DNA of 64,000 bases from positions 8,902,501-8,966,500 of the forward strand of contig NZ_CP064703.1 of NCBI RefSeq assembly GCF_023101085.1, in the 5' to 3' direction. The translations under genes were made by a program, and so were the position numbers. This DNA is from Bradyrhizobium sp. 170. GTDB lineage: Bacteria > Pseudomonadota > Alphaproteobacteria > Rhizobiales > Xanthobacteraceae. The notes beneath the pieces are model-generated. The model did no database searches and was not told the origin of the DNA. It was given only the letters and a program-made list of their open reading frames with translations. Positions 1 through 64,000 of the stretch are shown in pieces. The stretch's first letter is position 1. Each line of letters starts with the position of its first letter.

Positions 1-104
1 GGCAGCGCCTTGCCGATGACAAAGGCGCAGGCGAGGCCGGCGATGACGGCGAGGTAGAACGGACGGCCTTCTGATGTCGGTGATAGTCGGAATGTTGCAG
101 ACAT
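1..104 (-). CDS. 5' end of a membrane protein gene (partial)
   Basis: An ATG at 104 on the minus strand opens a frame that runs off the left edge of the window, giving 34 residues. A purine-rich GGGAGAGAG lies just upstream of the ATG as a ribosome binding site. After about 15 polar residues the frame becomes hydrophobic (YLAVIAGLACAFVIG), which looks like a first membrane helix or an uncleaved signal anchor. Too little is present to assign a family. It is on the same strand as the SDR gene to its right, with a repeat element between them. Confidence 0.55.
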   Translation of the reverse strand, partial: MSATFRLSPTSEGRPFYLAVIAGLACAFVIGKAL

Positions 105-136
105 TTGCGTCTCTCTCCCTGTTGGCTCAACTTTGG

Positions 137-243
137 CCGTCATTGCCCGCGACAAACGCGAAGCGTTTGCGCAAGGGAGCGAAGCGACGAAACAATCCAC
201 TGCTCGGCACCATGGATTGCTTCGCTTCGCTCGCAATGACGGG
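137..243. repeat. Palindromic intergenic repeat (GTCATTGC...GCAATGAC family)
   Basis: The element begins CCGTCATTGC and ends GCAATGACGG, with internal arms around 'GCGAAGC...AATCCA' and 'TGGATTGCTTCGC', so the whole unit can fold into a long imperfect hairpin. A nested short palindrome (AAACGCGAAGCGTTT) sits in the left arm. The same family recurs at 38318-38394, 43783-43873 and 47125-47303. Confidence 0.8.
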
Positions 244-253
244 TGAAAGTGGA

Positions 254-1093
254 CTACGCGCCCTGATCGAACGCTTTCTTCAGCGTAACATAGCCCTGCT
301 GCTGCTGGCTCCAGTTGCGGCCGCCCGTCATGGCGCCGTCAACCACCAGGTCGTGGCCGTTGATGAAGGAGGATTCGTCGCTCGCCAGAAACACCGCAGC
401 ATGCGCGATATCCTCGGACAGGCCGGCACGCGGTATCGGCTGGACCGATTTGTAGATCTCGCGCATGACAGAAGCGGTCTTTTCGGCAGCCTCCACAGGC
501 AGGCCCAGCGCCTTGCCGATAATGCCCGTCGCGATCGCGCCGGGCGAGATCGAGTTCACGCGGACGTTGGCCTCGCCGAGTTCCATTGCCACGCATTTGG
601 TGAGGTGGATGACGGCGGCCTTCGCCGCGCTATAGACCATCGACGACGAAAAGCCGGCCAGGCGGCCGGCGATGCTGCCATTGTTGATGATGCTGCCGGA
701 GCCCTGTTTGCGCATATAGGGCGCAGCATGTTTCATGCCGAGCATTACGCTGCGCACCAGCGTCGCCATCGCCGCGTCGAAGCGCTCGACCTCGAGGCCT
801 TCGATGCCGCCGGTCTGCGCCGGACCACCGGCATTGTTGAACAGGCAATCGATGCGGCCGAACTTCTCCACCGAAAGGGCGATCAGCGCCTTCATCTGCT
901 CTTCCACCGTGACGTCGGTCTGGCGGAATATGCAGTTGGCGCCGAGCTTTTTGGCCAGCGCCTCGCCCTCCGGCGCGCGCCGCCCGGCAATCACGATCTT
1001 CGCGCCTTCGGCGACGAAGATCTCCGCAGTGTGCAGTCCGATACCGCTCGTCGCGCCGGTAATGACCGCGACCTTGCCATCCAGCCGCCCCAT
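254..1093 (-). CDS. SDR family NAD(P)-dependent oxidoreductase
   Basis: A complete 279-residue classical short-chain dehydrogenase/reductase, a cytosolic NAD(P)H-dependent alcohol/ketone oxidoreductase. Visible motifs are the nucleotide-binding TGATSGIG (residues 13-20), NNAG (86-89), the catalytic Ser140 and the Y154-x-x-x-K158 pair. The C-terminal part has the family's PG-x-I-x-T and the substrate-binding lid. Length is typical (250-280). The ATG is preceded by an AGGGGGA ribosome binding site. The substrate cannot be deduced; the gene stands alone, separated from the leftward membrane gene by a repeat and divergent from the histidine kinase on its right. Confidence 0.9.
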   Translation of the reverse strand: MGRLDGKVAVITGATSGIGLHTAEIFVAEGAKIVIAGRRAPEGEALAKKLGANCIFRQTDVTVEEQMKALIALSVEKFGRIDCLFNNAGGPAQTGGIEGLEVERFDAAMATLVRSVMLGMKHAAPYMRKQGSGSIINNGSIAGRLAGFSSSMVYSAAKAAVIHLTKCVAMELGEANVRVNSISPGAIATGIIGKALGLPVEAAEKTASVMREIYKSVQPIPRAGLSEDIAHAAVFLASDESSFINGHDLVVDGAMTGGRNWSQQQQGYVTLKKAFDQGA

Positions 1094-1283
1094 GTCGTCG
1101 TCCCCCTGTTGATCTCAGTTGAATCCAATATTCCCGGCTGCCGGGAACAACGCAAGCGAGCTTGTTCCATCGCGCACCTGCCCGCTGATCCGGCTGGACG
1201 GCCTCCGTTCACGGTGAAATCCCGGGATTCCAGCAGGTTCGGCCATATTTTGGATTCGCTGATCACGTGAAGTGACAATTCCG

Positions 1284-2246
1284 ATGAAGAAATTGATCGA
1301 CGAGTTCCGGCGCGGCTGGCAGGGAATTTCCCAGCCCTCGCTGCTTTTCAGCGCGGTCTTCGCCGCCGGCTGCCTCGCTTTGTCGACAATCGCGCGGTGG
1401 GGCATAGCCCAGCTCCGTCCCGACGTATTCTTCACGCCCTATTTCCCGGCCGTGTTCCTGGCCGCCGCCGTCGGCGGCGCCCGGGTCGGGATCGCGACCG
1501 CAATCGCGGGAGGCGCGCTCGGCGTCGCCGTCAATTTCAGTACCGCCATTGCCGATTCCGCGCGGTTTGCGCTGCTCGTGATGTTCTGGGCAGTTTGCGG
1601 CTTCGCCATCTGGGGCGTCGAGCATTACCGGACGATCGTGGCACAACAGCGGGAAGATGCGAAGCGCCTGATCAAGGAAGAGGAATACCGCAAGCTCCTG
1701 GTCGAGGAATTGCAGCACCGGCTCAAGAACAAGACGTCGACGATCCATGCCGTGCTGCACCAGGTGCTGCAGAACCAGCCGCAGATCTGGGGCACCATCG
1801 ATAGCCGCCTCCGCGCGCTGTCGGCAACCGACGATTTGATCGCGCGGCTGGACGGCCGCGGCTGCGACATCAAGGATATGCTGCATTCCGAACTCGGGCC
1901 GTACGGTCACGTCCGGTTCAATCTGAACGGCGATCCGCTGTTCCTGCCGGCCAAACTGGCGGTCAGCCTGGCGCTGATCTTTCACGAACTGGCCACCAAC
2001 GCAGGCAAGTACGGCGCGTTTTCTTCGGCCCGCGGGCTGTTGCAGGTGTCGTGGTCGGTGTCGGAAAGTCGCCTCAACGTCACCTGGGATGAAACGGAAG
2101 GTCCCGTGGTTGAAAACGTCGGTCCGGCGGGCTTCGGCACCAAGCTGCTGCAATCGGCGCTTCGCGCGTTCGACGGCAAGACGGAGATCCGCTTCCTGAA
2201 GACCGGCGTTCATTGCACGATGCAATGCCGGATTCCGGCGAATTAG
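1284..2246 (+). CDS. HWE-family sensor histidine kinase with DUF4118-like membrane domain
   Basis: About 320 residues. The N-terminal ~115 residues hold several hydrophobic helices resembling the DUF4118 (KdpD-type) membrane module; a short coiled-coil linker follows. The kinase core has the phosphoacceptor motif QHRLKN (His about residue 145 from this ATG), an N-box HELATNAGKYGAFS, the W-D-E motif that names the HWE class, and a glycine-rich G-box (GPAGFGTKLL). There is no receiver domain and no adjacent response regulator, so its partner is elsewhere. A GTG at 1272 would add four residues; I prefer the ATG at 1284. A 7-bp hairpin (CCCGACG/CGTCGGG, 2264-2286) lies after the stop but has no T-run. 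It lies upstream, on the same strand, of two cyclic-di-GMP proteins. Confidence 0.87.
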   Translation: MKKLIDEFRRGWQGISQPSLLFSAVFAAGCLALSTIARWGIAQLRPDVFFTPYFPAVFLAAAVGGARVGIATAIAGGALGVAVNFSTAIADSARFALLVMFWAVCGFAIWGVEHYRTIVAQQREDAKRLIKEEEYRKLLVEELQHRLKNKTSTIHAVLHQVLQNQPQIWGTIDSRLRALSATDDLIARLDGRGCDIKDMLHSELGPYGHVRFNLNGDPLFLPAKLAVSLALIFHELATNAGKYGAFSSARGLLQVSWSVSESRLNVTWDETEGPVVENVGPAGFGTKLLQSALRAFDGKTEIRFLKTGVHCTMQCRIPAN

Positions 2247-2465
2247 AGCGTTTCCAGCGAAGTCCCGACGCAAAACCTCCGTCGGGCTGGCAAAGCGCGC
2301 GCGAACCGCCATTCGCCTCACATGCGGCCCTCTGCTTCGGCGTTGACATTCTGTTAATGACAATCAAGCCCAACGCCGCTGGAAATCGCCGACTTCTACG
2401 GTTGTTACGGCTTTTCGCAGTTCCGCTTAACCAATGCTACAAGGGACTTTGCCAAGCTCGGTGGC

Positions 2466-4241
2466 ATGCATAGTCCCAACAAGCACAACTTTCAGACGGC
2501 GGCGACGCAAGCCAGTGATGAAAGCAATTTTGAATCCGAATTGAACATCCTGCGGGATGTCTTCAGGTTACTTCCGGCCGGCGTGACGGTTCAGGACGAG
2601 CACGGCGAGTTCGTGCTGATGAACGATGCCGCGACTGCCCTGCTGGAGGCGGCCGCCGCGGCGCCGTCGGCCTCGCAATTGAGCGATCGCCGGGAAACCT
2701 GCCTCGAATTGCTGCGTACCGGCCGCCCGGCCGTGCTGGAAGAAGCCATTGCCGGCGGTCCGGCCAAAAAGGTGTTTCTCACCTCGCATCGGCCCGTCCA
2801 GGTCGCCGGGCGCAATCTGCTGATCTCGAGCTCGACCGACATCAGCGAGCAGAAGGCGTTCGAGGATCACCTGTTCCGCTCCGCCTATTACGACGAGCTG
2901 ACCGGCCTGCCGACGCGGCGCGTGATCGAGCATCGCGTCAACAGTCTGCTGAAGTACGACAACGGACAGGGCCGCTTCGCACTGGCGTTTCTCGACATCG
3001 ACAATTTCAAGCACATCAACGACTATTACGGACACGCGGTCGGCGACGCGCTGCTGGTGGAGATGGCCAAGCGGCTGGGGCTGGACCTGCGCGACTCCGA
3101 CATCCTGTCGCGGATCAGCGGCGACGAGTTCGTGCTGCTGCTCAACCCGATCCAGAGCGACGCCGAGGTCGAAGAGTACATCCACTTCATCCTGCAGCGG
3201 CTGAAGGCGCCGTTCTTCATCGACCAATCCGAGATATTCGCCTCGACCTCGATCGGCGTCAGCCTCTATCCCGAACACGGGCGCAGCTACGAGGTGCTGC
3301 GCCAGAACGCCGACATCGCGATGTACCGCGTCAAGAACGGCAGCAAGGGCGCCGCGGCGTTCTTCGATGCCAGCATGGAGCGCGAGGCGCTGGCGCGGAT
3401 GAAGATCGAGCAATCGCTGCGGCTGGCTATCCTGGAAAAGCGCTTTTGCTGCGCCTTCCAGCCCAAGGTCGATATCCGGACCCAGGAAATCACGGGCGTT
3501 GAGGCGCTGGTGCGCCTGCGCGACGACGAGGGGGTGATTCAGGCCCCCAGCACCTTCATCAACCTTGCCACCGAACTCGGCCTGATCGACGAACTGACCC
3601 ATCTGGTGCTGGCGGAGATCGTCAAGTCGATCGACCTGATCAACGAGACCTTCGGCCCCGACACCACGATCAGCATGAACGTCGCGGCCAAGCAGGCCGG
3701 CAATCCCGAATTCATGCGGCCGTTCGCCGAGGCGCTCGAGGCCACCGGATTTCCAGCGCGCTTCATGATCGAGGTGACGGAAGACGCCTTCGTCACCAAG
3801 ACGCATTTCCAGGACGATATCCTGCCGTTCTTTCGCAAGCTCGGCGTCAAGATCTCGATCGACGATTTCGGCATCGGCTATTCGTCGCTGTCGGCGCTGG
3901 CCGACATTACCGCCGACGAGATCAAGATCGACCGCTCCTTCATCACCGACATCCACAAGCGTCCGCGTAGCCAGGGTATCCTGCGGGCGATCGAGTCCCT
4001 GAGCGAAGCGCTCGGCATGACCGTGATCGCCGAAGGGCTCGAAAGCTTCGAGGAACTGGCCTATCTGCAGGCCGCGACCAGGATTCGCTACGCCCAGGGC
4101 TACTACTTCTCAAGACCGGTTTTCCTGGAAGACCTCAAGCTCGCGACCCCGCGCGCCAGCGAGGCGCGCGCCAGTCTCGTCAGCCGACCCGCGCCGGAAA
4201 CCCGCGCCGCCTACGCACGCAGCGGCGGCTATCGCCGCTGA
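2466..4241 (+). CDS. PAS-GGDEF-EAL cyclic-di-GMP signalling protein
   Basis: A 591-residue soluble protein. Residues ~25-130 form a PAS-like sensor, ~133-300 a diguanylate cyclase domain and ~310-560 an EAL phosphodiesterase domain. The GGDEF signature is SGDEF (218-222); an RxxD inhibitory site (RDSD, 209-212) sits exactly five residues before it, as in feedback-inhibited cyclases. The EAL domain keeps EALVR (346-350), the catalytic acidic pair in IDDFGIGYSSL, the lysine in EIKIDRSFI and EGLES, so phosphodiesterase activity is likely; cyclase activity with the Ser variant is uncertain. No membrane segment is seen. It lies 219 bp after the histidine kinase and 181 bp before the next GGDEF-EAL gene, so the three may respond to linked signals but probably have separate promoters. 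Confidence 0.92.
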   Translation: MHSPNKHNFQTAATQASDESNFESELNILRDVFRLLPAGVTVQDEHGEFVLMNDAATALLEAAAAAPSASQLSDRRETCLELLRTGRPAVLEEAIAGGPAKKVFLTSHRPVQVAGRNLLISSSTDISEQKAFEDHLFRSAYYDELTGLPTRRVIEHRVNSLLKYDNGQGRFALAFLDIDNFKHINDYYGHAVGDALLVEMAKRLGLDLRDSDILSRISGDEFVLLLNPIQSDAEVEEYIHFILQRLKAPFFIDQSEIFASTSIGVSLYPEHGRSYEVLRQNADIAMYRVKNGSKGAAAFFDASMEREALARMKIEQSLRLAILEKRFCCAFQPKVDIRTQEITGVEALVRLRDDEGVIQAPSTFINLATELGLIDELTHLVLAEIVKSIDLINETFGPDTTISMNVAAKQAGNPEFMRPFAEALEATGFPARFMIEVTEDAFVTKTHFQDDILPFFRKLGVKISIDDFGIGYSSLSALADITADEIKIDRSFITDIHKRPRSQGILRAIESLSEALGMTVIAEGLESFEELAYLQAATRIRYAQGYYFSRPVFLEDLKLATPRASEARASLVSRPAPETRAAYARSGGYRR

Positions 4242-4422
4242 GGGACGGGCGCTTGCCGCGGTTTGGCGCTTCATTCCCGCAGACAGAGCGGCAGAAGCAG
4301 TCGAATACCGCTCCCTCTCGCGATCGCGTCGCCCGAAGGACACGCGATTAAGCCTTAGGTAACCGGATTTCCTAACGGCTTATGACATCTGCCCATCGTA
4401 TGCATGTTCCCGGGAAGGGAGA

Positions 4423-7400
4423 ATGCGCGGCCTGTTTCACTACCTGCACGGAATGAAGGCCCGAACCGCAGCCGCGGGGCGGCACCTTGCCGCGACGGTC
4501 CGGGGGCCGGTGTTGTGGCTGACCCTTTGCGGCGGCTTGCTGGTCGCGGCGATTTTCGTCGGCACCATCATGATGGCCGGTGAATTTCGTGAGCGCGCGC
4601 TTCTCAACAGCGAACGCGAGCTGGAGAATACCGTCCTCCTGCTTGCCCGTCACTTCGACCAGCAGTTCGAAGACTCCGACACGCTCGCCGACGACGTGAT
4701 CTCCCGGCTGCAAATTTACGGCATCGCCTCGGAGAAGGAATTCCGGAAACATGTCGGAAGCTCCGAAGCCCACGAGATCCTGAGGTCCAAGGCGGGCGTC
4801 CTGTCCTATCTCGGCGACATCTCGATCTTCGATTCCAATGGCGACATGGTCAACTGGTCGCGGCCGCTGCCGGCGCCTGCCCTCAATATCTCCGAACGGG
4901 CCTACTTCAAGAGCTTCAAGTTCGATTCGCGATCGCCATCCATTCTGACCGAGTCGGTTCGCAGCTATCTCACCGGTAATCTGAACTCCGTCATCGCCCA
5001 CCGATTGCGAGGCGAAGATGGCGTTTTCCTCGGCGTGATGACGCGGCGCATCAACCCGGTCAACTACGAAAAATTCTTCGCTTCCGTAGCGCTCGGAACG
5101 GGCGCCGCCATCTCGATGTTTCATGCCGACGGCACCCTGCTGGCGCGCTATCCGCGGGTCGACGACCTGATCGGCCAGAATTTCGCAAAGGCGCCGCTGC
5201 TGCAGCGGGTCCGGGAGCGGGGCAGCCAGCAGACGCTGCGCGTACAAAGCCCGATCGACCAGACAGACCGGCTGGGATCTGCAGCCCCGCTCGGCCACTA
5301 CTCGGGCATCGTGGTCGCGACCAACACGGTTACCGCCGCGCTCGCCGATTGGCGCGAACAAACCAGGTTCCTGGTCATCGCGGCAACGCTGGCGGCGACG
5401 GTGATCGCCCTGATCCTGTTCCTGATTATCAGGCAGATCACCCGGCAGAACCGCGAGGCGCAGCAACGGCTGGAAGCGGAACGAAGCCGGCTCGACACCG
5501 CGCTGAACAACATGATCCAGGGACTGGTGACGTTCGACGCCTCGGCGCGCCTCGTCACCTTCAACCGGCGCTATGTCGAAATGCACGGCCTGTCGGCCGA
5601 CATCGTGAAGCCGGGTTGCCACTTCCGCGACCTGATGAAGCATCGCAAGGACAACGGATCGTTCGACGGCGACGTCGATGCGTTCTGCTCCCTTGTCATG
5701 CGAAACGTCGCGCGCGGTCAGGTCACCCACAGCGTCATGCAGTGCCAGGACGGACGCGCCTTCCTGGCCGTCAGCAGGCCGCTCGCGGACGGCGGCTGGG
5801 TCGCCACCATGGAAGACATCACCGAGCGGCTCAATCTCGAACAGGAGCGCGACCGCAACTACGCCTTCCTGAGCCAGATCATCGACCACATCCCCTCGCA
5901 GATCACCGTGAAGGACGTGCACGACCGGCGCTATTTGCTGGTCAACCGCGTGGCGGAAGCCCAGTTCGGCATTTCGCGCGACCTGATCGTCGGCAAGACG
6001 GCCCTTGACCTCTTTCCAAAAGCCGCTGCCGAGCTCATCGCGGCCGACGAGGAGAAAACGCTGCAATCTCCCGACGGCCTGTTCAAGGACGAGCACGTCT
6101 GGGAAACCCAGGGCATGGGCCCGCGCTACATCACCTCCAAGCGGCTCGGAATCCGCAATGCGGCGGGTCAGGCGCGCTACATCATCAACGTCGTCGACGA
6201 CGTTACCGAGCGCCGGTTGGCCAACGAAAAGATCGCGCATCTGGCGCATTACGACGCGCTGACCGACCTTCCGAACCGGGTGCTGTTCCGCGAGCAGATC
6301 GAGCGCGAGCTTCGCAAGGCCGTTCGCGGCCAGCAGTTCGCGCTGCTCTATATAGACATCGACGAGTTCAAGGGCATCAACGACTCGCTTGGACACCATG
6401 TCGGCGATGAACTTTTGAAGGCGGTCGCGGCCAGCCTCAAGGATTGCACCAAGCCCGGCGATCTCATCGCCCGTCTCGGCGGCGACGAATTTGCGGTGAT
6501 CCAGACCGCGGTCAGCGGCCGCGCCGAGGTCGAGGAATTCGTGACGCGTATTTACGAGGCGATACGCCAGCCCTATCAATGCCTCGGCCACCATCTTTCG
6601 ACCGACGCCAGCGTCGGCATCGCGATCGCGCCCGAAGATGGCACCGAACTCGACCAGTTGATCAAGCACGCCGACCTCGCGATGTACGCCGCCAAGGCCG
6701 AGGGACGCCGCGTCCATCGCTTCTTCGAGCCTGCCATGGATGCCCGCGCCAAGGCGCGGCTCACCATGGAGCAGGACCTGCGGCAGGCATTGGCCGATGG
6801 CGACTTCGAAATCTACTACCAACCGCTACTCGATCTCGCGAGCGGCGAGGTGACGGGCTGCGAGGCGCTGTTGCGCTGGCACCATCCCGAACGCGGCATG
6901 GTCTCGCCGGCGGAATTCATTCCGGTCGCCGAGGATACCGGCCTGATCAACGAACTCGGCGACTGGGTCATGCAGACCGCCTGCAACGAGGCGGCCGGCT
7001 GGCCGTCGCGGGTCAGGCTCGCCGTCAACGTTTCGCCGATCCAGTTGAAGTCGCCGACGCTGGCGCTGCGGATCACCGGCGCGCTTGCCGCCTCCGGCCT
7101 GCCGCCCGACCGGCTCGAGATCGAAATCACCGAGGCGGTGCTGATCCATGACGACGAAAGCGCGCTGGCGATCCTGCATCAGCTCCGCGCCATCGGCGTG
7201 CGCATCGCGCTCGACGATTTCGGCACCGGCTTCTCCTCGTTGAGCTACCTGAAGCGGTTCCCGTTCGACAAGATCAAGATCGACCGCTGCTTCGTCAGCG
7301 ACATCGAGGTCGACGGCTCGGCCGCGATCGTGCAGGCGGTGGTGAGCATCGCCGCAGCCCGCAACATGACCACGACCGCGGAAGGCGTCGAGACCGAGCA

Positions 7401-7530
7401 GCAGCGCGAGATGCTGCGTCAGCTCGGCTGCACCCAGATGCAGGGCTATCTGTTCAGCGCGCCGAAGCCGGCGGCCGAGGCGAGGCGATTGCTGGGCGCG
7501 CGATTGGAAGCTGCGACAGCGGTCGCCTGA
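4423..7530 (+). CDS. Membrane-bound dCache-PAS-PAS-GGDEF-EAL cyclic-di-GMP protein
   Basis: 1035 residues. A first membrane helix (~28-52) is followed by a ~255-residue periplasmic sensor of Cache/PDC type, a second helix (~308-334), two PAS domains (~350-460 and ~475-590), a GGDEF domain (signature GGDEF at 686-690) and an EAL domain (EALLRW from 814). The inhibitory-site position before GGDEF reads KPGD, so the canonical arginine of RxxD is missing. The EAL catalytic set (LDDFGTGFSSL, KIKIDR, AEGVET, QGYLF) is complete. Both enzymatic halves look intact, suggesting a bifunctional or conditionally switched enzyme at the inner membrane. The last 85 bp overlap the 3' end of the convergent patatin gene. 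Confidence 0.93.
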   Translation: MRGLFHYLHGMKARTAAAGRHLAATVRGPVLWLTLCGGLLVAAIFVGTIMMAGEFRERALLNSERELENTVLLLARHFDQQFEDSDTLADDVISRLQIYGIASEKEFRKHVGSSEAHEILRSKAGVLSYLGDISIFDSNGDMVNWSRPLPAPALNISERAYFKSFKFDSRSPSILTESVRSYLTGNLNSVIAHRLRGEDGVFLGVMTRRINPVNYEKFFASVALGTGAAISMFHADGTLLARYPRVDDLIGQNFAKAPLLQRVRERGSQQTLRVQSPIDQTDRLGSAAPLGHYSGIVVATNTVTAALADWREQTRFLVIAATLAATVIALILFLIIRQITRQNREAQQRLEAERSRLDTALNNMIQGLVTFDASARLVTFNRRYVEMHGLSADIVKPGCHFRDLMKHRKDNGSFDGDVDAFCSLVMRNVARGQVTHSVMQCQDGRAFLAVSRPLADGGWVATMEDITERLNLEQERDRNYAFLSQIIDHIPSQITVKDVHDRRYLLVNRVAEAQFGISRDLIVGKTALDLFPKAAAELIAADEEKTLQSPDGLFKDEHVWETQGMGPRYITSKRLGIRNAAGQARYIINVVDDVTERRLANEKIAHLAHYDALTDLPNRVLFREQIERELRKAVRGQQFALLYIDIDEFKGINDSLGHHVGDELLKAVAASLKDCTKPGDLIARLGGDEFAVIQTAVSGRAEVEEFVTRIYEAIRQPYQCLGHHLSTDASVGIAIAPEDGTELDQLIKHADLAMYAAKAEGRRVHRFFEPAMDARAKARLTMEQDLRQALADGDFEIYYQPLLDLASGEVTGCEALLRWHHPERGMVSPAEFIPVAEDTGLINELGDWVMQTACNEAAGWPSRVRLAVNVSPIQLKSPTLALRITGALAASGLPPDRLEIEITEAVLIHDDESALAILHQLRAIGVRIALDDFGTGFSSLSYLKRFPFDKIKIDRCFVSDIEVDGSAAIVQAVVSIAAARNMTTTAEGVETEQQREMLRQLGCTQMQGYLFSAPKPAAEARRLLGARLEAATAVA

Positions 7531-9380
7531 CGCCGTTCCAGCGCGTCGGTGTCGAGTATGGCTGCAATCGCCGAACTGTCTCCCGCCTCCAGCGTCGCGA
7601 TGGCCTCTTTGGCCCAGAGGTAGGAGGCATCAAAGATCTCCGTGTGGCGATCGAAATCCGTCACGTCGATCCCGACCGGAGGCGGCGGCCGCATCACCGT
7701 ATCGAACGGCCCGACCGGCAACGTATCGTAGCGCTGATGCGCCACGAGGCTTCGCCACAGCACGTTCACCGCGCTGGGTGCGGCGGGCAGCAACTTCTTG
7801 CGGAACGGCGTCAGCATGGCGGCGATCAGTTCGAACCGTCCGGGGAGCGACGCATAGTCGACGTCGAACATCTCCGCCGCCGGCTCGCCGAAATGCACGA
7901 CCAGGTTGGGCCCGCTCTTGAGCTGGTGCATCGACGCCAAGGGCACGTTATCGATGAGACACCCATCGACCAGCATCGCCCCCTCCGGCGTGTAGAACGG
8001 CGGCAACAGTCCGGGGATCGCGCTCGATGCGCGCACCGCCTGCCAGAGCGGCCCCGTCCGGATCAGTTCGAGATTGTGGGTCGAAAGATTGGTGGCGACG
8101 GCGGCGAAGGGCCGCCAGCAATCCTCGATCCGGCAGTCGGGGCCGTACTGATGGGCAAGCGCGCGATCGAACGCCTTGTGATCCAGCAGCGCGTAACGCG
8201 GCCAGGTCGGCCGCCGAAAGCTTCTGCTCCTGACGAAGATCTCATGCGTGCCGCGCTCGAGATGCTCGGCTTCGAGATTTTTGGCAAAGCCGGCCACCAT
8301 GGCAGAGCCGACGCTGGTGCCGACATAGATATCGAACATCACGCCGCGTTCGCGAAACGCCTTGTAGATTCCGACATGCGCCGTCCCAAAACTGCCGCCG
8401 CCGGCGGCGACGAAGCCGATCGCCCGGCCGCACAGAAAACGGATCAGACTGTCGATATCGATCTGGTCTTCGAGGGCGACATGGTGGTTCATGAACACCG
8501 GCAGCCTTGCCAGCCAGGCCGCGGTGCCAGAGACCTCGCCGCTTCGCCGGTCATGAACGCGGACGAGGCGTCTGGCCGAGACGGCATGAACCTCGCAGGC
8601 GAAGGCCTCGATTTCCGTCAGTGCGGCCGCAGGCGCACCCCCGCGGCACGCGAACACCACCATGTCGGCCTGACGGATGGCCTTGCGCGCCCAGGGCGAG
8701 GCTTCGCGGCCGCCGAGATAAACCACCAGTGGTGCGGTGTGTTCGAGCCTGTTGAGCCATTCGGTGACTTCATGCGCATCGAGCGCGCGGCCGGGAAACA
8801 TCGCGTCGAGGCGGGCGGCGTCAACGATCTCGGCATGGGTGGCGGCCAGTCCGTCGCGCATCCGGCGCTCGAAAGCGCCCGGCAGCGGCTCCAATCCGCC
8901 GTCGATCAGCGCCACCGTTCGCGCCTTCGGCGAAGTAGGGAACGGCGCGATGCGCGCGGTCTCCTTGGCGAACCGCCGCGCCAGCGCGGCGAGCAGCGCC
9001 TCGACGATGGCGGGGGCTTCCTCGACCAGCTTCTGGTAGGCCGGGCGCGTCAACGCCAGCACGCTGGTGTCGCGGATGGCGATCACATCCGCCGTGCGCG
9101 GGACATTGGCGAAGAAGCCGATCTCGCCCACCAGCTCGCCGGCCCGAAGCTCGGCGATCGGCTCGAGATACCCGGTCTTGCGCACCGCGAGCGCACCATG
9201 CAGCACCAGGAAAAGCGAATCCGACGGCCCGCCTTGCGCAACCAGCATCTGCCCGCGCACCAGATCCTGGCGGACCATGGCGTTGAGAGCCTTCAGCCGC
9301 TGTTCGGAACTGAGCGTTCGAAACAGCGCGAACTCCTCCAGGGCGGAGCTCCACGCCAGTACCGAGCTCGATCCACTCAT
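7446..9380 (-). CDS. Cyclic-nucleotide-binding patatin-like phospholipase
   Basis: 644 residues with the architecture of NTE-type lysophospholipases. Residues ~15-140 form a cyclic-nucleotide-binding fold with the phosphate cassette GEIGFFANVPRTADV (85-99, Arg95). The patatin domain starts near 320 with the oxyanion-hole GGGSFG (327-332), the nucleophile elbow GTSVG (Ser356) and the catalytic Asp472 in a DGC context where most family members have DGG or DGA. The product probably hydrolyses phospholipid or lysophospholipid acyl esters, gated by a nucleotide. The coding region ends 85 bp inside the facing GGDEF-EAL gene, and the last ~28 residues (Ala/Asn/Arg-rich) are in that overlap and look poorly constrained. 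Confidence 0.9.
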   Translation of the reverse strand: MSGSSSVLAWSSALEEFALFRTLSSEQRLKALNAMVRQDLVRGQMLVAQGGPSDSLFLVLHGALAVRKTGYLEPIAELRAGELVGEIGFFANVPRTADVIAIRDTSVLALTRPAYQKLVEEAPAIVEALLAALARRFAKETARIAPFPTSPKARTVALIDGGLEPLPGAFERRMRDGLAATHAEIVDAARLDAMFPGRALDAHEVTEWLNRLEHTAPLVVYLGGREASPWARKAIRQADMVVFACRGGAPAAALTEIEAFACEVHAVSARRLVRVHDRRSGEVSGTAAWLARLPVFMNHHVALEDQIDIDSLIRFLCGRAIGFVAAGGGSFGTAHVGIYKAFRERGVMFDIYVGTSVGSAMVAGFAKNLEAEHLERGTHEIFVRSRSFRRPTWPRYALLDHKAFDRALAHQYGPDCRIEDCWRPFAAVATNLSTHNLELIRTGPLWQAVRASSAIPGLLPPFYTPEGAMLVDGCLIDNVPLASMHQLKSGPNLVVHFGEPAAEMFDVDYASLPGRFELIAAMLTPFRKKLLPAAPSAVNVLWRSLVAHQRYDTLPVGPFDTVMRPPPPVGIDVTDFDRHTEIFDASYLWAKEAIATLEAGDSSAIAAILDTDALERRQATAVAASNRAPSNRLASAAGFGALNR

Positions 9381-9515
9381 TTGGCGGTACCTAGTTTAAT
9401 TCGCGGCCCAACCTTAACGCCGGGCTCCCACTACCGCGAGCGATATAAAGCCGTGCGCGAGCGCACCGCAACAATGCGCTCGGATGCATTGCAGCATGAC
9501 CGCATCCGTCCCTGT

Positions 9516-10595
9516 TTACGCCGCCCACCGGCCGCGATTGTTCTCCGCGAGAACGGGCCGGATCAGCCGGCCAAAGCGCTCGGCCTCCTCGTCGTGCAGA
9601 TAGCCGGACAGGCAGAACGAATGACAGCCGGCATCGATGAATTGCTGCAGCGTGTCGGCGCACTGAACGGGATTGCCGACCACGGCGATGCCGGCGCCCG
9701 GACGGACCTTGGTGATGCCGGTCCACAGATGCGGCAGCAACAAATCGCCATGCTCGCGGGCAAGCTGCTGTACGCGCAAATTCGCTTCAGACTTGTTGTA
9801 AAGCGTCTTGATTTCCTGCTTCTGCCGCTCGGTGGCGTGGCGCACCAGTTGATCGGCGGCCTCCCAGGCGTCCGCTTCGTTTTCGCGGCAGATCACCTGC
9901 AGCCGCATGCCGAAGCCGATGTCGTTTTCGCGGCCATGGCCACGCGCCATCTCCCTGATCTCGGCAATGTTCGCGGCGATCTTTTCCGGCAGGTCGCCCC
10001 AGAACAGATGCACGTCGGAATGTTTGGCCGACAATTCCCAGGCCTGGCGCGAGCCGCCGCCGAGATAGAATTTTGGAAACGGCTGCTGGTGCGGGCGCGG
10101 CCTGATATGCGCGCCAGACAATTTGTGAAATCTTCCTTCGAAGTTTAGCGGTCCGCGCGTCGTCCACAGCGCTTTCAGGATCGAGACTTCCTCCTCCATC
10201 AGCGCGTAACGCTCTTCCTTAGGGTAACGCACGCCCTCGCCTTCGACCTCGCTCTCGTTCTGGCCGGCGATCAGATTGATGCAGATGCGCCCGCCCGACA
10301 TCTGGTCGAAGGTCGAGATCATCTTCGCCAGCAGCACCGGGTTGATGTAGCCCGGCCTTGCTGCAATCAGCGGCTTGATGGATGACGAACGCGCCGCCAT
10401 GAATGCGCCGGATATCCATGCTTCCCAGCACACCGAGCCGACCGGGATCAAAAGATATTCAAAACCGGCCGCTTCCGCCGCCTGCACCACGCGGTCGCAC
10501 AGTTCGGGAGAGCCCGGAATCTGCGCGTCCATCAGGCCATAGGCCGTGGTGTCGCCATGCGTGGGCAGATACCAGCCGAATTCGAGTGGACGCAT
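9516..10595 (-). CDS. LLM class flavin-dependent monooxygenase, alkanesulfonate monooxygenase (SsuD)-like
   Basis: 359 residues of the bacterial luciferase-like family. The N-terminus (GWYLPTHGD) and the cysteine in 'PVGSVCWEAW' resemble SsuD, which uses FMNH2 and O2 to release sulfite from alkanesulfonates. A barrel signature DQMSGGRICINLIAGQ and the family's C-terminal Arg-containing helix are present. No ssuE reductase or ABC transporter for sulfonates lies next to it, so the substrate is not certain. A ribosome binding site (AGGGAGAAA) precedes the ATG. It is divergent from yccF. Confidence 0.82.
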   Translation of the reverse strand: MRPLEFGWYLPTHGDTTAYGLMDAQIPGSPELCDRVVQAAEAAGFEYLLIPVGSVCWEAWISGAFMAARSSSIKPLIAARPGYINPVLLAKMISTFDQMSGGRICINLIAGQNESEVEGEGVRYPKEERYALMEEEVSILKALWTTRGPLNFEGRFHKLSGAHIRPRPHQQPFPKFYLGGGSRQAWELSAKHSDVHLFWGDLPEKIAANIAEIREMARGHGRENDIGFGMRLQVICRENEADAWEAADQLVRHATERQKQEIKTLYNKSEANLRVQQLAREHGDLLLPHLWTGITKVRPGAGIAVVGNPVQCADTLQQFIDAGCHSFCLSGYLHDEEAERFGRLIRPVLAENNRGRWAA

Positions 10596-10735
10596 GGACG
10601 TTTCTCCCTGTCGACACTTGTTGCTCGGTCGTTAGGCAGATGAGTTTAACGGTTGCGAAGGCCGGGGCAATCGGGTTCCGGTTGCGGGGCGGTTTTCGAT
10701 TTCAATCGTGCCTAGGGCAAGATAGAATTTCAGTC

Positions 10736-11143
10736 ATGTCACCGGTCTCGCTGCTGCTCAATATCATCTGGATCGTTCTCGGCGGCGCGTGGATGGCGTT
10801 CGGCTGGCTGGTTGCCACCGTCATCATGGCGATCACGATCATCGGGATTCCCTGGGCACGGGCCGCGTTCAACATCGCGGCCTATACCCTGTTCCCGTTC
10901 GGCTTCACGGCGATCTCTCGCGACGCCTATACGGGCCAAGAGGATATCGGCACCGGACCACTCGGGGTGATCGGCAACATCATCTGGCTGGTGCTGGCGG
11001 GATGGTGGCTGGCGCTCGGGCATCTCGCCACGGCCGTGGTGCTGGCGGTGACCATCATCGGGATTCCCTTTGCCTGGGCACACCTGAAGCTTGCCGGAAT
11101 CGCGCTTTGGCCGATCGGCAAGGTCATCGTCCCCACGGCTTAG
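10736..11143 (+). CDS. yccF: YccF family inner membrane protein
   Basis: 135 residues with two tandem YccF domains: each half has a hydrophobic helix rich in Trp and a TIIGIP motif (near residues 38-43 and 107-112), followed by an amphipathic segment containing FPFG or WPIG. The family (about 150 residues in enterobacteria) is a small integral inner membrane protein of unknown biochemical role. The open frame extends far upstream, but similarity starts at the ATG at 10736. It converges with the universal stress gene, 19 bp away. Confidence 0.9.
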   Translation: MSPVSLLLNIIWIVLGGAWMAFGWLVATVIMAITIIGIPWARAAFNIAAYTLFPFGFTAISRDAYTGQEDIGTGPLGVIGNIIWLVLAGWWLALGHLATAVVLAVTIIGIPFAWAHLKLAGIALWPIGKVIVPTA

Positions 11144-11162
11144 TTTCAGGTCAACCCTTGGT

Positions 11163-11639
11163 CTATCCCGAGGCTGCCGTTTCCGCCGGCTTCAGCCGCT
11201 CGAACTCGGCGTCGCTGATCTCGGTCTGGGCCACCAGCACGCTGCAGCGCAGGCGCTTGACCAGATAGCTGCCGATCGAGCCGAACCAACGCGCCAGCGT
11301 CCCCTGCGGGCGGTGGCCGACGACGACAAGATGCGCGCCGATTTCTTCGGCAACTTCGGCAATTTTCTGCCCGGCATCTCCGACCTCGAGCCGCGCGGTC
11401 GGCGAAAATCCCAGCGCCTTCAGCCGCTCGGTGCCTTCGTTCAGGATGGCCTTGTAATCCTCGGTCTGCAGTTCGATCGGGATCGTAAGGCCGGCCTCGG
11501 GCGTCATGATCGAGGAAACCTCGACGACGGCGAGCAGAAAGACCTCGGAACGGCAGAGTTGTGCGAGCTTTGCGCCCTCCCGCAACGCGCGCCGCCCCTC
11601 GACCGAACCGTCATAGGCGAGAAGAACCTTCTTATACAT
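11163..11639 (-). CDS. Universal stress protein (UspA family)
   Basis: 158 residues, a single UspA domain. It starts with the beta strand KKVLLAYDGS, whose Asp contacts the nucleotide in ATP-binding members, and ends with the Walker-like GHRPQGTLARWFGS (G-2x-G-9x-G/S type) followed by a hydrophobic strand (CSVLVAQTE). These cytosolic stress proteins often bind ATP. It is monocistronic; to its right lies the tRNA hotspot, so it marks the left boundary of the core chromosome there. Confidence 0.9.
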   Translation of the reverse strand: MYKKVLLAYDGSVEGRRALREGAKLAQLCRSEVFLLAVVEVSSIMTPEAGLTIPIELQTEDYKAILNEGTERLKALGFSPTARLEVGDAGQKIAEVAEEIGAHLVVVGHRPQGTLARWFGSIGSYLVKRLRCSVLVAQTEISDAEFERLKPAETAASG

Positions 11640-11768
11640 CGGACGTCCCCATCCATGGTCTAGAAGATTAACGCGGCAAGACTAGCACCAATTGAGGGGA
11701 AGGAATCGGAATTTTGCATGGGAAACGCGGGTCGCCGGCCGCCACCCTCGTCTCCCCACCCCTGCCAG

Positions 11769-11851
11769 GGCCGTTGCCCCTGCCCGGCCAATCGGCTAGA
11801 TGAACCCCCGAAACACCCGTAGCTCAGCTGGATAGAGCGTTGCCTCCGAAG
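11769..11851 (+). repeat. Left copy of an ~83-bp direct repeat including the tRNA-Arg 5' half
   Basis: Bases 11769-11798 (GGCCGTTGCCCC onward) are identical to 13072-13101, and similarity continues with a few differences through the next ~50 bases, which include the 5' half of tRNA-Arg. The two copies lie about 1.3 kb apart in the same orientation and flank the metallophosphatase gene. The stretch 11640-11768 upstream of it holds no gene that I can see. Confidence 0.85.
11813..11851 (+). pseudogene. Broken tRNA-Arg: 5' half only
   Basis: The acceptor 5' strand (ACACCCG against GCACCCG in the intact gene), the D-arm (GCTCAGCTGGATAGAGC) and the 5' anticodon stem are present. One C is missing at the stem/loop junction (TTGCC-TCCGAAG), and after base 11851 the sequence diverges completely; the variable loop, T-arm and acceptor 3' strand are gone. 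It cannot form a tRNA. A matching 3' half lies inverted at 12987-13016. Confidence 0.88.
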
Positions 11852-11988
11852 CTGGACTCTCTGCCGAGCGCGCCCGCTCAGATCTCCTTTGGAATCAGTC
11901 TCCTTAAACAACCAAACTCGCGACCTCGTCGTCAGTTTTCCGGCATGCGTGAACAACACAAGGCTTGGCGCGCCAACCAACCGCAAAG

Positions 11989-12924
11989 ATGAGCCAGTTG
12001 AGTATGTCCAATCCAGGATACGATGTCGTTGGCGATATTCACGGCTATGCAGATCCCTTGCACAGATTGCTACACAAGCTCGATTATGCCGAGATCGACG
12101 GGGTTTTCCGACATCCAGAACGAAAAATGATCTTTGTCGGCGACTTCATTGATCGCGGCCCGCAACAGCAAGAAGTTCTGCGGGTTGCCCGCACGATGTG
12201 CGAGGCGGGATCAGCCAGCGCGGTCTTGGGAAATCACGAGTTCAACGCCATTGGCTGGGCTACTCAACGTGAGAACGGAGACTTTCTACGAAGTCACTCT
12301 CCGAAGAATGCGCACCAGCACGCGGAATTTCTCCGTCAGTTCGAAGAGAACTCGGCCGCCCACCGGGATGCCGTCAGCTGGTTTAGGAGCCTGCCGGTTT
12401 GGTTGGACCTCCCTGGCCTTCGAGTGGTTCACGCTTGTTGGCACGAACCTTCGCGCGAGATCCTGATGTCAATGCTCGACGAGCGGGGCTGTCTCACGGC
12501 GGCAGGAATCCGGGAAAGTTATCGCCATGGAACAGACGCACACGCCGCCGTCGAGATACTTTTGAAAGGCCCGGAGCAGCATCTGCCCGAGGGAATTCAT
12601 TTCTTCGACAAGGACGGCCACAAGCGGGAGGAAGTCCGACTCCGTTGGTGGGATCAAGACGCGAAAACGTTCCGAAGCGCAGCTCTCAGCATGGACGGGC
12701 GAGAAGACGAGCTTCCTGATTCACCTCTCCCTAGAGATTTCCGATACACCGCGAAAAAACCTGTGTTCTTCGGCCACTATTGGCTGCACGGAAGTCCGAC
12801 GATGACAGCTTACAATGCCGCATGTCTGGACTTTAGTGTCGCCAGGAAGGGCTATCTAACGGCTTATCGGTGGTCGGGGGAAACTCACTTGCTGAAGGAG
12901 AACCTGGTTTCGGTCCCGGCTTAG
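11989..12924 (+). CDS. Metallophosphatase of the PPP (serine/threonine phosphatase or diadenosine tetraphosphatase-like) family
   Basis: 311 residues from the ATG at 11989 (a TTG at 11965 or ATG at 12004 are alternatives; no start has a strong ribosome binding site). The di-metal motifs are all visible in order: [23 protein letters not shown] and the late GHYWL histidine. The fold is that of the calcineurin-like PPP/ApaH group; the substrate could be phosphoprotein or a dinucleoside polyphosphate. Its base composition looks more A+T-rich than the neighbouring genes. It is the only gene between a broken tRNA 5' half and an inverted tRNA 3' half, so it is probably cargo of an integrated element or of a rearrangement. 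Confidence 0.85.
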
Positions 12925-12986
12925 GCGGGTACATCGCCTGCGGCGCAGCGATTTCGGCCCGCCACAGTCCCGCACGTGCTCTTCCA

Positions 12987-13016
12987 GCGCACCCGACACT
13001 GTTCGAACGTGTGACC
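12987..13016 (-). pseudogene. Inverted fragment of the tRNA-Arg 3' half
   Basis: Read on the minus strand from 13016 to 12987, this 30-base stretch matches the variable loop, T-arm and acceptor 3' strand of the intact tRNA (GGTCACACGTTCGAA... then GTGTCGGGTGCGC) with a small change at the T-loop/3' T-stem junction. No 5' half lies upstream in that orientation. Together with the 5' half at 11813-11851 it looks like the two parts of a second tRNA-Arg copy, separated and one inverted. Confidence 0.82.
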
Positions 13017-13071
13017 GACGCCTGAAAGAGGGCCACGCAACCCTCCAACCGAGCCTTCCAAGCCCTTAACT

Positions 13072-13155
13072 GGCCGTTGCCCCTGCCCGGCCAATCGGCT
13101 AAACGAAGCCCCGAAGCACCCGTAGCTCAGCTGGATAGAGCGTTGCCCTCCGAAG
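13072..13155 (+). repeat. Right copy of the ~83-bp direct repeat, running into the intact tRNA-Arg
   Basis: This is the partner of 11769-11851. Its first ~44 bases are the upstream flank of the intact tRNA and probably carry its promoter region; the rest is the tRNA 5' half. Because the flank is duplicated along with the tRNA, a tandem duplication of the locus or a recombination event copied more than an attachment core. Confidence 0.8.
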
Positions 13156-13192
13156 GCAAAGGTCACACGTTCGAATCGTGTCGGGTGCGCCA
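13116..13192 (+). tRNA. tRNA-Arg (anticodon CCG)
   Basis: A complete 77-base tRNA with encoded CCA. Acceptor stem GCACCCG (13116-13122) pairs with CGGGTGC (13182-13188), G is the discriminator and CCA ends at 13192. D-arm GCTC...GAGC, anticodon stem TTGCC/GGCAA with loop CTCCGAA (anticodon CCG, reading CGG), T-arm ACACG-TTCGAAT-CGTGT. The 3' end overlaps, on the opposite strand, the last codons of the serine recombinase gene. Confidence 0.96.
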
Positions 13193-14797
13193 CTTCGGTA
13201 CAAAGCTGGGCACTCCAAAACCTGCCGATTTTGCGCTTGAGGCGGCGACCAGGGTGCGCAGGAGCACGTTTTTCGACCCCATGATGCGAACCCCTTTCGC
13301 GTCCACCTCGATGCGCTGGGCCAGCGCGCGGAGGTGGTCGCGGCGGTAGCCGCCCGACTCGGTCCGCATGCGCTTGCGGGCCTGGCTGGCGAAGGTCTTG
13401 AGCGCCTGGGGTGTGATGCTCGGCCCAGCCCGATCAAGCGCGCCCTCGGCCCGCTCCGCGTCAGTGCGGGCCTGGTCGCGGACGGACTTCAGCTCGGTCA
13501 CGCGCTCCTTGAGCAGCGGATCGGATACGTCGGCGACTCCGTTTTCAATCGCGTCATACAATCGCTTGAGTTTGGCTTCCGCCTCGGACGCACGCTTGCG
13601 CAATTCGGCGATATGCGCCGTTCGGCGCTCGGCGCGCTCCTTCCGGCGATACAGAACGGCCGATAGAACTTCCTCGAGACGTTTGGGCTGCAAAAGGCGC
13701 TGCTCGATGTGCTCAGCCACCGCGCTGTCGAGCTTCTCCATCGGAACGGTACGGCCCTCGCAGCCAGTCTCCCCCTGCCGAGCCTTGGTCGAGCACGTGT
13801 AGTACCTGTACCGCCCACTCTTCCCGGTCCTCAGCTTCATCGCGCCGCCGCACGCGGCGCAGAAGCAGATGCCGGTAAGGAGGGTCGGTCCGCTGACGAC
13901 GCGCGGCGCGGTTAGCGTGGGACTGCGTGTCCTGAGCAGCATCTGCACGGCCTCGAACTCGGCGGCGTCGATGATCGGCGGCACCACCATCTCGACCACC
14001 TCGGCCTCCGGTTTGCGCTCGCGCGTCTTCCAATACTTAGTGTTGAAGCGATGGCGGCCGATATACGTCGTGCGGGTCAACACCTTGTGCACGGCGTCGA
14101 CGCCCCAGCGTCCGCCATCGCGCGTCCGGATGCCGGATTCGTTCAGATGCTTGGCGATCGATTTGACGCCCATTGACCCCGAAGAGCCGTTTCCCTCCCG
14201 CGCCAGGCGATAGATCAGCCGCACGGTCTCGGCCTGGATGGGATCGATCTCCAGTGTCTTCTTGGTGCGGTGGCCACGCTGCTCGGCGGCTTCCACGATG
14301 CGGTAGCCGATCGGCGGCAGCGCGCCATTCCAGAAGCCTTGGCGCGCGTTCTCCTTCATCGCCCGCAGCGTATGCTTGGCGTTCTCCTTGGACTGATATT
14401 CGTCGAACAGCGCCATGATCTGGCGGATCATGTTGCTCATCGGATCGTCGCCAAGCTCCTGAGTAATCGACACCAGCCGCACGCCGCTCTTGGCGAGCCG
14501 GCGGACATAGAACTCAAGCTGGAACTGGTCGCGGAAGAAGCGGCTGAAGCTGTGGACCAGGATCACCTCGAACGCCGACGGCTTTGTCGTCGCGGCATCG
14601 ATCATACGCTGGAATTCCGGCCGCCGATCGTCGGTCGCGGATGCGCCGGGCTCGACATAGTCGGTGACGATTTCCCAGCCGCGCGACGCGCAATAGCCTT
14701 TCGCTTGGCGGCGCTGATCCGGGATGAAGAGATCGCTGTCCGCCTGCCGTCCCGTTGAGACCCGCAGGTAGAGTGCCGCCCGAACCGTTACAGCCAT
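13163..14797 (-). CDS. Large serine recombinase (resolvase/recombinase/zinc-ribbon)
   Basis: 544 residues. An N-terminal serine resolvase/invertase catalytic domain (~5-150) has the nucleophile in YLRVST (Ser14) and the arginine motif SFSRFFRD. A 'Recombinase' DNA-binding domain (~165-290) and a zinc ribbon ([10 protein letters not shown] ... YYTC ... GC) follow, then a long charged coiled coil (~385-460) typical of phage-type serine integrases. A GAGGGGA ribosome binding site lies before the ATG and overlaps the stop of the 78-residue gene upstream. The final nine residues, WRTRHDSNV, and the TGA are antisense to the tRNA-Arg T-arm and acceptor end, the mark of a recombinase gene abutting its attachment site. 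It is likely the integrase of an element in this tRNA; the far end of the element was not found. Confidence 0.93.
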
Positions 14798-14809
14798 GGT
14801 GATGTCCCC

Positions 14810-15046
14810 TCAATCCTTCCCAAACAACTCGTCGAACAGATCACCGAACCAGGCTTCGAACACGTCGATCTCAGTTTCGGTCACCGGCACGTCCTTCGGC
14901 CAGTCGTCCGTCACCGTCCATGTCACCGAAGCGCGCTTCGCTCGTCGTCGGCCAGGACGCGCGGGCGCACGCGCATAGTCGTAAAGATCGTCAAGTTGCG
15001 CGCGGTCCGGCGGACGCCGTGGCTGCGACTTGTGAGGGGGAGCCAT
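14810..15046 (-). CDS. Small acidic-tailed protein, partner of the serine recombinase
   Basis: 78 residues, ending 12 bp before the recombinase ATG on the same strand, so the two are almost certainly co-transcribed. The N-terminal half is basic and proline-rich (a stretch of Arg/Lys around residues 30-38); the C-terminal half is acidic and aromatic (VTWTVTDDWP, then FEAWFGDLFDELFG), predicted to end in an amphipathic helix. I recognise no named family. From context it could be a recombination directionality factor, a transcriptional regulator of the recombinase or a DNA-binding accessory; this is inference. The ATG has no clear ribosome binding site. Confidence 0.68.
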   Translation of the reverse strand: MAPPHKSQPRRPPDRAQLDDLYDYARAPARPGRRRAKRASVTWTVTDDWPKDVPVTETEIDVFEAWFGDLFDELFGKD

Positions 15047-15550
15047 GGCGCCACTGTGGCAATCTTGGCCGATCCGCTGAACGGCCGATGTCTACGCCAA
15101 GTCACGCTGCAGCCCTGCGAGCTCGCACTTTCTCTGCAGCATGAGCGCGATTGCGCAGAGCAGGCCATGAACGCATGGCAGCAAAAGAGCCGGGCCAGCG
15201 GAGCGCAGTCAAGGCCGCGAGCCGGCGGAGCCGGTCGCGCGAAGCGCGAGCCTTGACGGCGTTCCGTTGATCCGGCAGCGGCCTCCCATGCGGTCATGGC
15301 CAGACATCCCGCCGAGCACGCGCAGCAAACCGCTACGTTGCGATGGGTGGCGCTCGGGATATTGATTCCGAACACCTTTTTCGTTGAAGCGGCACTGGGA
15401 CGTTTTGCGCAGTGCCGTTACCGTGTCATCCAAAACAATATGCTGACAAACACTTACGACCCTCGACAGCACGGAGCGACACCGTCGCTTTTATCTTGCC
15501 GTCGATCCCAGACCTTGGTCGCCGCTCTCGTTCCCGCACTAACAAACGCA
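15047..15550. other. Gene-free stretch with one compound inverted repeat
   Basis: About 500 bp with no frame that looks coding. At 15208-15257 arms GTCAAGGC and GCCTTGAC enclose two smaller palindromes (AGCCGGCGGAGCCGG and TCGCGCGAAGCGCGA), a structured repeat of a different sequence family from the GTCATTGC elements. The rest shows no tRNA 3' copy that could mark the right end of the element. Confidence 0.6.
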
Positions 15551-16552
15551 TCAAAGCGACGGGTGTAAGAGCCGGTTGATGAGCTGAACCAGGGTGCCCT
15601 CCAACTCTTCCGGAGAGCTGATGGTGATGCCTTGTTTGTAGTACTGCTCGACCGGGTGGCCGATGCCTATCGCCGCCAGCCGAATGTCGCCGGCTTGCTC
15701 GATCTCGCTGGTGACACGGCTCAAATGGCGGTTCAGATACCCATCGCCATTCGTGTGCAATGTGGAATCGTCGACCGGCGCACCGTCGGACAGCACGATC
15801 AGACATTTCTGCCTTTCTTCGCGTCGGCGCAAACGCGACGCAGCCCATTCGAGGGCTTCGCCATCAATATTCTCCTTAACGAGGTCTGGCCGTAGCATCG
15901 CGGCACAGTGTCGCGCGCTCAGCTTCTCGCCGGCGCTGCAATATATGATGTGCAGCAGGTCGTTCAGTCGCCCGGGATAGGAGGGCTGGCGGTCGCTCAG
16001 CCATTTTTCTCGACTCCGACCGCCCTTCCAGCGCGCGGTCGTGAAGCCGAGCACTTCCTGCTTTGCTCCGAGGCCGTCGAGCAGGTCCGAGGCGACCAGC
16101 GCAGCCCTGGCCGCGAACAGCATAGGTTGTCCGCGCATCGATCCGGAATGATCGATGAGCAATGACACGATCGTATCAGCAGCCCCAAGACCGGAGTTGT
16201 CTTGGGGCTGGGCGGTCTCCATGCGCGCACGCCGTGCAGCAAGATCCTTTTCGAGGTCGTACAGCTGTTCGGGGTCGACCTTGGGAAAGCGCTCGGCCCA
16301 GCGCCGGTCAGAATCGGGGAGCACCGCAAGGACCGCATCCAAATCGTTGGCCTTGATCTCCACGTCAAAGTTTCGGGTATAGACCTGATAAGGCCGATCG
16401 GGATCGAACCGAACCGGGCGACGCCGCGATCTCCAAAGCGATGGCAAAAAGCTCAACGCAATGAGCGCAACGAGCGTCGTCAAGAAAGCGTTACGCCAAA
16501 GCAAGCAAAGCTCCAGTGATCTCGACAGTAAGGCGCAGCGAGTGGTTGGCAA
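15551..16552 (-). CDS. Membrane-anchored VWA protein related to the C-terminal domain of CobT
   Basis: 333 residues from a TTG; a TTG at 16504 with GGAG six bases upstream is an equally good start and would remove 16 residues. A hydrophobic anchor (~20-42) ends with a positively charged SRRRP stop. The region ~85-330 matches the von Willebrand A domain of the cobaltochelatase subunit CobT: DHSGSMRGQP (metal-ion-dependent adhesion site), GFTTARWKGG, SREKWL, PGRLNDLLHIIY, KENIDGEAL, LSDGAPVDDSTL and AIGIGH. The normal acidic N-terminal part of CobT is absent and no cobS or cobN is nearby, so it is an orphan whose role in cobalt insertion is doubtful. The absence of a strong start and the gene-poor setting suggest acquired DNA. 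Confidence 0.8.
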   Translation of the reverse strand: MPTTRCALLSRSLELCLLWRNAFLTTLVALIALSFLPSLWRSRRRPVRFDPDRPYQVYTRNFDVEIKANDLDAVLAVLPDSDRRWAERFPKVDPEQLYDLEKDLAARRARMETAQPQDNSGLGAADTIVSLLIDHSGSMRGQPMLFAARAALVASDLLDGLGAKQEVLGFTTARWKGGRSREKWLSDRQPSYPGRLNDLLHIIYCSAGEKLSARHCAAMLRPDLVKENIDGEALEWAASRLRRREERQKCLIVLSDGAPVDDSTLHTNGDGYLNRHLSRVTSEIEQAGDIRLAAIGIGHPVEQYYKQGITISSPEELEGTLVQLINRLLHPSL

Positions 16553-16646
16553 CGCAGACCGGATGATTCCGACGTGATCGGCAGCGCGAGAGCTTCGCCG
16601 CCGACCCGCGACGTACTAGCACGTACCCTTTTTGTGCCAGCCATGC

Positions 16647-16718
16647 CTGGTCGGCCTTCGACTTCGGCTCGATCGCGATTTCGACCAGCAACGGCTGCGC
16701 GGGGATGTCATCCGGCAT
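16647..16718 (-). pseudogene. Possible remnant of a translation elongation factor G gene
   Basis: Minus-strand frame encoding, near its N-terminus, PLLVEIAIEPKSKADQ, which closely resembles the segment at the start of EF-G domain III (…P.V..AIEPK.KADQ…). The similarity stops abruptly after Gln, and an in-frame stop lies just before the ATG at 16718, so only about 16-24 residues remain. The assignment rests on recall of the family motif and could be chance. Confidence 0.35.
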
Positions 16719-17050
16719 TCTTCAGTCTCGAATCTTCGCTCACCCACCTTCTTCGGCTCGGCGGCAGAATAAACAGTGCGTGCCACCTGATGGGTAATAC
16801 TATTCTAGCGAAGGTTGGTCGACAATCGAGAGGGATCGAGTGCCAAATCATAGCACCACGGCGAAGCAATAGTGCCCATCTTCATCGGCCGTGGCGCGCC
16901 ATTAACTTCCTGAGGTACAGTCGATTTCAGGATCGGTCCAAACGATCCTGGACCAAATTTCTGTTTAGCCCGGGATTTGGCCTAGGGAAATTTACGGCCC
17001 CCCGTTACTTGGTTGGCGGAACGGCAAGTCTTCAAGTCCGACCAAGTTTT
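16719..17050. other. Gene-free stretch with a small double inverted repeat
   Basis: About 330 bp, more A+T-rich than its surroundings, with no credible coding frame. At 16929-16954 two overlapping inverted repeats share bases: AGGATCG/CGATCCT and GGTCCA/TGGACC, giving alternative hairpins. No T-run follows. No mobile-element ends were recognised. Confidence 0.45.
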
Positions 17051-17512
17051 TCAACGGCGCTCGTCGCGGGGTTGTTCTCCCGGGCCGTGCTCCCGAGCGA
17101 TCAAGTCCTCGAGCCATAACGACTCGTTCCCCTCGGCGGGGACGCGCGTCGACTGCAATTGTCTCGTCCAGTTGCAGGCTTGCGGGTGATAAAAGACTTC
17201 GCGACCGCCCTTCGCCAGGATCGCGAAAAAAACATAGCGCTGTCCAGGTTGAAAAAAGAATTCGCAGTCCAGCGTTGCGTAGACGTCCATCAGCTTGATG
17301 GTGCGCGCGAGCCTTTCATGGCCTTTCCACACGCGGTCGACCTCAATGAGCCATGCATGGTTTTCTGACTGGACGACCTTGCCGGTAAACACATATTGGG
17401 CGCGGTCGAAGCCAGCCTCGGGAGAGATCGGATCGCAGCGACATGCGTGTGCAGCGCCAGCGCCCCACACCCAGCAGATCGCCAACACGAGGAGCCTCTC
17501 CAGATTCTTCAT
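17051..17512 (-). CDS. Secreted TIMP/netrin-like domain protein
   Basis: 153 residues from the ATG at 17512. A signal peptide (~1-23, ending GAGAAHA) is followed directly by CRCDP, so the mature protein would begin with or near a cysteine, as in tissue inhibitors of metalloproteinases. The following 'A..VFTGKVV', WLIEVDRVWKG and late cysteines match the bacterial TIMP-like (NTR/OB-fold) pattern. Four cysteines in the mature part could form two disulfides. The role is unknown; a periplasmic or secreted binding or inhibitor function is inference from the fold. It stands alone between gene-free DNA and the GYD gene. Confidence 0.65.
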   Translation of the reverse strand: MKNLERLLVLAICWVWGAGAAHACRCDPISPEAGFDRAQYVFTGKVVQSENHAWLIEVDRVWKGHERLARTIKLMDVYATLDCEFFFQPGQRYVFFAILAKGGREVFYHPQACNWTRQLQSTRVPAEGNESLWLEDLIAREHGPGEQPRDERR

Positions 17513-17625
17513 TCTTCCCACTACCTTCGCCGGTTCCGCGCTACTCGCGCCTGAGAAGAATGCCGCACCTCGCGCATGCGAGTGGCACAGGTGGTTGGCA
17601 GGAAACTGTGGCCACTACCCGGCGC

Positions 17626-17910
17626 TTAGCTCGCCGCGTCCTTGATCGCGGTTTCGAAGGTCTTTGCGTCGAAGGCCGGCATACTTTGGATCCGTCCCAG
17701 ACCCTGGGTCGCGTACCAGACGGAGAACGCGAGCATCGCCGCCTCATTCGGCGCATCGACGATGTCGACGAAATCGTAGTAACCCTGCGTGTAGTGGATC
17801 GACTCGATCTTGATGCCCAGCTTGTCGAGTTTTGCCTTGGCCTTGCTGGTCCGATCCGATTGCTTGCTTGCCCATTCCGGGCTCAGATTACCAAGCAGCA
17901 CATATTTCAT
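17626..17910 (-). CDS. GYD domain protein
   Basis: 94 residues starting MKYVLLGNLSPE, with a GGAGG ribosome binding site at the right distance. Features of the GYD family are present: an N-terminal beta strand, the YTQGYYDFVDIVDAP segment containing the G-Y-D-like core, and a C-terminal amphipathic helix (FDAKTFETAIKDA). The fold is a small ferredoxin-like dimer of unknown function. The frame is open for 32 codons upstream but these lack similarity. Confidence 0.88.
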   Translation of the reverse strand: MKYVLLGNLSPEWASKQSDRTSKAKAKLDKLGIKIESIHYTQGYYDFVDIVDAPNEAAMLAFSVWYATQGLGRIQSMPAFDAKTFETAIKDAAS

Positions 17911-18034
17911 GGCTACCTCCATGTCATGTTGATCATGCGCGAAGGACCACACGATTATACGCCTTCCGCGGACCCGTGCCATGCCGTTGTGCGTAGCGGG
18001 AACCACAAGATACGGGCTCCTCGGCCGACAAGCC

Positions 18035-18505
18035 CTACAGCCAGCGCCGTACTCGCGCGCGGTAGCGGCGATAGCCGTCCCCGAACTTGCGCTCGAGATA
18101 GGCTTCCTCGCGGGCGATCACACCGTAGCGGATGACAAGCGCGAAGGGCACCAGCGTCATCAGCAGCCAGAGGCCGTTGAAGGCAATGGCCAGGCCGATG
18201 AGCCCCAGCACCATGCCGAGATAGATGGGGTTGCGGGTGAAGCGGTAGGGGCCGGCCTCCACGATCGTCGTGGTCGGCAGGTTGGTGGGCACGTTCGAGC
18301 CGGCCCGGATCATGGTAAAGATCGCCCACGCGACCAGCGCCAGCGCAAGGACAAACACTATAGCGCCGAGCCAGCCTGCAGATATCGCGGCCGGCAAGAA
18401 CGGCAAGGGCATGAGCCAGTTGAGCGCGAGCCCGGCAAACACCGCGAGCGCCCACGCGATCGGCGGCCGGACAATGACGCCAGCGGTATCTGTCGTGTCA
18501 GCCAT
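18035..18505 (-). CDS. Isoprenylcysteine carboxyl methyltransferase / phospholipid methyltransferase family protein
   Basis: 156 residues from the ATG at 18505 (the frame stays open 19 codons further). Four to five hydrophobic helices precede the family's C-terminal signature: GPYRFTRNPIYLGM, then RYGVIAREEAYLERKFGDGYRRYRARVRRWL, where the conserved Arg-Asn-Pro and Glu-Glu-x-x-Leu motifs bind S-adenosylmethionine. The protein is an inner-membrane methyltransferase of unknown acceptor. Confidence 0.85.
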   Translation of the reverse strand: MADTTDTAGVIVRPPIAWALAVFAGLALNWLMPLPFLPAAISAGWLGAIVFVLALALVAWAIFTMIRAGSNVPTNLPTTTIVEAGPYRFTRNPIYLGMVLGLIGLAIAFNGLWLLMTLVPFALVIRYGVIAREEAYLERKFGDGYRRYRARVRRWL

Positions 18506-18631
18506 GGCGGGACCGGTGAACCTGTGCTCCCTTTGATGTGGCCACCTGAAGGCTATTTGCAAGCGTAGTGCAAATCGCAGGCAGTCCGAGATTTACCGGT
18601 TATCCCGGCGCCCTTGTGGAAGCAGGATTCC

Positions 18632-18973
18632 TCAGCGCTGATATCGGTTCCCGCTCGGGATTCTTGCCGCAACGTCAGGTCGGTTTTTCTCGAGCCAGGC
18701 CAGAGCCTCCGGACCGTCGACGATGCACTCGAACGTTTCCCAGGTCGGGTCCTCGAGGGATTCCGGTTGAAGCCGCTCTGCCGCGTACTCAACGAGTTCG
18801 TGCAAGCGTTCGTATCCTCGTCGGCCCTCAAGGGATTCCGCAACCGCCGTGCTGGCCCACTGTCGCTGGGCCAAATCGATAATGCTTGGAGCGTCAGCCG
18901 CGCTGAACCAGGGTGTGGCATCGAACTCGATGCAGCGGACATTATCGGCGGTATGGCAAGTAGCGTGGATCAT
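18632..18973 (-). CDS. Hypothetical protein
   Basis: 113 residues with a strong GGAGG ribosome binding site seven bases before the ATG. The composition is ordinary for a soluble protein, with four Trp and an acidic central helix (YERLHELVEYAAERLQ) and no signal peptide or membrane segment. The N-terminus contains an HATCHTADNVRC segment with His and Cys spaced as for metal, though this is not proof. I do not recognise a family. Confidence 0.6.
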   Translation of the reverse strand: MIHATCHTADNVRCIEFDATPWFSAADAPSIIDLAQRQWASTAVAESLEGRRGYERLHELVEYAAERLQPESLEDPTWETFECIVDGPEALAWLEKNRPDVAARIPSGNRYQR

Positions 18974-19018
18974 TGGATTCCTCCGTTCGCCGGCTGACCA
19001 TCTGCGCTAGCATGGCGC

Positions 19019-19122
19019 CTGATAGCGTTTTCAAGCGAAGTGGACGCCGGTTCGCGTTAAGAAAACGCGTCAGAACAAGAATCTAGAGCCCGGTTCTGAT
19101 TCTATCAGAACCGAAAAGGCGC
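19019..19122. repeat. Bradyrhizobium-type 'GCGTTTTCAAGCGAAGTGG' repeat with hairpin
   Basis: The unit starts with AGCGTTTTCAAGCGAAGTGG, contains GAAAACGCGTC and ends with a perfect hairpin, CGGTTCTGAT-TCT-ATCAGAACCG (19091-19113). A short related start (AGAGCGTTTCCAGCGAAGT) occurs after the histidine kinase at 2247. It lies just downstream of the glutamate dehydrogenase stop on that gene's strand and could act as a transcript end, but no T-run follows. Confidence 0.7.
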
Positions 19123-19150
19123 TAGCGTTTCACATCGCTGCCTCACACCC

Positions 19151-22100
19151 TCAGGCTTTGACCAGGTCCCCCAGCAGGTTCGCCGCCACAGTCAGCTTGG
19201 CGAGCGTCAGGCCACTGGCAGCAATCTCCTCGACCGAGCGGCGGATGCGCGTCGCTTCGGGGTGAGCCGCGAGCCAGGTCTCGACGGCCTGCTGGCCGGA
19301 CTGGCCGGTTGCCAGCATATCCGCGGCCAGTCTTCTTTCGGCGCCACCGATCTGCTCGACGGCGCGATCGATGGCCATACGTTCGAAATAATCGTTTGCC
19401 GGCACGCTGCGCGCGGCGGCGATGATGCGGTCGAGACGGAAATTCGCCTCGGCAGCGAAGAAGGTCGCGGCGGCGTCGCCGATGGGGCGGGTGGTGCGCT
19501 CGGCAACCGTCACGATGTCAGGTGCCGAGGCCAGGGTGTCGAGATCGGCGAGTTCGCCGGCGAGGCCGGTCGGGACACCGGCATCGGTCAGGTCCTGCCA
19601 ACGCTTGGCGCGTGCGGCCTGCAAGTCCGGCGGCAGGGTGGTGTCGAGCCCGGCGACGATCTGGCGGATAGCCGGGCCGAAGCGCGCGACGACGGCCTCC
19701 AGCCCATCCTTGAAATCGACATTGCGCACGTACCAGACCATGCGGGAGAGCAGGAGGTCCTGCACAGAAGCGTAGAGGGACAACTGCACCTGCCCGTCGA
19801 TGCAGGTATCGAGTGCATCGATCGCGTCATTGAGCCACTTCAGTCCGTAGCATTCATCGACCGCCACGTAGGCCATGACGATGGTCGGGATATCGGCGTC
19901 CGTCTCGTCGATCAGGCGCACGACACAGGCCGGGCCGCCGCGGTTGATCACCGCATTGGCGAGGCCAGTCGCGATGATCTCCCGCCGCAGGCGATGGAAT
20001 TCGACCGCTGTCGGGAATTTGTCCTGAACCTCGCGCGGAAAATACTGGGATAGTTCGCGGGCAAGATAGGGATCATCGGGCACGCTGGTGGCGAGCAGGT
20101 CATCGTAGAGGGTCAGCTTGGCGTAGGCGAGCAACACGGCAAGCTCGGGCCGCGTCAGGAACTGGCCGCGCCGTGTGCGCTCGGTGAGCGCTGCGTCGTC
20201 GGGCAGGAACTCCACTGCGCGACTGAGCAAGCCGCGCTGCTCCAGCGACTGCATCAGGCGGGTGAGGAAGCCGGTTTCGGCCACGCCCTTGCGCTCGGCG
20301 AGCGAGAGCGCCAGCGTCTGCAGATAGTTGTTGCGCAGCACCAGCACGCCGACCTCGTCGGTCATCGCGGCAAGCAGGCTGTTGCGGTCGGCGGGGCTGA
20401 GGCGTCCCTCGCGCTCGATGCGCGCCATCGCGATCTTGATATTGACCTCGACGTCGGACGTGTTCACACCGGCCGAATTGTCGATGGCGTCGGTGTTGAG
20501 CTTGACGCCCTTCTGCGCCGCTTCAATGCGGCCGCGCTGGGTGACGCCGAGATTGGCACCTTCGCCGATCACCCGGGCGCGCACGTCGCCGCCCGTGATG
20601 CGGATCGTATCGTTGGCGCGGTCGCCGGCCTGATCGTCGCTTTCCCCGGAGGAGCGGACATAGGTACCGATACCGCCGAACCACAAGAGGTCCGCGCGCG
20701 CCTTCAGGATCGCCGTCATCACCTCGAAAGGCGTGGCTTGCGGCTTGTCGAGATCGAGCAGGGTGCGCACTTCCGGAGCGAGCGGGATCGCCTTGAGCTG
20801 GCGCGAGAACACGCCGCCGCCCTGCGAGATCAGCGATTTGTTGTAGTCCTGCCAGCTCGATCGCGGCAGGTCGAACAGGCGCTTGCGCTCAGCGAAGCTG
20901 GTCGAAGGATCAGGCGAGGGATCGATGAAGATGTCGCGATGATCGAAAGCCGCCACAAGCTTTGTCGCCGGCGAGAGCAGCATGCCATTGCCGAAAACGT
21001 CGCCGGACATGTCGCCCACGCCGACCGCGGTGAACGGCATGGTCTGAATGTCGATGCCGAGCTCGCGGAAGTGGCGCTTGACCGCCTCCCAGGCGCCGCG
21101 CGCCGTGATCCCCATCTTCTTGTGGTCGTAGCCCTGGCTGCCGCCGGAAGCGAAGGCATCGCCGAGCCAATGGTTCTTCTCGGCCGAGATCGCGTTGGCG
21201 ACGTCGGAGAAGGTGGCGGTGCCCTTGTCGGCGGCGACGACGAGGTAGGGGTCGTCGCCGTCATGGCGCACGGTGGAATCCGGCGGCACGACGATGTCGC
21301 CGTCGAGATTGTCGGTGAGTTCCAGCAGCGTGCGAACGAAGATGCGATAGGCTTCGGTGCCTTCCGCGAGCCAAGCGTCGCGATTGGAAGGCGGCGGCAG
21401 GCGCTTGGGAACGAAGCCGCCCTTGGCGCCGACCGGCACGATCACGGCGTTCTTGACCTGCTGCGCCTTCACGAGGCCCAGGATCTCAGTGCGGAAATCC
21501 TGCGGCCGGTCGGACCAGCGCAAGCCACCGCGAGCAACCTTGCCGAAGCGCAAGTGAATACCTTCGACACGAGGTGAATAGACAAAGATCTCGTAGAAAG
21601 GTCGTGGAGCCGGCAGGTCGTCGATCCGGCGCGCGTCGAACTTGAAGGAGATCACCGGACGCGGATATCCATTCTCGCCAATCTGCCACAGATTGGTGCG
21701 GATGGTTGCCTGCACCAGATTGGTGAAGCGGCGCAGGATGCGGTCTTCATCGAGCGAGGCGACGGATTTGAGTTGCTCTTCGACCTCGGCAAGCAGAGCC
21801 GTCTCGCGTGCCGAGCGCTCGGCATCCGTCAAGGTGAGGCGTGGATCGAGGCGGGTCTGGAACAGCGCGACGAGGCTGGCCGTGGTCGCGGCGTTCTTGC
21901 GCAAGGTCTCCCACATATAGTCCTGGGTGAACGGAGCGCGGATCTGGTGCAGGTAGCGCGACAGCGCCCGGATAGTCGAGACTTCCCGCCAACCCAGGGC
22001 GGTGCGCAGGATCAGGGCGTTATATCCATCGGATTCGGCGCGATCGCGGACCACCGCCATGATCGAGGCTTCCAGCCGATGGTTGAATTCCGGGCTGACC

Positions 22101-23971
22101 GCAATCGGCTGGCCGTCGCTGGTCTCGATCGTCATGTCGTGGAGCCAGACCGGCGGAGGCGCCGGCATGGCGCGGGGCGCGATCTGATAGGTGCGTTCGT
22201 TGACCACGCGCAGGCCGTGATTTTCGATCACGGGCACGCGATAGGATAGCGACAGCGGGGCGCCGTACGAGAACACCTTCAGTTCGAAACGCCGGGGATC
22301 GCCCTCGCTTTCGTCGCGGTGAACCGAAATCGCCACGGGACGCATTGGCGTGAGCTTTTCGATCGTGGCGATGTCGGTGATCGCCTGCTCCGCGCCGAAC
22401 ACCTCGGTATAGCCGCCGCTAAATGCCTGGGCATATCGGTTGGTGAGCATGCGCGCCCGCATGCCATCGGTCGACGCGGTGAGCGCGGCCTTCAGCCTGT
22501 CGGCCCAGGTCGCGGCAATGGCGCTGATCCCGGCTTCGAGCGTGGCGCGCTCGACGACGGGAGTTTTGCCTTCATAGCGCCCGATGATGTAATGAACGCG
22601 CGCAAGCGCCCCTTCAGGGAATGATACGTAGGAGGCGGCCAAGGTCCCCTTGTAGGCCTGCGCCAGGAAGGCACCGACGCGTGTGCGGACGTCAGTGTCG
22701 TATTTCTCGCGCGGAATGAAGGTGAGGATGGAGACAAAGCGATCGAACTTGTCCACCCGCGCCAGCGCCCGGACGCGGGGGCGCTCGTAGAGAATCAGGA
22801 TCTCTATGACGAAATTGTTGAGAGTGTCGACGTCGATCTGGAACAGTTCGTCACGCGGATATTCTTCGAGAATATGCATGAGCGCTTTGCCCGAATGGCC
22901 GCTCGGGTCGAAGCCCGCGCGCTGGAGCACCCCCGAAATCTTGTGGCGGACATAAGGGATCTGTCGTACCGAGCGGGTATAGGCGCCCGAGGTGAACAGG
23001 CCGACGACGCGCAATTCGCCCTCGAGCCGGCCGTCGGGCGTATAGAGCTTGATGCCCACATAATCCATCCGGATGCGGCGATGGACGCGGCTGGAGACAT
23101 TGGCCTTGATAACGATCAGCAGGGTCGGCTCGCGCATGAACTCGCGAATTTCCGGCGTCATCACCACCATTTCGCTGCCGCGGCGCAGGACCTTCACGTC
23201 GGGATCGCGCAAGATGCCGAGGCCTTCGCTGGTTGTAATGTCTTCGGACGCATCGCTGTCGGGCGAGAAGCGATATTCGCGCACGCCGAGGAAGGTGAAA
23301 TTGTCCGCGCAGAGCCATTGCAGGAACTGGTTGGCTTCGGCGACCTCGTCGATCGGCAGCGGCGGCGGACTGGAAGAGAAAGTCTTGATCGCTTCCTCGA
23401 CGCGGTCACGCATGGCGCGCCAGTCGGTGACGCAGGCGCGGACGTCGTTCAACGTCCTGGTGAGGCCGTCGATCAGCTTCTGACGATCGGCATCGGCGTC
23501 CAGGCGGGTGATGTGGAGATGAATCAGGCTTTCGCGCGTGCCCTTTGCTCCCTCCGGCAGTGCTTCGCCGTAGAAGCGCAGCAGCTTGCCCCGGTCATCG
23601 CGCTCCCCGGCGATGATCGGGTGAGCGACGAGGGTGACTTCGATGCCCTGCTCGGCGAGCTCCGCCATGGTGGAATCGAACAGGAAGGGCATGTTGTCGT
23701 TCAGAACTTCGAGCACGGAAATCTCGCGCCCGTCCGGCATCATCGGATTGACGACGCGGATATCGGCGCTGCCGGCCGTGCGCTGCTGCACGTGTTCCCA
23801 GGCCTGTTCCGCCAGGAAGGCCAGCGACGCGGCATCACAATTGGCGAGGTCCTCGACGTTGGTGTGGCCGAACAGAAGCTCGGCAAAGGTCCGGGGAGCC
23901 TTGCCCGGCTGCACGCTTCCCGCTGCTTCGCGGATCAAGGTTGCCCGAGCTTTATCGTCACGCCACGCCAT
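19151..23971 (-). CDS. NAD-specific glutamate dehydrogenase, large (180-kDa) type
   Basis: About 1606 residues, matching the L_180 class (oxidative deamination of glutamate to 2-oxoglutarate and ammonia with NAD). The start is the second of two close methionines (MAWRDD, 23971), which has GGAGGA six bases upstream. The N-terminal ~700 residues form the ACT-like regulatory part; the catalytic core near 770-900 has FGKVARGGLRWSDRPQDFRTE and VKNAVIVPVGAKGGFV, the substrate and nucleotide lysine motifs; a long C-terminal helical domain follows. The enzyme is intact with no frameshift. It is monocistronic, with a repeat after the stop and about 270 bp of gene-free upstream sequence. Confidence 0.96.
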   Translation of the reverse strand: MAWRDDKARATLIREAAGSVQPGKAPRTFAELLFGHTNVEDLANCDAASLAFLAEQAWEHVQQRTAGSADIRVVNPMMPDGREISVLEVLNDNMPFLFDSTMAELAEQGIEVTLVAHPIIAGERDDRGKLLRFYGEALPEGAKGTRESLIHLHITRLDADADRQKLIDGLTRTLNDVRACVTDWRAMRDRVEEAIKTFSSSPPPLPIDEVAEANQFLQWLCADNFTFLGVREYRFSPDSDASEDITTSEGLGILRDPDVKVLRRGSEMVVMTPEIREFMREPTLLIVIKANVSSRVHRRIRMDYVGIKLYTPDGRLEGELRVVGLFTSGAYTRSVRQIPYVRHKISGVLQRAGFDPSGHSGKALMHILEEYPRDELFQIDVDTLNNFVIEILILYERPRVRALARVDKFDRFVSILTFIPREKYDTDVRTRVGAFLAQAYKGTLAASYVSFPEGALARVHYIIGRYEGKTPVVERATLEAGISAIAATWADRLKAALTASTDGMRARMLTNRYAQAFSGGYTEVFGAEQAITDIATIEKLTPMRPVAISVHRDESEGDPRRFELKVFSYGAPLSLSYRVPVIENHGLRVVNERTYQIAPRAMPAPPPVWLHDMTIETSDGQPIAVSPEFNHRLEASIMAVVRDRAESDGYNALILRTALGWREVSTIRALSRYLHQIRAPFTQDYMWETLRKNAATTASLVALFQTRLDPRLTLTDAERSARETALLAEVEEQLKSVASLDEDRILRRFTNLVQATIRTNLWQIGENGYPRPVISFKFDARRIDDLPAPRPFYEIFVYSPRVEGIHLRFGKVARGGLRWSDRPQDFRTEILGLVKAQQVKNAVIVPVGAKGGFVPKRLPPPSNRDAWLAEGTEAYRIFVRTLLELTDNLDGDIVVPPDSTVRHDGDDPYLVVAADKGTATFSDVANAISAEKNHWLGDAFASGGSQGYDHKKMGITARGAWEAVKRHFRELGIDIQTMPFTAVGVGDMSGDVFGNGMLLSPATKLVAAFDHRDIFIDPSPDPSTSFAERKRLFDLPRSSWQDYNKSLISQGGGVFSRQLKAIPLAPEVRTLLDLDKPQATPFEVMTAILKARADLLWFGGIGTYVRSSGESDDQAGDRANDTIRITGGDVRARVIGEGANLGVTQRGRIEAAQKGVKLNTDAIDNSAGVNTSDVEVNIKIAMARIEREGRLSPADRNSLLAAMTDEVGVLVLRNNYLQTLALSLAERKGVAETGFLTRLMQSLEQRGLLSRAVEFLPDDAALTERTRRGQFLTRPELAVLLAYAKLTLYDDLLATSVPDDPYLARELSQYFPREVQDKFPTAVEFHRLRREIIATGLANAVINRGGPACVVRLIDETDADIPTIVMAYVAVDECYGLKWLNDAIDALDTCIDGQVQLSLYASVQDLLLSRMVWYVRNVDFKDGLEAVVARFGPAIRQIVAGLDTTLPPDLQAARAKRWQDLTDAGVPTGLAGELADLDTLASAPDIVTVAERTTRPIGDAAATFFAAEANFRLDRIIAAARSVPANDYFERMAIDRAVEQIGGAERRLAADMLATGQSGQQAVETWLAAHPEATRIRRSVEEIAASGLTLAKLTVAANLLGDLVKA

Positions 23972-24244
23972 AATGTCCTCCATTTGCTGCGCCGTCCGAC
24001 CGCAGTCGCGATCGTCAGCTTGATTCTGGAGTGCATCTCTCCGCGCGCCAATGCCTCGACCGCGATCGAGCGCATGCGCGGTCTCAAAGCTTCGACAACT
24101 CCTGACGACAATACTACCATCCCAGAGCGATCAAGGCGCACGCTGTTGTGAGGCGTGCTGAGGTGCCCTACCGGCAGCGCGTGAGGCCGACGTCGGTGCT
24201 GACGACCGCCGAACCATTGATGTCAGACAAAATCACAAGCAATT

Positions 24245-24436
24245 TCAATTGTGTATGAGGTCGTAACTTGGTTCTGAATGGCCCACCAGAGTTTTTGGGG
24301 TATTCTTAAAATTTGCCGAGGCTGCTTGATCCAGGATTGGCCCAAAGCCGAATGCGCTGCTGTGGATTTCGATCGTATCGCCATCGATGACGGCAGCTTG
24401 ACCCATCAAGTTGCCCCGCTGGGACGGCGACGGCAC
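24245..24436 (-). pseudogene. Remnant of a thermonuclease (staphylococcal nuclease-like) gene
   Basis: The minus-strand frame contains NLMGQAAVIDGDTIEIH (24362-24412), which is the first strand of the SNase fold including the catalytic-site Asp of 'VIDGDT'. The next conserved block (…RLWGIDAPE…) is missing; instead the frame runs through unrelated residues to a stop at 24245. Upstream the same frame stays open but has no signal peptide. So only the front edge of the domain survives. The surrounding 23972-24523 holds no other gene that I can support. Confidence 0.5.
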
Positions 24437-24523
24437 GCAAATCGCCGGCTGATCTCGCCCGACGCCGGCGCAATTCTTAATGAATTCGAGGCGCGCCCGT
24501 TTTCCGGGCAGCCCGCCGTCAGC

Positions 24524-24745
24524 TCACGCTGCGCAGCTTGCGGAGTGGCTCGGGGCATTGCCTGACGCCGCGTAACAGAAAGCCTCATAGTAGGCTTCCA
24601 GCTCCGCAACCGCGCGATGTTCCCATTCCCTGGCTTGCGCCAGGAGGGAGCCGCTATGAAGCGGCCGGAAGGCTGCGGTTTGGCGGTACAACGACGCGAT
24701 GGTGCGGTATCGGCGAACGTTTTCCATGATGGCCAGGCTGTTCAT
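24524..24745 (-). CDS. Small hypothetical protein
   Basis: 73 residues beginning MNSLAIMENVRRYRTIASLYRQTAAFRP, with AAAGGGGAGA ahead of the ATG. The body is helical with alternating charged and aromatic residues (WEHRAVAELEAYYEAF), reminiscent of short uncharacterised alphaproteobacterial ORFs. No signal peptide or membrane helix. The good ribosome binding site and composition support it as real; function unknown. Confidence 0.62.
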   Translation of the reverse strand: MNSLAIMENVRRYRTIASLYRQTAAFRPLHSGSLLAQAREWEHRAVAELEAYYEAFCYAASGNAPSHSASCAA

Positions 24746-24901
24746 GTTCGGATCTCCCCTTTCTTTCCCGGGCACGAATTTGCGGCACAACGATTTTCGA
24801 TTAGTTAGCGGGACTGGAAGAGAATTCGCGTGGTTTCCGAACGGTTGACGCGCAACGGACGGCCGCGGCGTGGCCCCTCGGCGTCCGGAAATCCCACCGC
24901 T

Positions 24902-25144
24902 TCACTCGTCTGCGCGAATTGTCTGCGGCGCGGTCGAAGGATTGTCGCTCGAACAGACGACGTCCTTCGGCAAGAGAGACGCGCCGCCCCCATCAAGCCC
25001 CCATGCCGGGATCGACAAGGTACGGACACAGTAGGCCAACCCGATCCCGAGAAGCGATGCGCACAACATCGTGGCAGCGAACGGCCAGGTCACTCGTCTT
25101 GTTTGCGGTGGTGGTCGCAGGCCGGCCGCGGTGACGGCTGACAT
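24902..25144 (-). CDS. Possible small single-span membrane protein
   Basis: 80 residues from an ATG at 25144. One hydrophobic segment (WPFAATMLCASLLGIGLAYCV) follows a basic N-terminus, which suggests a signal anchor, with a short soluble tail of low complexity. There is no clear ribosome binding site and no recognised family, so it may not be expressed. Confidence 0.38.
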   Translation of the reverse strand: MSAVTAAGLRPPPQTRRVTWPFAATMLCASLLGIGLAYCVRTLSIPAWGLDGGGASLLPKDVVCSSDNPSTAPQTIRADE

Positions 25145-25331
25145 CTGGTTCGGGCTGGACACTGGTCAGGATCCTGACTGGAGAATGATGCGTTCGAGAC
25201 CAGCCATCGCCGATCGCGATAGCCCGGCGCTGTCCGTCCGGCGCTTGACGCCGAACACACGGCGATCTGCCGAGAGCTATTCGATGCTCAAGGGCGGGGA
25301 GCCCTTCCCCGGCAGAGCACGCAAGGCCGCC

Positions 25332-25847
25332 CTAATGGTGCTTATGCTGCTGCGCGACTCCGCTTACGGCGGCTCCGGCATTTTCCTCGACGTTGTAGAC
25401 GATCTCGACGGGCCCGGCCTTCTCGAACACCAGCGTACCCTTCACCTTCTGGCCGAGCTGGAATGACTCCTTGAGGCCGAGCATCAGGAGACGATACGAG
25501 CCGGGTTTGAGCTCCACGGTCTTGCCGGGCTTGATCTCGATGCCGTTCGCGAGCGGGCGCGTCTTCGACATGCCGTCCACGTCGACCACCTCGTGCACCT
25601 CGATCTGGCCTGCCGAGGGTGAGGCGCCTCCGATCAGGCGATCCGCAGTCTTTCCCTTGTTGGTGATGGTGAGATAGCCGCCCGCGATGTTGGCGTCTTT
25701 CGGGGTCGGGCGCGACCAGGGGTGACCGATGTCGATCGCGCCGACCTTGAACTCGTGCGCGCCGGCCCCGGTCGTAATGAGCACAGCGGCTGCGACAAAA
25801 ATGGCCGCAGTGATAAACACAAAGATATCTCTGACGATGGTTGTCAT
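25332..25847 (-). CDS. Copper chaperone PCu(A)C-like periplasmic protein
   Basis: 171 residues from MTTIVRD (the upstream extension lacks similarity). An N-terminal hydrophobic segment (~10-30) acts as signal peptide or anchor. The cupredoxin-like PCu(A)C domain is recognisable by HPWSRPTPKDANIAGGYLTI, HEVVDVDGMSK and ELKPGSYRLLMLGL. In canonical members the copper site is H-x10-M-x21-H-x-M; here the third-ligand position in 'SYRLLML' is Arg instead of His, so binding may be altered or rely on the terminal HKHH tail. The family delivers Cu(I) to cytochrome oxidase. It is divergent from the outer-membrane-like gene, with 346 bp between them. Confidence 0.83.
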   Translation of the reverse strand: MTTIVRDIFVFITAAIFVAAAVLITTGAGAHEFKVGAIDIGHPWSRPTPKDANIAGGYLTITNKGKTADRLIGGASPSAGQIEVHEVVDVDGMSKTRPLANGIEIKPGKTVELKPGSYRLLMLGLKESFQLGQKVKGTLVFEKAGPVEIVYNVEENAGAAVSGVAQQHKHH

Positions 25848-26193
25848 AATTGTCCTACTCCGATACGCGCGCTGGACGGTTAAGGCGTAGAGAAACAATC
25901 AGACGCGATTACGGCCGGTGCTCGCCGTGATTGCGGCCACTGCCGGACGTGATTGCGGCCACCGCATCGTGACGCGACGCGAAGAAAATCGGACGCACAA
26001 CCAGGCAGCCGGGCCGCACCTCTTTCACCATTTGCCCAACACGCGACGGCCACACCGATGCCGCGCTCGCGATGATGTCTTCGCTTTTCCGCTTCCCTCC
26101 CGTCGCCAGCAAGCCGCGCTTCTCGCACGATCCAGTCAATCTCGCGCCCGATTGCAATGGCTAATCGTCCGCCAGTGAGTAAAGGGGGCGTAT
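25848..26193. other. Divergent intergenic region between the PCu(A)C-like gene and the outer-membrane-like gene
   Basis: 346 bp with no credible gene. Two near-identical 15-base copies of CGTGATTGCGGCCAC start near 25928 and 25950, a short tandem repeat. Both flanking genes are transcribed outward, so their promoters must be here. An AAAGGGGG ribosome binding site for the right-hand gene is at about 26180-26187. Confidence 0.55.
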
Positions 26194-27342
26194 GTGTGTG
26201 CGTATCGTATAAGGCCGGCTGCCGGCGTCTTTTCATCCATCATGTTTTTTCTCGCAGCTCCTGCAGAAGCGCATCATCCCGGCGGCGGCGGCAATACCGG
26301 TAGCGGCGGCCCCATCAACACCATCTCGGCCGACACGCTTTCCGAAGGACTGATCGCCGCATCGGTCCGCTACGAATTCATCCGGCTGGGCCAGCTCGGT
26401 GACGCCGACCTGCTCGCCGCCGCAGCTAAGGGCACACATGCGCATTCGCTCCGCTCGATCGACGCCATCTCGATTTCAGCCGCCTACGGCATCACCAACG
26501 ACTTCACGGTTGCCGTTCGCGCCGGCGGCGTCCGCCGCTCGGGTATCAGCGAACCCGCGGAAGACATGCTGAGCGGCGGCCATATGGGCATGATGAATAC
26601 GAGCGACATGAGCAGCCTGATGAGCCCCGACGGCATCAACAGGCGCGGCAACTCGGCGGGCTTCGGCGACGTGACGATGCTCGGGCAATACCGCTTCCAC
26701 AACAATGCGCAGACCGGAACGTCGGCCGCCGTGCTGTTCGGCTTCAAGGCACCGACCGGCAGCACCAGCCAACGCGATGCCGCCGGGCAACTTTTCCAGG
26801 CCGAATTTCAGCCGGGCTCGGGCTCGTGGGACGGCCTGTTCGGCGCGGCCTTCACCAAGCGCACGGGCCGCTGGTCGTTCGACGTCAGCGGCCTTTATTA
26901 TCTGATCAGCAACGGCACGCAGAACACCAATCTCGGCGACCGCTTCCTGTTCGGCACCGCCGTGTCATATCGCCTGGTCGGCGCCACCGGCTCGGCGAAA
27001 GAGGTGGAGCTGCATGAATACTGCATGCAGCCCCGCAACCAGTTGCAGGAGCATTGCCTCTATCACGCCAATCACGACCACAGCGACATGAAGAAGACGC
27101 CCTATACGCTCGACCTCGTTCTCGAGCTCAACGGCGAGTGGCACGACAAGCAGCGGATCGCCGGCATCCCGGACCCCAACTCGGGCGGCACCACGGTCTA
27201 TCTCTCACCCGGCGTGCGCGTGGGCTTCGATCGCTTCTCGGGCTTCGTCTCCGTCGGCGTGCCGGTCATCAACCAGCACAACGGCGTTCAGTCCAAGCCC
27301 GATTATCGCATCCTCACGGGGATCGGCGCGCGGCTGAATTAA
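26194..27342 (+). CDS. Putative outer-membrane beta-barrel / MetA-like transporter protein
   Basis: 382 residues from a GTG with AAAGGGGG seven bases upstream (an ATG at 26242 would remove most of the signal peptide). Signal peptide ~1-26 ends APAEA, then HHPGGGG. The mature part has many alternating strands ending in aromatic residues, typical of barrels in the 'putative MetA-pathway of phenol degradation / transporter' group. It is rich in His and Met (GGHMGMMNTSDMSSLM, LYHANHDHSDM), which with the neighbouring PCu(A)C-like gene suggests a metal, possibly copper, link. That link is inference. Confidence 0.7.
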   Translation: MCAYRIRPAAGVFSSIMFFLAAPAEAHHPGGGGNTGSGGPINTISADTLSEGLIAASVRYEFIRLGQLGDADLLAAAAKGTHAHSLRSIDAISISAAYGITNDFTVAVRAGGVRRSGISEPAEDMLSGGHMGMMNTSDMSSLMSPDGINRRGNSAGFGDVTMLGQYRFHNNAQTGTSAAVLFGFKAPTGSTSQRDAAGQLFQAEFQPGSGSWDGLFGAAFTKRTGRWSFDVSGLYYLISNGTQNTNLGDRFLFGTAVSYRLVGATGSAKEVELHEYCMQPRNQLQEHCLYHANHDHSDMKKTPYTLDLVLELNGEWHDKQRIAGIPDPNSGGTTVYLSPGVRVGFDRFSGFVSVGVPVINQHNGVQSKPDYRILTGIGARLN

Positions 27343-27430
27343 GCGCGGAAGTCGGCGGCCCCCGGCGAGACATCCGGGTCGCCAGCGGAGCTTGGTCGCT
27401 CCACCCCCGGCCGAAAGGTCGCAGCGGACG

Positions 27431-29128
27431 TCACGCGGCGCGGATGTTGCCGAGGAATTTGCCGGTTTCGGTCTCGAGCTGCTCGGATTGCGAGGTGAGC
27501 TGGGCTGCTGCGTTCAAGACAAGGGTCGCGGCGGCGTCGACCTTGCTCGACGCTTCTCGCACGCCCGTGATGTTCTGCATCACCTCCTGGGCGCCCTGTG
27601 CCGCCTGCTGCACGCTGCGGGCAATCTCGTTGGTCGCAGCGCCCTGCTCTTCGACCGCGGCCGCAATGGAGCCGGTGATTTCGTTCATCTGCCCGATCGT
27701 GGTGCCGATTTCGCGGATGGCCTCGACGGTCGAGCCGGTCGCGTCGCGGATGGCCTGGATCTGGCTGGTGATTTCTTCGGTGGCCTTGGCGGTTTGCGAC
27801 GACAGCGCCTTGACCTCGTTGGCCACGACGGCAAAACCCCTGCCGGCGTCGCCGGCCCGGGCGGCCTCGATGGTGGCGTTCAAGGCCAAAAGGTTGGTCT
27901 GTCCCGCGATAGTCTGGATCAGCGCCATAACCTCGCCGATCTTTTGAGAGGCCTCGACCAGGCGTCCGACCATGGCCTCGGTCCGGTTGGCCTGCCCGAC
28001 CGCGTTCTGGGCAATTGACGACGACTGGGTGACCTGCCGCGCGATCTCCTGGATCGAGGACGACAGCTCCTCCGCCGAAGCCGCAACGGTCTGAACGTTC
28101 GATGCGGTCTGCTCGGCGGCGGCCGCGACCTTGGCGCTCTGACCCGTCGTCCCCACCGCGATCGTGGACATCGACGAAGCCGAATCCTGCAGCTCGTCGG
28201 CCGCGGTGGCGGTACCCCGGATCACCCCGCCGATGCTACGCTCGAATTCGTCGGCGATACGGGACAGATCCGTCCGCCGCTCCTCGGCGGAACGCGCCTT
28301 CATCGCTTCCTGCTCGGTGCGGAGCCGTGTCGTCTCAACCAGATGATCCTTGAAAACCTGCAGGCTTCGCGCAATCCGGCCGACCTCGTTGGTCTGGTCG
28401 ACGAACGGAACGTCGACCGCGAGATTGCCCTTGGCCAGTTCGTCCATGGCCGAGCAGGTTCTGTTGAGCGGACCGACCAGGCCGCGGCCAAGCCAGAACG
28501 CCGCGAATGCCGCGAATGCCAGCCCCGCCAAGCCGGCGATCCCGGCCCAGATCATCCGGCGGAAAACCACCGCGTCGATATCGTCGACATAGGCGCCGGC
28601 CTGAAGCGCCAGAAGCTTGTCGCCCGCGCCAAACGACCCGACATAGGAAACCTTGCGGAGTTCGGCGCCACCGGCGGAGCGGGGCGAGAGATATTCGACA
28701 AAGCCGCCGCCGGCGCGCGCCGTCCGCACGATATCCTGGATCAAGAGCTTGCCGCTCTTGTCCTTGAACTCCCAGCGGTTGACGTTGATGTATTTGGGAT
28801 TGGCATGCACGTAGGTGACGCCGGCGTCGGCGCTACCCGTGCCGTAGACGCCGATATAGTCCGAATATTCGCCCCAGCGCATCGAACTGATCGCGCCGAA
28901 GGCCATCTGGCGCGCCTTGTCCGGCTCGACCCTGCCGGCCTTGGCCTCACCCTCGTAGTGGGCAAGAACCTTGGTCGCGGCCTCGACAAGATTGCGGACC
29001 GTGGTGCGCCGCTGGTCCAGGACCGCGTCGCGCAGCACCAGTATCTGCAAGGCGGAGACGGCTAACAGCACCATCGTCAGCGCCGCAATGATCATCGCAA
29101 AACGCTGGTAGACGGTGAGGTTACGCAT
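27431..29128 (-). CDS. Methyl-accepting chemotaxis protein with single Cache sensor
   Basis: 565 residues from MRNLTVY (AGGAAAG ribosome binding site). Membrane helix ~10-31, periplasmic single-Cache domain ~35-185 (with [13 protein letters not shown] and [16 protein letters not shown]), second helix ~192-214, HAMP ~215-265, then the coiled-coil signalling domain. The tip hairpin [25 protein letters not shown] contacts CheA/CheW. No C-terminal CheR-tethering pentapeptide is seen. No che genes are adjacent, so it is an orphan receptor at the inner membrane. Ligand unknown; this Cache class often senses small organic acids. Confidence 0.93.
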
Positions 29129-29341
29129 GCCGCTGGCTTTCCTGTTGGTTGAAGATTCGTACCAACACAACGTTAACCGATTGTTATCGGGTTGCGCAGA
29201 TGACCCGCGACGTCCGATCGCGAGAATCGGCGCTTGAAATGACAGCGCTGCGGCGACACAATGGTGCGCCTATCCTTCCAACATGACGCGCCAATGATCG
29301 CCGCACCGTGCGGACGGCTTGCCGCGGTAAGAGTGACCACA

Positions 29342-29647
29342 ATGGCTGAAGCCGATCTCGACCTCGTTATCCGGCAAATCGCAAAAACGCAGAACAAGAG
29401 CCTGATGGCCGCCGTCAAGAAACGGCGCGACCAGATCATGGCCCGCGCGGCCAAGGCCAAGGACAAGGAGACCCGGGATCAATTCCGGCTGATCGCCAAG
29501 AGCACGATGCTGCTCGGCGCGGCGGCGGCCAAGCGGCTGCAGAATTCGGCGGAAAACACCGCCGATAGCTACGCCCGGGCGATCAGGAACGCCGCCGAGG
29601 AAGCCGCGGCGGCTGCGAAAAAGCCTGCCAAGAAGAAGGACGATTGA
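29342..29647 (+). CDS. Small protein with Ala/Lys-rich tail
   Basis: 101 residues from MAEADLDL. The first ~75 residues are helical and polar (IRQIAKTQNKSLMAAVKKRRDQIMARAAKA); the C-terminal ~18 are Ala/Lys/Pro-rich (KKPAKKKDD), resembling histone H1-like tails of nucleoid proteins. No known domain was recognised. A weak AAGAGTG lies upstream of the ATG. Function unknown; DNA binding is only a suggestion from the tail. Confidence 0.55.
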   Translation: MAEADLDLVIRQIAKTQNKSLMAAVKKRRDQIMARAAKAKDKETRDQFRLIAKSTMLLGAAAAKRLQNSAENTADSYARAIRNAAEEAAAAAKKPAKKKDD

Positions 29648-29671
29648 AGCGGCGCCCGAGCTCAGGCTGCC

Positions 29672-30934
29672 CTATCTATGGGCACGGTAAATGCCGCGCT
29701 CGAATAGACGATAGACGTTAAGCGCGCGCTGGTCGGCGAACGGCAATATTTGCATCATGATCACGCCCGCGATACGCGACGCAGGGTCGATCCAATAGTA
29801 GGTGTTGTAAAGCCCGGCCCATGTCAGGCTTCCTGCGCTCCGGCCATCAGGCACAGGATCGAGATTGATCATATCGCCGAGCCCCCACCGCAGCCGGACT
29901 CCCGGGAAAAAATCGACGTTGTCGGACAACGCTGGATTTGTTGTCTTGAGAATTCCCGCGTCGAGGTTGCCGATCTGATTGGTGGACATAAGCGCGACCG
30001 TCGGCGGCCGCAGGATGCTCTTCCCGGCAAGTGTCCCGCCATTCAAAAGCGCGCGGAGCAAAGTCAGATAATCGGGCGCTGTGGAATAGATGCCGCCGCC
30101 ACCAGAAATCACTTTCGGCTCGGTTCGTCTCACCAAGGGCTGCGGCGCAAGCGTCCCATCCGCCTTGCGCAAATGCAGACTTGCCTGACGTGCGCGCTGC
30201 TTCTCTGTAAGCGAGAAGGCGGTGTCGTTCATCCCGAGCGGACCCAGGATGTGATCGCGGAAATAGCGATCCAGACTTTTCCCGCTGATGATTTCAACGA
30301 GCCGGCCGACCCGGTCGAGACTGGCGCCATAGGCCCACCTGGTACCCGGATCTGATATCAGCGGCGTACGCGGCAGCGCTGGATCGTTGTGAGACGCCTT
30401 GCCGTAGCGAACGACATTCGTGTCCCAAAGCTGATAGCTAAGCCCGGATGTGTGCGTCAACAGATGGCGTAGCGTGATGGGCTTTCCCGCGGCACGCAGT
30501 TGCGGGACCCCGTGCACATCGAAACCATCGAGAACTTGAGGCGACCCGAGCGTCGGGTCAATTCTTGCCGCTGGTTCGTCCAGTTTGAGTTTGTCCCGTT
30601 CGACGAGCTGCAGGGCTGCGACGGATGTCAGCAATTTGGTCATTGACGCGATACTGAAGATCGTGTCGGCCGACATCCTGGCAGCCGCGCCCATGCTTCT
30701 CGCGCCAAATGCGCCCTGGTAGATCACCGACTGCTCCGTTGCGGCCATAGCGACAACGCCTGGCACGTCTGCCGCATCGACCCGGGCCTGCAAATTGGCG
30801 TCGATTTCGCCGCTACGGGACGAGGTGCGGAGCGGAGCTGCAAGGCCAGGAATGGCTGCACCGGGGATCAGGCCTGCCGCCGCGACGGCTGCCGTTCGCA
30901 ACAACGTATCGCGCCGACTGAACCGCACTATCAT
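29672..30934 (-). CDS. Serine hydrolase of the beta-lactamase (class C) family, Tat-exported
   Basis: 420 residues. The N-terminus RFSRRDTLLRTAAVAAAGLIPG is a twin-arginine signal. The catalytic motifs are S97-M-T-K100 (SxxK) and a YxS-type motif near 'RWAYGAS'; a late H/KxG-like segment is present around 'SAGSLTWAG'. Family members include esterases, D-aminopeptidases and carboxylases rather than true beta-lactamases. It is 25 bp from the racemase-like gene on the same strand, so the two are likely cotranscribed. Confidence 0.88.
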   Translation of the reverse strand: MIVRFSRRDTLLRTAAVAAAGLIPGAAIPGLAAPLRTSSRSGEIDANLQARVDAADVPGVVAMAATEQSVIYQGAFGARSMGAAARMSADTIFSIASMTKLLTSVAALQLVERDKLKLDEPAARIDPTLGSPQVLDGFDVHGVPQLRAAGKPITLRHLLTHTSGLSYQLWDTNVVRYGKASHNDPALPRTPLISDPGTRWAYGASLDRVGRLVEIISGKSLDRYFRDHILGPLGMNDTAFSLTEKQRARQASLHLRKADGTLAPQPLVRRTEPKVISGGGGIYSTAPDYLTLLRALLNGGTLAGKSILRPPTVALMSTNQIGNLDAGILKTTNPALSDNVDFFPGVRLRWGLGDMINLDPVPDGRSAGSLTWAGLYNTYYWIDPASRIAGVIMMQILPFADQRALNVYRLFERGIYRAHR

Positions 30935-30959
30935 CGCGCTCCCCTCAACGCCCTGGAAC

Positions 30960-31601
30960 CTAAGGCCGGCCGGCGGAAAGCATTCCCTTCAATTTCAGCA
31001 CCGCGCTGTCGGGTGTTGTCAGCACTGGCCGCCCGGTTACCTCGGCGACCCGTTCTGCCGCAGGCGCCATGCTGTATTGCGCCAGCGCGATCAGGTCGCA
31101 ATCGCGCAAATCTTTTGAAGCTTCGACGACCAAACGATCATGCGTCGCGCGGTCCCCGCGATCGAGCGCGGCCATGGCGCCTTCCGCCAGTTTCGGCACC
31201 AGTTCGATCGACGGCGGAAACTCCGGCGGCATCGAAGCCAGCGTCGGCGGAAACGTCGACAGCAGCCCAATTCGGCGGCCCCGCGCGACCGCCTGCTCGA
31301 TCATCGCCTCATTGGGCTTGAGCACCGGCATCGGCGCGTGCGCACGCGCGACCGCTTCGATGCAGGGGCCGAACGCCGAACAGGTGAACAGGATCGCGTC
31401 CGACCCGGTGCCGGCGGCGTAGCGCCCGAGCCGGAGGAAACGCTCGGTCATCGCGTCGGTGAGCCCGCCGTCGCGCGCCAGATCGGCCGACAGGCTGTCA
31501 TCGAGCAGGTTCATCAGGCGAGCCTCCGGCCAAAGTTTTGCGAAGGAGGCCTCGATCGGCACAATCGAATGTTTCAGGGCGTGGATGAGAGTAATGCGCA
31601 T
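30960..31601 (-). CDS. Asp/Glu racemase-like protein
   Basis: 213 residues. The first catalytic cysteine motif is clear (LFTCSAFGPC, Cys74), with the family's N-terminal strand RITLIHAL and the N-x-A loop after it. The second cysteine, expected in a 'GC[ST]' context in the C-terminal half, is replaced: the aligned segment reads LIALAQYSMAP. So it is unlikely to be a two-base racemase and may be a decarboxylase- or isomerase-like relative, or inactive. It lies upstream of the serine hydrolase. Confidence 0.78.
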   Translation of the reverse strand: MRITLIHALKHSIVPIEASFAKLWPEARLMNLLDDSLSADLARDGGLTDAMTERFLRLGRYAAGTGSDAILFTCSAFGPCIEAVARAHAPMPVLKPNEAMIEQAVARGRRIGLLSTFPPTLASMPPEFPPSIELVPKLAEGAMAALDRGDRATHDRLVVEASKDLRDCDLIALAQYSMAPAAERVAEVTGRPVLTTPDSAVLKLKGMLSAGRP

Positions 31602-31660
31602 GCGGATCAGTCTGGCTGCGGCGCGGCTCGTGTCAACTGGCGCGCGCCGCAGCGTGATTT

Positions 31661-32674
31661 TTACTTGAACGGCAGGGCGTACATCAGGCCGCCCTTGGCC
31701 CAGGCCGCGTTCAGGCCGCGATCGAGCTTCAGCGGGCTCGACTTGCCGACATTGCGCTCAAAGATCTCGCCGTAATTGCCGCCCGCCTTGATCGCCTGCA
31801 GCATCCACTTGTTGTCGAGACCGAACCGCGATCCGAGATCGCCTGACGCGCCGAGCAACCGCTGGATGGCCGGAACGCTGCTGGACTTCGCCATCTCGTC
31901 GGCATTGGCAGCGGTGACGCCGAGCTCTTCCGCTTCGATCAGGCCGTAATGCAGCCAGGCGATGATGTCGGTCCACACCTCGTCGCCGTTGCGGGTGAAC
32001 GGCCCGAGCGGCTCCTTGCTGATGGTCTGTGGCAGGACGACATAGTCGGCAGGGTTCGAGGCCGCCGTGGTGACGGCGCCCGCCAGCGCCGATGCATCCT
32101 GGGTCATCGCATCGCAGCGCCCGCCGAAAAAGGTCTGGTACATGGTGTCGGTGCGGTCGAACACCAGCGGTTTCCATTCGATCCCGTTGGCGCGGCCGTA
32201 ATCGCCGAGCGTGACCTCGTGGGTCGTGCCCTGCGCGACGCAGACGGTGGCGCCGTTCAGGCCCTTGAGATCCTTGACGCCGGCATCGGCACGCACGACG
32301 AACCCCTGGCCGTCGTAGAAATTGACCGGGCCCTGCCGCAGCCCGAGCGTCACACCGCGCAGATAGGTCTGGGTCGAATTGCGATAGAGCACGTCGATCT
32401 CGCCCGATTGCAGGGCCGTGAAGCGGTTCTGCGCCGTGAGTGCGACGTATCGCACTTTTTTGGCGTCGCCGAGCACGCCGGCCGCCAAAGCGCGGCAATA
32501 GTCGACGTCGAGCCCCTTGTAGTTGCCTTGCGAGTCCGGTGTCGAGAAGCCGGCAAAACCGGTGCTGACGCCGCAGACCAGCATGCCGCGCTGCTTGACC
32601 GTATCAAGCGTTCCGGCCTGCGCCGTCAGGCACGACGCGGCGAGCAAGCCTGTAGCGATGACGATCCTCTTCAT
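31661..32674 (-). CDS. AapJ-like periplasmic amino-acid-binding protein of an ABC transporter
   Basis: 337 residues from MKRIVIATG with GGAGGAG ahead of it (the frame stays open 9 codons upstream). Signal peptide ~1-21 (SCLTAQA). The mature protein starts GTLDTVKQRGMLVCGV and carries GLDVDYCRALAA, FTALQSGEIDVLYRN and later WTDIIAWLHYGL, the signature of the general L-amino-acid (Aap/Bzt) binding proteins. It lies 13 bp downstream of the aminotransferase gene and, with the divergent permeases, forms an uptake system. Confidence 0.9.
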   Translation of the reverse strand: MKRIVIATGLLAASCLTAQAGTLDTVKQRGMLVCGVSTGFAGFSTPDSQGNYKGLDVDYCRALAAGVLGDAKKVRYVALTAQNRFTALQSGEIDVLYRNSTQTYLRGVTLGLRQGPVNFYDGQGFVVRADAGVKDLKGLNGATVCVAQGTTHEVTLGDYGRANGIEWKPLVFDRTDTMYQTFFGGRCDAMTQDASALAGAVTTAASNPADYVVLPQTISKEPLGPFTRNGDEVWTDIIAWLHYGLIEAEELGVTAANADEMAKSSSVPAIQRLLGASGDLGSRFGLDNKWMLQAIKAGGNYGEIFERNVGKSSPLKLDRGLNAAWAKGGLMYALPFK

Positions 32675-32687
32675 ACTGCTCCTCCTG

Positions 32688-34037
32688 CTAATGACCCACA
32701 CTCTTCAAGGCGCTGTCCATCGCCTGGCCCAGGCGGTCGACGATCACGTCGATATCATCAGATGTCGCGATATAGGGCGGCGCGAGCAGGACATGATCGC
32801 CGCGGCGACCGTCCATGCATCCGCCCGCGGGATAGCAGCCGAGCCCGCCTTCGAACGCGATCGCCTTGATGCGCTGGTTCAATTTCAGCGCGGGATCGAA
32901 CGGCGCGCGGGTGGCGCGATCGGCGACGAGCTCGATGGCCTGGAACAGGCCGCGCCCTCTGATATCGCCGACATGCCGGTGATTACCAAAACGCTCGATC
33001 AGCCGCCGCTCGAGTTGAGCGCCGAGCGCCTTGACCCTGTCGAGCAATTGCTCGTCATCGATCACCCGCTGCACCTCGAGCGCCGCGGCGCAGGCCAGCG
33101 GGTGAGCCATATAGGTATGGCCGTGCAGGAACGCGCCCGAACCATCGCGGATCACATCGACGATGCGCGCGCTCGCAAGCATGGCGCCGATCGGCTGATA
33201 GCCGCCGCCCAGTCCCTTGGCGATCGCCTGGATGTCGGGCGCGATGCCTTCCTGCTCCCAGGCGTGGCGCGTGCCGGTGCGACCCATGCCGCACATCACT
33301 TCGTCGAGGAGGACGAGCGCGCCGTGCCGATCGCAGATCTCGCGAACGGCACGGAAATATCCCTCCGGCGCCGGTACACAGCCGGCGGTCGCGCCCACAA
33401 CAGGCTCGGCGATGAACGCCGCCACATTCTGCGGGCCAAGACGCTGGAATTCCGCCTCGAGTTCGGCCGCCAGCCGGGCGACAAAATCCGCCTCGGATTC
33501 GCTGTCACGTTTTTCGTGATAGGCCAAGGCCGGGGTCACGTGGCTGAAGGCTGACGACAACAGCGGCGCATAGGGCTCGCGGCGCCAGGCATTGCCGCCG
33601 GCAGCCAGCGCACCCAGCGTATTGCCGTGATAGCTCTGGCGGCGCGCGATGAAGCGCTGGCGCTGCGGCTGACCGATCTCGATAAAATACTGCCGCGCCA
33701 GCTTGATACTGGCTTCGATCGCTTCAGAGCCACCGCTGACGAAATAGGCGTAGCCCAGTCCGCCAGGCTCATGGCCCACGAGATTGTCGGCCAGCGCTTC
33801 GGCGGGCTCCGACGAAAAGAAGCTGGTGTGGGCATAAGCGAGCTTCGAGGCCTGCCGCGTCATTGCCTCGAGCACGCGCGGATGCTGGTGGCCGAGACAG
33901 GAGACGGCGGCGCCGCCGGACGCATCCAGAATGCGCCTTCCGTCCTCGGCAATCAGCCAGACGCCCTCGCCGCCGATCGCCTTGGGCGGGCTTTCACGCA
34001 GGCTTCGATGCAGCACCCGGCTCTTGCTGACGCCCAT
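32688..34037 (-). CDS. Class III pyridoxal-phosphate aminotransferase
   Basis: 449 residues. The start is the ATG at 34037, with GAGGAGG about ten bases upstream inside the end of the regulator gene; a TTG at 34046 overlaps that gene's stop. The family signature is complete: FVSGGSEAIEASIKLARQY, RRQSYHGNTLGAL, LVLLDEVMCGMGRTG (Asp binding the pyridine nitrogen) and AIAKGLGGGYQPIGA (Schiff-base lysine). Family reactions transfer the terminal amino group of omega-amino acids or similar donors. It is translationally close to both the RpiR regulator upstream and the binding protein downstream. Confidence 0.9.
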   Translation of the reverse strand: MGVSKSRVLHRSLRESPPKAIGGEGVWLIAEDGRRILDASGGAAVSCLGHQHPRVLEAMTRQASKLAYAHTSFFSSEPAEALADNLVGHEPGGLGYAYFVSGGSEAIEASIKLARQYFIEIGQPQRQRFIARRQSYHGNTLGALAAGGNAWRREPYAPLLSSAFSHVTPALAYHEKRDSESEADFVARLAAELEAEFQRLGPQNVAAFIAEPVVGATAGCVPAPEGYFRAVREICDRHGALVLLDEVMCGMGRTGTRHAWEQEGIAPDIQAIAKGLGGGYQPIGAMLASARIVDVIRDGSGAFLHGHTYMAHPLACAAALEVQRVIDDEQLLDRVKALGAQLERRLIERFGNHRHVGDIRGRGLFQAIELVADRATRAPFDPALKLNQRIKAIAFEGGLGCYPAGGCMDGRRGDHVLLAPPYIATSDDIDVIVDRLGQAMDSALKSVGH

Positions 34038-34042
34038 GACGG

Positions 34043-34918
34043 TCAAGCCTCCTCGGCGACATATTGCGACATCGCGGCCAGCCGGCCTTCGGTCTCCTCA
34101 AGGCGGCGCCTTGCCTTGGCGCCGCCCAGCACGAAGGTGACCGCGGCCAGCGACTGCGCAATCGCAATGGCGCCGGTCAGGCTCGGGAAGAATCCAGGCG
34201 ATGCGGCGGCTTCATAGAGCAGCAAATGATCGGCGCCCTCCGCCATCGGCGCGGTGATCGCGTCGGCAATTGCGACCAGCGTGGCGCCGGAATCATGCGC
34301 CGCGCGCGCCGACAGCACGCTGGCCCTGGAATAGGGCGCAAAGCCGATGACGACGACGGCATCGCCGCTCTGGAAGGCACCGAGGTCGAGATCTTCCGGA
34401 CCGGAGCCGCCGACCAGTTGCACCTCGTCAGACCGAAACAGCCGGAGCTGATAATTGAGCAGTTCGGCCACGCTGCGGCAGCTGCGAAAGCCGGCGATCC
34501 AGATTCGCCGTGCTGCATGCAACGCCTTGGCTGCTTCGGCCACGGAACTCGTGGAAATGCGCGCAAGGCCTGCCGCCTCCGCTTCCAGCTTGTCGGCGAC
34601 CAGCGAGATGTCGGCGTGGGGACCCTTGCGGCCACCCCGGGTGCGGGCCGAGAAGGGCTGGGCTTGCACCGGCCGGCGCGCCTCGGTGAGCGCGGCGCGC
34701 AATTCGTCCCATCCGGAATAACCCAGCGCTTTTGCCAGGCGCGTGAAGGCGGCGGGATCGGCGCCGGCCTCGGCGGCCAGATCGCGCATCGAGCGTGTGG
34801 TGGCGTCGTAATCATTGGCCGCGACGAAGCGCCCGACCTGCTGCAGCCGCGCAGGAAGCGACGGCAACGCGCTGCACAATTCGTTGAGCGGCGAGGATTT
34901 CGGTTGCGGCTGCGCCAT
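34043..34918 (-). CDS. MurR/RpiR family transcriptional regulator
   Basis: 291 residues from the ATG at 34918. The N-terminal ~80 residues form the helix-turn-helix (TRSMRDLAAEAGADPAAFTRLAKALGYSGWDEL), and ~110-270 form a SIS domain that binds a phosphosugar or other small ligand (IWIAGFRSCRSVAELLNYQLRLF, VVIGFAPYSRASVLSARAAHDSGATLVAI). It is the first gene of the minus-strand operon and divergent from the permease pair. An 8-bp inverted repeat lies in the 100-bp divergent gap and is its probable operator. Confidence 0.9.
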   Translation of the reverse strand: MAQPQPKSSPLNELCSALPSLPARLQQVGRFVAANDYDATTRSMRDLAAEAGADPAAFTRLAKALGYSGWDELRAALTEARRPVQAQPFSARTRGGRKGPHADISLVADKLEAEAAGLARISTSSVAEAAKALHAARRIWIAGFRSCRSVAELLNYQLRLFRSDEVQLVGGSGPEDLDLGAFQSGDAVVVIGFAPYSRASVLSARAAHDSGATLVAIADAITAPMAEGADHLLLYEAAASPGFFPSLTGAIAIAQSLAAVTFVLGGAKARRRLEETEGRLAAMSQYVAEEA

Positions 34919-34925
34919 GAAACAT

Positions 34926-34956
34926 ATGTTGCATAAAATGCCTTTTGCTGCAACAT
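34926..34956. promoter_or_regulatory. Inverted repeat in the divergent promoter region, candidate RpiR operator
   Basis: Arms ATGTTGCA (34926-34933) and TGCAACAT (34949-34956) are perfect inverted repeats, with 23 bases between their starts, about two helical turns. The left arm lies 8 bases upstream of the regulator ATG on its strand, and the element is about 64 bases ahead of the permease start. This position lets one regulator control both transcription units. That RpiR binds here is inference. Confidence 0.6.
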
Positions 34957-35019
34957 TTGAAATGCGCCCCTCGGGGACGCATGGCCGAAGATCGCTGTTG
35001 CCAGAAGGATCCTTGTGCT

Positions 35020-36207
35020 GTGACGACATCGACGCCCGAACTCCGCCGCCGCAGGCAACGGCGCTTCTCGCTGAACCGCCAGCAGATCATTGGCCTGCTC
35101 TGGCAGATCGTGGTGGTCGGGATCGCGGTCGCGATCGTCGCCTTCCTGTGGTCGAACGCCCTGCACAATCTGTCGGTACGCCGGATTTCGACCGGTTTTG
35201 CCTTTCTCGGCCGCGAAGCCGGGATGCCGATCGCGGACACCTGGCTCGCCTACAGCCCTAGGGATCCTTACGTCCGCGCCTTCATCGTCGGCATCGTCAA
35301 TACGCTCCGCGTCGCTATCATCGGCATCGTGCTGGCGACCGTGATCGGCACGCTGATCGGCATCGCGCGGCTGTCGTCGAACTGGCTGCTGTCGCGGCTC
35401 GCCGCCATCTATGTCGAACTGCTGCGCGACATTCCCCTGCTGCTGCAATTGTTGTTCTGGTACGTGCTGATGCAGGGCCTGCCGGCGGCGCGCGCCGCAT
35501 GGAAGCCGATCGAGGGCGTGTTTCTTTCAAACCGAGGGCTGGTGCTTCCATCAGTACCGATCGCGGAAGCAAACCTCTGGGTGATCGCGGCCGTCGTCGC
35601 CGGACTGATCGCGCTCTACGTGCTGCGGCGGCAATTGATGGCGCGGCAGATGGCGGACGGCAAGGTGCGGCATCTCTGGCCGTACGCGTTGGCCTTGCTC
35701 GTGGGATTGCCTGCGCTGGTGTCGTTTGCCCTCGGCGCTTCCTGGACCGTCACGATGCCGGAGCTGCGCGGCTTTAATTTCGTCGGCGGGCTGACGCTGG
35801 CGCCGGAATATTTTGCACTGCTGATCGCGCTCGTCACCTATACATCGGCCTTCATCGCCGAGATCGTCCGCAGCGGCATCCAGGCCGTTCCCAGGGGACA
35901 ATGGGATGCAGCCAACGCGCTCGGCCTGCGCCGGAGTTTTGTGCTTCAACGCATCGTGCTGCCGCAGGCGTTGCGCGTCATCATTCCGCCGATGACCAGC
36001 CAGTACCTCAACCTCACCAAGAATTCCTCGCTTGCCGTCGCGGTCGGCTACCAGGACGTGGTGTCGATCGCCAACACGACGCTGAACCAGACCGGTCAGG
36101 CCATCGAAGCCATCGCGCTCATCATGATGGTGTTCCTGACCATCAGCCTTGGCATCAGCCTGTTCATGAACTGGTACAATGCGCGCATCGCGCTGGTGGA
36201 GCGCTGA
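35020..36207 (+). CDS. AapQ-like amino-acid ABC transporter permease
   Basis: 395 residues from a GTG with AGAAGGAT about nine bases upstream; ATGs at 34945 and 34981 would give unconserved extensions. Length matches AapQ (about 400). The long first periplasmic loop and the second half with EIVRSGIQAVPRGQWDAANALGL, the EAA loop that contacts the ATPase, are typical. Eight or so membrane helices are visible. It is followed after 4 bases by the AapM-like gene, forming an inner-membrane heterodimer. Confidence 0.9.
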   Translation: MTTSTPELRRRRQRRFSLNRQQIIGLLWQIVVVGIAVAIVAFLWSNALHNLSVRRISTGFAFLGREAGMPIADTWLAYSPRDPYVRAFIVGIVNTLRVAIIGIVLATVIGTLIGIARLSSNWLLSRLAAIYVELLRDIPLLLQLLFWYVLMQGLPAARAAWKPIEGVFLSNRGLVLPSVPIAEANLWVIAAVVAGLIALYVLRRQLMARQMADGKVRHLWPYALALLVGLPALVSFALGASWTVTMPELRGFNFVGGLTLAPEYFALLIALVTYTSAFIAEIVRSGIQAVPRGQWDAANALGLRRSFVLQRIVLPQALRVIIPPMTSQYLNLTKNSSLAVAVGYQDVVSIANTTLNQTGQAIEAIALIMMVFLTISLGISLFMNWYNARIALVER

Positions 36208-36211
36208 TCCC

Positions 36212-37333
36212 ATGACGTCAATTACAGATGCGCCGGAAAATCCGCTGCCATTCAACCGCGCGCGATCACGCAAGGTCCCGGGCGGACGCATCGTCCGCTG
36301 GCTGCGCGCCAACCTGTTCGCCTCGGTCACGTCCTCGGTCATCTCCGTGCTCCTGATAGCGCTGCTCGGCAAGGCGCTGGTGAGCCTCGTGCAATGGGGC
36401 TACTGGAATGCGATCTGGTCGGTGCCCGGCGACCAGACCGGCGCCTGCCGGTCGATCCGAGGGCTCGGCGCGTGCTGGGCCGTGATCCCCGAGAAATATC
36501 GCTTCATCCTGTTCGGCACCTATCCGTTCAGCGAGCAATGGCGACCGGCGCTGGTGTGCCTGACATTCATTGCGCTGTTCTATGTATCGAGCCGGCGGAG
36601 CTGGTGGCGCGCGGAACTGGTGGCGGTGTGGGCGGCCGCGCTGGTGCTGATCGGCGTCCTGATGTGGGGCGGCATCTTCGGATTGACCTACGTGTCGCAG
36701 GACCGCTGGGGCGGGCTGCCGGTGACGCTGATCCTTGCGACGTTCGGGCTCGCCTTCGGCTTTCCGCTCGGCATCGTCGTGGCGCTGGGCCGCCGCTCGA
36801 AACTTCCTGCGATACGTTCGCTCTGCGTGCTCTATGTCGAACTGATCCGCGGCGTTCCCTTGATCAGCCTGTTGTTCATGGCCAGCGTCATGTTTCCGCT
36901 GTTCATGCCCGACGGCGTCAATATCGATAAATTGCTGCGGGCGCAGATCGCATTCGTGCTGTACGCCGGCGCCTATCTCGCCGAAGTCGTCCGCGGCGGC
37001 CTGCAGGCCGTACCCAGAGGGCAACACGACGCCGCCGACGCGCTCGGCCTGACTTACTGGAAGAAGAACGGCCTGATCATCCTGCCGCAGGCGATCCGCC
37101 ACGTGATCCCGCCGCTGGTGAACACGTTCATCGCCTTCTTCAAGGATACCAGCCTGGTGCTGATCATCGGCATCCTCGACCTGCTGACGACGGCGAAGAC
37201 GTCGATCATCGATCCCGCCTGGCAGTCCTTCAGCGTCGAGGTCTATATATTCGTCGGCCTGATCTATTTCGTCTTCTGCTTCGCGATGTCGCGCTACAGC
37301 CGGCATCTGGAGGCGCAGGCACGGCCGGGGTGA
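36212..37333 (+). CDS. AapM-like amino-acid ABC transporter permease
   Basis: 373 residues from MTSITDAPENPLPF. It contains the AapM-type inner loop around 'GDQTGACRSIRGLGACWAVIPEKYRFILFGTYPF' (given here only as positions ~77-110) and the EAA loop EVVRGGLQAVPRGQHDAADALGL. It would pair with the upstream permease. In rhizobial aap operons an aapP ATPase gene follows; here the plus-strand unit ends and a convergent hypothetical gene begins, so the ATPase must come from elsewhere. Confidence 0.9.
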   Translation: MTSITDAPENPLPFNRARSRKVPGGRIVRWLRANLFASVTSSVISVLLIALLGKALVSLVQWGYWNAIWSVPGDQTGACRSIRGLGACWAVIPEKYRFILFGTYPFSEQWRPALVCLTFIALFYVSSRRSWWRAELVAVWAAALVLIGVLMWGGIFGLTYVSQDRWGGLPVTLILATFGLAFGFPLGIVVALGRRSKLPAIRSLCVLYVELIRGVPLISLLFMASVMFPLFMPDGVNIDKLLRAQIAFVLYAGAYLAEVVRGGLQAVPRGQHDAADALGLTYWKKNGLIILPQAIRHVIPPLVNTFIAFFKDTSLVLIIGILDLLTTAKTSIIDPAWQSFSVEVYIFVGLIYFVFCFAMSRYSRHLEAQARPG

Positions 37334-37353
37334 CGGGCGATATCGATGGCGCG

Positions 37354-37746
37354 TCAGCGTCGCCGGGTCTTGAAGCGATGACCGACGACGATCAGCGCCG
37401 CACGCGGGCGCTCGGCGCTCTCGCCGCCCTCCGGTTGGCGCGGTCCGGCTTCAGCCAGCCGGTTGTCCTGCGTCACCGCCTCGAGCGCACGCAGGAAATC
37501 CCGCCCCTCGGCCGTGATTTGCCAACCGTCGCCATCGCAAAGCACATGGCCTCTGGCGAGAATATCGATTGGCCCAACCCGACCCGAGAGACGTCTCATC
37601 CGCGCGCTCCACTCGGGACCGCTGGTGGCGAGAATGGCAATGTCTCTCTTGAGTGAAGCTGTCGTCGCTCTGCCGCTGCCGTGACTGGTCAAAACTTTTA
37701 GAATAGCAACCTGTATGCTCACACCCTGCGCCTCGGACCGCCACAC
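37354..37746 (-). CDS. Hypothetical protein, possibly winged-helix
   Basis: 130 residues from a GTG at 37746, or 122 from a GTG at 37722; neither has a well-spaced ribosome binding site. The middle contains a helix-turn-helix-like run (LKRDIAILATSGPEWSARMRRLSGRVG) and a strand pair (GHVLCDGDGWQITAEGRDFLRALE) that resembles a wing. The C-terminal 30 residues are Arg-rich. No family name is certain. It converges with the permease operon. Confidence 0.55.
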   Translation of the reverse strand: MWRSEAQGVSIQVAILKVLTSHGSGRATTASLKRDIAILATSGPEWSARMRRLSGRVGPIDILARGHVLCDGDGWQITAEGRDFLRALEAVTQDNRLAEAGPRQPEGGESAERPRAALIVVGHRFKTRRR

Positions 37747-37932
37747 GCTTCTTGTTGTTCTGGCAGTCGGTGGGCTCTGAATATTTCGTTGCGGGGGCAG
37801 ACGTCCACTGGCCGCGGACAGTTATCCGCAGACTTGAGGCATGCGCGCCTTCTCCTGGCTGGCGCAGGAGCGCGAGACGAGGCCAGCAATTCCACCGCGC
37901 GGCATAACAGCTGGCCAGAAAGCCGATGCGAG

Positions 37933-38292
37933 CTACACTTTCACCAGGCTTTCGAAGCCGCCATAGATCATCCGCTTGCCGTCGAACGGCGGCGATTTCG
38001 GATCCATCATCGCGTTGAGCCGCGGGTCCGCCATCACCTTGGCATTGATCTTGTCGCGCTGGGCGCGCGACTTGTAGGTGATCCAGGAGAATATCACGGT
38101 CTCGCCCGGCTTGAGCTTGACGCTGCGCGGGAAGGACGTGAGCTTGCCGACCTTGACGTCGTCGGCGACCCATTCGCGGTAATCAAGCGCGCCGTATTCA
38201 CGCCAGAGCTTGCCACACTTCTTTGATAGCGCCGCGTATTCCGCGAGCTTTTTCTTCGGCACGGCAACGATGAAGCCGTCGACGTAAGGCAT
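37933..38292 (-). CDS. DUF1428 (YbaA-like) family protein
   Basis: 119 residues. Whole-length match to the DUF1428 pattern: YVDGFIVAVPKKKLAEY, then EYGALDYREWVADDV, 'FSWITYKSRAQRDKINAKVMADPR' (here as the family's central helix) and KRMIYGGFESLV. These are small cytosolic ferredoxin-like-fold proteins of unknown function. Same strand and downstream of the ArsR-SRPBCC-DUF899 group; a repeat lies between. Confidence 0.9.
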   Translation of the reverse strand: MPYVDGFIVAVPKKKLAEYAALSKKCGKLWREYGALDYREWVADDVKVGKLTSFPRSVKLKPGETVIFSWITYKSRAQRDKINAKVMADPRLNAMMDPKSPPFDGKRMIYGGFESLVKV

Positions 38293-38317
38293 GGGGAATT
38301 TTCCTCTTGTTCTCCGG

Positions 38318-38394
38318 CGTCGTTGCGAGCGTAGCGAAGCAATCCACCTTTTCTTTGCGGCCCGATGGATTGCTTCGCTACGCTCGCAATGACG
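38318..38394. repeat. Palindromic intergenic repeat (GTTGCGAGC...GCTCGCAATGAC family)
   Basis: Arms GCGAGCGTAGCGAAGCAATC and its reverse complement GATTGCTTCGCTACGCTCGC, each 20 bases and perfect, enclose a 28-base loop. This is the most regular copy of the family in the window and sits between the DUF899 and DUF1428 genes, where it could attenuate the transcript. Confidence 0.85.
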
Positions 38395-38405
38395 GCCAGG
38401 CGATT

Positions 38406-39140
38406 TTAGCTATGGCAACAAGATGCCTGAATCGGCGACGACTGGTATTGGTCACGTAGCCGCACCCAGTCCATCGGATATGGCAGGCCTTCCTCATGAC
38501 GCCCGAGCGGGGTCAGGTCGAGGTAATGATAGGCGGCGTTCATCATGTCGAGGCCGCGCGAGTAGCAGGAATAGGTGTGGAAGATGTTTCCGGCCTCGTC
38601 GCGATAGAACACGCTGATTCCGGGCGCTTCCTCGCTGCCGAAGGGCGTGGTTCCGAAATTGTAGTTGCCGCCTCTCTCGATTTGCTCCGGCGTGAACGAA
38701 ACGCCGTAGTCGTAATTGAACGCGTTTGCGCCTGATGACAGCCAGTCGAAGGTCCAGCCCATCCGCTGCTTGAAGGCGGCAAGCTTTGGCAGCGGCGCGC
38801 GCGAGATCGCGACCATCGCGGTGTCGCGCGCGGCAAGATGCGGGATCATGCGTTCGAAGCCATCGGCCCAGAACGAGCAACTCTTGCAGGCCTCGTTCCA
38901 ATCGGGCGCGAACATGACATGCTGCACCACCAGCTGGCTGCGTCCCTTGAACAGGTGAACCAGCGACACCTTGCCGTCGGGCCCGTCGAACAGGTAATCC
39001 TTGTCGACCTTGACCCATGGCAGCGCACGGCGCTCTTCGTTCAGGCGCTCGCGCGCTTTGGTGTATTCCTTCTCACGCGCAAGGTGGGCCTTGCGGGCGG
39101 CGATCCACTCCTCGCGGGAGACGATGGTGTGCGGCTGCAT
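38406..39140 (-). CDS. DUF899 family thioredoxin-fold protein
   Basis: 244 residues from the ATG at 39140 (AGGAG seven bases upstream). The family's thioredoxin-like core is clear: LVHLFKGRSQLVVQHVMFAPDW, then CKSCSFWADGF with two cysteines in a C-x-x-C spacing, MVAISRAPLPKLAAFKQRMGW, and a C-terminal domain with 'GISVFYRDEAGNIFHTYSCYSRGLD'-type residues (positions ~180-205). Often found next to ArsR/SRPBCC genes. It follows the SRPBCC gene by 14 bp, so is co-transcribed. Confidence 0.9.
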   Translation of the reverse strand: MQPHTIVSREEWIAARKAHLAREKEYTKARERLNEERRALPWVKVDKDYLFDGPDGKVSLVHLFKGRSQLVVQHVMFAPDWNEACKSCSFWADGFERMIPHLAARDTAMVAISRAPLPKLAAFKQRMGWTFDWLSSGANAFNYDYGVSFTPEQIERGGNYNFGTTPFGSEEAPGISVFYRDEAGNIFHTYSCYSRGLDMMNAAYHYLDLTPLGRHEEGLPYPMDWVRLRDQYQSSPIQASCCHS

Positions 39141-39154
39141 GGGGGCTCCTGTGT

Positions 39155-39646
39155 TCAGGCCAAGTAGCTTTCCAGGTAGTTTTCGAGTTTGGCCAGAAGT
39201 TCCGTCCATCCGCGCTCGTGATTGTCGCGTGCCGTCGCATCGGCGAACTGTTCGTGAAGGAAAGTGAGCAGCGTGCCGCTGCCTTCCGGCTTCATCGAAA
39301 TCGTCACCAGCGATTCCCGCTCCGGCGTGGAATGCCAGGCCCAGCTGAAAACCAGCCGCTGGTTCGGCACGACCTCGCGATAGACGCCGCCGACCTCGTT
39401 AAATGTCCCCTTGGCGTTGAAGCTGATGCGGTAGCGGCCGCCGACGCGCAGATCGATGTCGGCCTTGACCGAGCCTTCCTCGACCGATCCGGGCCCGAAC
39501 CATTGCACTAGCTTTTGCGGGTCGGCCCACGCGGCGTAGACTTTTTCGGGCGCCGCGTTGAACCGGCGCTTGAGCGTGAGGCTGGGGCGCTCGGCGGGCT
39601 CGGCATCGCGGGCGCTTGACTTGATAGGGCTTGACTGGGTGGCCAT
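39155..39646 (-). CDS. SRPBCC (AHSA1-like) domain protein
   Basis: 163 residues from MATQSSP with GGAAGA upstream. The START/Bet v1-like fold of activator-of-Hsp90-like proteins is recognised by 'RRFNAAPEKVYAAWADPQKL', a central strand series (GGRYRISFNAKGTFNEVGGVY) and the C-terminal helix GWTELLAKLENYLES. Such proteins bind hydrophobic ligands. Its first 139 bp overlap the 3' part of the ArsR gene in another frame, giving tight translational coupling. Confidence 0.88.
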   Translation of the reverse strand: MATQSSPIKSSARDAEPAERPSLTLKRRFNAAPEKVYAAWADPQKLVQWFGPGSVEEGSVKADIDLRVGGRYRISFNAKGTFNEVGGVYREVVPNQRLVFSWAWHSTPERESLVTISMKPEGSGTLLTFLHEQFADATARDNHERGWTELLAKLENYLESYLA

Positions 39647-39975
39647 GGGTCTTCCTCCACAAAAGCGGCAAGGCGGTCGAGAGCGTCGGACCAGAAGCGC
39701 TGGTAGCGATTGAGCCAGTCCATCGCCTGCTCCATCGGCTGGGCGGTCAACCGGCACGCGACCGTGCGGCCGGTCTTTTCGCGCGCGATCAGGCCGGCGT
39801 CCGACAACACATCGAGGTGCTTCATGATCGCGGGCAGCGACATCGAAAACGGCTGCGCCAGCTCGCTGACCGAAAGGCTTTCGCGGTCGCCGAGCCGCGC
39901 CAGCAGCGCGCGACGGGTCGGATCGGCAAGCGCGGCAAAGGTACGGTCCAGAACTTGCTCTTGATACTTAACCAT
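39508..39975 (-). CDS. ArsR family transcriptional regulator
   Basis: 155 residues. Residues 1-105 are a canonical winged helix: RTFAALADPTRRALLARLG, SVSELAQPFSMSLPAIMKHLDVLSDAGLI, REKTGRTVACRLT. No metal-binding CVC motif is seen, so it is the ligand-independent or organic-ligand type found with SRPBCC genes. Residues ~110-155 (Pro/Ser/Arg-rich) are encoded in the overlap with the SRPBCC gene and probably unstructured. The start codon lies inside a 24-bp palindrome, suggesting autorepression. Confidence 0.88.
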   Translation of the reverse strand: MVKYQEQVLDRTFAALADPTRRALLARLGDRESLSVSELAQPFSMSLPAIMKHLDVLSDAGLIAREKTGRTVACRLTAQPMEQAMDWLNRYQRFWSDALDRLAAFVEEDPWPPSQALSSQAPAMPSPPSAPASRSSAGSTRRPKKSTPRGPTRKS

Positions 39976-39987
39976 ATGGTTTAGTAT
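39964..39987. promoter_or_regulatory. Palindrome over the arsR start codon, candidate operator
   Basis: A 24-bp near-perfect palindrome with one mismatch pair. The centre AACCATATGGTT is perfect, and the outer arms are ATACTT on one side and AGTAT on the other. It covers the arsR ATG. ArsR proteins bind 12-2-12 or similar palindromes, so this is the likely site of autoregulation. Binding is inference. Confidence 0.6.
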
Positions 39988-40130
39988 AGACGCAAAAGAA
40001 ACGCCGTCAAGCCGGCGTCTGCATCACGAAGTCGGGAGTGGGCAACGAAGACGCGGATGGCCGGATCATTCAGCGCAAATAGCTTTCGCGCGTCAGTCCG
40101 GCCATCCCGGGAAGAATTCGCGAGCCCCGA

Positions 40131-40385
40131 TCAATAATCCCGATAAACCCGCATCCGCCGCTGCTCTCCGAAGGCAACGCGCGGATTGACATTGCAGTAG
40201 AGCGCCCGTCCGGACGCCGACGCCATGCACTGGCCATAGCTGCTGTAGGAGCAGTCGCCGGGGATGCCGATTCCCCGGCCCTGGAGGCAATAGGGATAAT
40301 CGTACGCCGCCGCCGGCGAGCTGCCGGCCACGGTAGCGACTGTCGCTGCCGACAGTGCCAATATCGCTAACATTGCATTGCGCAT
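40131..40385 (-). CDS. DUF3551 family secreted protein
   Basis: 84 residues: signal peptide ~1-27 (ending SPAAA), then YDYPYCLQGRG, CSYSSYGQCMASASGR and a tail ending VYRDY. Four cysteines and the 'YPYC' motif are typical of this family, which is largely restricted to Bradyrhizobium relatives. Exported to the periplasm; function unknown. Confidence 0.9.
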   Translation of the reverse strand: MRNAMLAILALSAATVATVAGSSPAAAYDYPYCLQGRGIGIPGDCSYSSYGQCMASASGRALYCNVNPRVAFGEQRRMRVYRDY

Positions 40386-40468
40386 CTTCGATCTCCTTCA
40401 CGTGACGCAAAAGCCGGGTTGCCTTTTCGATAAAACACCGCGACCGAGCCAATGTTCCGTGATGTAGA

Positions 40469-41446
40469 TCACTGCACCTTTTCGACCTTGGCTTCCTCGA
40501 TCACCTTCTTCCACTTGTCGGTTTCGGCCACGATCATCGCGCCGAACGCTTCAGGTGTGCCGATCAGCGGCTCGCCGCCGAGGTCAAGCAGACGCGCCTT
40601 GATCGCCGGCTCGGCGAGCACCGCGTTGATCTCCTTGTTCAGCTTCTCGATGATCGCCTTCGGCGTGTTCTTCGGCGCTCCCACGCCAAACAGCGCGCTC
40701 GCCTCGTAGCCCGGGATGGTGTCGGCGAGGACCGGCACGTCAGGCAACAGTGGCGACCGCGCGGTACCAGTGACCGCCAGCGCCCGCACCGAACCGGCGC
40801 GGACATGCTGGAGAATCGAGGGCATGTTGTCGAAGATCAACTGAACCTGACCGCCCAGCAGATCGGTGATCGCCGGCGCGGCGCCGCGATAGGGCACGTG
40901 CTGCATCTTGGCGCCGGACATCGCCATGAACATTTCGCCGGACAGATGCACCGACGTGCCATTGCCCGACGACGCCAGGTTGACCTTGCCGGGATTGGCT
41001 TTCACATAGGCGATGAACTCCGCGGCCGTCTTCGCCGGCACGTTGTTATTGACCGTCATCACGTTCGGCACGCGGTTGAACGCTGCGATCGGCGCAATAT
41101 CGCGAATCACGTTGAATTTCAGATTGGCGTAGAGCGAGGCGTTGATGTAGTTCGCCGGATTGACGAACAGCAGGGTATAGCCATCGGGCTCGGCGTTGAT
41201 GACGGATTCGGTGGCGATATTGTTGCCGGCGCCGGGCTTGTTCTCGATCACAAATTGCTGGCCCAGCCGTTCGGAGAGCCGCTGGCCGAGCAGCCGCGCG
41301 ATAATATCGGTCGCACCGCCCGGTGGATATCCGACGACCCATTTCACCGGGCGAGTTGGGTAATCCTGCGCCGAAACGCTGCCGATCGAAGCGGCAGTGG
41401 AAAGACCGATGACGGCCAGGCAAATCGCGGTGCGACGTGAAATCAT
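40469..41446 (-). CDS. Tripartite tricarboxylate transporter substrate-binding protein (TctC/Bug family)
   Basis: 325 residues from MISRRTAIC with AGGAGA upstream (the frame stays open far beyond). Signal peptide ~1-26. Family marks: YPTRPVKWVVGYPPGGATDIIARLL, VENKPGAGNNIATESV, YRGAAPAITDLLGGQVQLIFDN and PLLPDVPVLADTIPGYE. No tctA/tctB membrane genes are next to it, so it is an orphan periplasmic receptor, as is usual for the large Bug family. Ligand unknown. Divergent from the VOC gene. Confidence 0.92.
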   Translation of the reverse strand: MISRRTAICLAVIGLSTAASIGSVSAQDYPTRPVKWVVGYPPGGATDIIARLLGQRLSERLGQQFVIENKPGAGNNIATESVINAEPDGYTLLFVNPANYINASLYANLKFNVIRDIAPIAAFNRVPNVMTVNNNVPAKTAAEFIAYVKANPGKVNLASSGNGTSVHLSGEMFMAMSGAKMQHVPYRGAAPAITDLLGGQVQLIFDNMPSILQHVRAGSVRALAVTGTARSPLLPDVPVLADTIPGYEASALFGVGAPKNTPKAIIEKLNKEINAVLAEPAIKARLLDLGGEPLIGTPEAFGAMIVAETDKWKKVIEEAKVEKVQ

Positions 41447-41597
41447 AAAACTTCTCCTTGGAGGCCGGGATTCAGAGCCCAGTCCGTTTCTATTGAGGCG
41501 CGGCACTATTGAACCGAACGCGGCCCGCGTTGTAACAAACAAAGTCAGGTGCGGCCAGTGCGACCCGATGCTTCCGACCGCGACGAAAGGATAAGAC

Positions 41598-42017
41598 ATG
41601 TCTGTCAGGGTTAACGCGCTCGACCACCTCGTCATCAATGTGTCCGACGTAGCGCGTTCCACCGAGTGGTACCGGAAGATTCTCGGCATGGAGGTCAAGG
41701 TATTCGATCCGGGTGCGGGCAAAACGCCGCGGACTTCGCTGGTGTTCGGTAACCAGAAGATCAACGTGCGGCCGCGCGATGCCGACAAGGTCGAATGGTT
41801 CACGGCCAACCACGAAACCGCAGGAAGCGACGACCTGTGCTTCCTGACGTCAAGCACGCCGGACGAAGTGGTGGCGCATCTGAAGGCAAACGGCGTCGCA
41901 ATCGAGGAAGGCCCGGTCGCCAAACAGGGCGCCCGCGGCGCGCTGCGCTCGGTCTATTGCCGGGATCCCGATGGGAGCCTGATCGAGATTTCGTCGTATG
42001 AGGATGGCGGGGGCTAG
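41598..42017 (+). CDS. VOC family (glyoxalase/dioxygenase-like) protein
   Basis: 139 residues with AAAGGA before the ATG. Two paired beta-alpha-beta-beta-beta modules are visible: ALDHLVINVSDVARSTEWYRKILGM (metal-ligand His at the start) and DDLCFLTSSTPDEVVAHLKANG, ending RSVYCRDPDGSLIEISSYE with the terminal metal-ligand Glu. A single-domain metal-dependent enzyme of unknown substrate. A long palindrome follows the stop. Confidence 0.88.
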   Translation: MSVRVNALDHLVINVSDVARSTEWYRKILGMEVKVFDPGAGKTPRTSLVFGNQKINVRPRDADKVEWFTANHETAGSDDLCFLTSSTPDEVVAHLKANGVAIEEGPVAKQGARGALRSVYCRDPDGSLIEISSYEDGGG

Positions 42018-42028
42018 CCCGTCTCCCT

Positions 42029-42089
42029 CCCCGTCATTGTGAGCCAACGGGTCGCGCGAATGCGCGCCCGTTGGCTCACAATGACGGGG
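42029..42089. repeat. Perfect 23-bp inverted repeat element
   Basis: Arms CCCCGTCATTGTGAGCC (42029 onward, 23 bases) and their exact reverse complement ending at 42089 flank a 15-base loop that is itself palindromic (GCGCGAATGCGC). The sequence is the outer part of the GTCATTGCGAGCC family; the same outer arm opens the compound element at 47125. It may end the VOC transcript. Confidence 0.85.
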
Positions 42090-42192
42090 AGAGACGACCT
42101 CCAACTACCGATTTGCCCATTGCGCCGTCCAATGGCAGAACTAGTCCCAAGCAAAAATCAAGGCAGCCGATAGAGCTGCACGGGAGGAATTC

Positions 42193-43773
42193 ATGCCACT
42201 TTCGCAAGCCACGCCGGGCATTGTCGGACCATTCGCTGATCTCGACGTGCCGTGGCTGCTGCGGATGCGCGCCGAGAGCCGCCGCAACCATCCGTTCCTG
42301 ATCTGGGCGCCGTTCGAGGCACCGGCGCGGAGTTGGTCCTACGGTGAGTTTCACGAACGCGTCGGCGCGCTTTCCGCCGGCCTCGTCAAACGTGGCGTCA
42401 AGCCGGGCGAATATGTGCTGATCCATCTCGACAATTGCATCGAGGCCATGCTGGCCTGGTTTGCCTGTGTCGAACTCGGCGCCATTGCCGTCACCACCAA
42501 CACCCGCTCGGCGGCGGCGGAAATGGAGTATTTCGCCGGCCATTGCGGCGCAGTCGCCGCCATCACCCAGCCCGCCTATGCCGAACTGATCTCGGCCAAT
42601 TGCCGCGGCCTGCGCTGGATCGCCGTGATCTCGCATGATGCCGGCAGTACGCCTGCGCGCAGCACGCAGCGCGGCGACAGTTTTGAATCATTATTCGCCG
42701 ACAGCGCCGATCGACCGCGCCGCGCCGCCGACCCGTCCGCGCCGTGCAGCGTTCAATACACCTCCGGCACCACGTCGCGGCCGAAAGCGGTGTTGTGGAC
42801 GCACGCCAATGCGCTGTGGGGCGCCAAGATCAATGCCGCGCACGAAGACCTGCACGCCGGCGACGTGCACCAGGCCTATCTGCCGCTGTTTCATACCAAC
42901 GCGCTGGCCTATTCGATGCTGGCGACGCTGTGGGTGGGTGCTTCTTGCGTGATCCAGCCGCGGTTTTCGGCGAGCCGGTTCTGGGGCGTGGCGCTGGAAC
43001 ACAACTGCACCTGGACCTCGACGATCCCGTTCTGCATGAAGGCGCTGCTGGAGCACGAGATTCCCAAGCACCACAAGTTCCGGCTCTGGGGCACCGCCGT
43101 ATCCGAACCGCCGCCGTTTGCCGCCTTCGGCGTCAAGACGATCGGCTGGTGGGGCATGACGGAAACCATCACGCACGGGATCGTCGGCGAGGTCGACCAG
43201 CCCAACACGCCGATGTCGATCGGCCGCGCCGCGCCCGAATATCAGATCCGCATCGTCGGGGACGACGGCGGGCCTACGGACGTCGGCGGCACCGGCAATC
43301 TCCTGATCAAGGGCATTCCCGGCCTGTCGCTGTTTTCGGAATATCTGCACAACGAAAAAGCCACCCGCGAAAGTTTTGACGAGCACGGCTATTTCATCAC
43401 CGGCGACCGCGTCACCCTGCTCGAAAATGGCTTCATCAAGTTCGGCGACCGCACCAAGGACATGCTGAAGGTCGGTGGCGAGAATGTCGCGGCGTCCGAG
43501 ATCGAGCAGGTGATCGCGGTGGTGCCGGGCGTGCGCGAGGCCGCGGTGGTGGCGAAGAAGCATCCGATGCTGGATGAAGTGCCGGTCGTGTTCATCATTC
43601 CGCAGGCCGGCGTCAAGGGCGCACCGGCCGACCTGCATGACACCGTCATGGCCGCCTGCCGCAACGGGCTTGCGGACTTCAAGGTGCCGCGCGAAATTCA
43701 CTTCGTCGACGACATGCCGCGCTCGACGCTGGAAAAGGTGGCGAAGGCGGAGTTGCGTAAGATGCTGGGGTGA
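42193..43773 (+). CDS. AMP-dependent acyl-CoA synthetase
   Basis: 526 residues with GGAGG before the ATG. The ANL superfamily motifs are in order: the P-loop VQYTSGTTSRPKAV, GWWGMTETI (A5), TGDRVTLLENGFIKFGDRTKDMLKVGGENVAASEIE (A7-A8) and a C-terminal lysine in STLEKVAKAEL (A10). It activates a carboxylic acid through acyl-adenylate and ligates CoA; the chain length cannot be read. Followed by a repeat and an amidohydrolase on the same strand. Confidence 0.92.
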   Translation: MPLSQATPGIVGPFADLDVPWLLRMRAESRRNHPFLIWAPFEAPARSWSYGEFHERVGALSAGLVKRGVKPGEYVLIHLDNCIEAMLAWFACVELGAIAVTTNTRSAAAEMEYFAGHCGAVAAITQPAYAELISANCRGLRWIAVISHDAGSTPARSTQRGDSFESLFADSADRPRRAADPSAPCSVQYTSGTTSRPKAVLWTHANALWGAKINAAHEDLHAGDVHQAYLPLFHTNALAYSMLATLWVGASCVIQPRFSASRFWGVALEHNCTWTSTIPFCMKALLEHEIPKHHKFRLWGTAVSEPPPFAAFGVKTIGWWGMTETITHGIVGEVDQPNTPMSIGRAAPEYQIRIVGDDGGPTDVGGTGNLLIKGIPGLSLFSEYLHNEKATRESFDEHGYFITGDRVTLLENGFIKFGDRTKDMLKVGGENVAASEIEQVIAVVPGVREAAVVAKKHPMLDEVPVVFIIPQAGVKGAPADLHDTVMAACRNGLADFKVPREIHFVDDMPRSTLEKVAKAELRKMLG

Positions 43774-43782
43774 AGTCGTCCG

Positions 43783-43873
43783 CCGTCATTGCGAACGAAG
43801 CGAAGCAATCCATCTCTCCACGCGAGACGGACAGAATGGATTGCTTCGTCGCTTCGCTCCTCGCAATGACGGG
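43783..43873. repeat. Palindromic intergenic repeat (GTCATTGCGAAC...GCAATGAC family)
   Basis: Arms GTCATTGCGAACGAAGCGAA and TTCGTCGCTTCGCTCCTCGC with a 'CAATCCAT...ATGGATTG' pair inside. Located between the acyl-CoA synthetase stop and the amidohydrolase ATG. It keeps the amidohydrolase frame open, so the longer start inside the repeat is spurious. Confidence 0.82.
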
Positions 43874-43907
43874 AGAGCAGATAACAAAAATCACAGGGGA
43901 GCGCGTA

Positions 43908-45602
43908 ATGCCGGAGCTGAGGTCGAATTCTTCGAGGCTTGCTTGCTATTTTGCTGCTGCTTTCATCGCGACATCGCCGATCGGCATCGCGTCAGCCCAA
44001 ACCGCCGACACGATCCTCTTCAACGGCAAAATCCTCACCGTCGACAAGGATTTCTCCACCCAGCAGGCATTGGCGATTACCGACGGCAAGATCCTCGCCA
44101 CCGGCACTTCAGCCGCGATGAGGAAGCTCGCCGGCAAAACCGCAAAACTGATCGATCTCGGTGGCCGCACCGTGATTCCGGGCTTCACCGACGGACACAT
44201 CCACGGCATCCGCGCCGCGCTGACCTTCGGTACCGAAGTGAACTGGATCGGCGTGCCCACGCTGAAGGACGCGCTGGAAAAGATTGCTCAAGCCGCAAAG
44301 GCGCAGAAGCCCGGATCCTGGATCGTCGTCGCCGGCGGCTGGACCGAGGAGCAGTTTGCCGAGAAGCGCCGGCCGACACCGGCGGAGGTCGCAGCAGTGG
44401 CGCCCGACAATCCCGTCTACATCCAGCATCTCTATGACTGGCTGCTGCTGTCGCCAAAGGCGATGGAGGCGCTGAACATCCGCGACGACAACGATGTGGC
44501 GCCCGGCGGCAAGCTCGCGCGCGATGGCGACAACAAGCCCACCGGCATCATCGACGCCGGCGGCGCTGCGCTCGGCAGGATATTTGACAAGCTGCCCAAG
44601 CCGACCATGGAACAGCAGATCGACGGCTCCAGGAAATTCTTCCGCGAGATGAACAGCCTCGGCATCACCGGCATCGTCGATGGCGGCGGCGTCAGCATGT
44701 ATCCGGCGAACTACCAGGCGGTATTCCGGCTGTGGCAGGACAAGCAGCTGACCGTGCGCGTCGCCTATCACCTCTGCGCGCCAAAGCCCGGCAGCGAGCT
44801 TGCCGACCTGCAAAACCTGACGCAACTCTCGCCGCCGGGATTTGGCGACGCCATGCTGCACTTCAACGGCCCCGGCGAAATCCTGATCTGGGCCGACTGG
44901 ACCGACGGCGACATCACGCCCGACGGCAAGGCGAAGCTTGCCGAACTGCTGCGCTGGGCGGCATCAAAGCGCTACACCATTCAGCTGCACTGGAACCCGG
45001 ACCGCACCGTCCACGACCTGCTCGACGTGGTCGAGGACATCAACAAGGATTTTCCCGTGCGCGACCTGCGCTGGACCGTGCTGCATCTCTACACCGCTTC
45101 CGAAGCCAGCTTGAAGCGGATGAAGGCGCTCGGCCTGGTCTGGGGCGTGCAGGATGGGCTCTATTTCGGCGGCGAGCGGCTGCAGAAGGAGGTCGGCGTC
45201 GAACAGGCCAAGGCGATGCCGCGGATCGCTACCGCGATGAAGCTCGGGCTCATGGTCGGCGGCGGCACCGACGCGCATCGCGTGTCGTCCTACAATCCCT
45301 TCGTGTCGCTGCAATGGTATCTCGACGGCACCACGATCGGCGGCACCAAGACCCGTGGCGACGAGGAAGCGCCCAGCCGCCGCCAGGTGCTGGAGATGTA
45401 CACCCGCAACACCGCCTTCATGGCAAATGACGACGACAAGCGCGGCACCCTGGAGGCCGGCAAGTTCGCCGACCTCGCGGTGCTGTCGGCGGACTACATG
45501 ACGGCGCCCGTAAAGGAGATCGGCAAGATCAAATCGGTGCTGACGATGCTCGGCGGCAAGGTGGTGTATGCGGCGCCGCCGTTTGCCGAGGAGCGACGCT
45601 AG
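43908..45602 (+). CDS. Exported amidohydrolase (YtcJ/amidohydrolase 3 type)
   Basis: 564 residues from MPELRSN, with AGGGGAGC upstream. Signal peptide ~1-31 (ending IASAQ). The metallo-dependent hydrolase core starts ADTILFNGKILTVD, then GRTVIPGFTDGHIHG (HxH metal pair), and later GGGTDAHRVSSYNP (Asp/His) and KRGTLEAGKFADLAVLS. These enzymes hydrolyse amide or ester bonds in cyclic or formylated substrates; the substrate is unknown. Probably periplasmic. Confidence 0.9.
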   Translation: MPELRSNSSRLACYFAAAFIATSPIGIASAQTADTILFNGKILTVDKDFSTQQALAITDGKILATGTSAAMRKLAGKTAKLIDLGGRTVIPGFTDGHIHGIRAALTFGTEVNWIGVPTLKDALEKIAQAAKAQKPGSWIVVAGGWTEEQFAEKRRPTPAEVAAVAPDNPVYIQHLYDWLLLSPKAMEALNIRDDNDVAPGGKLARDGDNKPTGIIDAGGAALGRIFDKLPKPTMEQQIDGSRKFFREMNSLGITGIVDGGGVSMYPANYQAVFRLWQDKQLTVRVAYHLCAPKPGSELADLQNLTQLSPPGFGDAMLHFNGPGEILIWADWTDGDITPDGKAKLAELLRWAASKRYTIQLHWNPDRTVHDLLDVVEDINKDFPVRDLRWTVLHLYTASEASLKRMKALGLVWGVQDGLYFGGERLQKEVGVEQAKAMPRIATAMKLGLMVGGGTDAHRVSSYNPFVSLQWYLDGTTIGGTKTRGDEEAPSRRQVLEMYTRNTAFMANDDDKRGTLEAGKFADLAVLSADYMTAPVKEIGKIKSVLTMLGGKVVYAAPPFAEERR

Positions 45603-45620
45603 TGCGTGGTGCGTAGCTGC

Positions 45621-45713
45621 GTAGGGTGGGCAAAGCGCAGCGTGCCCACCATTCATCGACGACGGTGCCATGAGATGGTGGGCACGTCGCTAACGCTCCT
45701 TTGCCCACCCTAC
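45621..45713. repeat. GTAGGGTGGGC...GCCCACCCTAC inverted repeat
   Basis: 15-bp perfect arms (GTAGGGTGGGCAAAG and its complement) with a second inner pair (GTGCCCACCAT...ATGGTGGGCAC). A separate family from the GTCATTGC elements. It sits between the convergent amidohydrolase and P450 genes and could act as a bidirectional transcription end. Confidence 0.82.
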
Positions 45714-45723
45714 GAAGTCCCCC

Positions 45724-47019
45724 TCAACTCACCTCGAACCTTATCGGCAGCTTCTTCGGGCCGTTCACGAAATAGGCCTGCGTCATCTTCACTTCACCGT
45801 CGAGGGCGATCGATTTCAGCCGCGGCAGCAGCTCCTCGAACAGGATGCGCATCTCGAGCTTGGCCAGATATTGCCCGAGGCAGAGATGCGCGCCATAGCC
45901 GAAGGCTACGTGGCGGTTCGGCTGGCGGTCGCAGCGGAACTTGTACGGCTCCTCGAACACGTCCTCGTCGCGATTGCCGGACGCGTAGCACAGCATCAGC
46001 CAATCGCCCTTTGCAATCTTGCGGCCACCGAGTTCGGTATCCGACGTGGCCGAGCGCATGAAATGCTTCACGGGCGTCATCCAGCGGATCGCCTCGTCGA
46101 CGAGACCGGGGATCAGCTCGGGATTGGCCTTCACCCTTTCGAATTGCGCGGGGTCTTCCGCCAGCGCCCAGATCGCGCCGGCGGTCGAGGATGACGTGGT
46201 GTCGTGGCCGGCGGTGGCGACGATCATGTAGTAGCTGGTCGCGTCATGATCCGGCATGTAGGCGCCGCCGATCTTTGCGTTCGCAATGACGGTGGCGAGA
46301 TCCTCACGCGGGTTGCGGCGGCGGTCCTCGGTGATGCCGCGGAAATAGGCGCCGAAATCAGCCACCACCGACTGCATCATCCCGGAGAACTGCTCCGCCG
46401 TGAGCTGTTCCCTGATCCGCGCCGTGTCGGGATCCTGCGGGCCGAACAGCTCCTGCGTCAGCTTGAGCATGCGCGGCTCGTCCTTCTCGGGCACGCCGAG
46501 AATTTCCATGATGACATGCAGGGGATAGCCGAGGGCGACGTCCTCGACGAAATCGCAAGCGCCACCCTTGTCGAGCATGCGCTGCACGGTGGCGCGCGCG
46601 ATCTCGCGCACGCGCGCCTCGAACTTTCCGAGATTGGCCGGCATGAACCAGCCCTGCGTCAGCGCCCGGTACTTTGGATGATCGGGCGCATCCATCTGCA
46701 CCAGCGAACGAACCAGATTTGGCCCGCCCGTGATCTTGCGGACGCGCTCTTCCACCGCCCGGTTCGTCAGCGTGGTCGGGCGGTCGGCATTGTGGAACAG
46801 CTCGTTCTGGCGGCTGACGGCCTGGATATGCGCATGCTTTGTCACGACCCAGAACGGGTCGAACTTCTCGGGCCTGGCAATGCCGAGCGGATTGTTGGCG
46901 CGCAGCCAGCGGTAGCTGTCATGGATGCGGTGGTCGGCATAGGCGGCCGGATTGACGAGCGTGGCCGCAATGTCGGCGGGGATGTTGAGATTCGGACTCG
47001 AATCGACGGTCGTATCCAT
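45724..47019 (-). CDS. Cytochrome P450
   Basis: 431 residues from MDTTVDS with GGGGGAGA upstream. The heme-ligand motif FGYGAHLCLGQYLA places the cysteine at residue 380. The oxygen-activation helix has AGHDTTSS, and the ExxR pair is in 'DEAIRW'. Soluble class I type that would need a ferredoxin; none is adjacent. The substrate is unknown, though the sequence resembles bacterial P450s acting on steroids or terpenoids. Confidence 0.92.
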   Translation of the reverse strand: MDTTVDSSPNLNIPADIAATLVNPAAYADHRIHDSYRWLRANNPLGIARPEKFDPFWVVTKHAHIQAVSRQNELFHNADRPTTLTNRAVEERVRKITGGPNLVRSLVQMDAPDHPKYRALTQGWFMPANLGKFEARVREIARATVQRMLDKGGACDFVEDVALGYPLHVIMEILGVPEKDEPRMLKLTQELFGPQDPDTARIREQLTAEQFSGMMQSVVADFGAYFRGITEDRRRNPREDLATVIANAKIGGAYMPDHDATSYYMIVATAGHDTTSSSTAGAIWALAEDPAQFERVKANPELIPGLVDEAIRWMTPVKHFMRSATSDTELGGRKIAKGDWLMLCYASGNRDEDVFEEPYKFRCDRQPNRHVAFGYGAHLCLGQYLAKLEMRILFEELLPRLKSIALDGEVKMTQAYFVNGPKKLPIRFEVS

Positions 47020-47124
47020 GGTCTCCCCCGCCTGCCTATGCCACCTGCGCAAGGTGTGCAGATGATCAACGATAATTAGGCAGTTGCAAGGCCCACAGCT
47101 TGCGTTGAGCGGCTACTCTCTCCG

Positions 47125-47303
47125 CGTCATTGCGAGCCAACGGGCCGCGCGAATGCGCGCCCGATGACAGGCTCCGCGAAGCAATCCACTTCTCCGCTTG
47201 CCGCGAAGATGGATTGCTTCGTCGCTTCAGCGCAAAATTGCTTTGCAATTTTGTCGCGAGCTCCCTTGCGCAAACGCTTCGCGTTTGTCGCAGGCAATGA
47301 CGG
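47125..47303. repeat. Compound palindromic repeat
   Basis: Outer arms CGTCATTGCGAGCC and GGCAATGACGG enclose three smaller inverted repeats: GAAGCAATCCACTT/AGATGGATTGCTTCG, GCAAAATTGCTTTGCAATTTTG and CAAACGCTTCGCGTTTG. The last two also occur in or near other copies (compare 137-243). Its mosaic shows one element inserted or recombined into another. It fills the gap between the P450 and HD-GYP genes. Confidence 0.82.
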
Positions 47304-47336
47304 CGGAGATCATGAACGGCGGAGATATTGCGGCGC

Positions 47337-48434
47337 TCAGTAATACCCGAACGCCACCGGGCGGAAAGCGTGCAGCAGATGCTGGTCGATCTTGTCGCCC
47401 ATTTCTTCCATCATGCCGAACGCCTTGGCGTGGGTGAACTGCAGCCGGTAGGCGCGCTTCTCGACCAGGGCGGCATAGATGTCCACGATCGTGGTCAGCC
47501 GCACGATGTCGCTGATCTGCTTGCCGTTGAGGCCGTTGGGATAGCCGGTGCCGTCGAGGAATTCGTGGTGGTGCAGCACCACGTCGAGCATTTCGGGCGG
47601 GAAGCCACCTTGGGCAGCCAGCGCGTCGTAGCCGCGGCGCGGATGCTGGCGCATTTCTTCCATCTCTTCCAGCGTCAGCGGGCCCGGCTTGTCCAGGATC
47701 GCCACCGGAATGTACGCCTTGCCGACGTCGTGCAGCAGGGCTGCACGGGCGAGGCGGCGCTGGTCGTCCTCGCGCATGCCGAGATGCTGCGCATAGGCGA
47801 CGGCAAAGCCGGTGACGAAGAGGCAATGGCGATAGCTGCCGGCGTGATGGCAGCCGACCGTCGTCAGCCATTCCCGTAAGGACGAATGCTTGATCGCCTT
47901 GAGAATCTTGTTCTCGGCCTCGACGATGTCGCTGAATTTCAAGGGAACGCCGGCCGGAAGCTTTTCGAAGATCTTGACCATCACGGCATGCGCCGCTTCG
48001 ACGCCCCTGTTCAGGACCTTGCCGCGATCGGTTTCGTCATATCCGTCGCTGTCCGGAAACGCGGCGCGAATCCGCTGCAGGATACCTTGCGCGTCGAACG
48101 GCCGCGCGATGGTGTCGGTGGCGCCGAGCGCCCAGGCCTGCATCGATCCGTGATGCAGCGCGTCAGCCAGCACGAACAGCCGCGGCATTTCGCGGTAGGC
48201 CTCGGCGCGCAGCTTGTTGCGCACCAGCTGCACGCTCTCGGCGGAGCGCAAATTGATGTCGACCACGATACCCGCCAGGTCGCGTTCCGGCGCATCGGGA
48301 ATATCTGACGTCGCGATGGTGTCGACCTGACCGACGGATCGCAGAATGCTGGCGAGTTCGCTGCTTTGATCGCTTCGATCCGAAGCCAGCAGCAGCCGGC
48401 GCTTGGTCGAAGTCTTGTTGGCTACCGATGTCAT
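47337..48434 (-). CDS. HD-GYP domain cyclic-di-GMP phosphodiesterase with receiver-like N-terminus
   Basis: 365 residues. The N-terminal ~120 residues have a response-regulator-like fold (RRLLLASDRSDQSSELASIL, DLAGIVVDINLRSAESVQLV, LGATDTIARPFDAQ); the expected phosphoryl-acceptor aspartate pattern is weak. The HD-GYP domain shows LLHDVGK, a second HHHEFLDGTGYPNG and a DIYAALVEKRAY helix, so metal ligands appear complete. It degrades cyclic-di-GMP, opposing diguanylate cyclases such as those at 2.5-7.5 kb. Confidence 0.92.
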   Translation of the reverse strand: MTSVANKTSTKRRLLLASDRSDQSSELASILRSVGQVDTIATSDIPDAPERDLAGIVVDINLRSAESVQLVRNKLRAEAYREMPRLFVLADALHHGSMQAWALGATDTIARPFDAQGILQRIRAAFPDSDGYDETDRGKVLNRGVEAAHAVMVKIFEKLPAGVPLKFSDIVEAENKILKAIKHSSLREWLTTVGCHHAGSYRHCLFVTGFAVAYAQHLGMREDDQRRLARAALLHDVGKAYIPVAILDKPGPLTLEEMEEMRQHPRRGYDALAAQGGFPPEMLDVVLHHHEFLDGTGYPNGLNGKQISDIVRLTTIVDIYAALVEKRAYRLQFTHAKAFGMMEEMGDKIDQHLLHAFRPVAFGYY

Positions 48435-48587
48435 GAAACCCCAGACCCCTCGCGGTGACGACTTGCAACCGAGGCTAGCGGATAAGGAGTTCCTCGGGGC
48501 TTAAGAGGGATGCTGAAAGCGAACTACCATAGACGCTAAAATTTTAGAGATCTGGTTCGTGATGCGCTGCACCCGAAACCATCATCA

Positions 48588-48678
48588 TCCGCGCAGGCGG
48601 ATGATCCAGTACGCCGTGACGGCTGTGAAGATGGCGGGGCCGCGGCGTACTGGATGCCCCGCCTTCGCGGGGCATGAC
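48588..48678. repeat. CCAGTACGCCG...CGGCGTACTGG repeat
   Basis: An inverted repeat ATCCAGTACGCCG/CGGCGTACTGGAT plus a short hairpin ATGCCCCGCCTTCGCGGGGCAT. A third family. The hairpin lies downstream of the molybdenum hydroxylase gene on that gene's strand, so could end its transcript; no T-run. Confidence 0.8.
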
Positions 48679-48751
48679 GAGATAGGGGAATAAAACAAAT
48701 CCGCCGGAGACGTGGCCCCCGGCGGATCGTTCCTTGTCAGCGTGTTACGCT

Positions 48752-51025
48752 TTACGCCCTCATATTCGCCTTCACCGCCTCTGCCGTGATCGGCAGCGAG
48801 CGGATGCGCGCACCGCAGGCGTTGAAGATGGCGTTGCCGAGCGCGGGCGCGATCACCGTCACCGCCGGCTCGCCGACGCCGGTCGGCTTGTCGCCATTGG
48901 CGATGACGTTGACGGCCACTTCCGGCGTCTGGCTCATCCGCAAGGGGGTGTAGGTATCGAAGTTGGTCTGCTCGATACCACCATCCTTCAGCGTCGCCTT
49001 CTCGTACATGGCGAGCGAAAGGCCCCACAATGCCGCGCCCTCGACCTGGGCGCGGATGTTGTCGGGATGCACCTGCATGCCGACGTCGGTGGCAACGGTC
49101 AATTTCTTGACCTTGACCTCGCCGGAGGCTGACACAGCAACATGGGCCACGCACGCGGTCCAGCTTGCGGTTGCCCGCTCCTGCGACGAGACGCAGGCGA
49201 CGCCCATGCCCTCGCCCTTCGGCAGTTTGGTGGTGCCGTAGCCGGCCATGCCCATCGCCGCCAGCAGCGTGTTGCGCAGGCGCTGCGCACCGCCGTCGTT
49301 CTTGCCTTTGCCGTCCAGCAACGCGATGCGGTACTGCGCGGGATCCTGGCCTGCCGCATGAGCGAGTTCGTCGATCATGCTTTCGACCGCCCAGAAGGTC
49401 CAGCCCGGAGCCACCGACCGCAACTGCCCCGACGGAGTGGCGTTGTGCGCCATCTCGTTCTTGATCGCGCGGACATTGTGATTGGGCACGGAATAGAAGA
49501 AATCCGCGCCGTTCACAGTGAAGGCATCGAGCGGGCCCTTCTTGTCGACCGAAGGCGACAGGAAGTCCGGTATGCCCCACCGCTGGGTCGGCCACGCACT
49601 GACCACGTCGTGATTGAGCGCAATCAGCTTGCCGTCGCCATCGAGACCCGCCTTGACCTTCTGGAAGGTCAGCGGGCGCGAATAGTCCATGGTCATGTCG
49701 TTTTCGCGGCTGTAGATGACCTTGACCGGCTTGCCGACGGCCTTCGCCGCCTGCACCGCGGGCACCATCATGTCGGCGTCGAGACGCCGGCCGAAGCCGC
49801 CGCCCAGCCACATCTGGTGCATCACGACGAACTTGGGATCGATCCCGGCAGCACCCGCCGCGATCGCGCCGGAGCGCGTCGCAAACTGGTTGCCGGAATA
49901 GATGTGCAGGATATCGCCCTTGAACTCGGCGGTGGCGTTCATCGGTTCGAGCGGCGCATGGATGTTGATGCTGGTGGTGTATTCGGCCTCCAGCACTTTC
50001 GCCGCCGTCCCGAATGCCGCCGCAGTGTCGCCGTCCTTGACGAAGAACTGCCCGGAATCATCAAGCGCCTGCAGCCGCTTCGCTTCGTCGATCAACGACT
50101 GGCTCGACAGCTTGGCGTTCGGACCGTTGTCGTAAGTGATCTTCAACGCGTCGGCCGCCTTGCGGGCGTTGGCAAAGGTGTTGGCCACCGCCACCACCCA
50201 GCCGGTGGTGCTGCCGGTCTTGTCGTCGAGCGTGATGGCCTTGATGAAGCCCGGCACCTTTTTCGCAGCAGCATCGTCGACCGATTTCACCGTGGCGCCG
50301 AAGCGCACCGGCGGCGTGACCACCTTGCCGTAGACCATGCCCGGCAGCATGACGTCGATGCCGTACTTCGCCGTGCCGTTGATCTTCGGAGGGATATCGA
50401 GCTGCGGAACCGAGACGCCGACCATCGTGTACTGATCGGGCGTCTTGAGCTTGATCGCCTTGAGTTCATCCGGCGTGAAGGTCTTGGTGATCTTGCCGCT
50501 CTTGACGATTTCGGCAAACGTCATCGACTTCTTCGACTTCGGATGCGAGACGGTGGAGTTACGCACCACCAGCTCGCCGGCCGGCACGCCCATCACGGCG
50601 GCTGCGGCTTCCGTCAATGCGATACGTCCCGCGGCGCCCGCGCGGCTCATCGCATCGAAGTTCATCATCGTGCTCCAGCTGCCGCCGGTAATCTGCGCGC
50701 CGAGCACGGGGTCGTTGAACTTCGGATCGTTGGAGGCAAGCTGGACCCGCATGTCCTTCCAGTTCGAACCGAGCTCTTCGGAAACGATCTGCGCCATGGT
50801 CGAGGCGATGTGCTGGCCCATGTCGGCCTTGCCGCAGGTGACGGTCACGAGGCCGTCGGGACCGATCGAGTACCACACGCTGGGTTCGAAAGCGGAAGGC
50901 GCGGCCAAAGCCTGATCGATACCTGGAACGGCGGCATAACCGAGCACGAGGCCCGTGGCCGCGGAGCCGACCAGGAACGAACGGCGGCTGAGATCGGTGG
51001 ATGGGATTTTCACGTGCGTATTCAT
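48752..51025 (-). CDS. Molybdenum hydroxylase large subunit (IorB-like aldehyde/isoquinoline oxidoreductase)
   Basis: 757 residues. N-terminal twin-arginine signal [13 protein letters not shown], so exported folded with cofactor. Family marks: [31 protein letters not shown] (cofactor loop), '[17 protein letters not shown]' with the catalytic-base Glu. It forms a periplasmic complex with the 2Fe-2S subunit encoded just upstream; the two overlap by ATGA. No FAD subunit gene is present, matching IorAB-type enzymes that pass electrons to a cytochrome. Substrate unknown. Confidence 0.9.
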
Positions 51026-51513
51026 GTTGCCCTCCGCTCGGTGCCGGCGTTGGAGGCGGTACGCATTTCGGACGCGGCGCGCATGATCGCCTTCTGAATG
51101 CGCGAATAGGTCATGCAACGGCACAGATTGCCATCCATATGCGCGACCACTTCGTCCTTGGTCGGGTTGGAATTCTTGGAAAGCAGCGATGCCGCCTGCA
51201 TGATCTGGCCGGACTGGCAGTAGCCGCATTGCGGGACCTGCTCGAGGATCCAGGCCTTCTGCAAGGGATGATCGCCCTTGGCGGACAGGCCTTCGATGGT
51301 GGTGATCTTCTTGCCGAGCGCGTCGCTGACCGAGGTCTGGCAGGAGCGAACGGCTTCGCCGTTGACGTGAACCGTGCAAGCGCCGCAGAGACCTGCGCCG
51401 CAGCCGAATTTCGTACCGGTCATCTGCAATTGCTCGCGGATGACCCAGAGCAGCGGCGTATCGTTGGACGCCTCGACGGACATATTCCGTCCGTTAATAT
51501 TGAGATTAGGCAT
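51022..51513 (-). CDS. Molybdenum hydroxylase 2Fe-2S subunit (IorA-like)
   Basis: 163 residues from MPNLNING with AAGGGGAAG upstream. First cluster ligands Cys38, Cys43, Cys46 and Cys58 (plant-ferredoxin type); second cluster Cys96, Cys99, Cys131 and Cys133 (CGYCQSGQ ... CRC). Both clusters are complete. It has no signal peptide of its own and is likely carried out with the Tat-bearing large subunit. Start of the operon. Confidence 0.93.
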
Positions 51514-51830
51514 TGGCGCTTCCCCTTCCGGTGTTGGAGGCCGCTTACGGCGGCATCTCACTTTTGGGTATTGGCTGGCACCCACCGGGTCGATGCCAGT
51601 CGGCGCGAAGAATGATACCGAACTTTCCCGGAGGCAATCCAATTTGGAATCGTTCGAAACTATTTTTGACGATCGCAGTTGTGCGCTGCGATAGGGCTAT
51701 CTCGTCGACACATCGATCAACCTCGTCGCCGCAGACGCATCTTCCGTTTCCGCATTTCCCAACGGCGAACGGATCGCGCTAGGATGGTGCAAGAGCGGAA
51801 TTAGGCGTCATTGCTTCGGGAAAAACAGGC

Positions 51831-52619
51831 ATGCCGACAATCAATCGTGACGGAGTCCGCATCTACTACGAAGTTCACGGCTCCGGCCCACCGCTGCTGC
51901 TGACCCACGGCTATTCGTCGACCAGTGGGATGTGGCAGGGCCAGATCGCAGCCCTGTCGAAGCATCACAAGCTCGTGTTGTGGGACATGCGCGGCCACGG
52001 CCAGTCCGGTTACCCCGAGGATACCTCGGCCTATAGCGAGGCGCTGACGGTTGACGACATGGCGGCGCTGCTCGACGCCGTCGGCGCCGAGCAGGCGATC
52101 GTCGGCGGGCTCTCGCTCGGCGGCTACATGTCGCTGGCGTTCTACCGCGCCCATCCGGAGCGTGTCCGCGCGCTCCTGATCATCGACACCGGCCCGGGCT
52201 TCAAAAAGGACGAGGCCCGCGAGGTCTGGAACAAGCGCGCGCATGATACCGGCGACCGCTTCGAGCGCGAGGGACTGGAGGTTCTGAAATCGGCCAGCCG
52301 GGAGCGCTCCAGCGTCACCCATCGCGACGCGTCGGGACTGGCGCGCGCCGCGCGCGGCATGCTCACCCAGCGCGATGCCCGCGTGATCGAATCCCTGCCC
52401 GATATCAAGGTGCCGTCGCTGATCGTGGTCGGCGCCGACGACACGCCGTTCCTCGCCGCCTCCGACTACATGGCCGCCAAGATTCCCGGCGCGCAGAAAG
52501 TGGTGATCCCGGCTGCCGGCCACGCCGTCAACATCGACCAGCCGCAGGCGTTTATCGATGCCGTGCTGCCGTTCCTCGACGGCCTCGATGCCAAGGCGAC
52601 GCAGAAAGCCGCATCATGA
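51831..52619 (+). CDS. Alpha/beta hydrolase
   Basis: 262 residues. Nucleophile elbow GLSLG (Ser95), oxyanion-hole THGYSS near 25-30, acid in VVGADDTPF and catalytic His in AAGHAVNID. Soluble, no signal peptide. It overlaps the next gene by four bases (ATGA), so the two are translationally coupled. The region 51514-51830 in front of it is the divergent promoter space with the molybdenum hydroxylase operon; I see no gene in it. Substrate unknown. Confidence 0.9.
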   Translation: MPTINRDGVRIYYEVHGSGPPLLLTHGYSSTSGMWQGQIAALSKHHKLVLWDMRGHGQSGYPEDTSAYSEALTVDDMAALLDAVGAEQAIVGGLSLGGYMSLAFYRAHPERVRALLIIDTGPGFKKDEAREVWNKRAHDTGDRFEREGLEVLKSASRERSSVTHRDASGLARAARGMLTQRDARVIESLPDIKVPSLIVVGADDTPFLAASDYMAAKIPGAQKVVIPAAGHAVNIDQPQAFIDAVLPFLDGLDAKATQKAAS

Positions 52620-52960
52620 AAACAGCCGTTGTGGTCCTGGCCCTGATCGCAGGCAGCTTTACGCAAGCTGCCGCGCAAAAACTGCCGCCGATCGGCGGCC
52701 CTTACCCTCCGCCTTTCACCGAAACGCTGTCGAACAACACGCCGCTGGCGTTCGGGATGGACGCCGACGAAGCCGCGCGTGCGCTCGGCACCCCGCTGCA
52801 GTATGTCAGCGGCCGTCCGGGCAACGAAATCTTCCTCACCTTCCGCAACATCGGCGGCAGCGGATTGTTCTACAAGAAGGACCGGCTGTTTCTGCAGTTC
52901 CGCAAGGGCAGGCTCGCCGGCTGGAAGGGCGACTGGGGCCACAACTGGATGTGGCAGTAG
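52616..52960 (+). CDS. Small secreted protein
   Basis: 114 residues with a signal peptide (~1-20, ending QAAAQ). The mature part has FGMDADEAARALGTPLQYVSGRPGNEIFLTF, a pattern resembling SmpA/OmlA-like or 'outer membrane assembly' small folds in which a protein folds as beta-alpha-beta, though this is uncertain. The second half is basic and aromatic. Coupled to the upstream alpha/beta hydrolase. Confidence 0.7.
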   Translation: MKTAVVVLALIAGSFTQAAAQKLPPIGGPYPPPFTETLSNNTPLAFGMDADEAARALGTPLQYVSGRPGNEIFLTFRNIGGSGLFYKKDRLFLQFRKGRLAGWKGDWGHNWMWQ

Positions 52961-53022
52961 CTCTCGGCTCCGCAAATTCACGCAACCGACTTCGTGCGAC
53001 CCAAAACAAGAAGGGATGACCC

Positions 53023-53697
53023 GTGGGACAGGATATCAAACTGACGGCTTCGGACGGTTTCAAACTGGGCGGCTATCGCGCCGATGCTTCGGGCACGCCG
53101 AAAGCGGCCATCGTGGTGATCCAGGAGATTTTTGGCGTCAATCACCATATCCGCTCGGTGTGCGACCGGCTGGCGGGCGAAGGCTATGTCGCGATTGCGC
53201 CGTCGATCTTCGATCGCACCCAGCCGGACTTCCAGTGCGGCTATTCGCCTGACGAGATTGCGACCGCGCGAAAGTTCATCGCCAATCCCGATTGGCCCGC
53301 GATGCTGCGGGATACCCAGGCCGCGATCGATGCTGTGAAGGATGTCGGCCCGATCGGCATCATCGGCTTCTGCCTCGGCGGCAGCATCGCCTATGCGGCA
53401 GCGACCAAGCTGTCGGGCCTGTCAGCGGCCATCGGCTATTACGGCGGCGCCGTCGTCCGCTTTGCCGATGACAAGCCGCAAGTGCCGACGCAACTGCATT
53501 TCGGCGAAAAGGATGCGGGCATTCCGCAGACCGATGTCGAGACCATCAAGGCCAAGCGGCCCGAGGTCGAAGTGCATATCTATCCCGGCGCGCAGCACGG
53601 CTTTCACTGCGACGAACGCGCAAGCTACGACAAGGCCAGCGCCGATATCGCCTGGCCACGCAGCCTGGGGTTTTTCGCGAAGCATCTAAAGAGATAA
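53023..53697 (+). CDS. Dienelactone hydrolase family protein
   Basis: 224 residues from a GTG with AAGGGATGA upstream. The cysteine nucleophile is in GFCLGG (Cys117), with VVIQEIFGVN (Glu35), an acid in FGEKDAGIP and His in QHGFHC. These residues form the Cys-Asp-His triad with the Glu that activates the thiolate. The family opens dienelactones in aromatic ring cleavage but includes other hydrolases. No other aromatic-degradation genes lie beside it. Confidence 0.92.
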   Translation: MGQDIKLTASDGFKLGGYRADASGTPKAAIVVIQEIFGVNHHIRSVCDRLAGEGYVAIAPSIFDRTQPDFQCGYSPDEIATARKFIANPDWPAMLRDTQAAIDAVKDVGPIGIIGFCLGGSIAYAAATKLSGLSAAIGYYGGAVVRFADDKPQVPTQLHFGEKDAGIPQTDVETIKAKRPEVEVHIYPGAQHGFHCDERASYDKASADIAWPRSLGFFAKHLKR

Positions 53698-53711
53698 GGC
53701 GAACTTCTCCG

Positions 53712-53810
53712 CCGTCATTCCGGGATGCGCGAAGCGCAGGCCCGGAATCCATAACCACGATCGCGAGTATGGATTCCGGGCTCGTGCTATCGCACGCCCC
53801 GGAATGACGA
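53712..53810. repeat. CCGTCATTCCGGG...CCCGGAATGACG repeat
   Basis: Outer arms CGTCATTCCGGG and CCCCGGAATGACG with an inner pair CCCGGAATCCAT/ATGGATTCCGGG. Related in its 'GTCATT' ends to the other families but distinct in the body. Lies between the convergent dienelactone hydrolase and TctC-type genes. Confidence 0.82.
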
Positions 53811-53858
53811 GGCGGCGACAGCCGGAGTATCACTATCAGCGGACGCTTTCGTCCCGCC

Positions 53859-54866
53859 TCACTCGCCCTTGACGCCGGTTGCCTTCACGACATCGGCCCA
53901 TTTCTCGGAGTCGCGGCGCAGGACTTTCTCGAACGTTTCCGCCGATCCACCCACCGGCACGAGGCTGAGCGTCTCGATCCCGGCAACGCCCTCGGGCGAG
54001 GCGATGATGCGGGCGAGTTCGTCCGAAAGCTTCTTCACGATCTCCTTGGGCGTTGCGGCGGGCACGAACACGCCGAGCCAGCCTTCGATTTCAAAGCCGG
54101 GGTAACCGAGTTCGCCCATCGTCGGCACGTCGGGCAACGCGGTCCTGCGCTTCTCGCCGCCCACCGCCAGCGCCCTGAGCTTGCCCGCCTTGATTTGCGC
54201 GCTCGCCGTGGTCAGGTCCTGGAACGCCGAGGTAACCGTGTTAGCGAGCAAGTCGTTCGTGAGAGGAGCCGAGCCGCGATAGGGGATATGGGTCATGTCG
54301 ATATTGGCGGTCTTCTTGAGCAATTCGCCGTAGAGGTGGGACGTCGTGGCGTTGCCGAAGGTGCCATAAGGCTTGCCGGGGTTCGCCTTGGCATAATCGA
54401 TCAGTTCCTTGACGGACTTGATCGGCTGTTGCTCGGGGACCACCAGAACGATGGTCGACAAGGCGATCTGGGTGACAGGCGCAAGATCCTTGAAGACATC
54501 GTAGGGCAGCTTCGCAACAAGGCTCGGCGCCTGAATGATCTGCGTAATGCCAATCAGCACGGTATGACCATCAGGCTGCGCCTTGGCGACGTTGTCGTTG
54601 CCGATCACACCGCCGCCGCCCGACTTGTTCTCGACGACGACGGGCTGCTTCCAGGACTCCTGCAATTTGTTGGCAAGCAAACGGGCCAGGACGTCGGTGG
54701 CGCCGCCCGCCGGATAGGGCACGACGAAGGTGATGCGCCGGCTCGGGTAGGGATCCGCCGCCGATGCCTGATGCGAAGAGGCACACAAAGCGGTCGCGGC
54801 GATGGAAACGAGCAACGCTGCCGCAGTCGCCGCGCGCACCGCGCGAACCGGCAAATGATAGTTCAT
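53859..54866 (-). CDS. Tripartite tricarboxylate transporter substrate-binding protein (TctC/Bug family)
   Basis: 335 residues from the second of two close ATGs (CCGGAG eight bases upstream). Signal peptide ~1-35 (SHQASA). Family marks: YPSRRITFVVPYPAGGATDVLARLL, VENKSGGGGVIGNDNV, IPYRGSAPLTNDLLA and ALPDVPTMGELGYPGFE. Orphan like the first one; the ligand is unknown. The 54867-55208 stretch upstream of it has no gene that I can support. Confidence 0.92.
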   Translation of the reverse strand: MNYHLPVRAVRAATAAALLVSIAATALCASSHQASAADPYPSRRITFVVPYPAGGATDVLARLLANKLQESWKQPVVVENKSGGGGVIGNDNVAKAQPDGHTVLIGITQIIQAPSLVAKLPYDVFKDLAPVTQIALSTIVLVVPEQQPIKSVKELIDYAKANPGKPYGTFGNATTSHLYGELLKKTANIDMTHIPYRGSAPLTNDLLANTVTSAFQDLTTASAQIKAGKLRALAVGGEKRRTALPDVPTMGELGYPGFEIEGWLGVFVPAATPKEIVKKLSDELARIIASPEGVAGIETLSLVPVGGSAETFEKVLRRDSEKWADVVKATGVKGE

Positions 54867-55208
54867 GGTCATACTCCGGATTGCAGGCACTTAACCGACA
54901 AACCGACGCGCCTAGATCTGACGACGCTCTTCTACATCGCTGCATTGCAACTTGGAATAAGGTTTCGGATGCGGACAGCGCATAGCGCTAATTTATCGCA
55001 ACCAAAGCGGTTCGACACCGATGTACCGGGCGTCAACGAGACTTCCAGACACGTGCGAAGCCGTATGTACGCCACTGCAAGTTAGATGCAGAACCGCTGT
55101 GCGAAATGGATGATGAATTTTCTTGGTCAAATGCGCGGCATTTGCCTGACGCAACTGCTCAAGAAAACAGCCCGCTCAGATGACGGATCGATGAAGAGGC
55201 GTCACGCC

Positions 55209-55970
55209 CTAGAACCAGCGCTCGCTGACGAGCACGGTGTCGCCGGGACTGATCGGGCTGCCGGGCGGAACGACGAAGCGCGCCGTTCCCGACGCATCGG
55301 TGTGAGTGACCGTGACGCTATCGCGGCGGGCGCGCGGCGAAAAGCCGCCGGCGATCGCCACCGCGCTCTCCACCGTCATGTTGGGTACGTACGGATATTG
55401 CCCGGGCGCTGCGACCTCGCCGAGAATGAAGAACGGCCGATACGCCTCGATCTCCACCGCGACCGACGGGTCCCTGATGAAGCCGGCGCGCAGTTTCGCA
55501 GCTATCTGCGCCGCCAGTCCCGCCGTGGTCCGGCCGCGCGCCGGCACCGAACCGATCAGCGGCATCGTGATCGAGCCGCCGGCGTCGATCGCGTAGGTGT
55601 TGGTTAGGCCTTCCTGGCCATAGACAACGACGCGCAGCTTGTCCCCGGCATCGAGATGATAGGCCGCGTCGTATCGCACCGGCATGGGTTCGACATAGGC
55701 CACGGGGGCGGCAATGATAACGGGTGGTGGTGCTGCGCGTGGTGCCGAGGCGAAGGCAGCGCGAAGCGCGCCGATGGCGCCGCCGCCGGACTCGACCACG
55801 ACCGCCTGCGGCGGCGGGCCGTTAGGCTGGCCATAGGCCATTGAATCGAGATCGCCTTGCGGCGCGACCGCGACCGGCCCGGTCGTGCGCATGCAGCCCG
55901 ACAGAGCGAGCGCGGTGATGATCGCAGTGATCGGTATTCGAAACGCGCGCACAACCCGCACCGGAGCCAT
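55209..55970 (-). CDS. Wza/KpsD-like polysaccharide export lipoprotein
   Basis: 253 residues. The lipobox is LALSGC, with lipidation at Cys26. A Pro-rich linker (~35-95) precedes a Poly_export domain (~100-185: YHLDAGDKLRVVVYGQEGLTNTY, FIRDPSVAVEIEAY) and an SLBB strand (RPFFILGEVAAPGQYPYVPN). In export systems the product forms an outer-membrane ring. No other capsule or exopolysaccharide genes are next to it, so its partners are elsewhere. Confidence 0.9.
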   Translation of the reverse strand: MAPVRVVRAFRIPITAIITALALSGCMRTTGPVAVAPQGDLDSMAYGQPNGPPPQAVVVESGGGAIGALRAAFASAPRAAPPPVIIAAPVAYVEPMPVRYDAAYHLDAGDKLRVVVYGQEGLTNTYAIDAGGSITMPLIGSVPARGRTTAGLAAQIAAKLRAGFIRDPSVAVEIEAYRPFFILGEVAAPGQYPYVPNMTVESAVAIAGGFSPRARRDSVTVTHTDASGTARFVVPPGSPISPGDTVLVSERWF

Positions 55971-56098
55971 CCCTTAAAGCGAGACAGCTTTAGTCTTGCA
56001 CCGGGTATGGTTAACAAAGGGTGTTTTGCGATCAGGGGTAGAGCGAATGAGACGCCTCGCCCCGTGCTTGCGGAGCGAGGAAACAAGGAGGCGGCCGA

Positions 56099-56755
56099 TC
56101 AGGCGGTCACGCCGACCCCGATCGGGCACGACACGCCGGTGCCGCCCAATCCGCAATAGCCCGCAGGGTTCTTGGCGAGATATTGCTGATGATAGTCCTC
56201 GGCGAAATAGAATTCGTCCGATGGCGCGACCTCGGTGGTGATGGTGCCGAGCCCCTTCGCCGCCAGCGCCTCCTGGTACATCGCCTTCGACGCATCGGCG
56301 GCCTGGCGCTGCGCATCGCCGAAGGTGTAGATCGCCGAGCGATACTGGGTGCCGACATCGTTGCCCTGGCGCATGCCCTGCGTCGGGTTGTGATTTTCCC
56401 AGAACGTCTTCAGGAGCTGCTCGTAGGAGATCTTCTTCGGATCGAACACGACCAGCACCACTTCGGTATGACCGGTGCGGCCCGAACAGACCTCTTCATA
56501 GGTCGGATTGGGGGTATGTCCGCCGGCATAGCCGACGGCGGTCGCATGGATGCCGTCACCGAGTTCCCAGAACTTGCGCTCCGCGCCCCAGAAACAGCCG
56601 AGGCCGAACACCGCCTGCTCGAGGCCTGCGGGATAGGGCGGCTGCAGCTTGCGGCCGTTGACGAAATGCATGGTGGCGGTCGGTATCGGGCTGGCACGGC
56701 CCGGCAGCGCTTCGGCTGCACTCGGCAACGCGGTGGTCTTGCGCATGAACAACAT
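56099..56755 (-). CDS. msrA: Peptide methionine sulfoxide reductase MsrA
   Basis: 218 residues with GGAGG before the ATG. GCFWG (Cys54) is the catalytic thiol; [21 protein letters not shown] and the C-terminal [13 protein letters not shown] with two resolving cysteines are present. Reduces Met-S-sulfoxide. The N-terminal ~48 residues are longer than in short MsrA but common in this group. It stands alone. Confidence 0.94.
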
Positions 56756-56881
56756 GGAATACCTCCAGGCGGGGACATCGGCGAACGCAACAACGGCGCC
56801 GGCCGGTCGGACCTCTATATATGTCTTTACGCCGGATACCGCAGCCCCGTTACGCCGCGCTCCGAGGGCGGGCGGGCCGGG

Positions 56882-57199
56882 TCAGTCCCGCGAATAGCCG
56901 ATCAGCGGCTTGCGGGGCCGGAACAGGATCATGAGCAGAATGCCGACCACGCCCAGCACGGCGAAAACCGGCTGATCGAGGAGGACCTTGATCACGCTGT
57001 TCCAGAGCCAGGGCGCGGTACCCTCGACCCAGGTCCGGAACGCAAGCTGGCTGGACTGATGAATGTCGTTCCAGAACTGGCCAAACCGGGTGAACCGCAG
57101 GGTCTGGTCGGCGACGAAACGGGCGCCGTCATAGACCATGAAGATGAATCCGCCGGCCAGGAGCAGCAGGCCGATTAGCCGGAAAAAACCGCGGATCAT
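56882..57199 (-). CDS. Small two-helix membrane protein
   Basis: 105 residues with AAGGTGA before the ATG. Membrane helices ~6-24 and ~73-93 flank an aromatic loop (FGQFWNDIHQSSQLAFRTWVEG). A terminal basic tail RPRKPL follows. I do not recognise a family name. The gene lies left of the rpsT/dnaA block on the other strand. Confidence 0.78.
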   Translation of the reverse strand: MIRGFFRLIGLLLLAGGFIFMVYDGARFVADQTLRFTRFGQFWNDIHQSSQLAFRTWVEGTAPWLWNSVIKVLLDQPVFAVLGVVGILLMILFRPRKPLIGYSRD

Positions 57200-57290
57200 G
57201 CGTCACCTTATATCTATCGCCCCCAAAAGGCCGTCAGCCAATACCGGGGGCACCCCGGAAATTCAACCTCATCAGCACCTTACGCGCCCA

Positions 57291-57393
57291 TTTCCGCCCT
57301 CCTCCCAGCCTTTCGGGGAGGGCGGAAAGCGTTGACGGTGCAGGACTCGCCCTCTATAAGACCCCCAATGGCGGCGGGCGCAATCCCGCCGCC
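57291..57393. repeat. Two perfect hairpins upstream of rpsT
   Basis: First hairpin: TTTCCGCCCTCC (57291-57302) and GGAGGGCGGAAA (57317-57328), 12 bp perfect. Second: GGCGGCGGG (57370-57378) and CCCGCCGCC (57385-57393), 9 bp. Neither has a T-run. The stretch 57200-57571 has no gene; it holds these hairpins and the rpsT leader. Confidence 0.65.
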
Positions 57394-57571
57394 GCTGTTC
57401 TTTGAGCAGCGCCGACTTCGGGGGCATTTTGGCTTCCGTCCATGGCATCCTCAAGAACGGCTACGTCAGAACACCCTGGAAAACACAACCAGCGTCGATC
57501 ACGCAATTTGAACGGCCGGCGCGCTCAAGCCCGACCACCCGAGCGATGACAGCCGAAGGATAGTTGAGAAC

Positions 57572-57838
57572 ATGGCCAATACCACTTCCGCCAAAAAGGC
57601 GACCCGCAAGATTGCCCGCCGCACCATCGTCAACAAGTCGCGCCGCACGCAGATGCGTGGCGCGGTGCGCACCGTCGAGGAGGCGATCAAGAGCGGCGAT
57701 CGCGAGGCGGCACTTAAGGCGATGAAGCACGCGGAACCGGAACTGATGCAAGCCGCACAGCGCAACATCATTCACAAGAACAATGCGAGCCGGAAGGTGT
57801 CGCGCCTGACGCACGCGATCGCCAAGCTCGCGAAGTGA
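57572..57838 (+). CDS. rpsT: 30S ribosomal protein S20
   Basis: 88 residues, the usual length. All-helical, Lys/Ala-rich: [29 protein letters not shown] and [26 protein letters not shown] match S20. Binds the 5' domain of 16S rRNA. A weak AAGGA is 11 bases before the ATG. A strong terminator follows. Placement before dnaA is conserved in many alphaproteobacteria. Confidence 0.97.
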
Positions 57839-57861
57839 ACTGACAGAAATAGATTTTCGTC

Positions 57862-57893
57862 AAAAGCCCGGCCTCGCCGGGCTTTTGTTTTTT
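57862..57893 (+). terminator. Rho-independent terminator of rpsT
   Basis: AAAAGCCCGGC (57862-57872), loop CTC, GCCGGGCTTTT (57876-57886), then G and seven Ts. An 11-bp perfect stem with a T-run 24 bases after the rpsT stop. Confidence 0.93.
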
Positions 57894-59173
57894 CGATCAT
57901 GCTGGCGTGCGAGCATGATCCCGAAAATCCATCTCGCCACGCGCGTGCACCCTGTTGCATTTCGGGTTCACGCTGAACTGCGTGCCCTGGATTGACTGTG
58001 ACAATTCAATTGTCCCATTGCTGAGCACCGCCTTACGTGTCACATTTCTAACGCCCGTAGTTTTACGAGGTGCCGTTTGTTGCACCAGCGTTGTCGTGCG
58101 CATGTGCGAGAAGCTTGAGCGCTACGGCTGGCCGATCCGACGCCAGCTTCTTCTGCCCGCATCACTGCCGCGCTGGGTTACCCTGAAAAACAATTCCGAA
58201 AAACTTCGTCTCGCTAATCACTTATCCACATAGCGAGCACAAGCATTTTGAAAACTGGTCCCGGTAACCACGATTGTAACGGTTTCTTAAAAAATTTTGC
58301 GAGTGCAGCGAAAACTGTCACGCATGTCGGTGCCGCGCGATTCTGCGCGCGGATTCAAAAACTTGGTGTGGAGTTTCGCAATTGCAGTGTTGCAACACCG
58401 TCGAAGAGTCGGGCAGCGACGTCGAATCACGGATTGTCAGAAATCGCGCTTGGTGTATTTGTTACTCGTTCGCGACGTTCAAGGCTCTCCTGACCAGCGC
58501 GGTATGAGACCCAAGAGCGGACGTGCAAATCGGCGGCGGTGTGCGCGTTAGCGACGCTTTCCAAGCGAAGCTGAGTTGATAACTCATAGCAATATGAGAG
58601 TGGTTGTTCTGTGTCTAAATTTCCCGGCGTGGCGCTCGCGTTCAGCGCGCTCCGGACAAGGGGAATACGACAAGGGGACAAGATGCTTGCCAACGATGCA
58701 ACGATTTGGAACGCGGAGATCGTGAACGTGTTGAAGACGACAGACTGAGATACGCGGCGGCGCAGCGGTCGGACAAGCGGATGTTCGGTAGCAGCAGACT
58801 GGCTTTGAAAACACTGGTGATGTGATTGCTCGCCGCGCGTTCTCGCGGTGAGAGGGGGAGGTACTATGCTTTACGGAATCAACGCGACATTCGGCACGCT
58901 CTTTTCCATCGAGACCGCTTCTGAGTCCCTGGACGACGTTTTCGGTCGTCCTCCCACGCGAACTCCGGCTAGACCGGCGAGTACGCGCTGACCTCGCGGT
59001 AGCCTCTCACTCCATCCAGCCTTTGATTTAAGCAACGGCGATTCCGCCGAACGCTCGATCCTTGTCTGGTGGCTGAAGCTCCGCGTCGAGGTCACGTCTG
59101 GCAGGAAACCTGCAAGGCAACCCGCCAGCCGATTTCCCAAATACCATTACTCTTTCAGAAAAGTTCTCAGGCA
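57894..59173. other. Long non-coding region between rpsT and dnaA
   Basis: About 1280 bp with no credible gene on either strand. It contains one perfect DnaA box, a 6-bp inverted repeat with 3-bp spacer (GACAAT/ATTGTC, 58000-58014), an A+T-rich run (TTTCTTAAAAAATTTTG, ~58283-58299), a perfect 12-bp palindrome GTGTTGCAACAC (58387-58398) and a small inverted repeat CTCATA/TATGAG near 58584-58599. The dnaA promoter must lie here. It lacks the cluster of DnaA boxes expected of an origin. Confidence 0.7.
58222..58230 (+). promoter_or_regulatory. DnaA box (TTATCCACA)
   Basis: An exact match to the consensus DnaA binding site, about 950 bp before the dnaA ATG and the only perfect one in the intergenic region. 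It could serve autoregulation of dnaA or be part of a weak replication-related site. Confidence 0.7.
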
Positions 59174-60604
59174 ATGACAAATATGGAACAGGATCGCTGG
59201 TCGCGCGTGAAGGGACGATTGCGGACGAGTGTGGGCGAGGATGTCTACACGAGCTGGTTTGCGCGCATGGACCTGGAAGGCGTGCAGGACGAAAGCGTGC
59301 ACCTGTCGGTTCCGACCCGGTTCCTCAAGAGCTGGATCCAGGCGCACTATGCCGACCGTGTCCTGACCTGCTGGCAGGCCGAGATGCCGGAAGTGCACCG
59401 GATCGATCTCACCGTGCGGACCGCAATGCGCTGCGCCGCGCCCGCCAAGGAAGTCACCGCACCGGCCGATCAACGCCGCACCGAGCAGGCCAATGGCCGG
59501 CCCGCGCCGGAATTGCGTGCGACTGCGACGGCGCCGGTATCCGCCAGCCATGATGCCCTCGGCGGCTCGCCGCTCGACCCGCGCCTGACGTTTGCAAGCT
59601 TCGTGATCGGCCGCTCCAACACGCTGGCCCATGCAGCCGCGCGCCAGGTCGCCGAAGGACGCCGCGGCGATCCCGTGATGTTCAACCCGCTCTACATTCA
59701 CGCCGGCGTCGGCCTCGGCAAAACCCACCTGCTGCAGGCGGTGACGTGGGCCGGCAATTCGGGGAGCGAGCGCAAGGTGCTCTATCTCACCGCCGAGAAA
59801 TTCATGTACGGCTTCGTCGCCGCGCTGAAGACGCAGACGGCGCTGGCATTCAAGGAGGCGCTGCGCGGCATCGACGTGCTCGTGATCGACGATCTGCAGT
59901 TCCTGCAGGGCAAATCGACCCAGGCCGAGTTCTGCCACACGCTGAATGCGCTGATCGATGCCGGCCGCCAGGTGGTGATCGCCGCCGACCGCCCGCCGTC
60001 CGATCTCGAGAGCCTCGACGATCGCGTGCGCTCGCGGCTGGCGGGTGGCCTCGTCGTGGAGATGGGCTCGCTCGGCGAAGAACTGCGGCTCGGAATCCTG
60101 AAGTCGCGCGTGGCGGCTGCACGTGCGCATCACGCAAGCTTCGACGTGCCGGAAGCGGTGCTGGATTATTTGGCGCGCACCATCACCCATAATGGCCGCG
60201 ACCTCGAAGGCGCCATCAACCGCCTGCTCGCCCACTCCAAGCTGAACAATCAGCCGGTGACGCTGGAAATGGCCGAGCGCGAGGTCCGCGACCTGATCCG
60301 TCCGCAGGAACCGAAGCGGATCAAGATCGAGGACATCCAGCGGGTGGTCGCCCGGCAGTACAATGTCAGCCGTTCGGACCTGCTGTCCTCGCGGCGGACC
60401 GCCAACGTCGTCCGGCCGCGTCAGGTCGCGATGTATCTGGCGAAGACGCTGACGCTGCGTTCGCTGCCCGAGATCGGCCGCCGGTTCGGCGGACGCGACC
60501 ACACCACGGTGCTTCACGCCGTGCGCAAGATCGAGGCACTGGTGGCCCGGGATACCGCGCTGTCCGAAGAAGTCGAGTCGCTCAAGCGGCAATTGCAGGA
60601 ATAG
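59174..60604 (+). CDS. dnaA: Chromosomal replication initiator protein DnaA
   Basis: 476 residues from [16 protein letters not shown] (35 more upstream codons are open but unconserved). N-terminal domain I (~1-80, [13 protein letters not shown]), variable linker ~85-145, AAA+ domain III with Walker A GVGLGKT (178-184), Walker [11 protein letters not shown] and sensor/arginine-finger region, and domain IV with the DnaA-box signature [11 protein letters not shown]. Initiates replication by binding origin boxes. It has its own terminator. Confidence 0.97.
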
Positions 60605-60641
60605 CGGCAACAGGAACAGCACCTGCCTCCTCCCCAACCTC

Positions 60642-60677
60642 TCCCTCCCCTGCTCCCAGGGGTGGGAGAATTTTTTT
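60642..60677 (+). terminator. Rho-independent terminator of dnaA
   Basis: TCCCTCCCCTG (60642-60652), loop CTCC, CAGGGGTGGGA (60657-60667); the stem is complementary apart from one T-T mismatch. GAA and seven Ts follow. It means dnaN has its own promoter in the next 190 bp. Confidence 0.85.
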
Positions 60678-60869
60678 CTGCCGCTATTTTCTGCCGCAAA
60701 GGTGGGGAACGGGGGGCTGTCTCCCTTGCACCGGCGGGCCATCCGCGCCACCTTGCGGTCCCCCCGGGGGTTTGATCAAATCCGATCCTGATCCGGCTTT
60801 TCGGGTTTCCAATGCCGCGGCGCTGCCTTTACGGGCCGCCCGGCTTTTCCATCTCTGGCGGATATTGCA

Positions 60870-61988
60870 ATGAAGGTCACCGTCGAACGCGCGCAACTGC
60901 TGAAATCGCTGGGCCACGTCCATCGTGTGGTCGAGCGCCGCAACACCATCCCTATTCTCGGCAACGTGCTGGTCCGCGCCGAAAACGCCAGGCTGTCGCT
61001 GAAGGCGACCGACCTCGACCTGGAGGTGACCGAAACGCTGGCGGCGGAAACCGCGACCGGCGGCTCCACCACCGTGCCGGCGCATATGTTTTACGACATC
61101 GTCCGCAAACTGCCCGACGGCGCGCAGATCGTGCTGGAAGCCGACGGCGACCGTGCGGTGCTGGCGATCCGCGCCGGCCGCTCGCGCTTCACGCTGCAGA
61201 CCCTGCCCGAAAGCGACTTTCCGGACCTTGCCGCCGGCGACATGACGCATTCGTTCGCGCTGGCGGCTGCCGACGTCAAGCGCCTGATCGACCGCACGCA
61301 GTTTGCGATCTCGACCGAAGAGACCCGCTATTATCTCAACGGCATCTATCTGCACACGGCCGGCAGCGCCAAGGCGGCAACGCTACGCGGGGTAGCGACC
61401 GACGGACATCGGCTGGCACAGATCGACCTGCCGCTGCCAAGCGGCGCCACCGGCATGCCGGGCGTGATCGTGCCGCGCAAGACGGTCGGCGAGGTGCAGC
61501 GGCTGATCGAGGACAATGAGGCCGAAGTCAAAATCGAACTCTCGCAGGGCAAGATCCGCTTCACCCTCGGCAACGTCGTGCTGACCTCGAAACTGATCGA
61601 CGGAACCTTCCCGGATTACGGCCGCGTCATTCCGCAGAACAACGACAAGGAACTGATCGTCGACAAGAAGGATTTTGAGGCTGCGGTAGACCGCGTCTCG
61701 ACCATTTCCAGCGAGCGCGGCCGTGCGGTGAAGCTCGCATTGTCTTCGGGCAAGCTGGTGCTGTCGGTGACCAACCCGGATTCCGGCAGCGCCACCGAGG
61801 AACTGGAAGTCGAATACGCCTCCGACGCCCTCGATATCGGCTTCAACTCGCGCTATCTGCTCGACATCGCCGCCCAGATCGAAGGCGAAGTCGCCGTGCT
61901 GCGCCTCGCCGATCCCGGCTCGCCGACGCTGGTGCAGGACAAGGAAAATAAAGGCGCGCTCTACGTGCTGATGCCGATGCGGGTGTGA
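60870..61988 (+). CDS. dnaN: DNA polymerase III beta sliding clamp
   Basis: 372 residues, standard clamp length, three repeated domains. It begins MKVTVERAQLLKSLGHVHRVVERRNTIPILGN and ends LYVLMPMRV, the clamp C-terminus (M-P-M-R). The loop around YLNGIYLHT forms the partner-binding pocket. The ring tethers DNA polymerase III. No strong ribosome binding site. Located between dnaA and recF, the usual order. Confidence 0.97.
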   Translation: MKVTVERAQLLKSLGHVHRVVERRNTIPILGNVLVRAENARLSLKATDLDLEVTETLAAETATGGSTTVPAHMFYDIVRKLPDGAQIVLEADGDRAVLAIRAGRSRFTLQTLPESDFPDLAAGDMTHSFALAAADVKRLIDRTQFAISTEETRYYLNGIYLHTAGSAKAATLRGVATDGHRLAQIDLPLPSGATGMPGVIVPRKTVGEVQRLIEDNEAEVKIELSQGKIRFTLGNVVLTSKLIDGTFPDYGRVIPQNNDKELIVDKKDFEAAVDRVSTISSERGRAVKLALSSGKLVLSVTNPDSGSATEELEVEYASDALDIGFNSRYLLDIAAQIEGEVAVLRLADPGSPTLVQDKENKGALYVLMPMRV

Positions 61989-62017
61989 GGCTTCTGGCGA
62001 CACGCGCACTAACCTTC

Positions 62018-62180
62018 CCTCTCCCCTTGGGGGAGAGGATGGTGCCTGACAAGAATGCAGCTGTCATACCCGCGAAGGCGGGTATCCAGTAATCGCCAGC
62101 GCCAGTGATAAAATCGAGCAGCTCGGCGTACTGAATCATCCGCTCCAGTGCGCAATTGCGCACAAGGCGGATGATGACGA
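62018..62180. repeat. Hairpins and palindromic repeats between dnaN and recF
   Basis: A hairpin CCTCTCCCC (62018-62026)/GGGGAGAGG (62030-62038) directly after dnaN; a unit GTCATACCCGCGAAGGCGGGTAT (about 62063-62086, ACCCGC/GCGGGT hairpin); and, in the second half, ATCATCCG/CGGATGAT arms around a perfect 16-bp palindrome GTGCGCAATTGCGCAC (62149-62164). These match other Bradyrhizobium-style repeats and break the dnaN-recF contiguity. Confidence 0.72.
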
Positions 62181-62227
62181 CAGAAGTTGCCGCCACTTTT
62201 CCGACTCCTCGGCAATGACAACTTGGC

Positions 62228-63367
62228 ATGACCCCTTCCCGCATCCAACGCCTGTCCCTCACGCACTTCCGCAACTATCGCGCGGCGAGCGTGCAGGCGC
62301 GTGGGGATGTTGTGGTGCTGGTGGGGCCGAACGGCGCCGGCAAGACCAATTGCCTGGAGGCGATCTCGTTTCTGTCGCCGGGGCGCGGCCTGCGGCGCGC
62401 GACGCTGGAGGATGTCGCCGACAATCAGGGCGACGGTTCCTGGGCGGTGTCGGCCGAGGTCGAGGGTGCGCTCGGGCTTGCCACGCTCGGCACCGGTATC
62501 GATGCGCCCGCCGCGGAGGCGGCGTCAACCAGCCGGCGCTGCCGGATCGACCGCGAGCCCGTGAACTCGGCAACTGCGTTCGGCGATCACTTGCGCATGG
62601 TGTGGCTGACGCCCGCGATGGACGGGCTGTTTCTCGGCGCGGCTTCGGAACGGCGGCGCTTCTTCGACCGGCTGGTGCTGGCGATCGACAGCGAGCATTC
62701 CAGCCGCGTCTCCGCGCTGGAGCGCTCGTTGCGCTCGCGCAACCGCCTGCTCGAAGTGCGCAACTATGACGACCATTGGTGCGACGCGATCGAACGCGAA
62801 ACCGCCGAGCTTGCGGTCGCCGTCGCCGCCACCCGCGGCCAGACGGTGACACGACTGGCGGCGATGCTGCGCGAACGTGGGCAAGCTTCGGCCTTTCCGT
62901 CGGCGCAGATCATGCTCGACGGCTGGATGGAAAACGCGCTGGTCAACGAGTCCGGGACGTCAGTGGAGGATCGTTACCGCGAGATCCTGCGCGCCGGCCG
63001 CGCGCGCGACGCCGCAGCCGGCCGGACGCTGGATGGTCCCCACCTCACCGATCTGCAGGTGGTCTACGCGCCCAAAAACATGCCGGCGCGCGACGCCTCC
63101 ACCGGCGAGCAAAAGGCGCTCCTGATCGGGCTGGTGCTGGCCCATGCCACGCTGGTCGCCGAAATGACCGGCATCGTGCCGCTGCTGCTGCTCGACGAGG
63201 TCGTGGCGCATCTCGACCCCAACAGGCGCAAGGCGCTGTTCGATGAACTCGCGAAACTCGGCGCGCAGGTCTGGATGACCGGCGCCGACCCCGCCGCGTT
63301 CGTCGACATCGGCGCCGGCGGCGAGATTTTCGACGTGGAATCGGGCCAGGTGAGCCGTCGCGGTTGA
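62228..63367 (+). CDS. recF: DNA replication/repair protein RecF
   Basis: 379 residues, usual length. Walker A GPNGAGKT (33-40), the ABC-type signature STGEQKALL and Walker B LLLLDEVVAHLD near the C-terminus. RecF loads RecA at single-strand gaps with RecOR. The N-terminus RLSLTHFRNYRAA is the family's conserved opening. Separated from dnaN by repeats but likely read in the same direction. Confidence 0.96.
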   Translation: MTPSRIQRLSLTHFRNYRAASVQARGDVVVLVGPNGAGKTNCLEAISFLSPGRGLRRATLEDVADNQGDGSWAVSAEVEGALGLATLGTGIDAPAAEAASTSRRCRIDREPVNSATAFGDHLRMVWLTPAMDGLFLGAASERRRFFDRLVLAIDSEHSSRVSALERSLRSRNRLLEVRNYDDHWCDAIERETAELAVAVAATRGQTVTRLAAMLRERGQASAFPSAQIMLDGWMENALVNESGTSVEDRYREILRAGRARDAAAGRTLDGPHLTDLQVVYAPKNMPARDASTGEQKALLIGLVLAHATLVAEMTGIVPLLLLDEVVAHLDPNRRKALFDELAKLGAQVWMTGADPAAFVDIGAGGEIFDVESGQVSRRG

Positions 63368-63491
63368 CCCCATATGGGCCCGGTTTGAACCTATTCCTGC
63401 GCCGGCGCGACTAGTTTTCGGAAATGGCGTCAGCGACGCCGCGGCCATTGCGGTCCTGCGGCCAATCCGCCAGCAAATACCGGAGACGAAA

Positions 63492-64000
63492 ATGCCTGAG
63501 ATCGCGCGCGGGATCGTCCCGGCCGGAAAACGCCTGCTGCCGCTGATCTTCCTGCTTGCTGTCGGCGCACCGCTTGCGGCGAAAGCCGACAAAGGCATCG
63601 TGGACGTCCGCGCGCTGCCGCGCCTGGAAGGCGCCGTCGAAGATTCCTCGCGCACACAATCCTACAGCATGAGTTACAGCGTTCCGACCGTGGTCGCACT
63701 TTCGAGCTCGGCCACCAAAAAGCTGCTCGCCGCCGACGGCTGGATTCAATATGCGCGCCCCCTCGACGAGAAGAGCACCTCCCTGACTTTCAAGAAGGCT
63801 CAGCACGGACTGCGCGTTTCGTTCTCGCAAGGCCTCGGGCGGCCCGACCAGTCGGTGGTGAATTACACCGCCGATCGGATCACCGCGAATCTGCCCTTCC
63901 CGCTCGATGCGACCGATATCGTGTTCGACCAGAACCGGCCCTATCTCGGCTGCATCGCGCCGCTCGCGCTCGACGCGGCGCTCGATTTCTTCCGCAAGGA
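63492..64000 (+). CDS. Secreted protein, 5' part only
   Basis: ATG at 63492; 169 complete codons are in the window. A signal peptide (~1-33: RLLPLIFLLAVGAPLAAKA) precedes a soluble exported region with YSMSYSVPTVVALSSSATKKLLAADGWIQY, a pattern of a small periplasmic protein. No family is recognised from this part. Its position after recF is where gyrB often follows, but this is not gyrase. Confidence 0.7.
   Translation, partial: MPEIARGIVPAGKRLLPLIFLLAVGAPLAAKADKGIVDVRALPRLEGAVEDSSRTQSYSMSYSVPTVVALSSSATKKLLAADGWIQYARPLDEKSTSLTFKKAQHGLRVSFSQGLGRPDQSVVNYTADRITANLPFPLDATDIVFDQNRPYLGCIAPLALDAALDFFRK

Follow-up and report, generated by a model that had tools for sequence, protein, structure and literature searches.

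The insert that separates two copies of the tRNA-Arg(CCG) gene in the window is probably (about 0.7) a small unit without a recombinase, from a family of integrative elements whose target is this tRNA. The window is the whole 64,000-nt stretch of DNA that was analysed (G000:C1:8902501-8966500, from a 9.2-Mb genome in one contig). This reading draws on the anatomy of the insert, its recurrence in related genomes, empty sites in relatives, inverted-half variants common to several species, and stacked copies.

Anatomy of the insert and its empty site

The features of the locus are listed in Table 1. ARAGORN found a single tRNA in the window, the intact tRNA-Arg(CCG). The decayed 5' half upstream of it (E 5.4e-11 against the 9.2-Mb genome) carries A in place of G1 and is missing one C of the anticodon loop. 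The 44-nt upstream flanks of the two copies, together with adjoining sequence, formed a 106-nt repeat at 84% in a repeat search. The preliminary description had reported split tRNA-Arg pieces with a copied flank, and had held that more than a short core was duplicated; both fragments align to the tRNA by BLAST, and the flank duplication bears out the second point.

Table 1. Features of the split tRNA-Arg(CCG) locus, in window coordinates.
Feature	Position	Strand	Basis or remark
Universal stress protein (Usp) gene, native left neighbour	11163-11639	-	Pfam Usp
Left copy, native tRNA upstream flank (promoter region)	11769-11812	+	93% over 44 nt to 13072-13115
Decayed 5' half of tRNA-Arg(CCG), nt 1-40	11813-11851	+	97% to nt 2-40
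Left end of the insert, starting CTGGAC like other members	11852-11988	+	Junction common to left ends in other genomes
Calcineurin-like metallophosphoesterase gene, cargo	11989 (ATG)-12924 (stop)	+	Pfam PF00149 (Metallophos)
Worn copy of the family right-end motif (CGCCACAGTCCCGGCAC-like)	12960-12986	+	By eye; exceeds the 2-substitution limit
Inverted, diverged tRNA-like copy and short arm	12987-13054	-	Best part 12987-13016
Second copy, tRNA upstream flank (promoter region)	13072-13115	+	93% over 44 nt to 11769-11812
tRNA-Arg(CCG), intact	13116-13192	+	ARAGORN
Large serine recombinase gene, separate insertion	13163-14797	-	Pfam Resolvase, Recombinase, zinc ribbon

The best part of the inverted piece corresponds to tRNA nt 46-75 at 93% (E 7.6e-6 against the genome). 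It had been described as a 30-base inverted 3' half; that alignment stands, but it is only the best part of a longer copy. A permissive alignment matched 12987-13054 to tRNA nt 10-75 at 76% (E 6.6e-8 against 24 sequences), and the 5'-half-like portion agreed with tRNA nt 7-40 at 23 of 34 positions, a value reached by 9 of 1000 shuffles. The inverted piece is therefore a diverged, nearly whole tRNA-like copy, and more than a half.

The phosphatase gene is the sole ORF between the element ends. The insert (11852-13023) has a G+C content of 57.1%, versus 64.4% on the left (6800-11800) and 61.5% on the right (13193-18193), in agreement with the earlier remark that the phosphatase region is more A+T-rich than its neighbours. 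Values as low as that of the insert occurred in 2.1% of 1172-bp windows taken one per 100 bases.

The preliminary description had called for a search for empty-site relatives. A query made of the Usp side and the 5' half was run against 149 genomes, and 12 loci matched it over its whole length. Eight of these (G056, G053, G037, G001, G023, G030, G049 and G038) are empty sites, with the Usp gene, the flank and one intact tRNA. The remaining four are the window itself (G000), a locus with the window's kind of element (G032), one with a different element and a variant tRNA (G027), and one that ends at the tRNA (G034). Relative to the empty site, the insert adds 1304 bp net. The proposal that an insertion had split one tRNA copy is upheld.

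Recurrence of the ends in related genomes

Among the 265 genomes of the genus that were searched, at least 19 have the order inverted 3' half, promoter and tRNA 5' end. A strict pattern (inverted T-arm followed by the tRNA start) was present in 12 of the 265, and the reversed control pattern in none. BLAST added seven right ends (G032, G226, G231, G253, G165, G299 and G192); as it covered selected genomes only, the count of 19 is a minimum. In one of these genomes, G192, another element interrupts the tRNA that follows the promoter. The left junction, in which nt 1-40 are followed by CTGG, CTAG or a one-base variant, occurred in 15 of the 265 genomes, and in 17 when G000 and G151 were added.

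Both ends were present in 16 genomes, in 14 of them on one contig. In all 14 one-contig pairs the 5' half and the tRNA lie on the same strand and the inverted part on the opposite strand. Paired ends on one contig are 1.2 kb (G000, G151) to 41 kb (G035) apart, and the cargo enclosed by clearly paired ends is mostly unrelated. The ends in G052 are 376 kb apart with unlike flanks (0.61), and their pairing is doubtful. In a database of named species, 16 stretches fitted the pattern: eight from Bradyrhizobium, three from Methylobacterium, two each from Nitrobacter and Afipia, and one from Methylopila. In two of these (L130, L138) the promoter precedes no more than the 5' half, after which comes a variant tRNA, and in another (L134) the inverted match is weak (69%).

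From the cargo outwards, the right end starts with a terminal motif; the inverted tRNA remnant comes next, then a short arm, the promoter copy and the tRNA 5' half. A motif within two substitutions of CGCCACAGTCCCGGCAC, starting 26-37 bp before the inverted half, was present at 19 of 26 sites (18 flagged by script, and G299:34814 by position). The seven sites without it are the worn copy in G000, the second sites of G052 and G080, both sites of G231, and those of G199 and G302; G199 has one extra motif without an inverted half. The variant GACCGACGCC of the inverted half is common to G000, G151, G193, G080 and an Afipia stretch (L144), which shows that element and inverted part travel together. 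Judging from these comparisons, the inverted half beside a promoter and tRNA appears to be the fixed end of an element family.

The preliminary description had favoured a private history, in which the tRNA locus was duplicated in tandem just once, and phosphatase insertion and inversion of the 3' half followed in one copy. The window's repeats alone would permit such a course, but it is rejected because the arrangement recurs in related genomes: the same geometry and end sequences accompany different cargo in the 19 or more genomes of the genus and appear in other genera too, the motif is repeated from site to site, and the inverted-half variant crosses species. We regard that history as barely credible.

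Conservation of the inverted part invites another explanation, namely that it has been retained because it serves the tRNA, for instance as a hairpin or an antisense RNA controlling tRNA-Arg(CCG). Nucleotides 41-77 are kept at 28-37 of 37 positions in the 26 right ends measured (all of the 27 but L134), better than the arm. However, the inverted tRNA is missing at the empty-site loci, so it is not native to all relatives, and where it occurs, the adjoining motif and cargo move along with it. As the reason for its presence, a function at the tRNA is very unlikely.

Arms that follow the inverted part fell into about three types when sorted by eye. Those of the type seen in the window, which occurs at 11 right ends with the window's own counted, resemble the tRNA 5' half, with 0-9 of 1000 shuffles reaching the observed likeness. 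Such arms would be expected if an ancestor bore a whole spare tRNA with its promoter, inverted head-to-head with the attachment site, as in tRNA-dependent integration; recombination between repeats would have put the promoter and 5' half before the host 3' half, and the spare tRNA would then have decayed. Another element family at the same tRNA does carry a complete variant tRNA. Against this history, most other arms are without such likeness: among 15 other right ends, five fell under 50 of 1000 shuffles, only G302 of these under 10, and the other ten were not below 50. Also not found was an unflipped form in which the motif follows an intact tRNA; six of the 265 genomes fitted the pattern used (the exact tRNA 3' part with GTGCCG within 5-34 bases, which diverged copies would escape), none of them with the motif. 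An ancestral spare tRNA is possible, as a tentative addition to the reading of the insert as a family member, with which it is compatible.

Two further candidates were set aside. The terminal motif as ordinary sequence downstream of the tRNA was rejected, as it was missing after the intact tRNAs inspected and in the six matches to the above pattern, which diverged copies would escape. Seven displaced 3' halves found elsewhere have arms that, by eye, are unlike those of the family.

The phosphatase gene adjoins the same right end in G193, G192 and G151, and is frameshifted in G151. Comparisons among the window, G193 and G192 gave 109, 134 and 129 changes at third codon positions versus at most 49 at either other position, a pattern as under purifying selection. 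The protein matched none of the PADLOC models, and its likeness to Pnkp and ApaH was far under the curated cut-offs; a defence function was rejected on these grounds.

Promoter copy, stacking and recombinases

Under the favoured reading, the element would have inserted between nt 40 and 41 of the first tRNA copy, presumably by site-specific recombination. The native promoter and tRNA 5' half would remain on the left, joined to the left end of the element, and the right end would bring a second promoter and 5' half reading into the host 3' half, to give one working tRNA. Further units could stack, because the rebuilt tRNA would again be a complete target. Repeated units are present in several genomes: six inverted halves follow one another in G299, with broken promoter pieces after two of them; in G231 the inverted half, promoter and 5' half are followed by a second unit; and the inverted copy occurs twice in both G080 and G052. 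The rebuilt tRNA therefore seems to have been hit again.

The promoter copy may have come in with the element or been produced from the host locus. Of 18 genomes compared, 13 have a right flank that resembles the left flank of the same genome more than that of any other (the exceptions are G052, G151, G199, G253 and G299). Identity averaged 0.91 for own pairs versus 0.76 for all pairs, and none of 20000 permutations reached this value, in a test that ignores kinship. One flank piece in G232 lies at a contig end, and that pair may be an assembly overlap. The promoter copy thus mostly matches the host's own flank, unlike the prediction of a simple carried-in promoter. The match would be accounted for by transfer within species, by gene conversion between the repeats or by a copy being made of the host locus. 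A broader scheme, in which units in Hyphomicrobiales mend the target tRNA from the 5' side by taking up the host promoter and 5' half at insertion, keep a constant inverted end and in this way stack small cassettes at a single tRNA gene as integrons do, is rather unlikely.

No serine recombinase, tyrosine integrase or other recombinase was found between the ends of the window's unit, which may have lost its recombinase or never had one, and would have relied on one acting in trans. Candidate enzymes are a serine recombinase or a tyrosine integrase, both common in larger members. Of the 17 genomes with a left end, 8 (G069, G080, G035, G251, G193, G299, G165 and G253) have a serine recombinase with two ParB/RepB-like proteins 1.6-8.8 kb from it, and seven of these 8 have an HNH protein as well. 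A tyrosine integrase, 80-100% alike, is found further in, also in 8 of the 17 (G253, G299, G232, G251, G193, G226, G035 and G165). The Resolvase/Recombinase protein near the left end is thus no commoner than the tyrosine integrase, in counts for which several elements were retrieved only in part. The tyrosine integrase of G253 scored 22.7 bits against the integron integrase model, which has a cut-off of 265. The larger member in G253 (30 kb, with recombinases) occupies the same Usp, tRNA and recombinase locus as the window's unit.

The window's left end matches other members for only about 6 bases past the tRNA. G251 contains an internal CTCCGAAG-CTGGAC site directly after a RepB-like gene, and the 54 nt around the window's left junction are 81% identical to that site. 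Loss of the recombinase module between two sites of the CTCCGAAG-CTGGAC type would give a short unit.

The recombinase-ParB-RepB module was not accepted as a proven integrase. At 19 further loci with relatives of the module (18 from other families and one from the same genus), nothing matching this tRNA was found in the stretch retrieved, and relatives of its recombinase occur in 63 plasmid records. The module (L116:5352-11133, L145-L166) recurs in many families of the order. Searches of viral contigs for a free phage form gave two matches without tRNA or element neighbours (L209, which was compared with the elements, and L210, which was only read), and none in the other search. With the left end of G253 as the query for a plasmid form, the records listed (20 of 41) matched only the first 42 bases, which are the tRNA part. 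The idea that GroESL is an ancient cargo which became fixed ahead of the tRNA in one clade was dismissed, as no GroESL was found in L033-L035 or L037-L040.

Comparison with known systems and other insertions at the same tRNA

Islands of the kind collected by Islander are likewise marked by an intact tRNA and a displaced 5' fragment in the same orientation, and 159 of 3919 islands have a 5' tDNA fragment (PMC4383910). The window has a 5' half upstream of the intact tRNA, on the same strand and the correct side, and eight loci in relatives have the empty site. The window's unit differs in the inverted 3' half at its tRNA-proximal end and in its promoter copy; it has no integrase, its phosphatase being the only ORF, and it is below the 2-kb lower limit (PMC4383910). 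As described there, the configuration and orientation filters of Islander drop oppositely oriented fragments, and right ends here regularly include an inverted 3' half. An inverted tRNA fragment would thus be treated as a false positive, and units with such an end would escape (PMC4383910).

In the tRNA-dependent lysogeny described for actinobacteriophages, an essential tRNA is also cut in the anticodon region and the element makes good the damage (PMC10865867). According to that account, the phage supplies a complete tRNA of its own, distinct from the target, and no tRNA is rebuilt at either junction; here the intact tRNA stands at the right junction, and only a diverged inverted copy is internal. 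In pTN3-like archaeal elements, the tRNA is rebuilt from the 5' side and read from a promoter at the element end, as proposed here, but with a tyrosine integrase and its promoter, as reported (PMC8371274), instead of duplicated sequence from upstream of the tRNA itself. Integrons resemble the family in being built of small units with few genes, and in having a repeated inverted site at the end of every unit (compare the array of six in G299); they differ in that the site here is a tRNA half, growth is at the tRNA gene, and no integron integrase was found. Among the titles and abstracts searched, none describes such an end, and the structure is best explained as a variant of tRNA-integrated islands not turned up in that literature. 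It points to another way of repairing the damage from insertion into an essential tRNA gene, and to small gene units, even without a recombinase, piling up at one locus. The terminal motif, inverted nt 41-77 and promoter copy make a searchable signature.

A second family at the same tRNA has a GGCAG-type left junction, which differs from CTGG/CTAG and was found in 12 further genomes of the 265. Its elements have the 5' half with the GGCAG junction and, after about 120 bp, a complete variant tRNA-Arg with a changed anticodon stem (for example L022:4920-6750; also L035, L043, L044 and L049). This family resembles tRNA-dependent integration, and is the closer likeness to the lysogeny described for actinobacteriophages.

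The serine recombinase gene at the right of the tRNA has its stop codon inside the tRNA. A relative of it (81% in DNA) adjoins the single intact tRNA of G023, without the phosphatase unit, and another (90% in amino acids) adjoins the full member in G253; none was found within 20 kb in G151, where the phosphatase unit is present. The gene belongs to a separate insertion, independent of the phosphatase unit, because G151 has the unit alone and G023 the recombinase alone. The earlier suggestion of two successive integrations therefore holds in another sense, that of a separate recombinase insertion on the far side of the tRNA.

The recombinase frame terminates antisense inside the tRNA (...WRTRHDSNV). 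In Methylobacterium (L130:78-974) a relative reads into the inverted 3' half with identical last residues, and in Nitrobacter (L138:661-1288) another enters the inverted 3' half with a similar end. In G027 a relative (70% in DNA) follows the variant-tRNA element. In the window, a CobT-like VWA domain gene (15551-16552) adjoins the recombinase gene, and the G+C minimum (0.548 to 0.593 in 1-kb windows) lies at 57501-59500, possibly a further insertion. G011 has two intact tRNA copies about 540 kb apart, at C16:459741-459817 (-) and C16:1000382-1000458 (+). The window's genome holds another 3' part of the tRNA (nt 25-77, 98%) at G000:C1:7188777-7188829 (L196), 1.7 Mb from the window, which is perhaps the end of another island.
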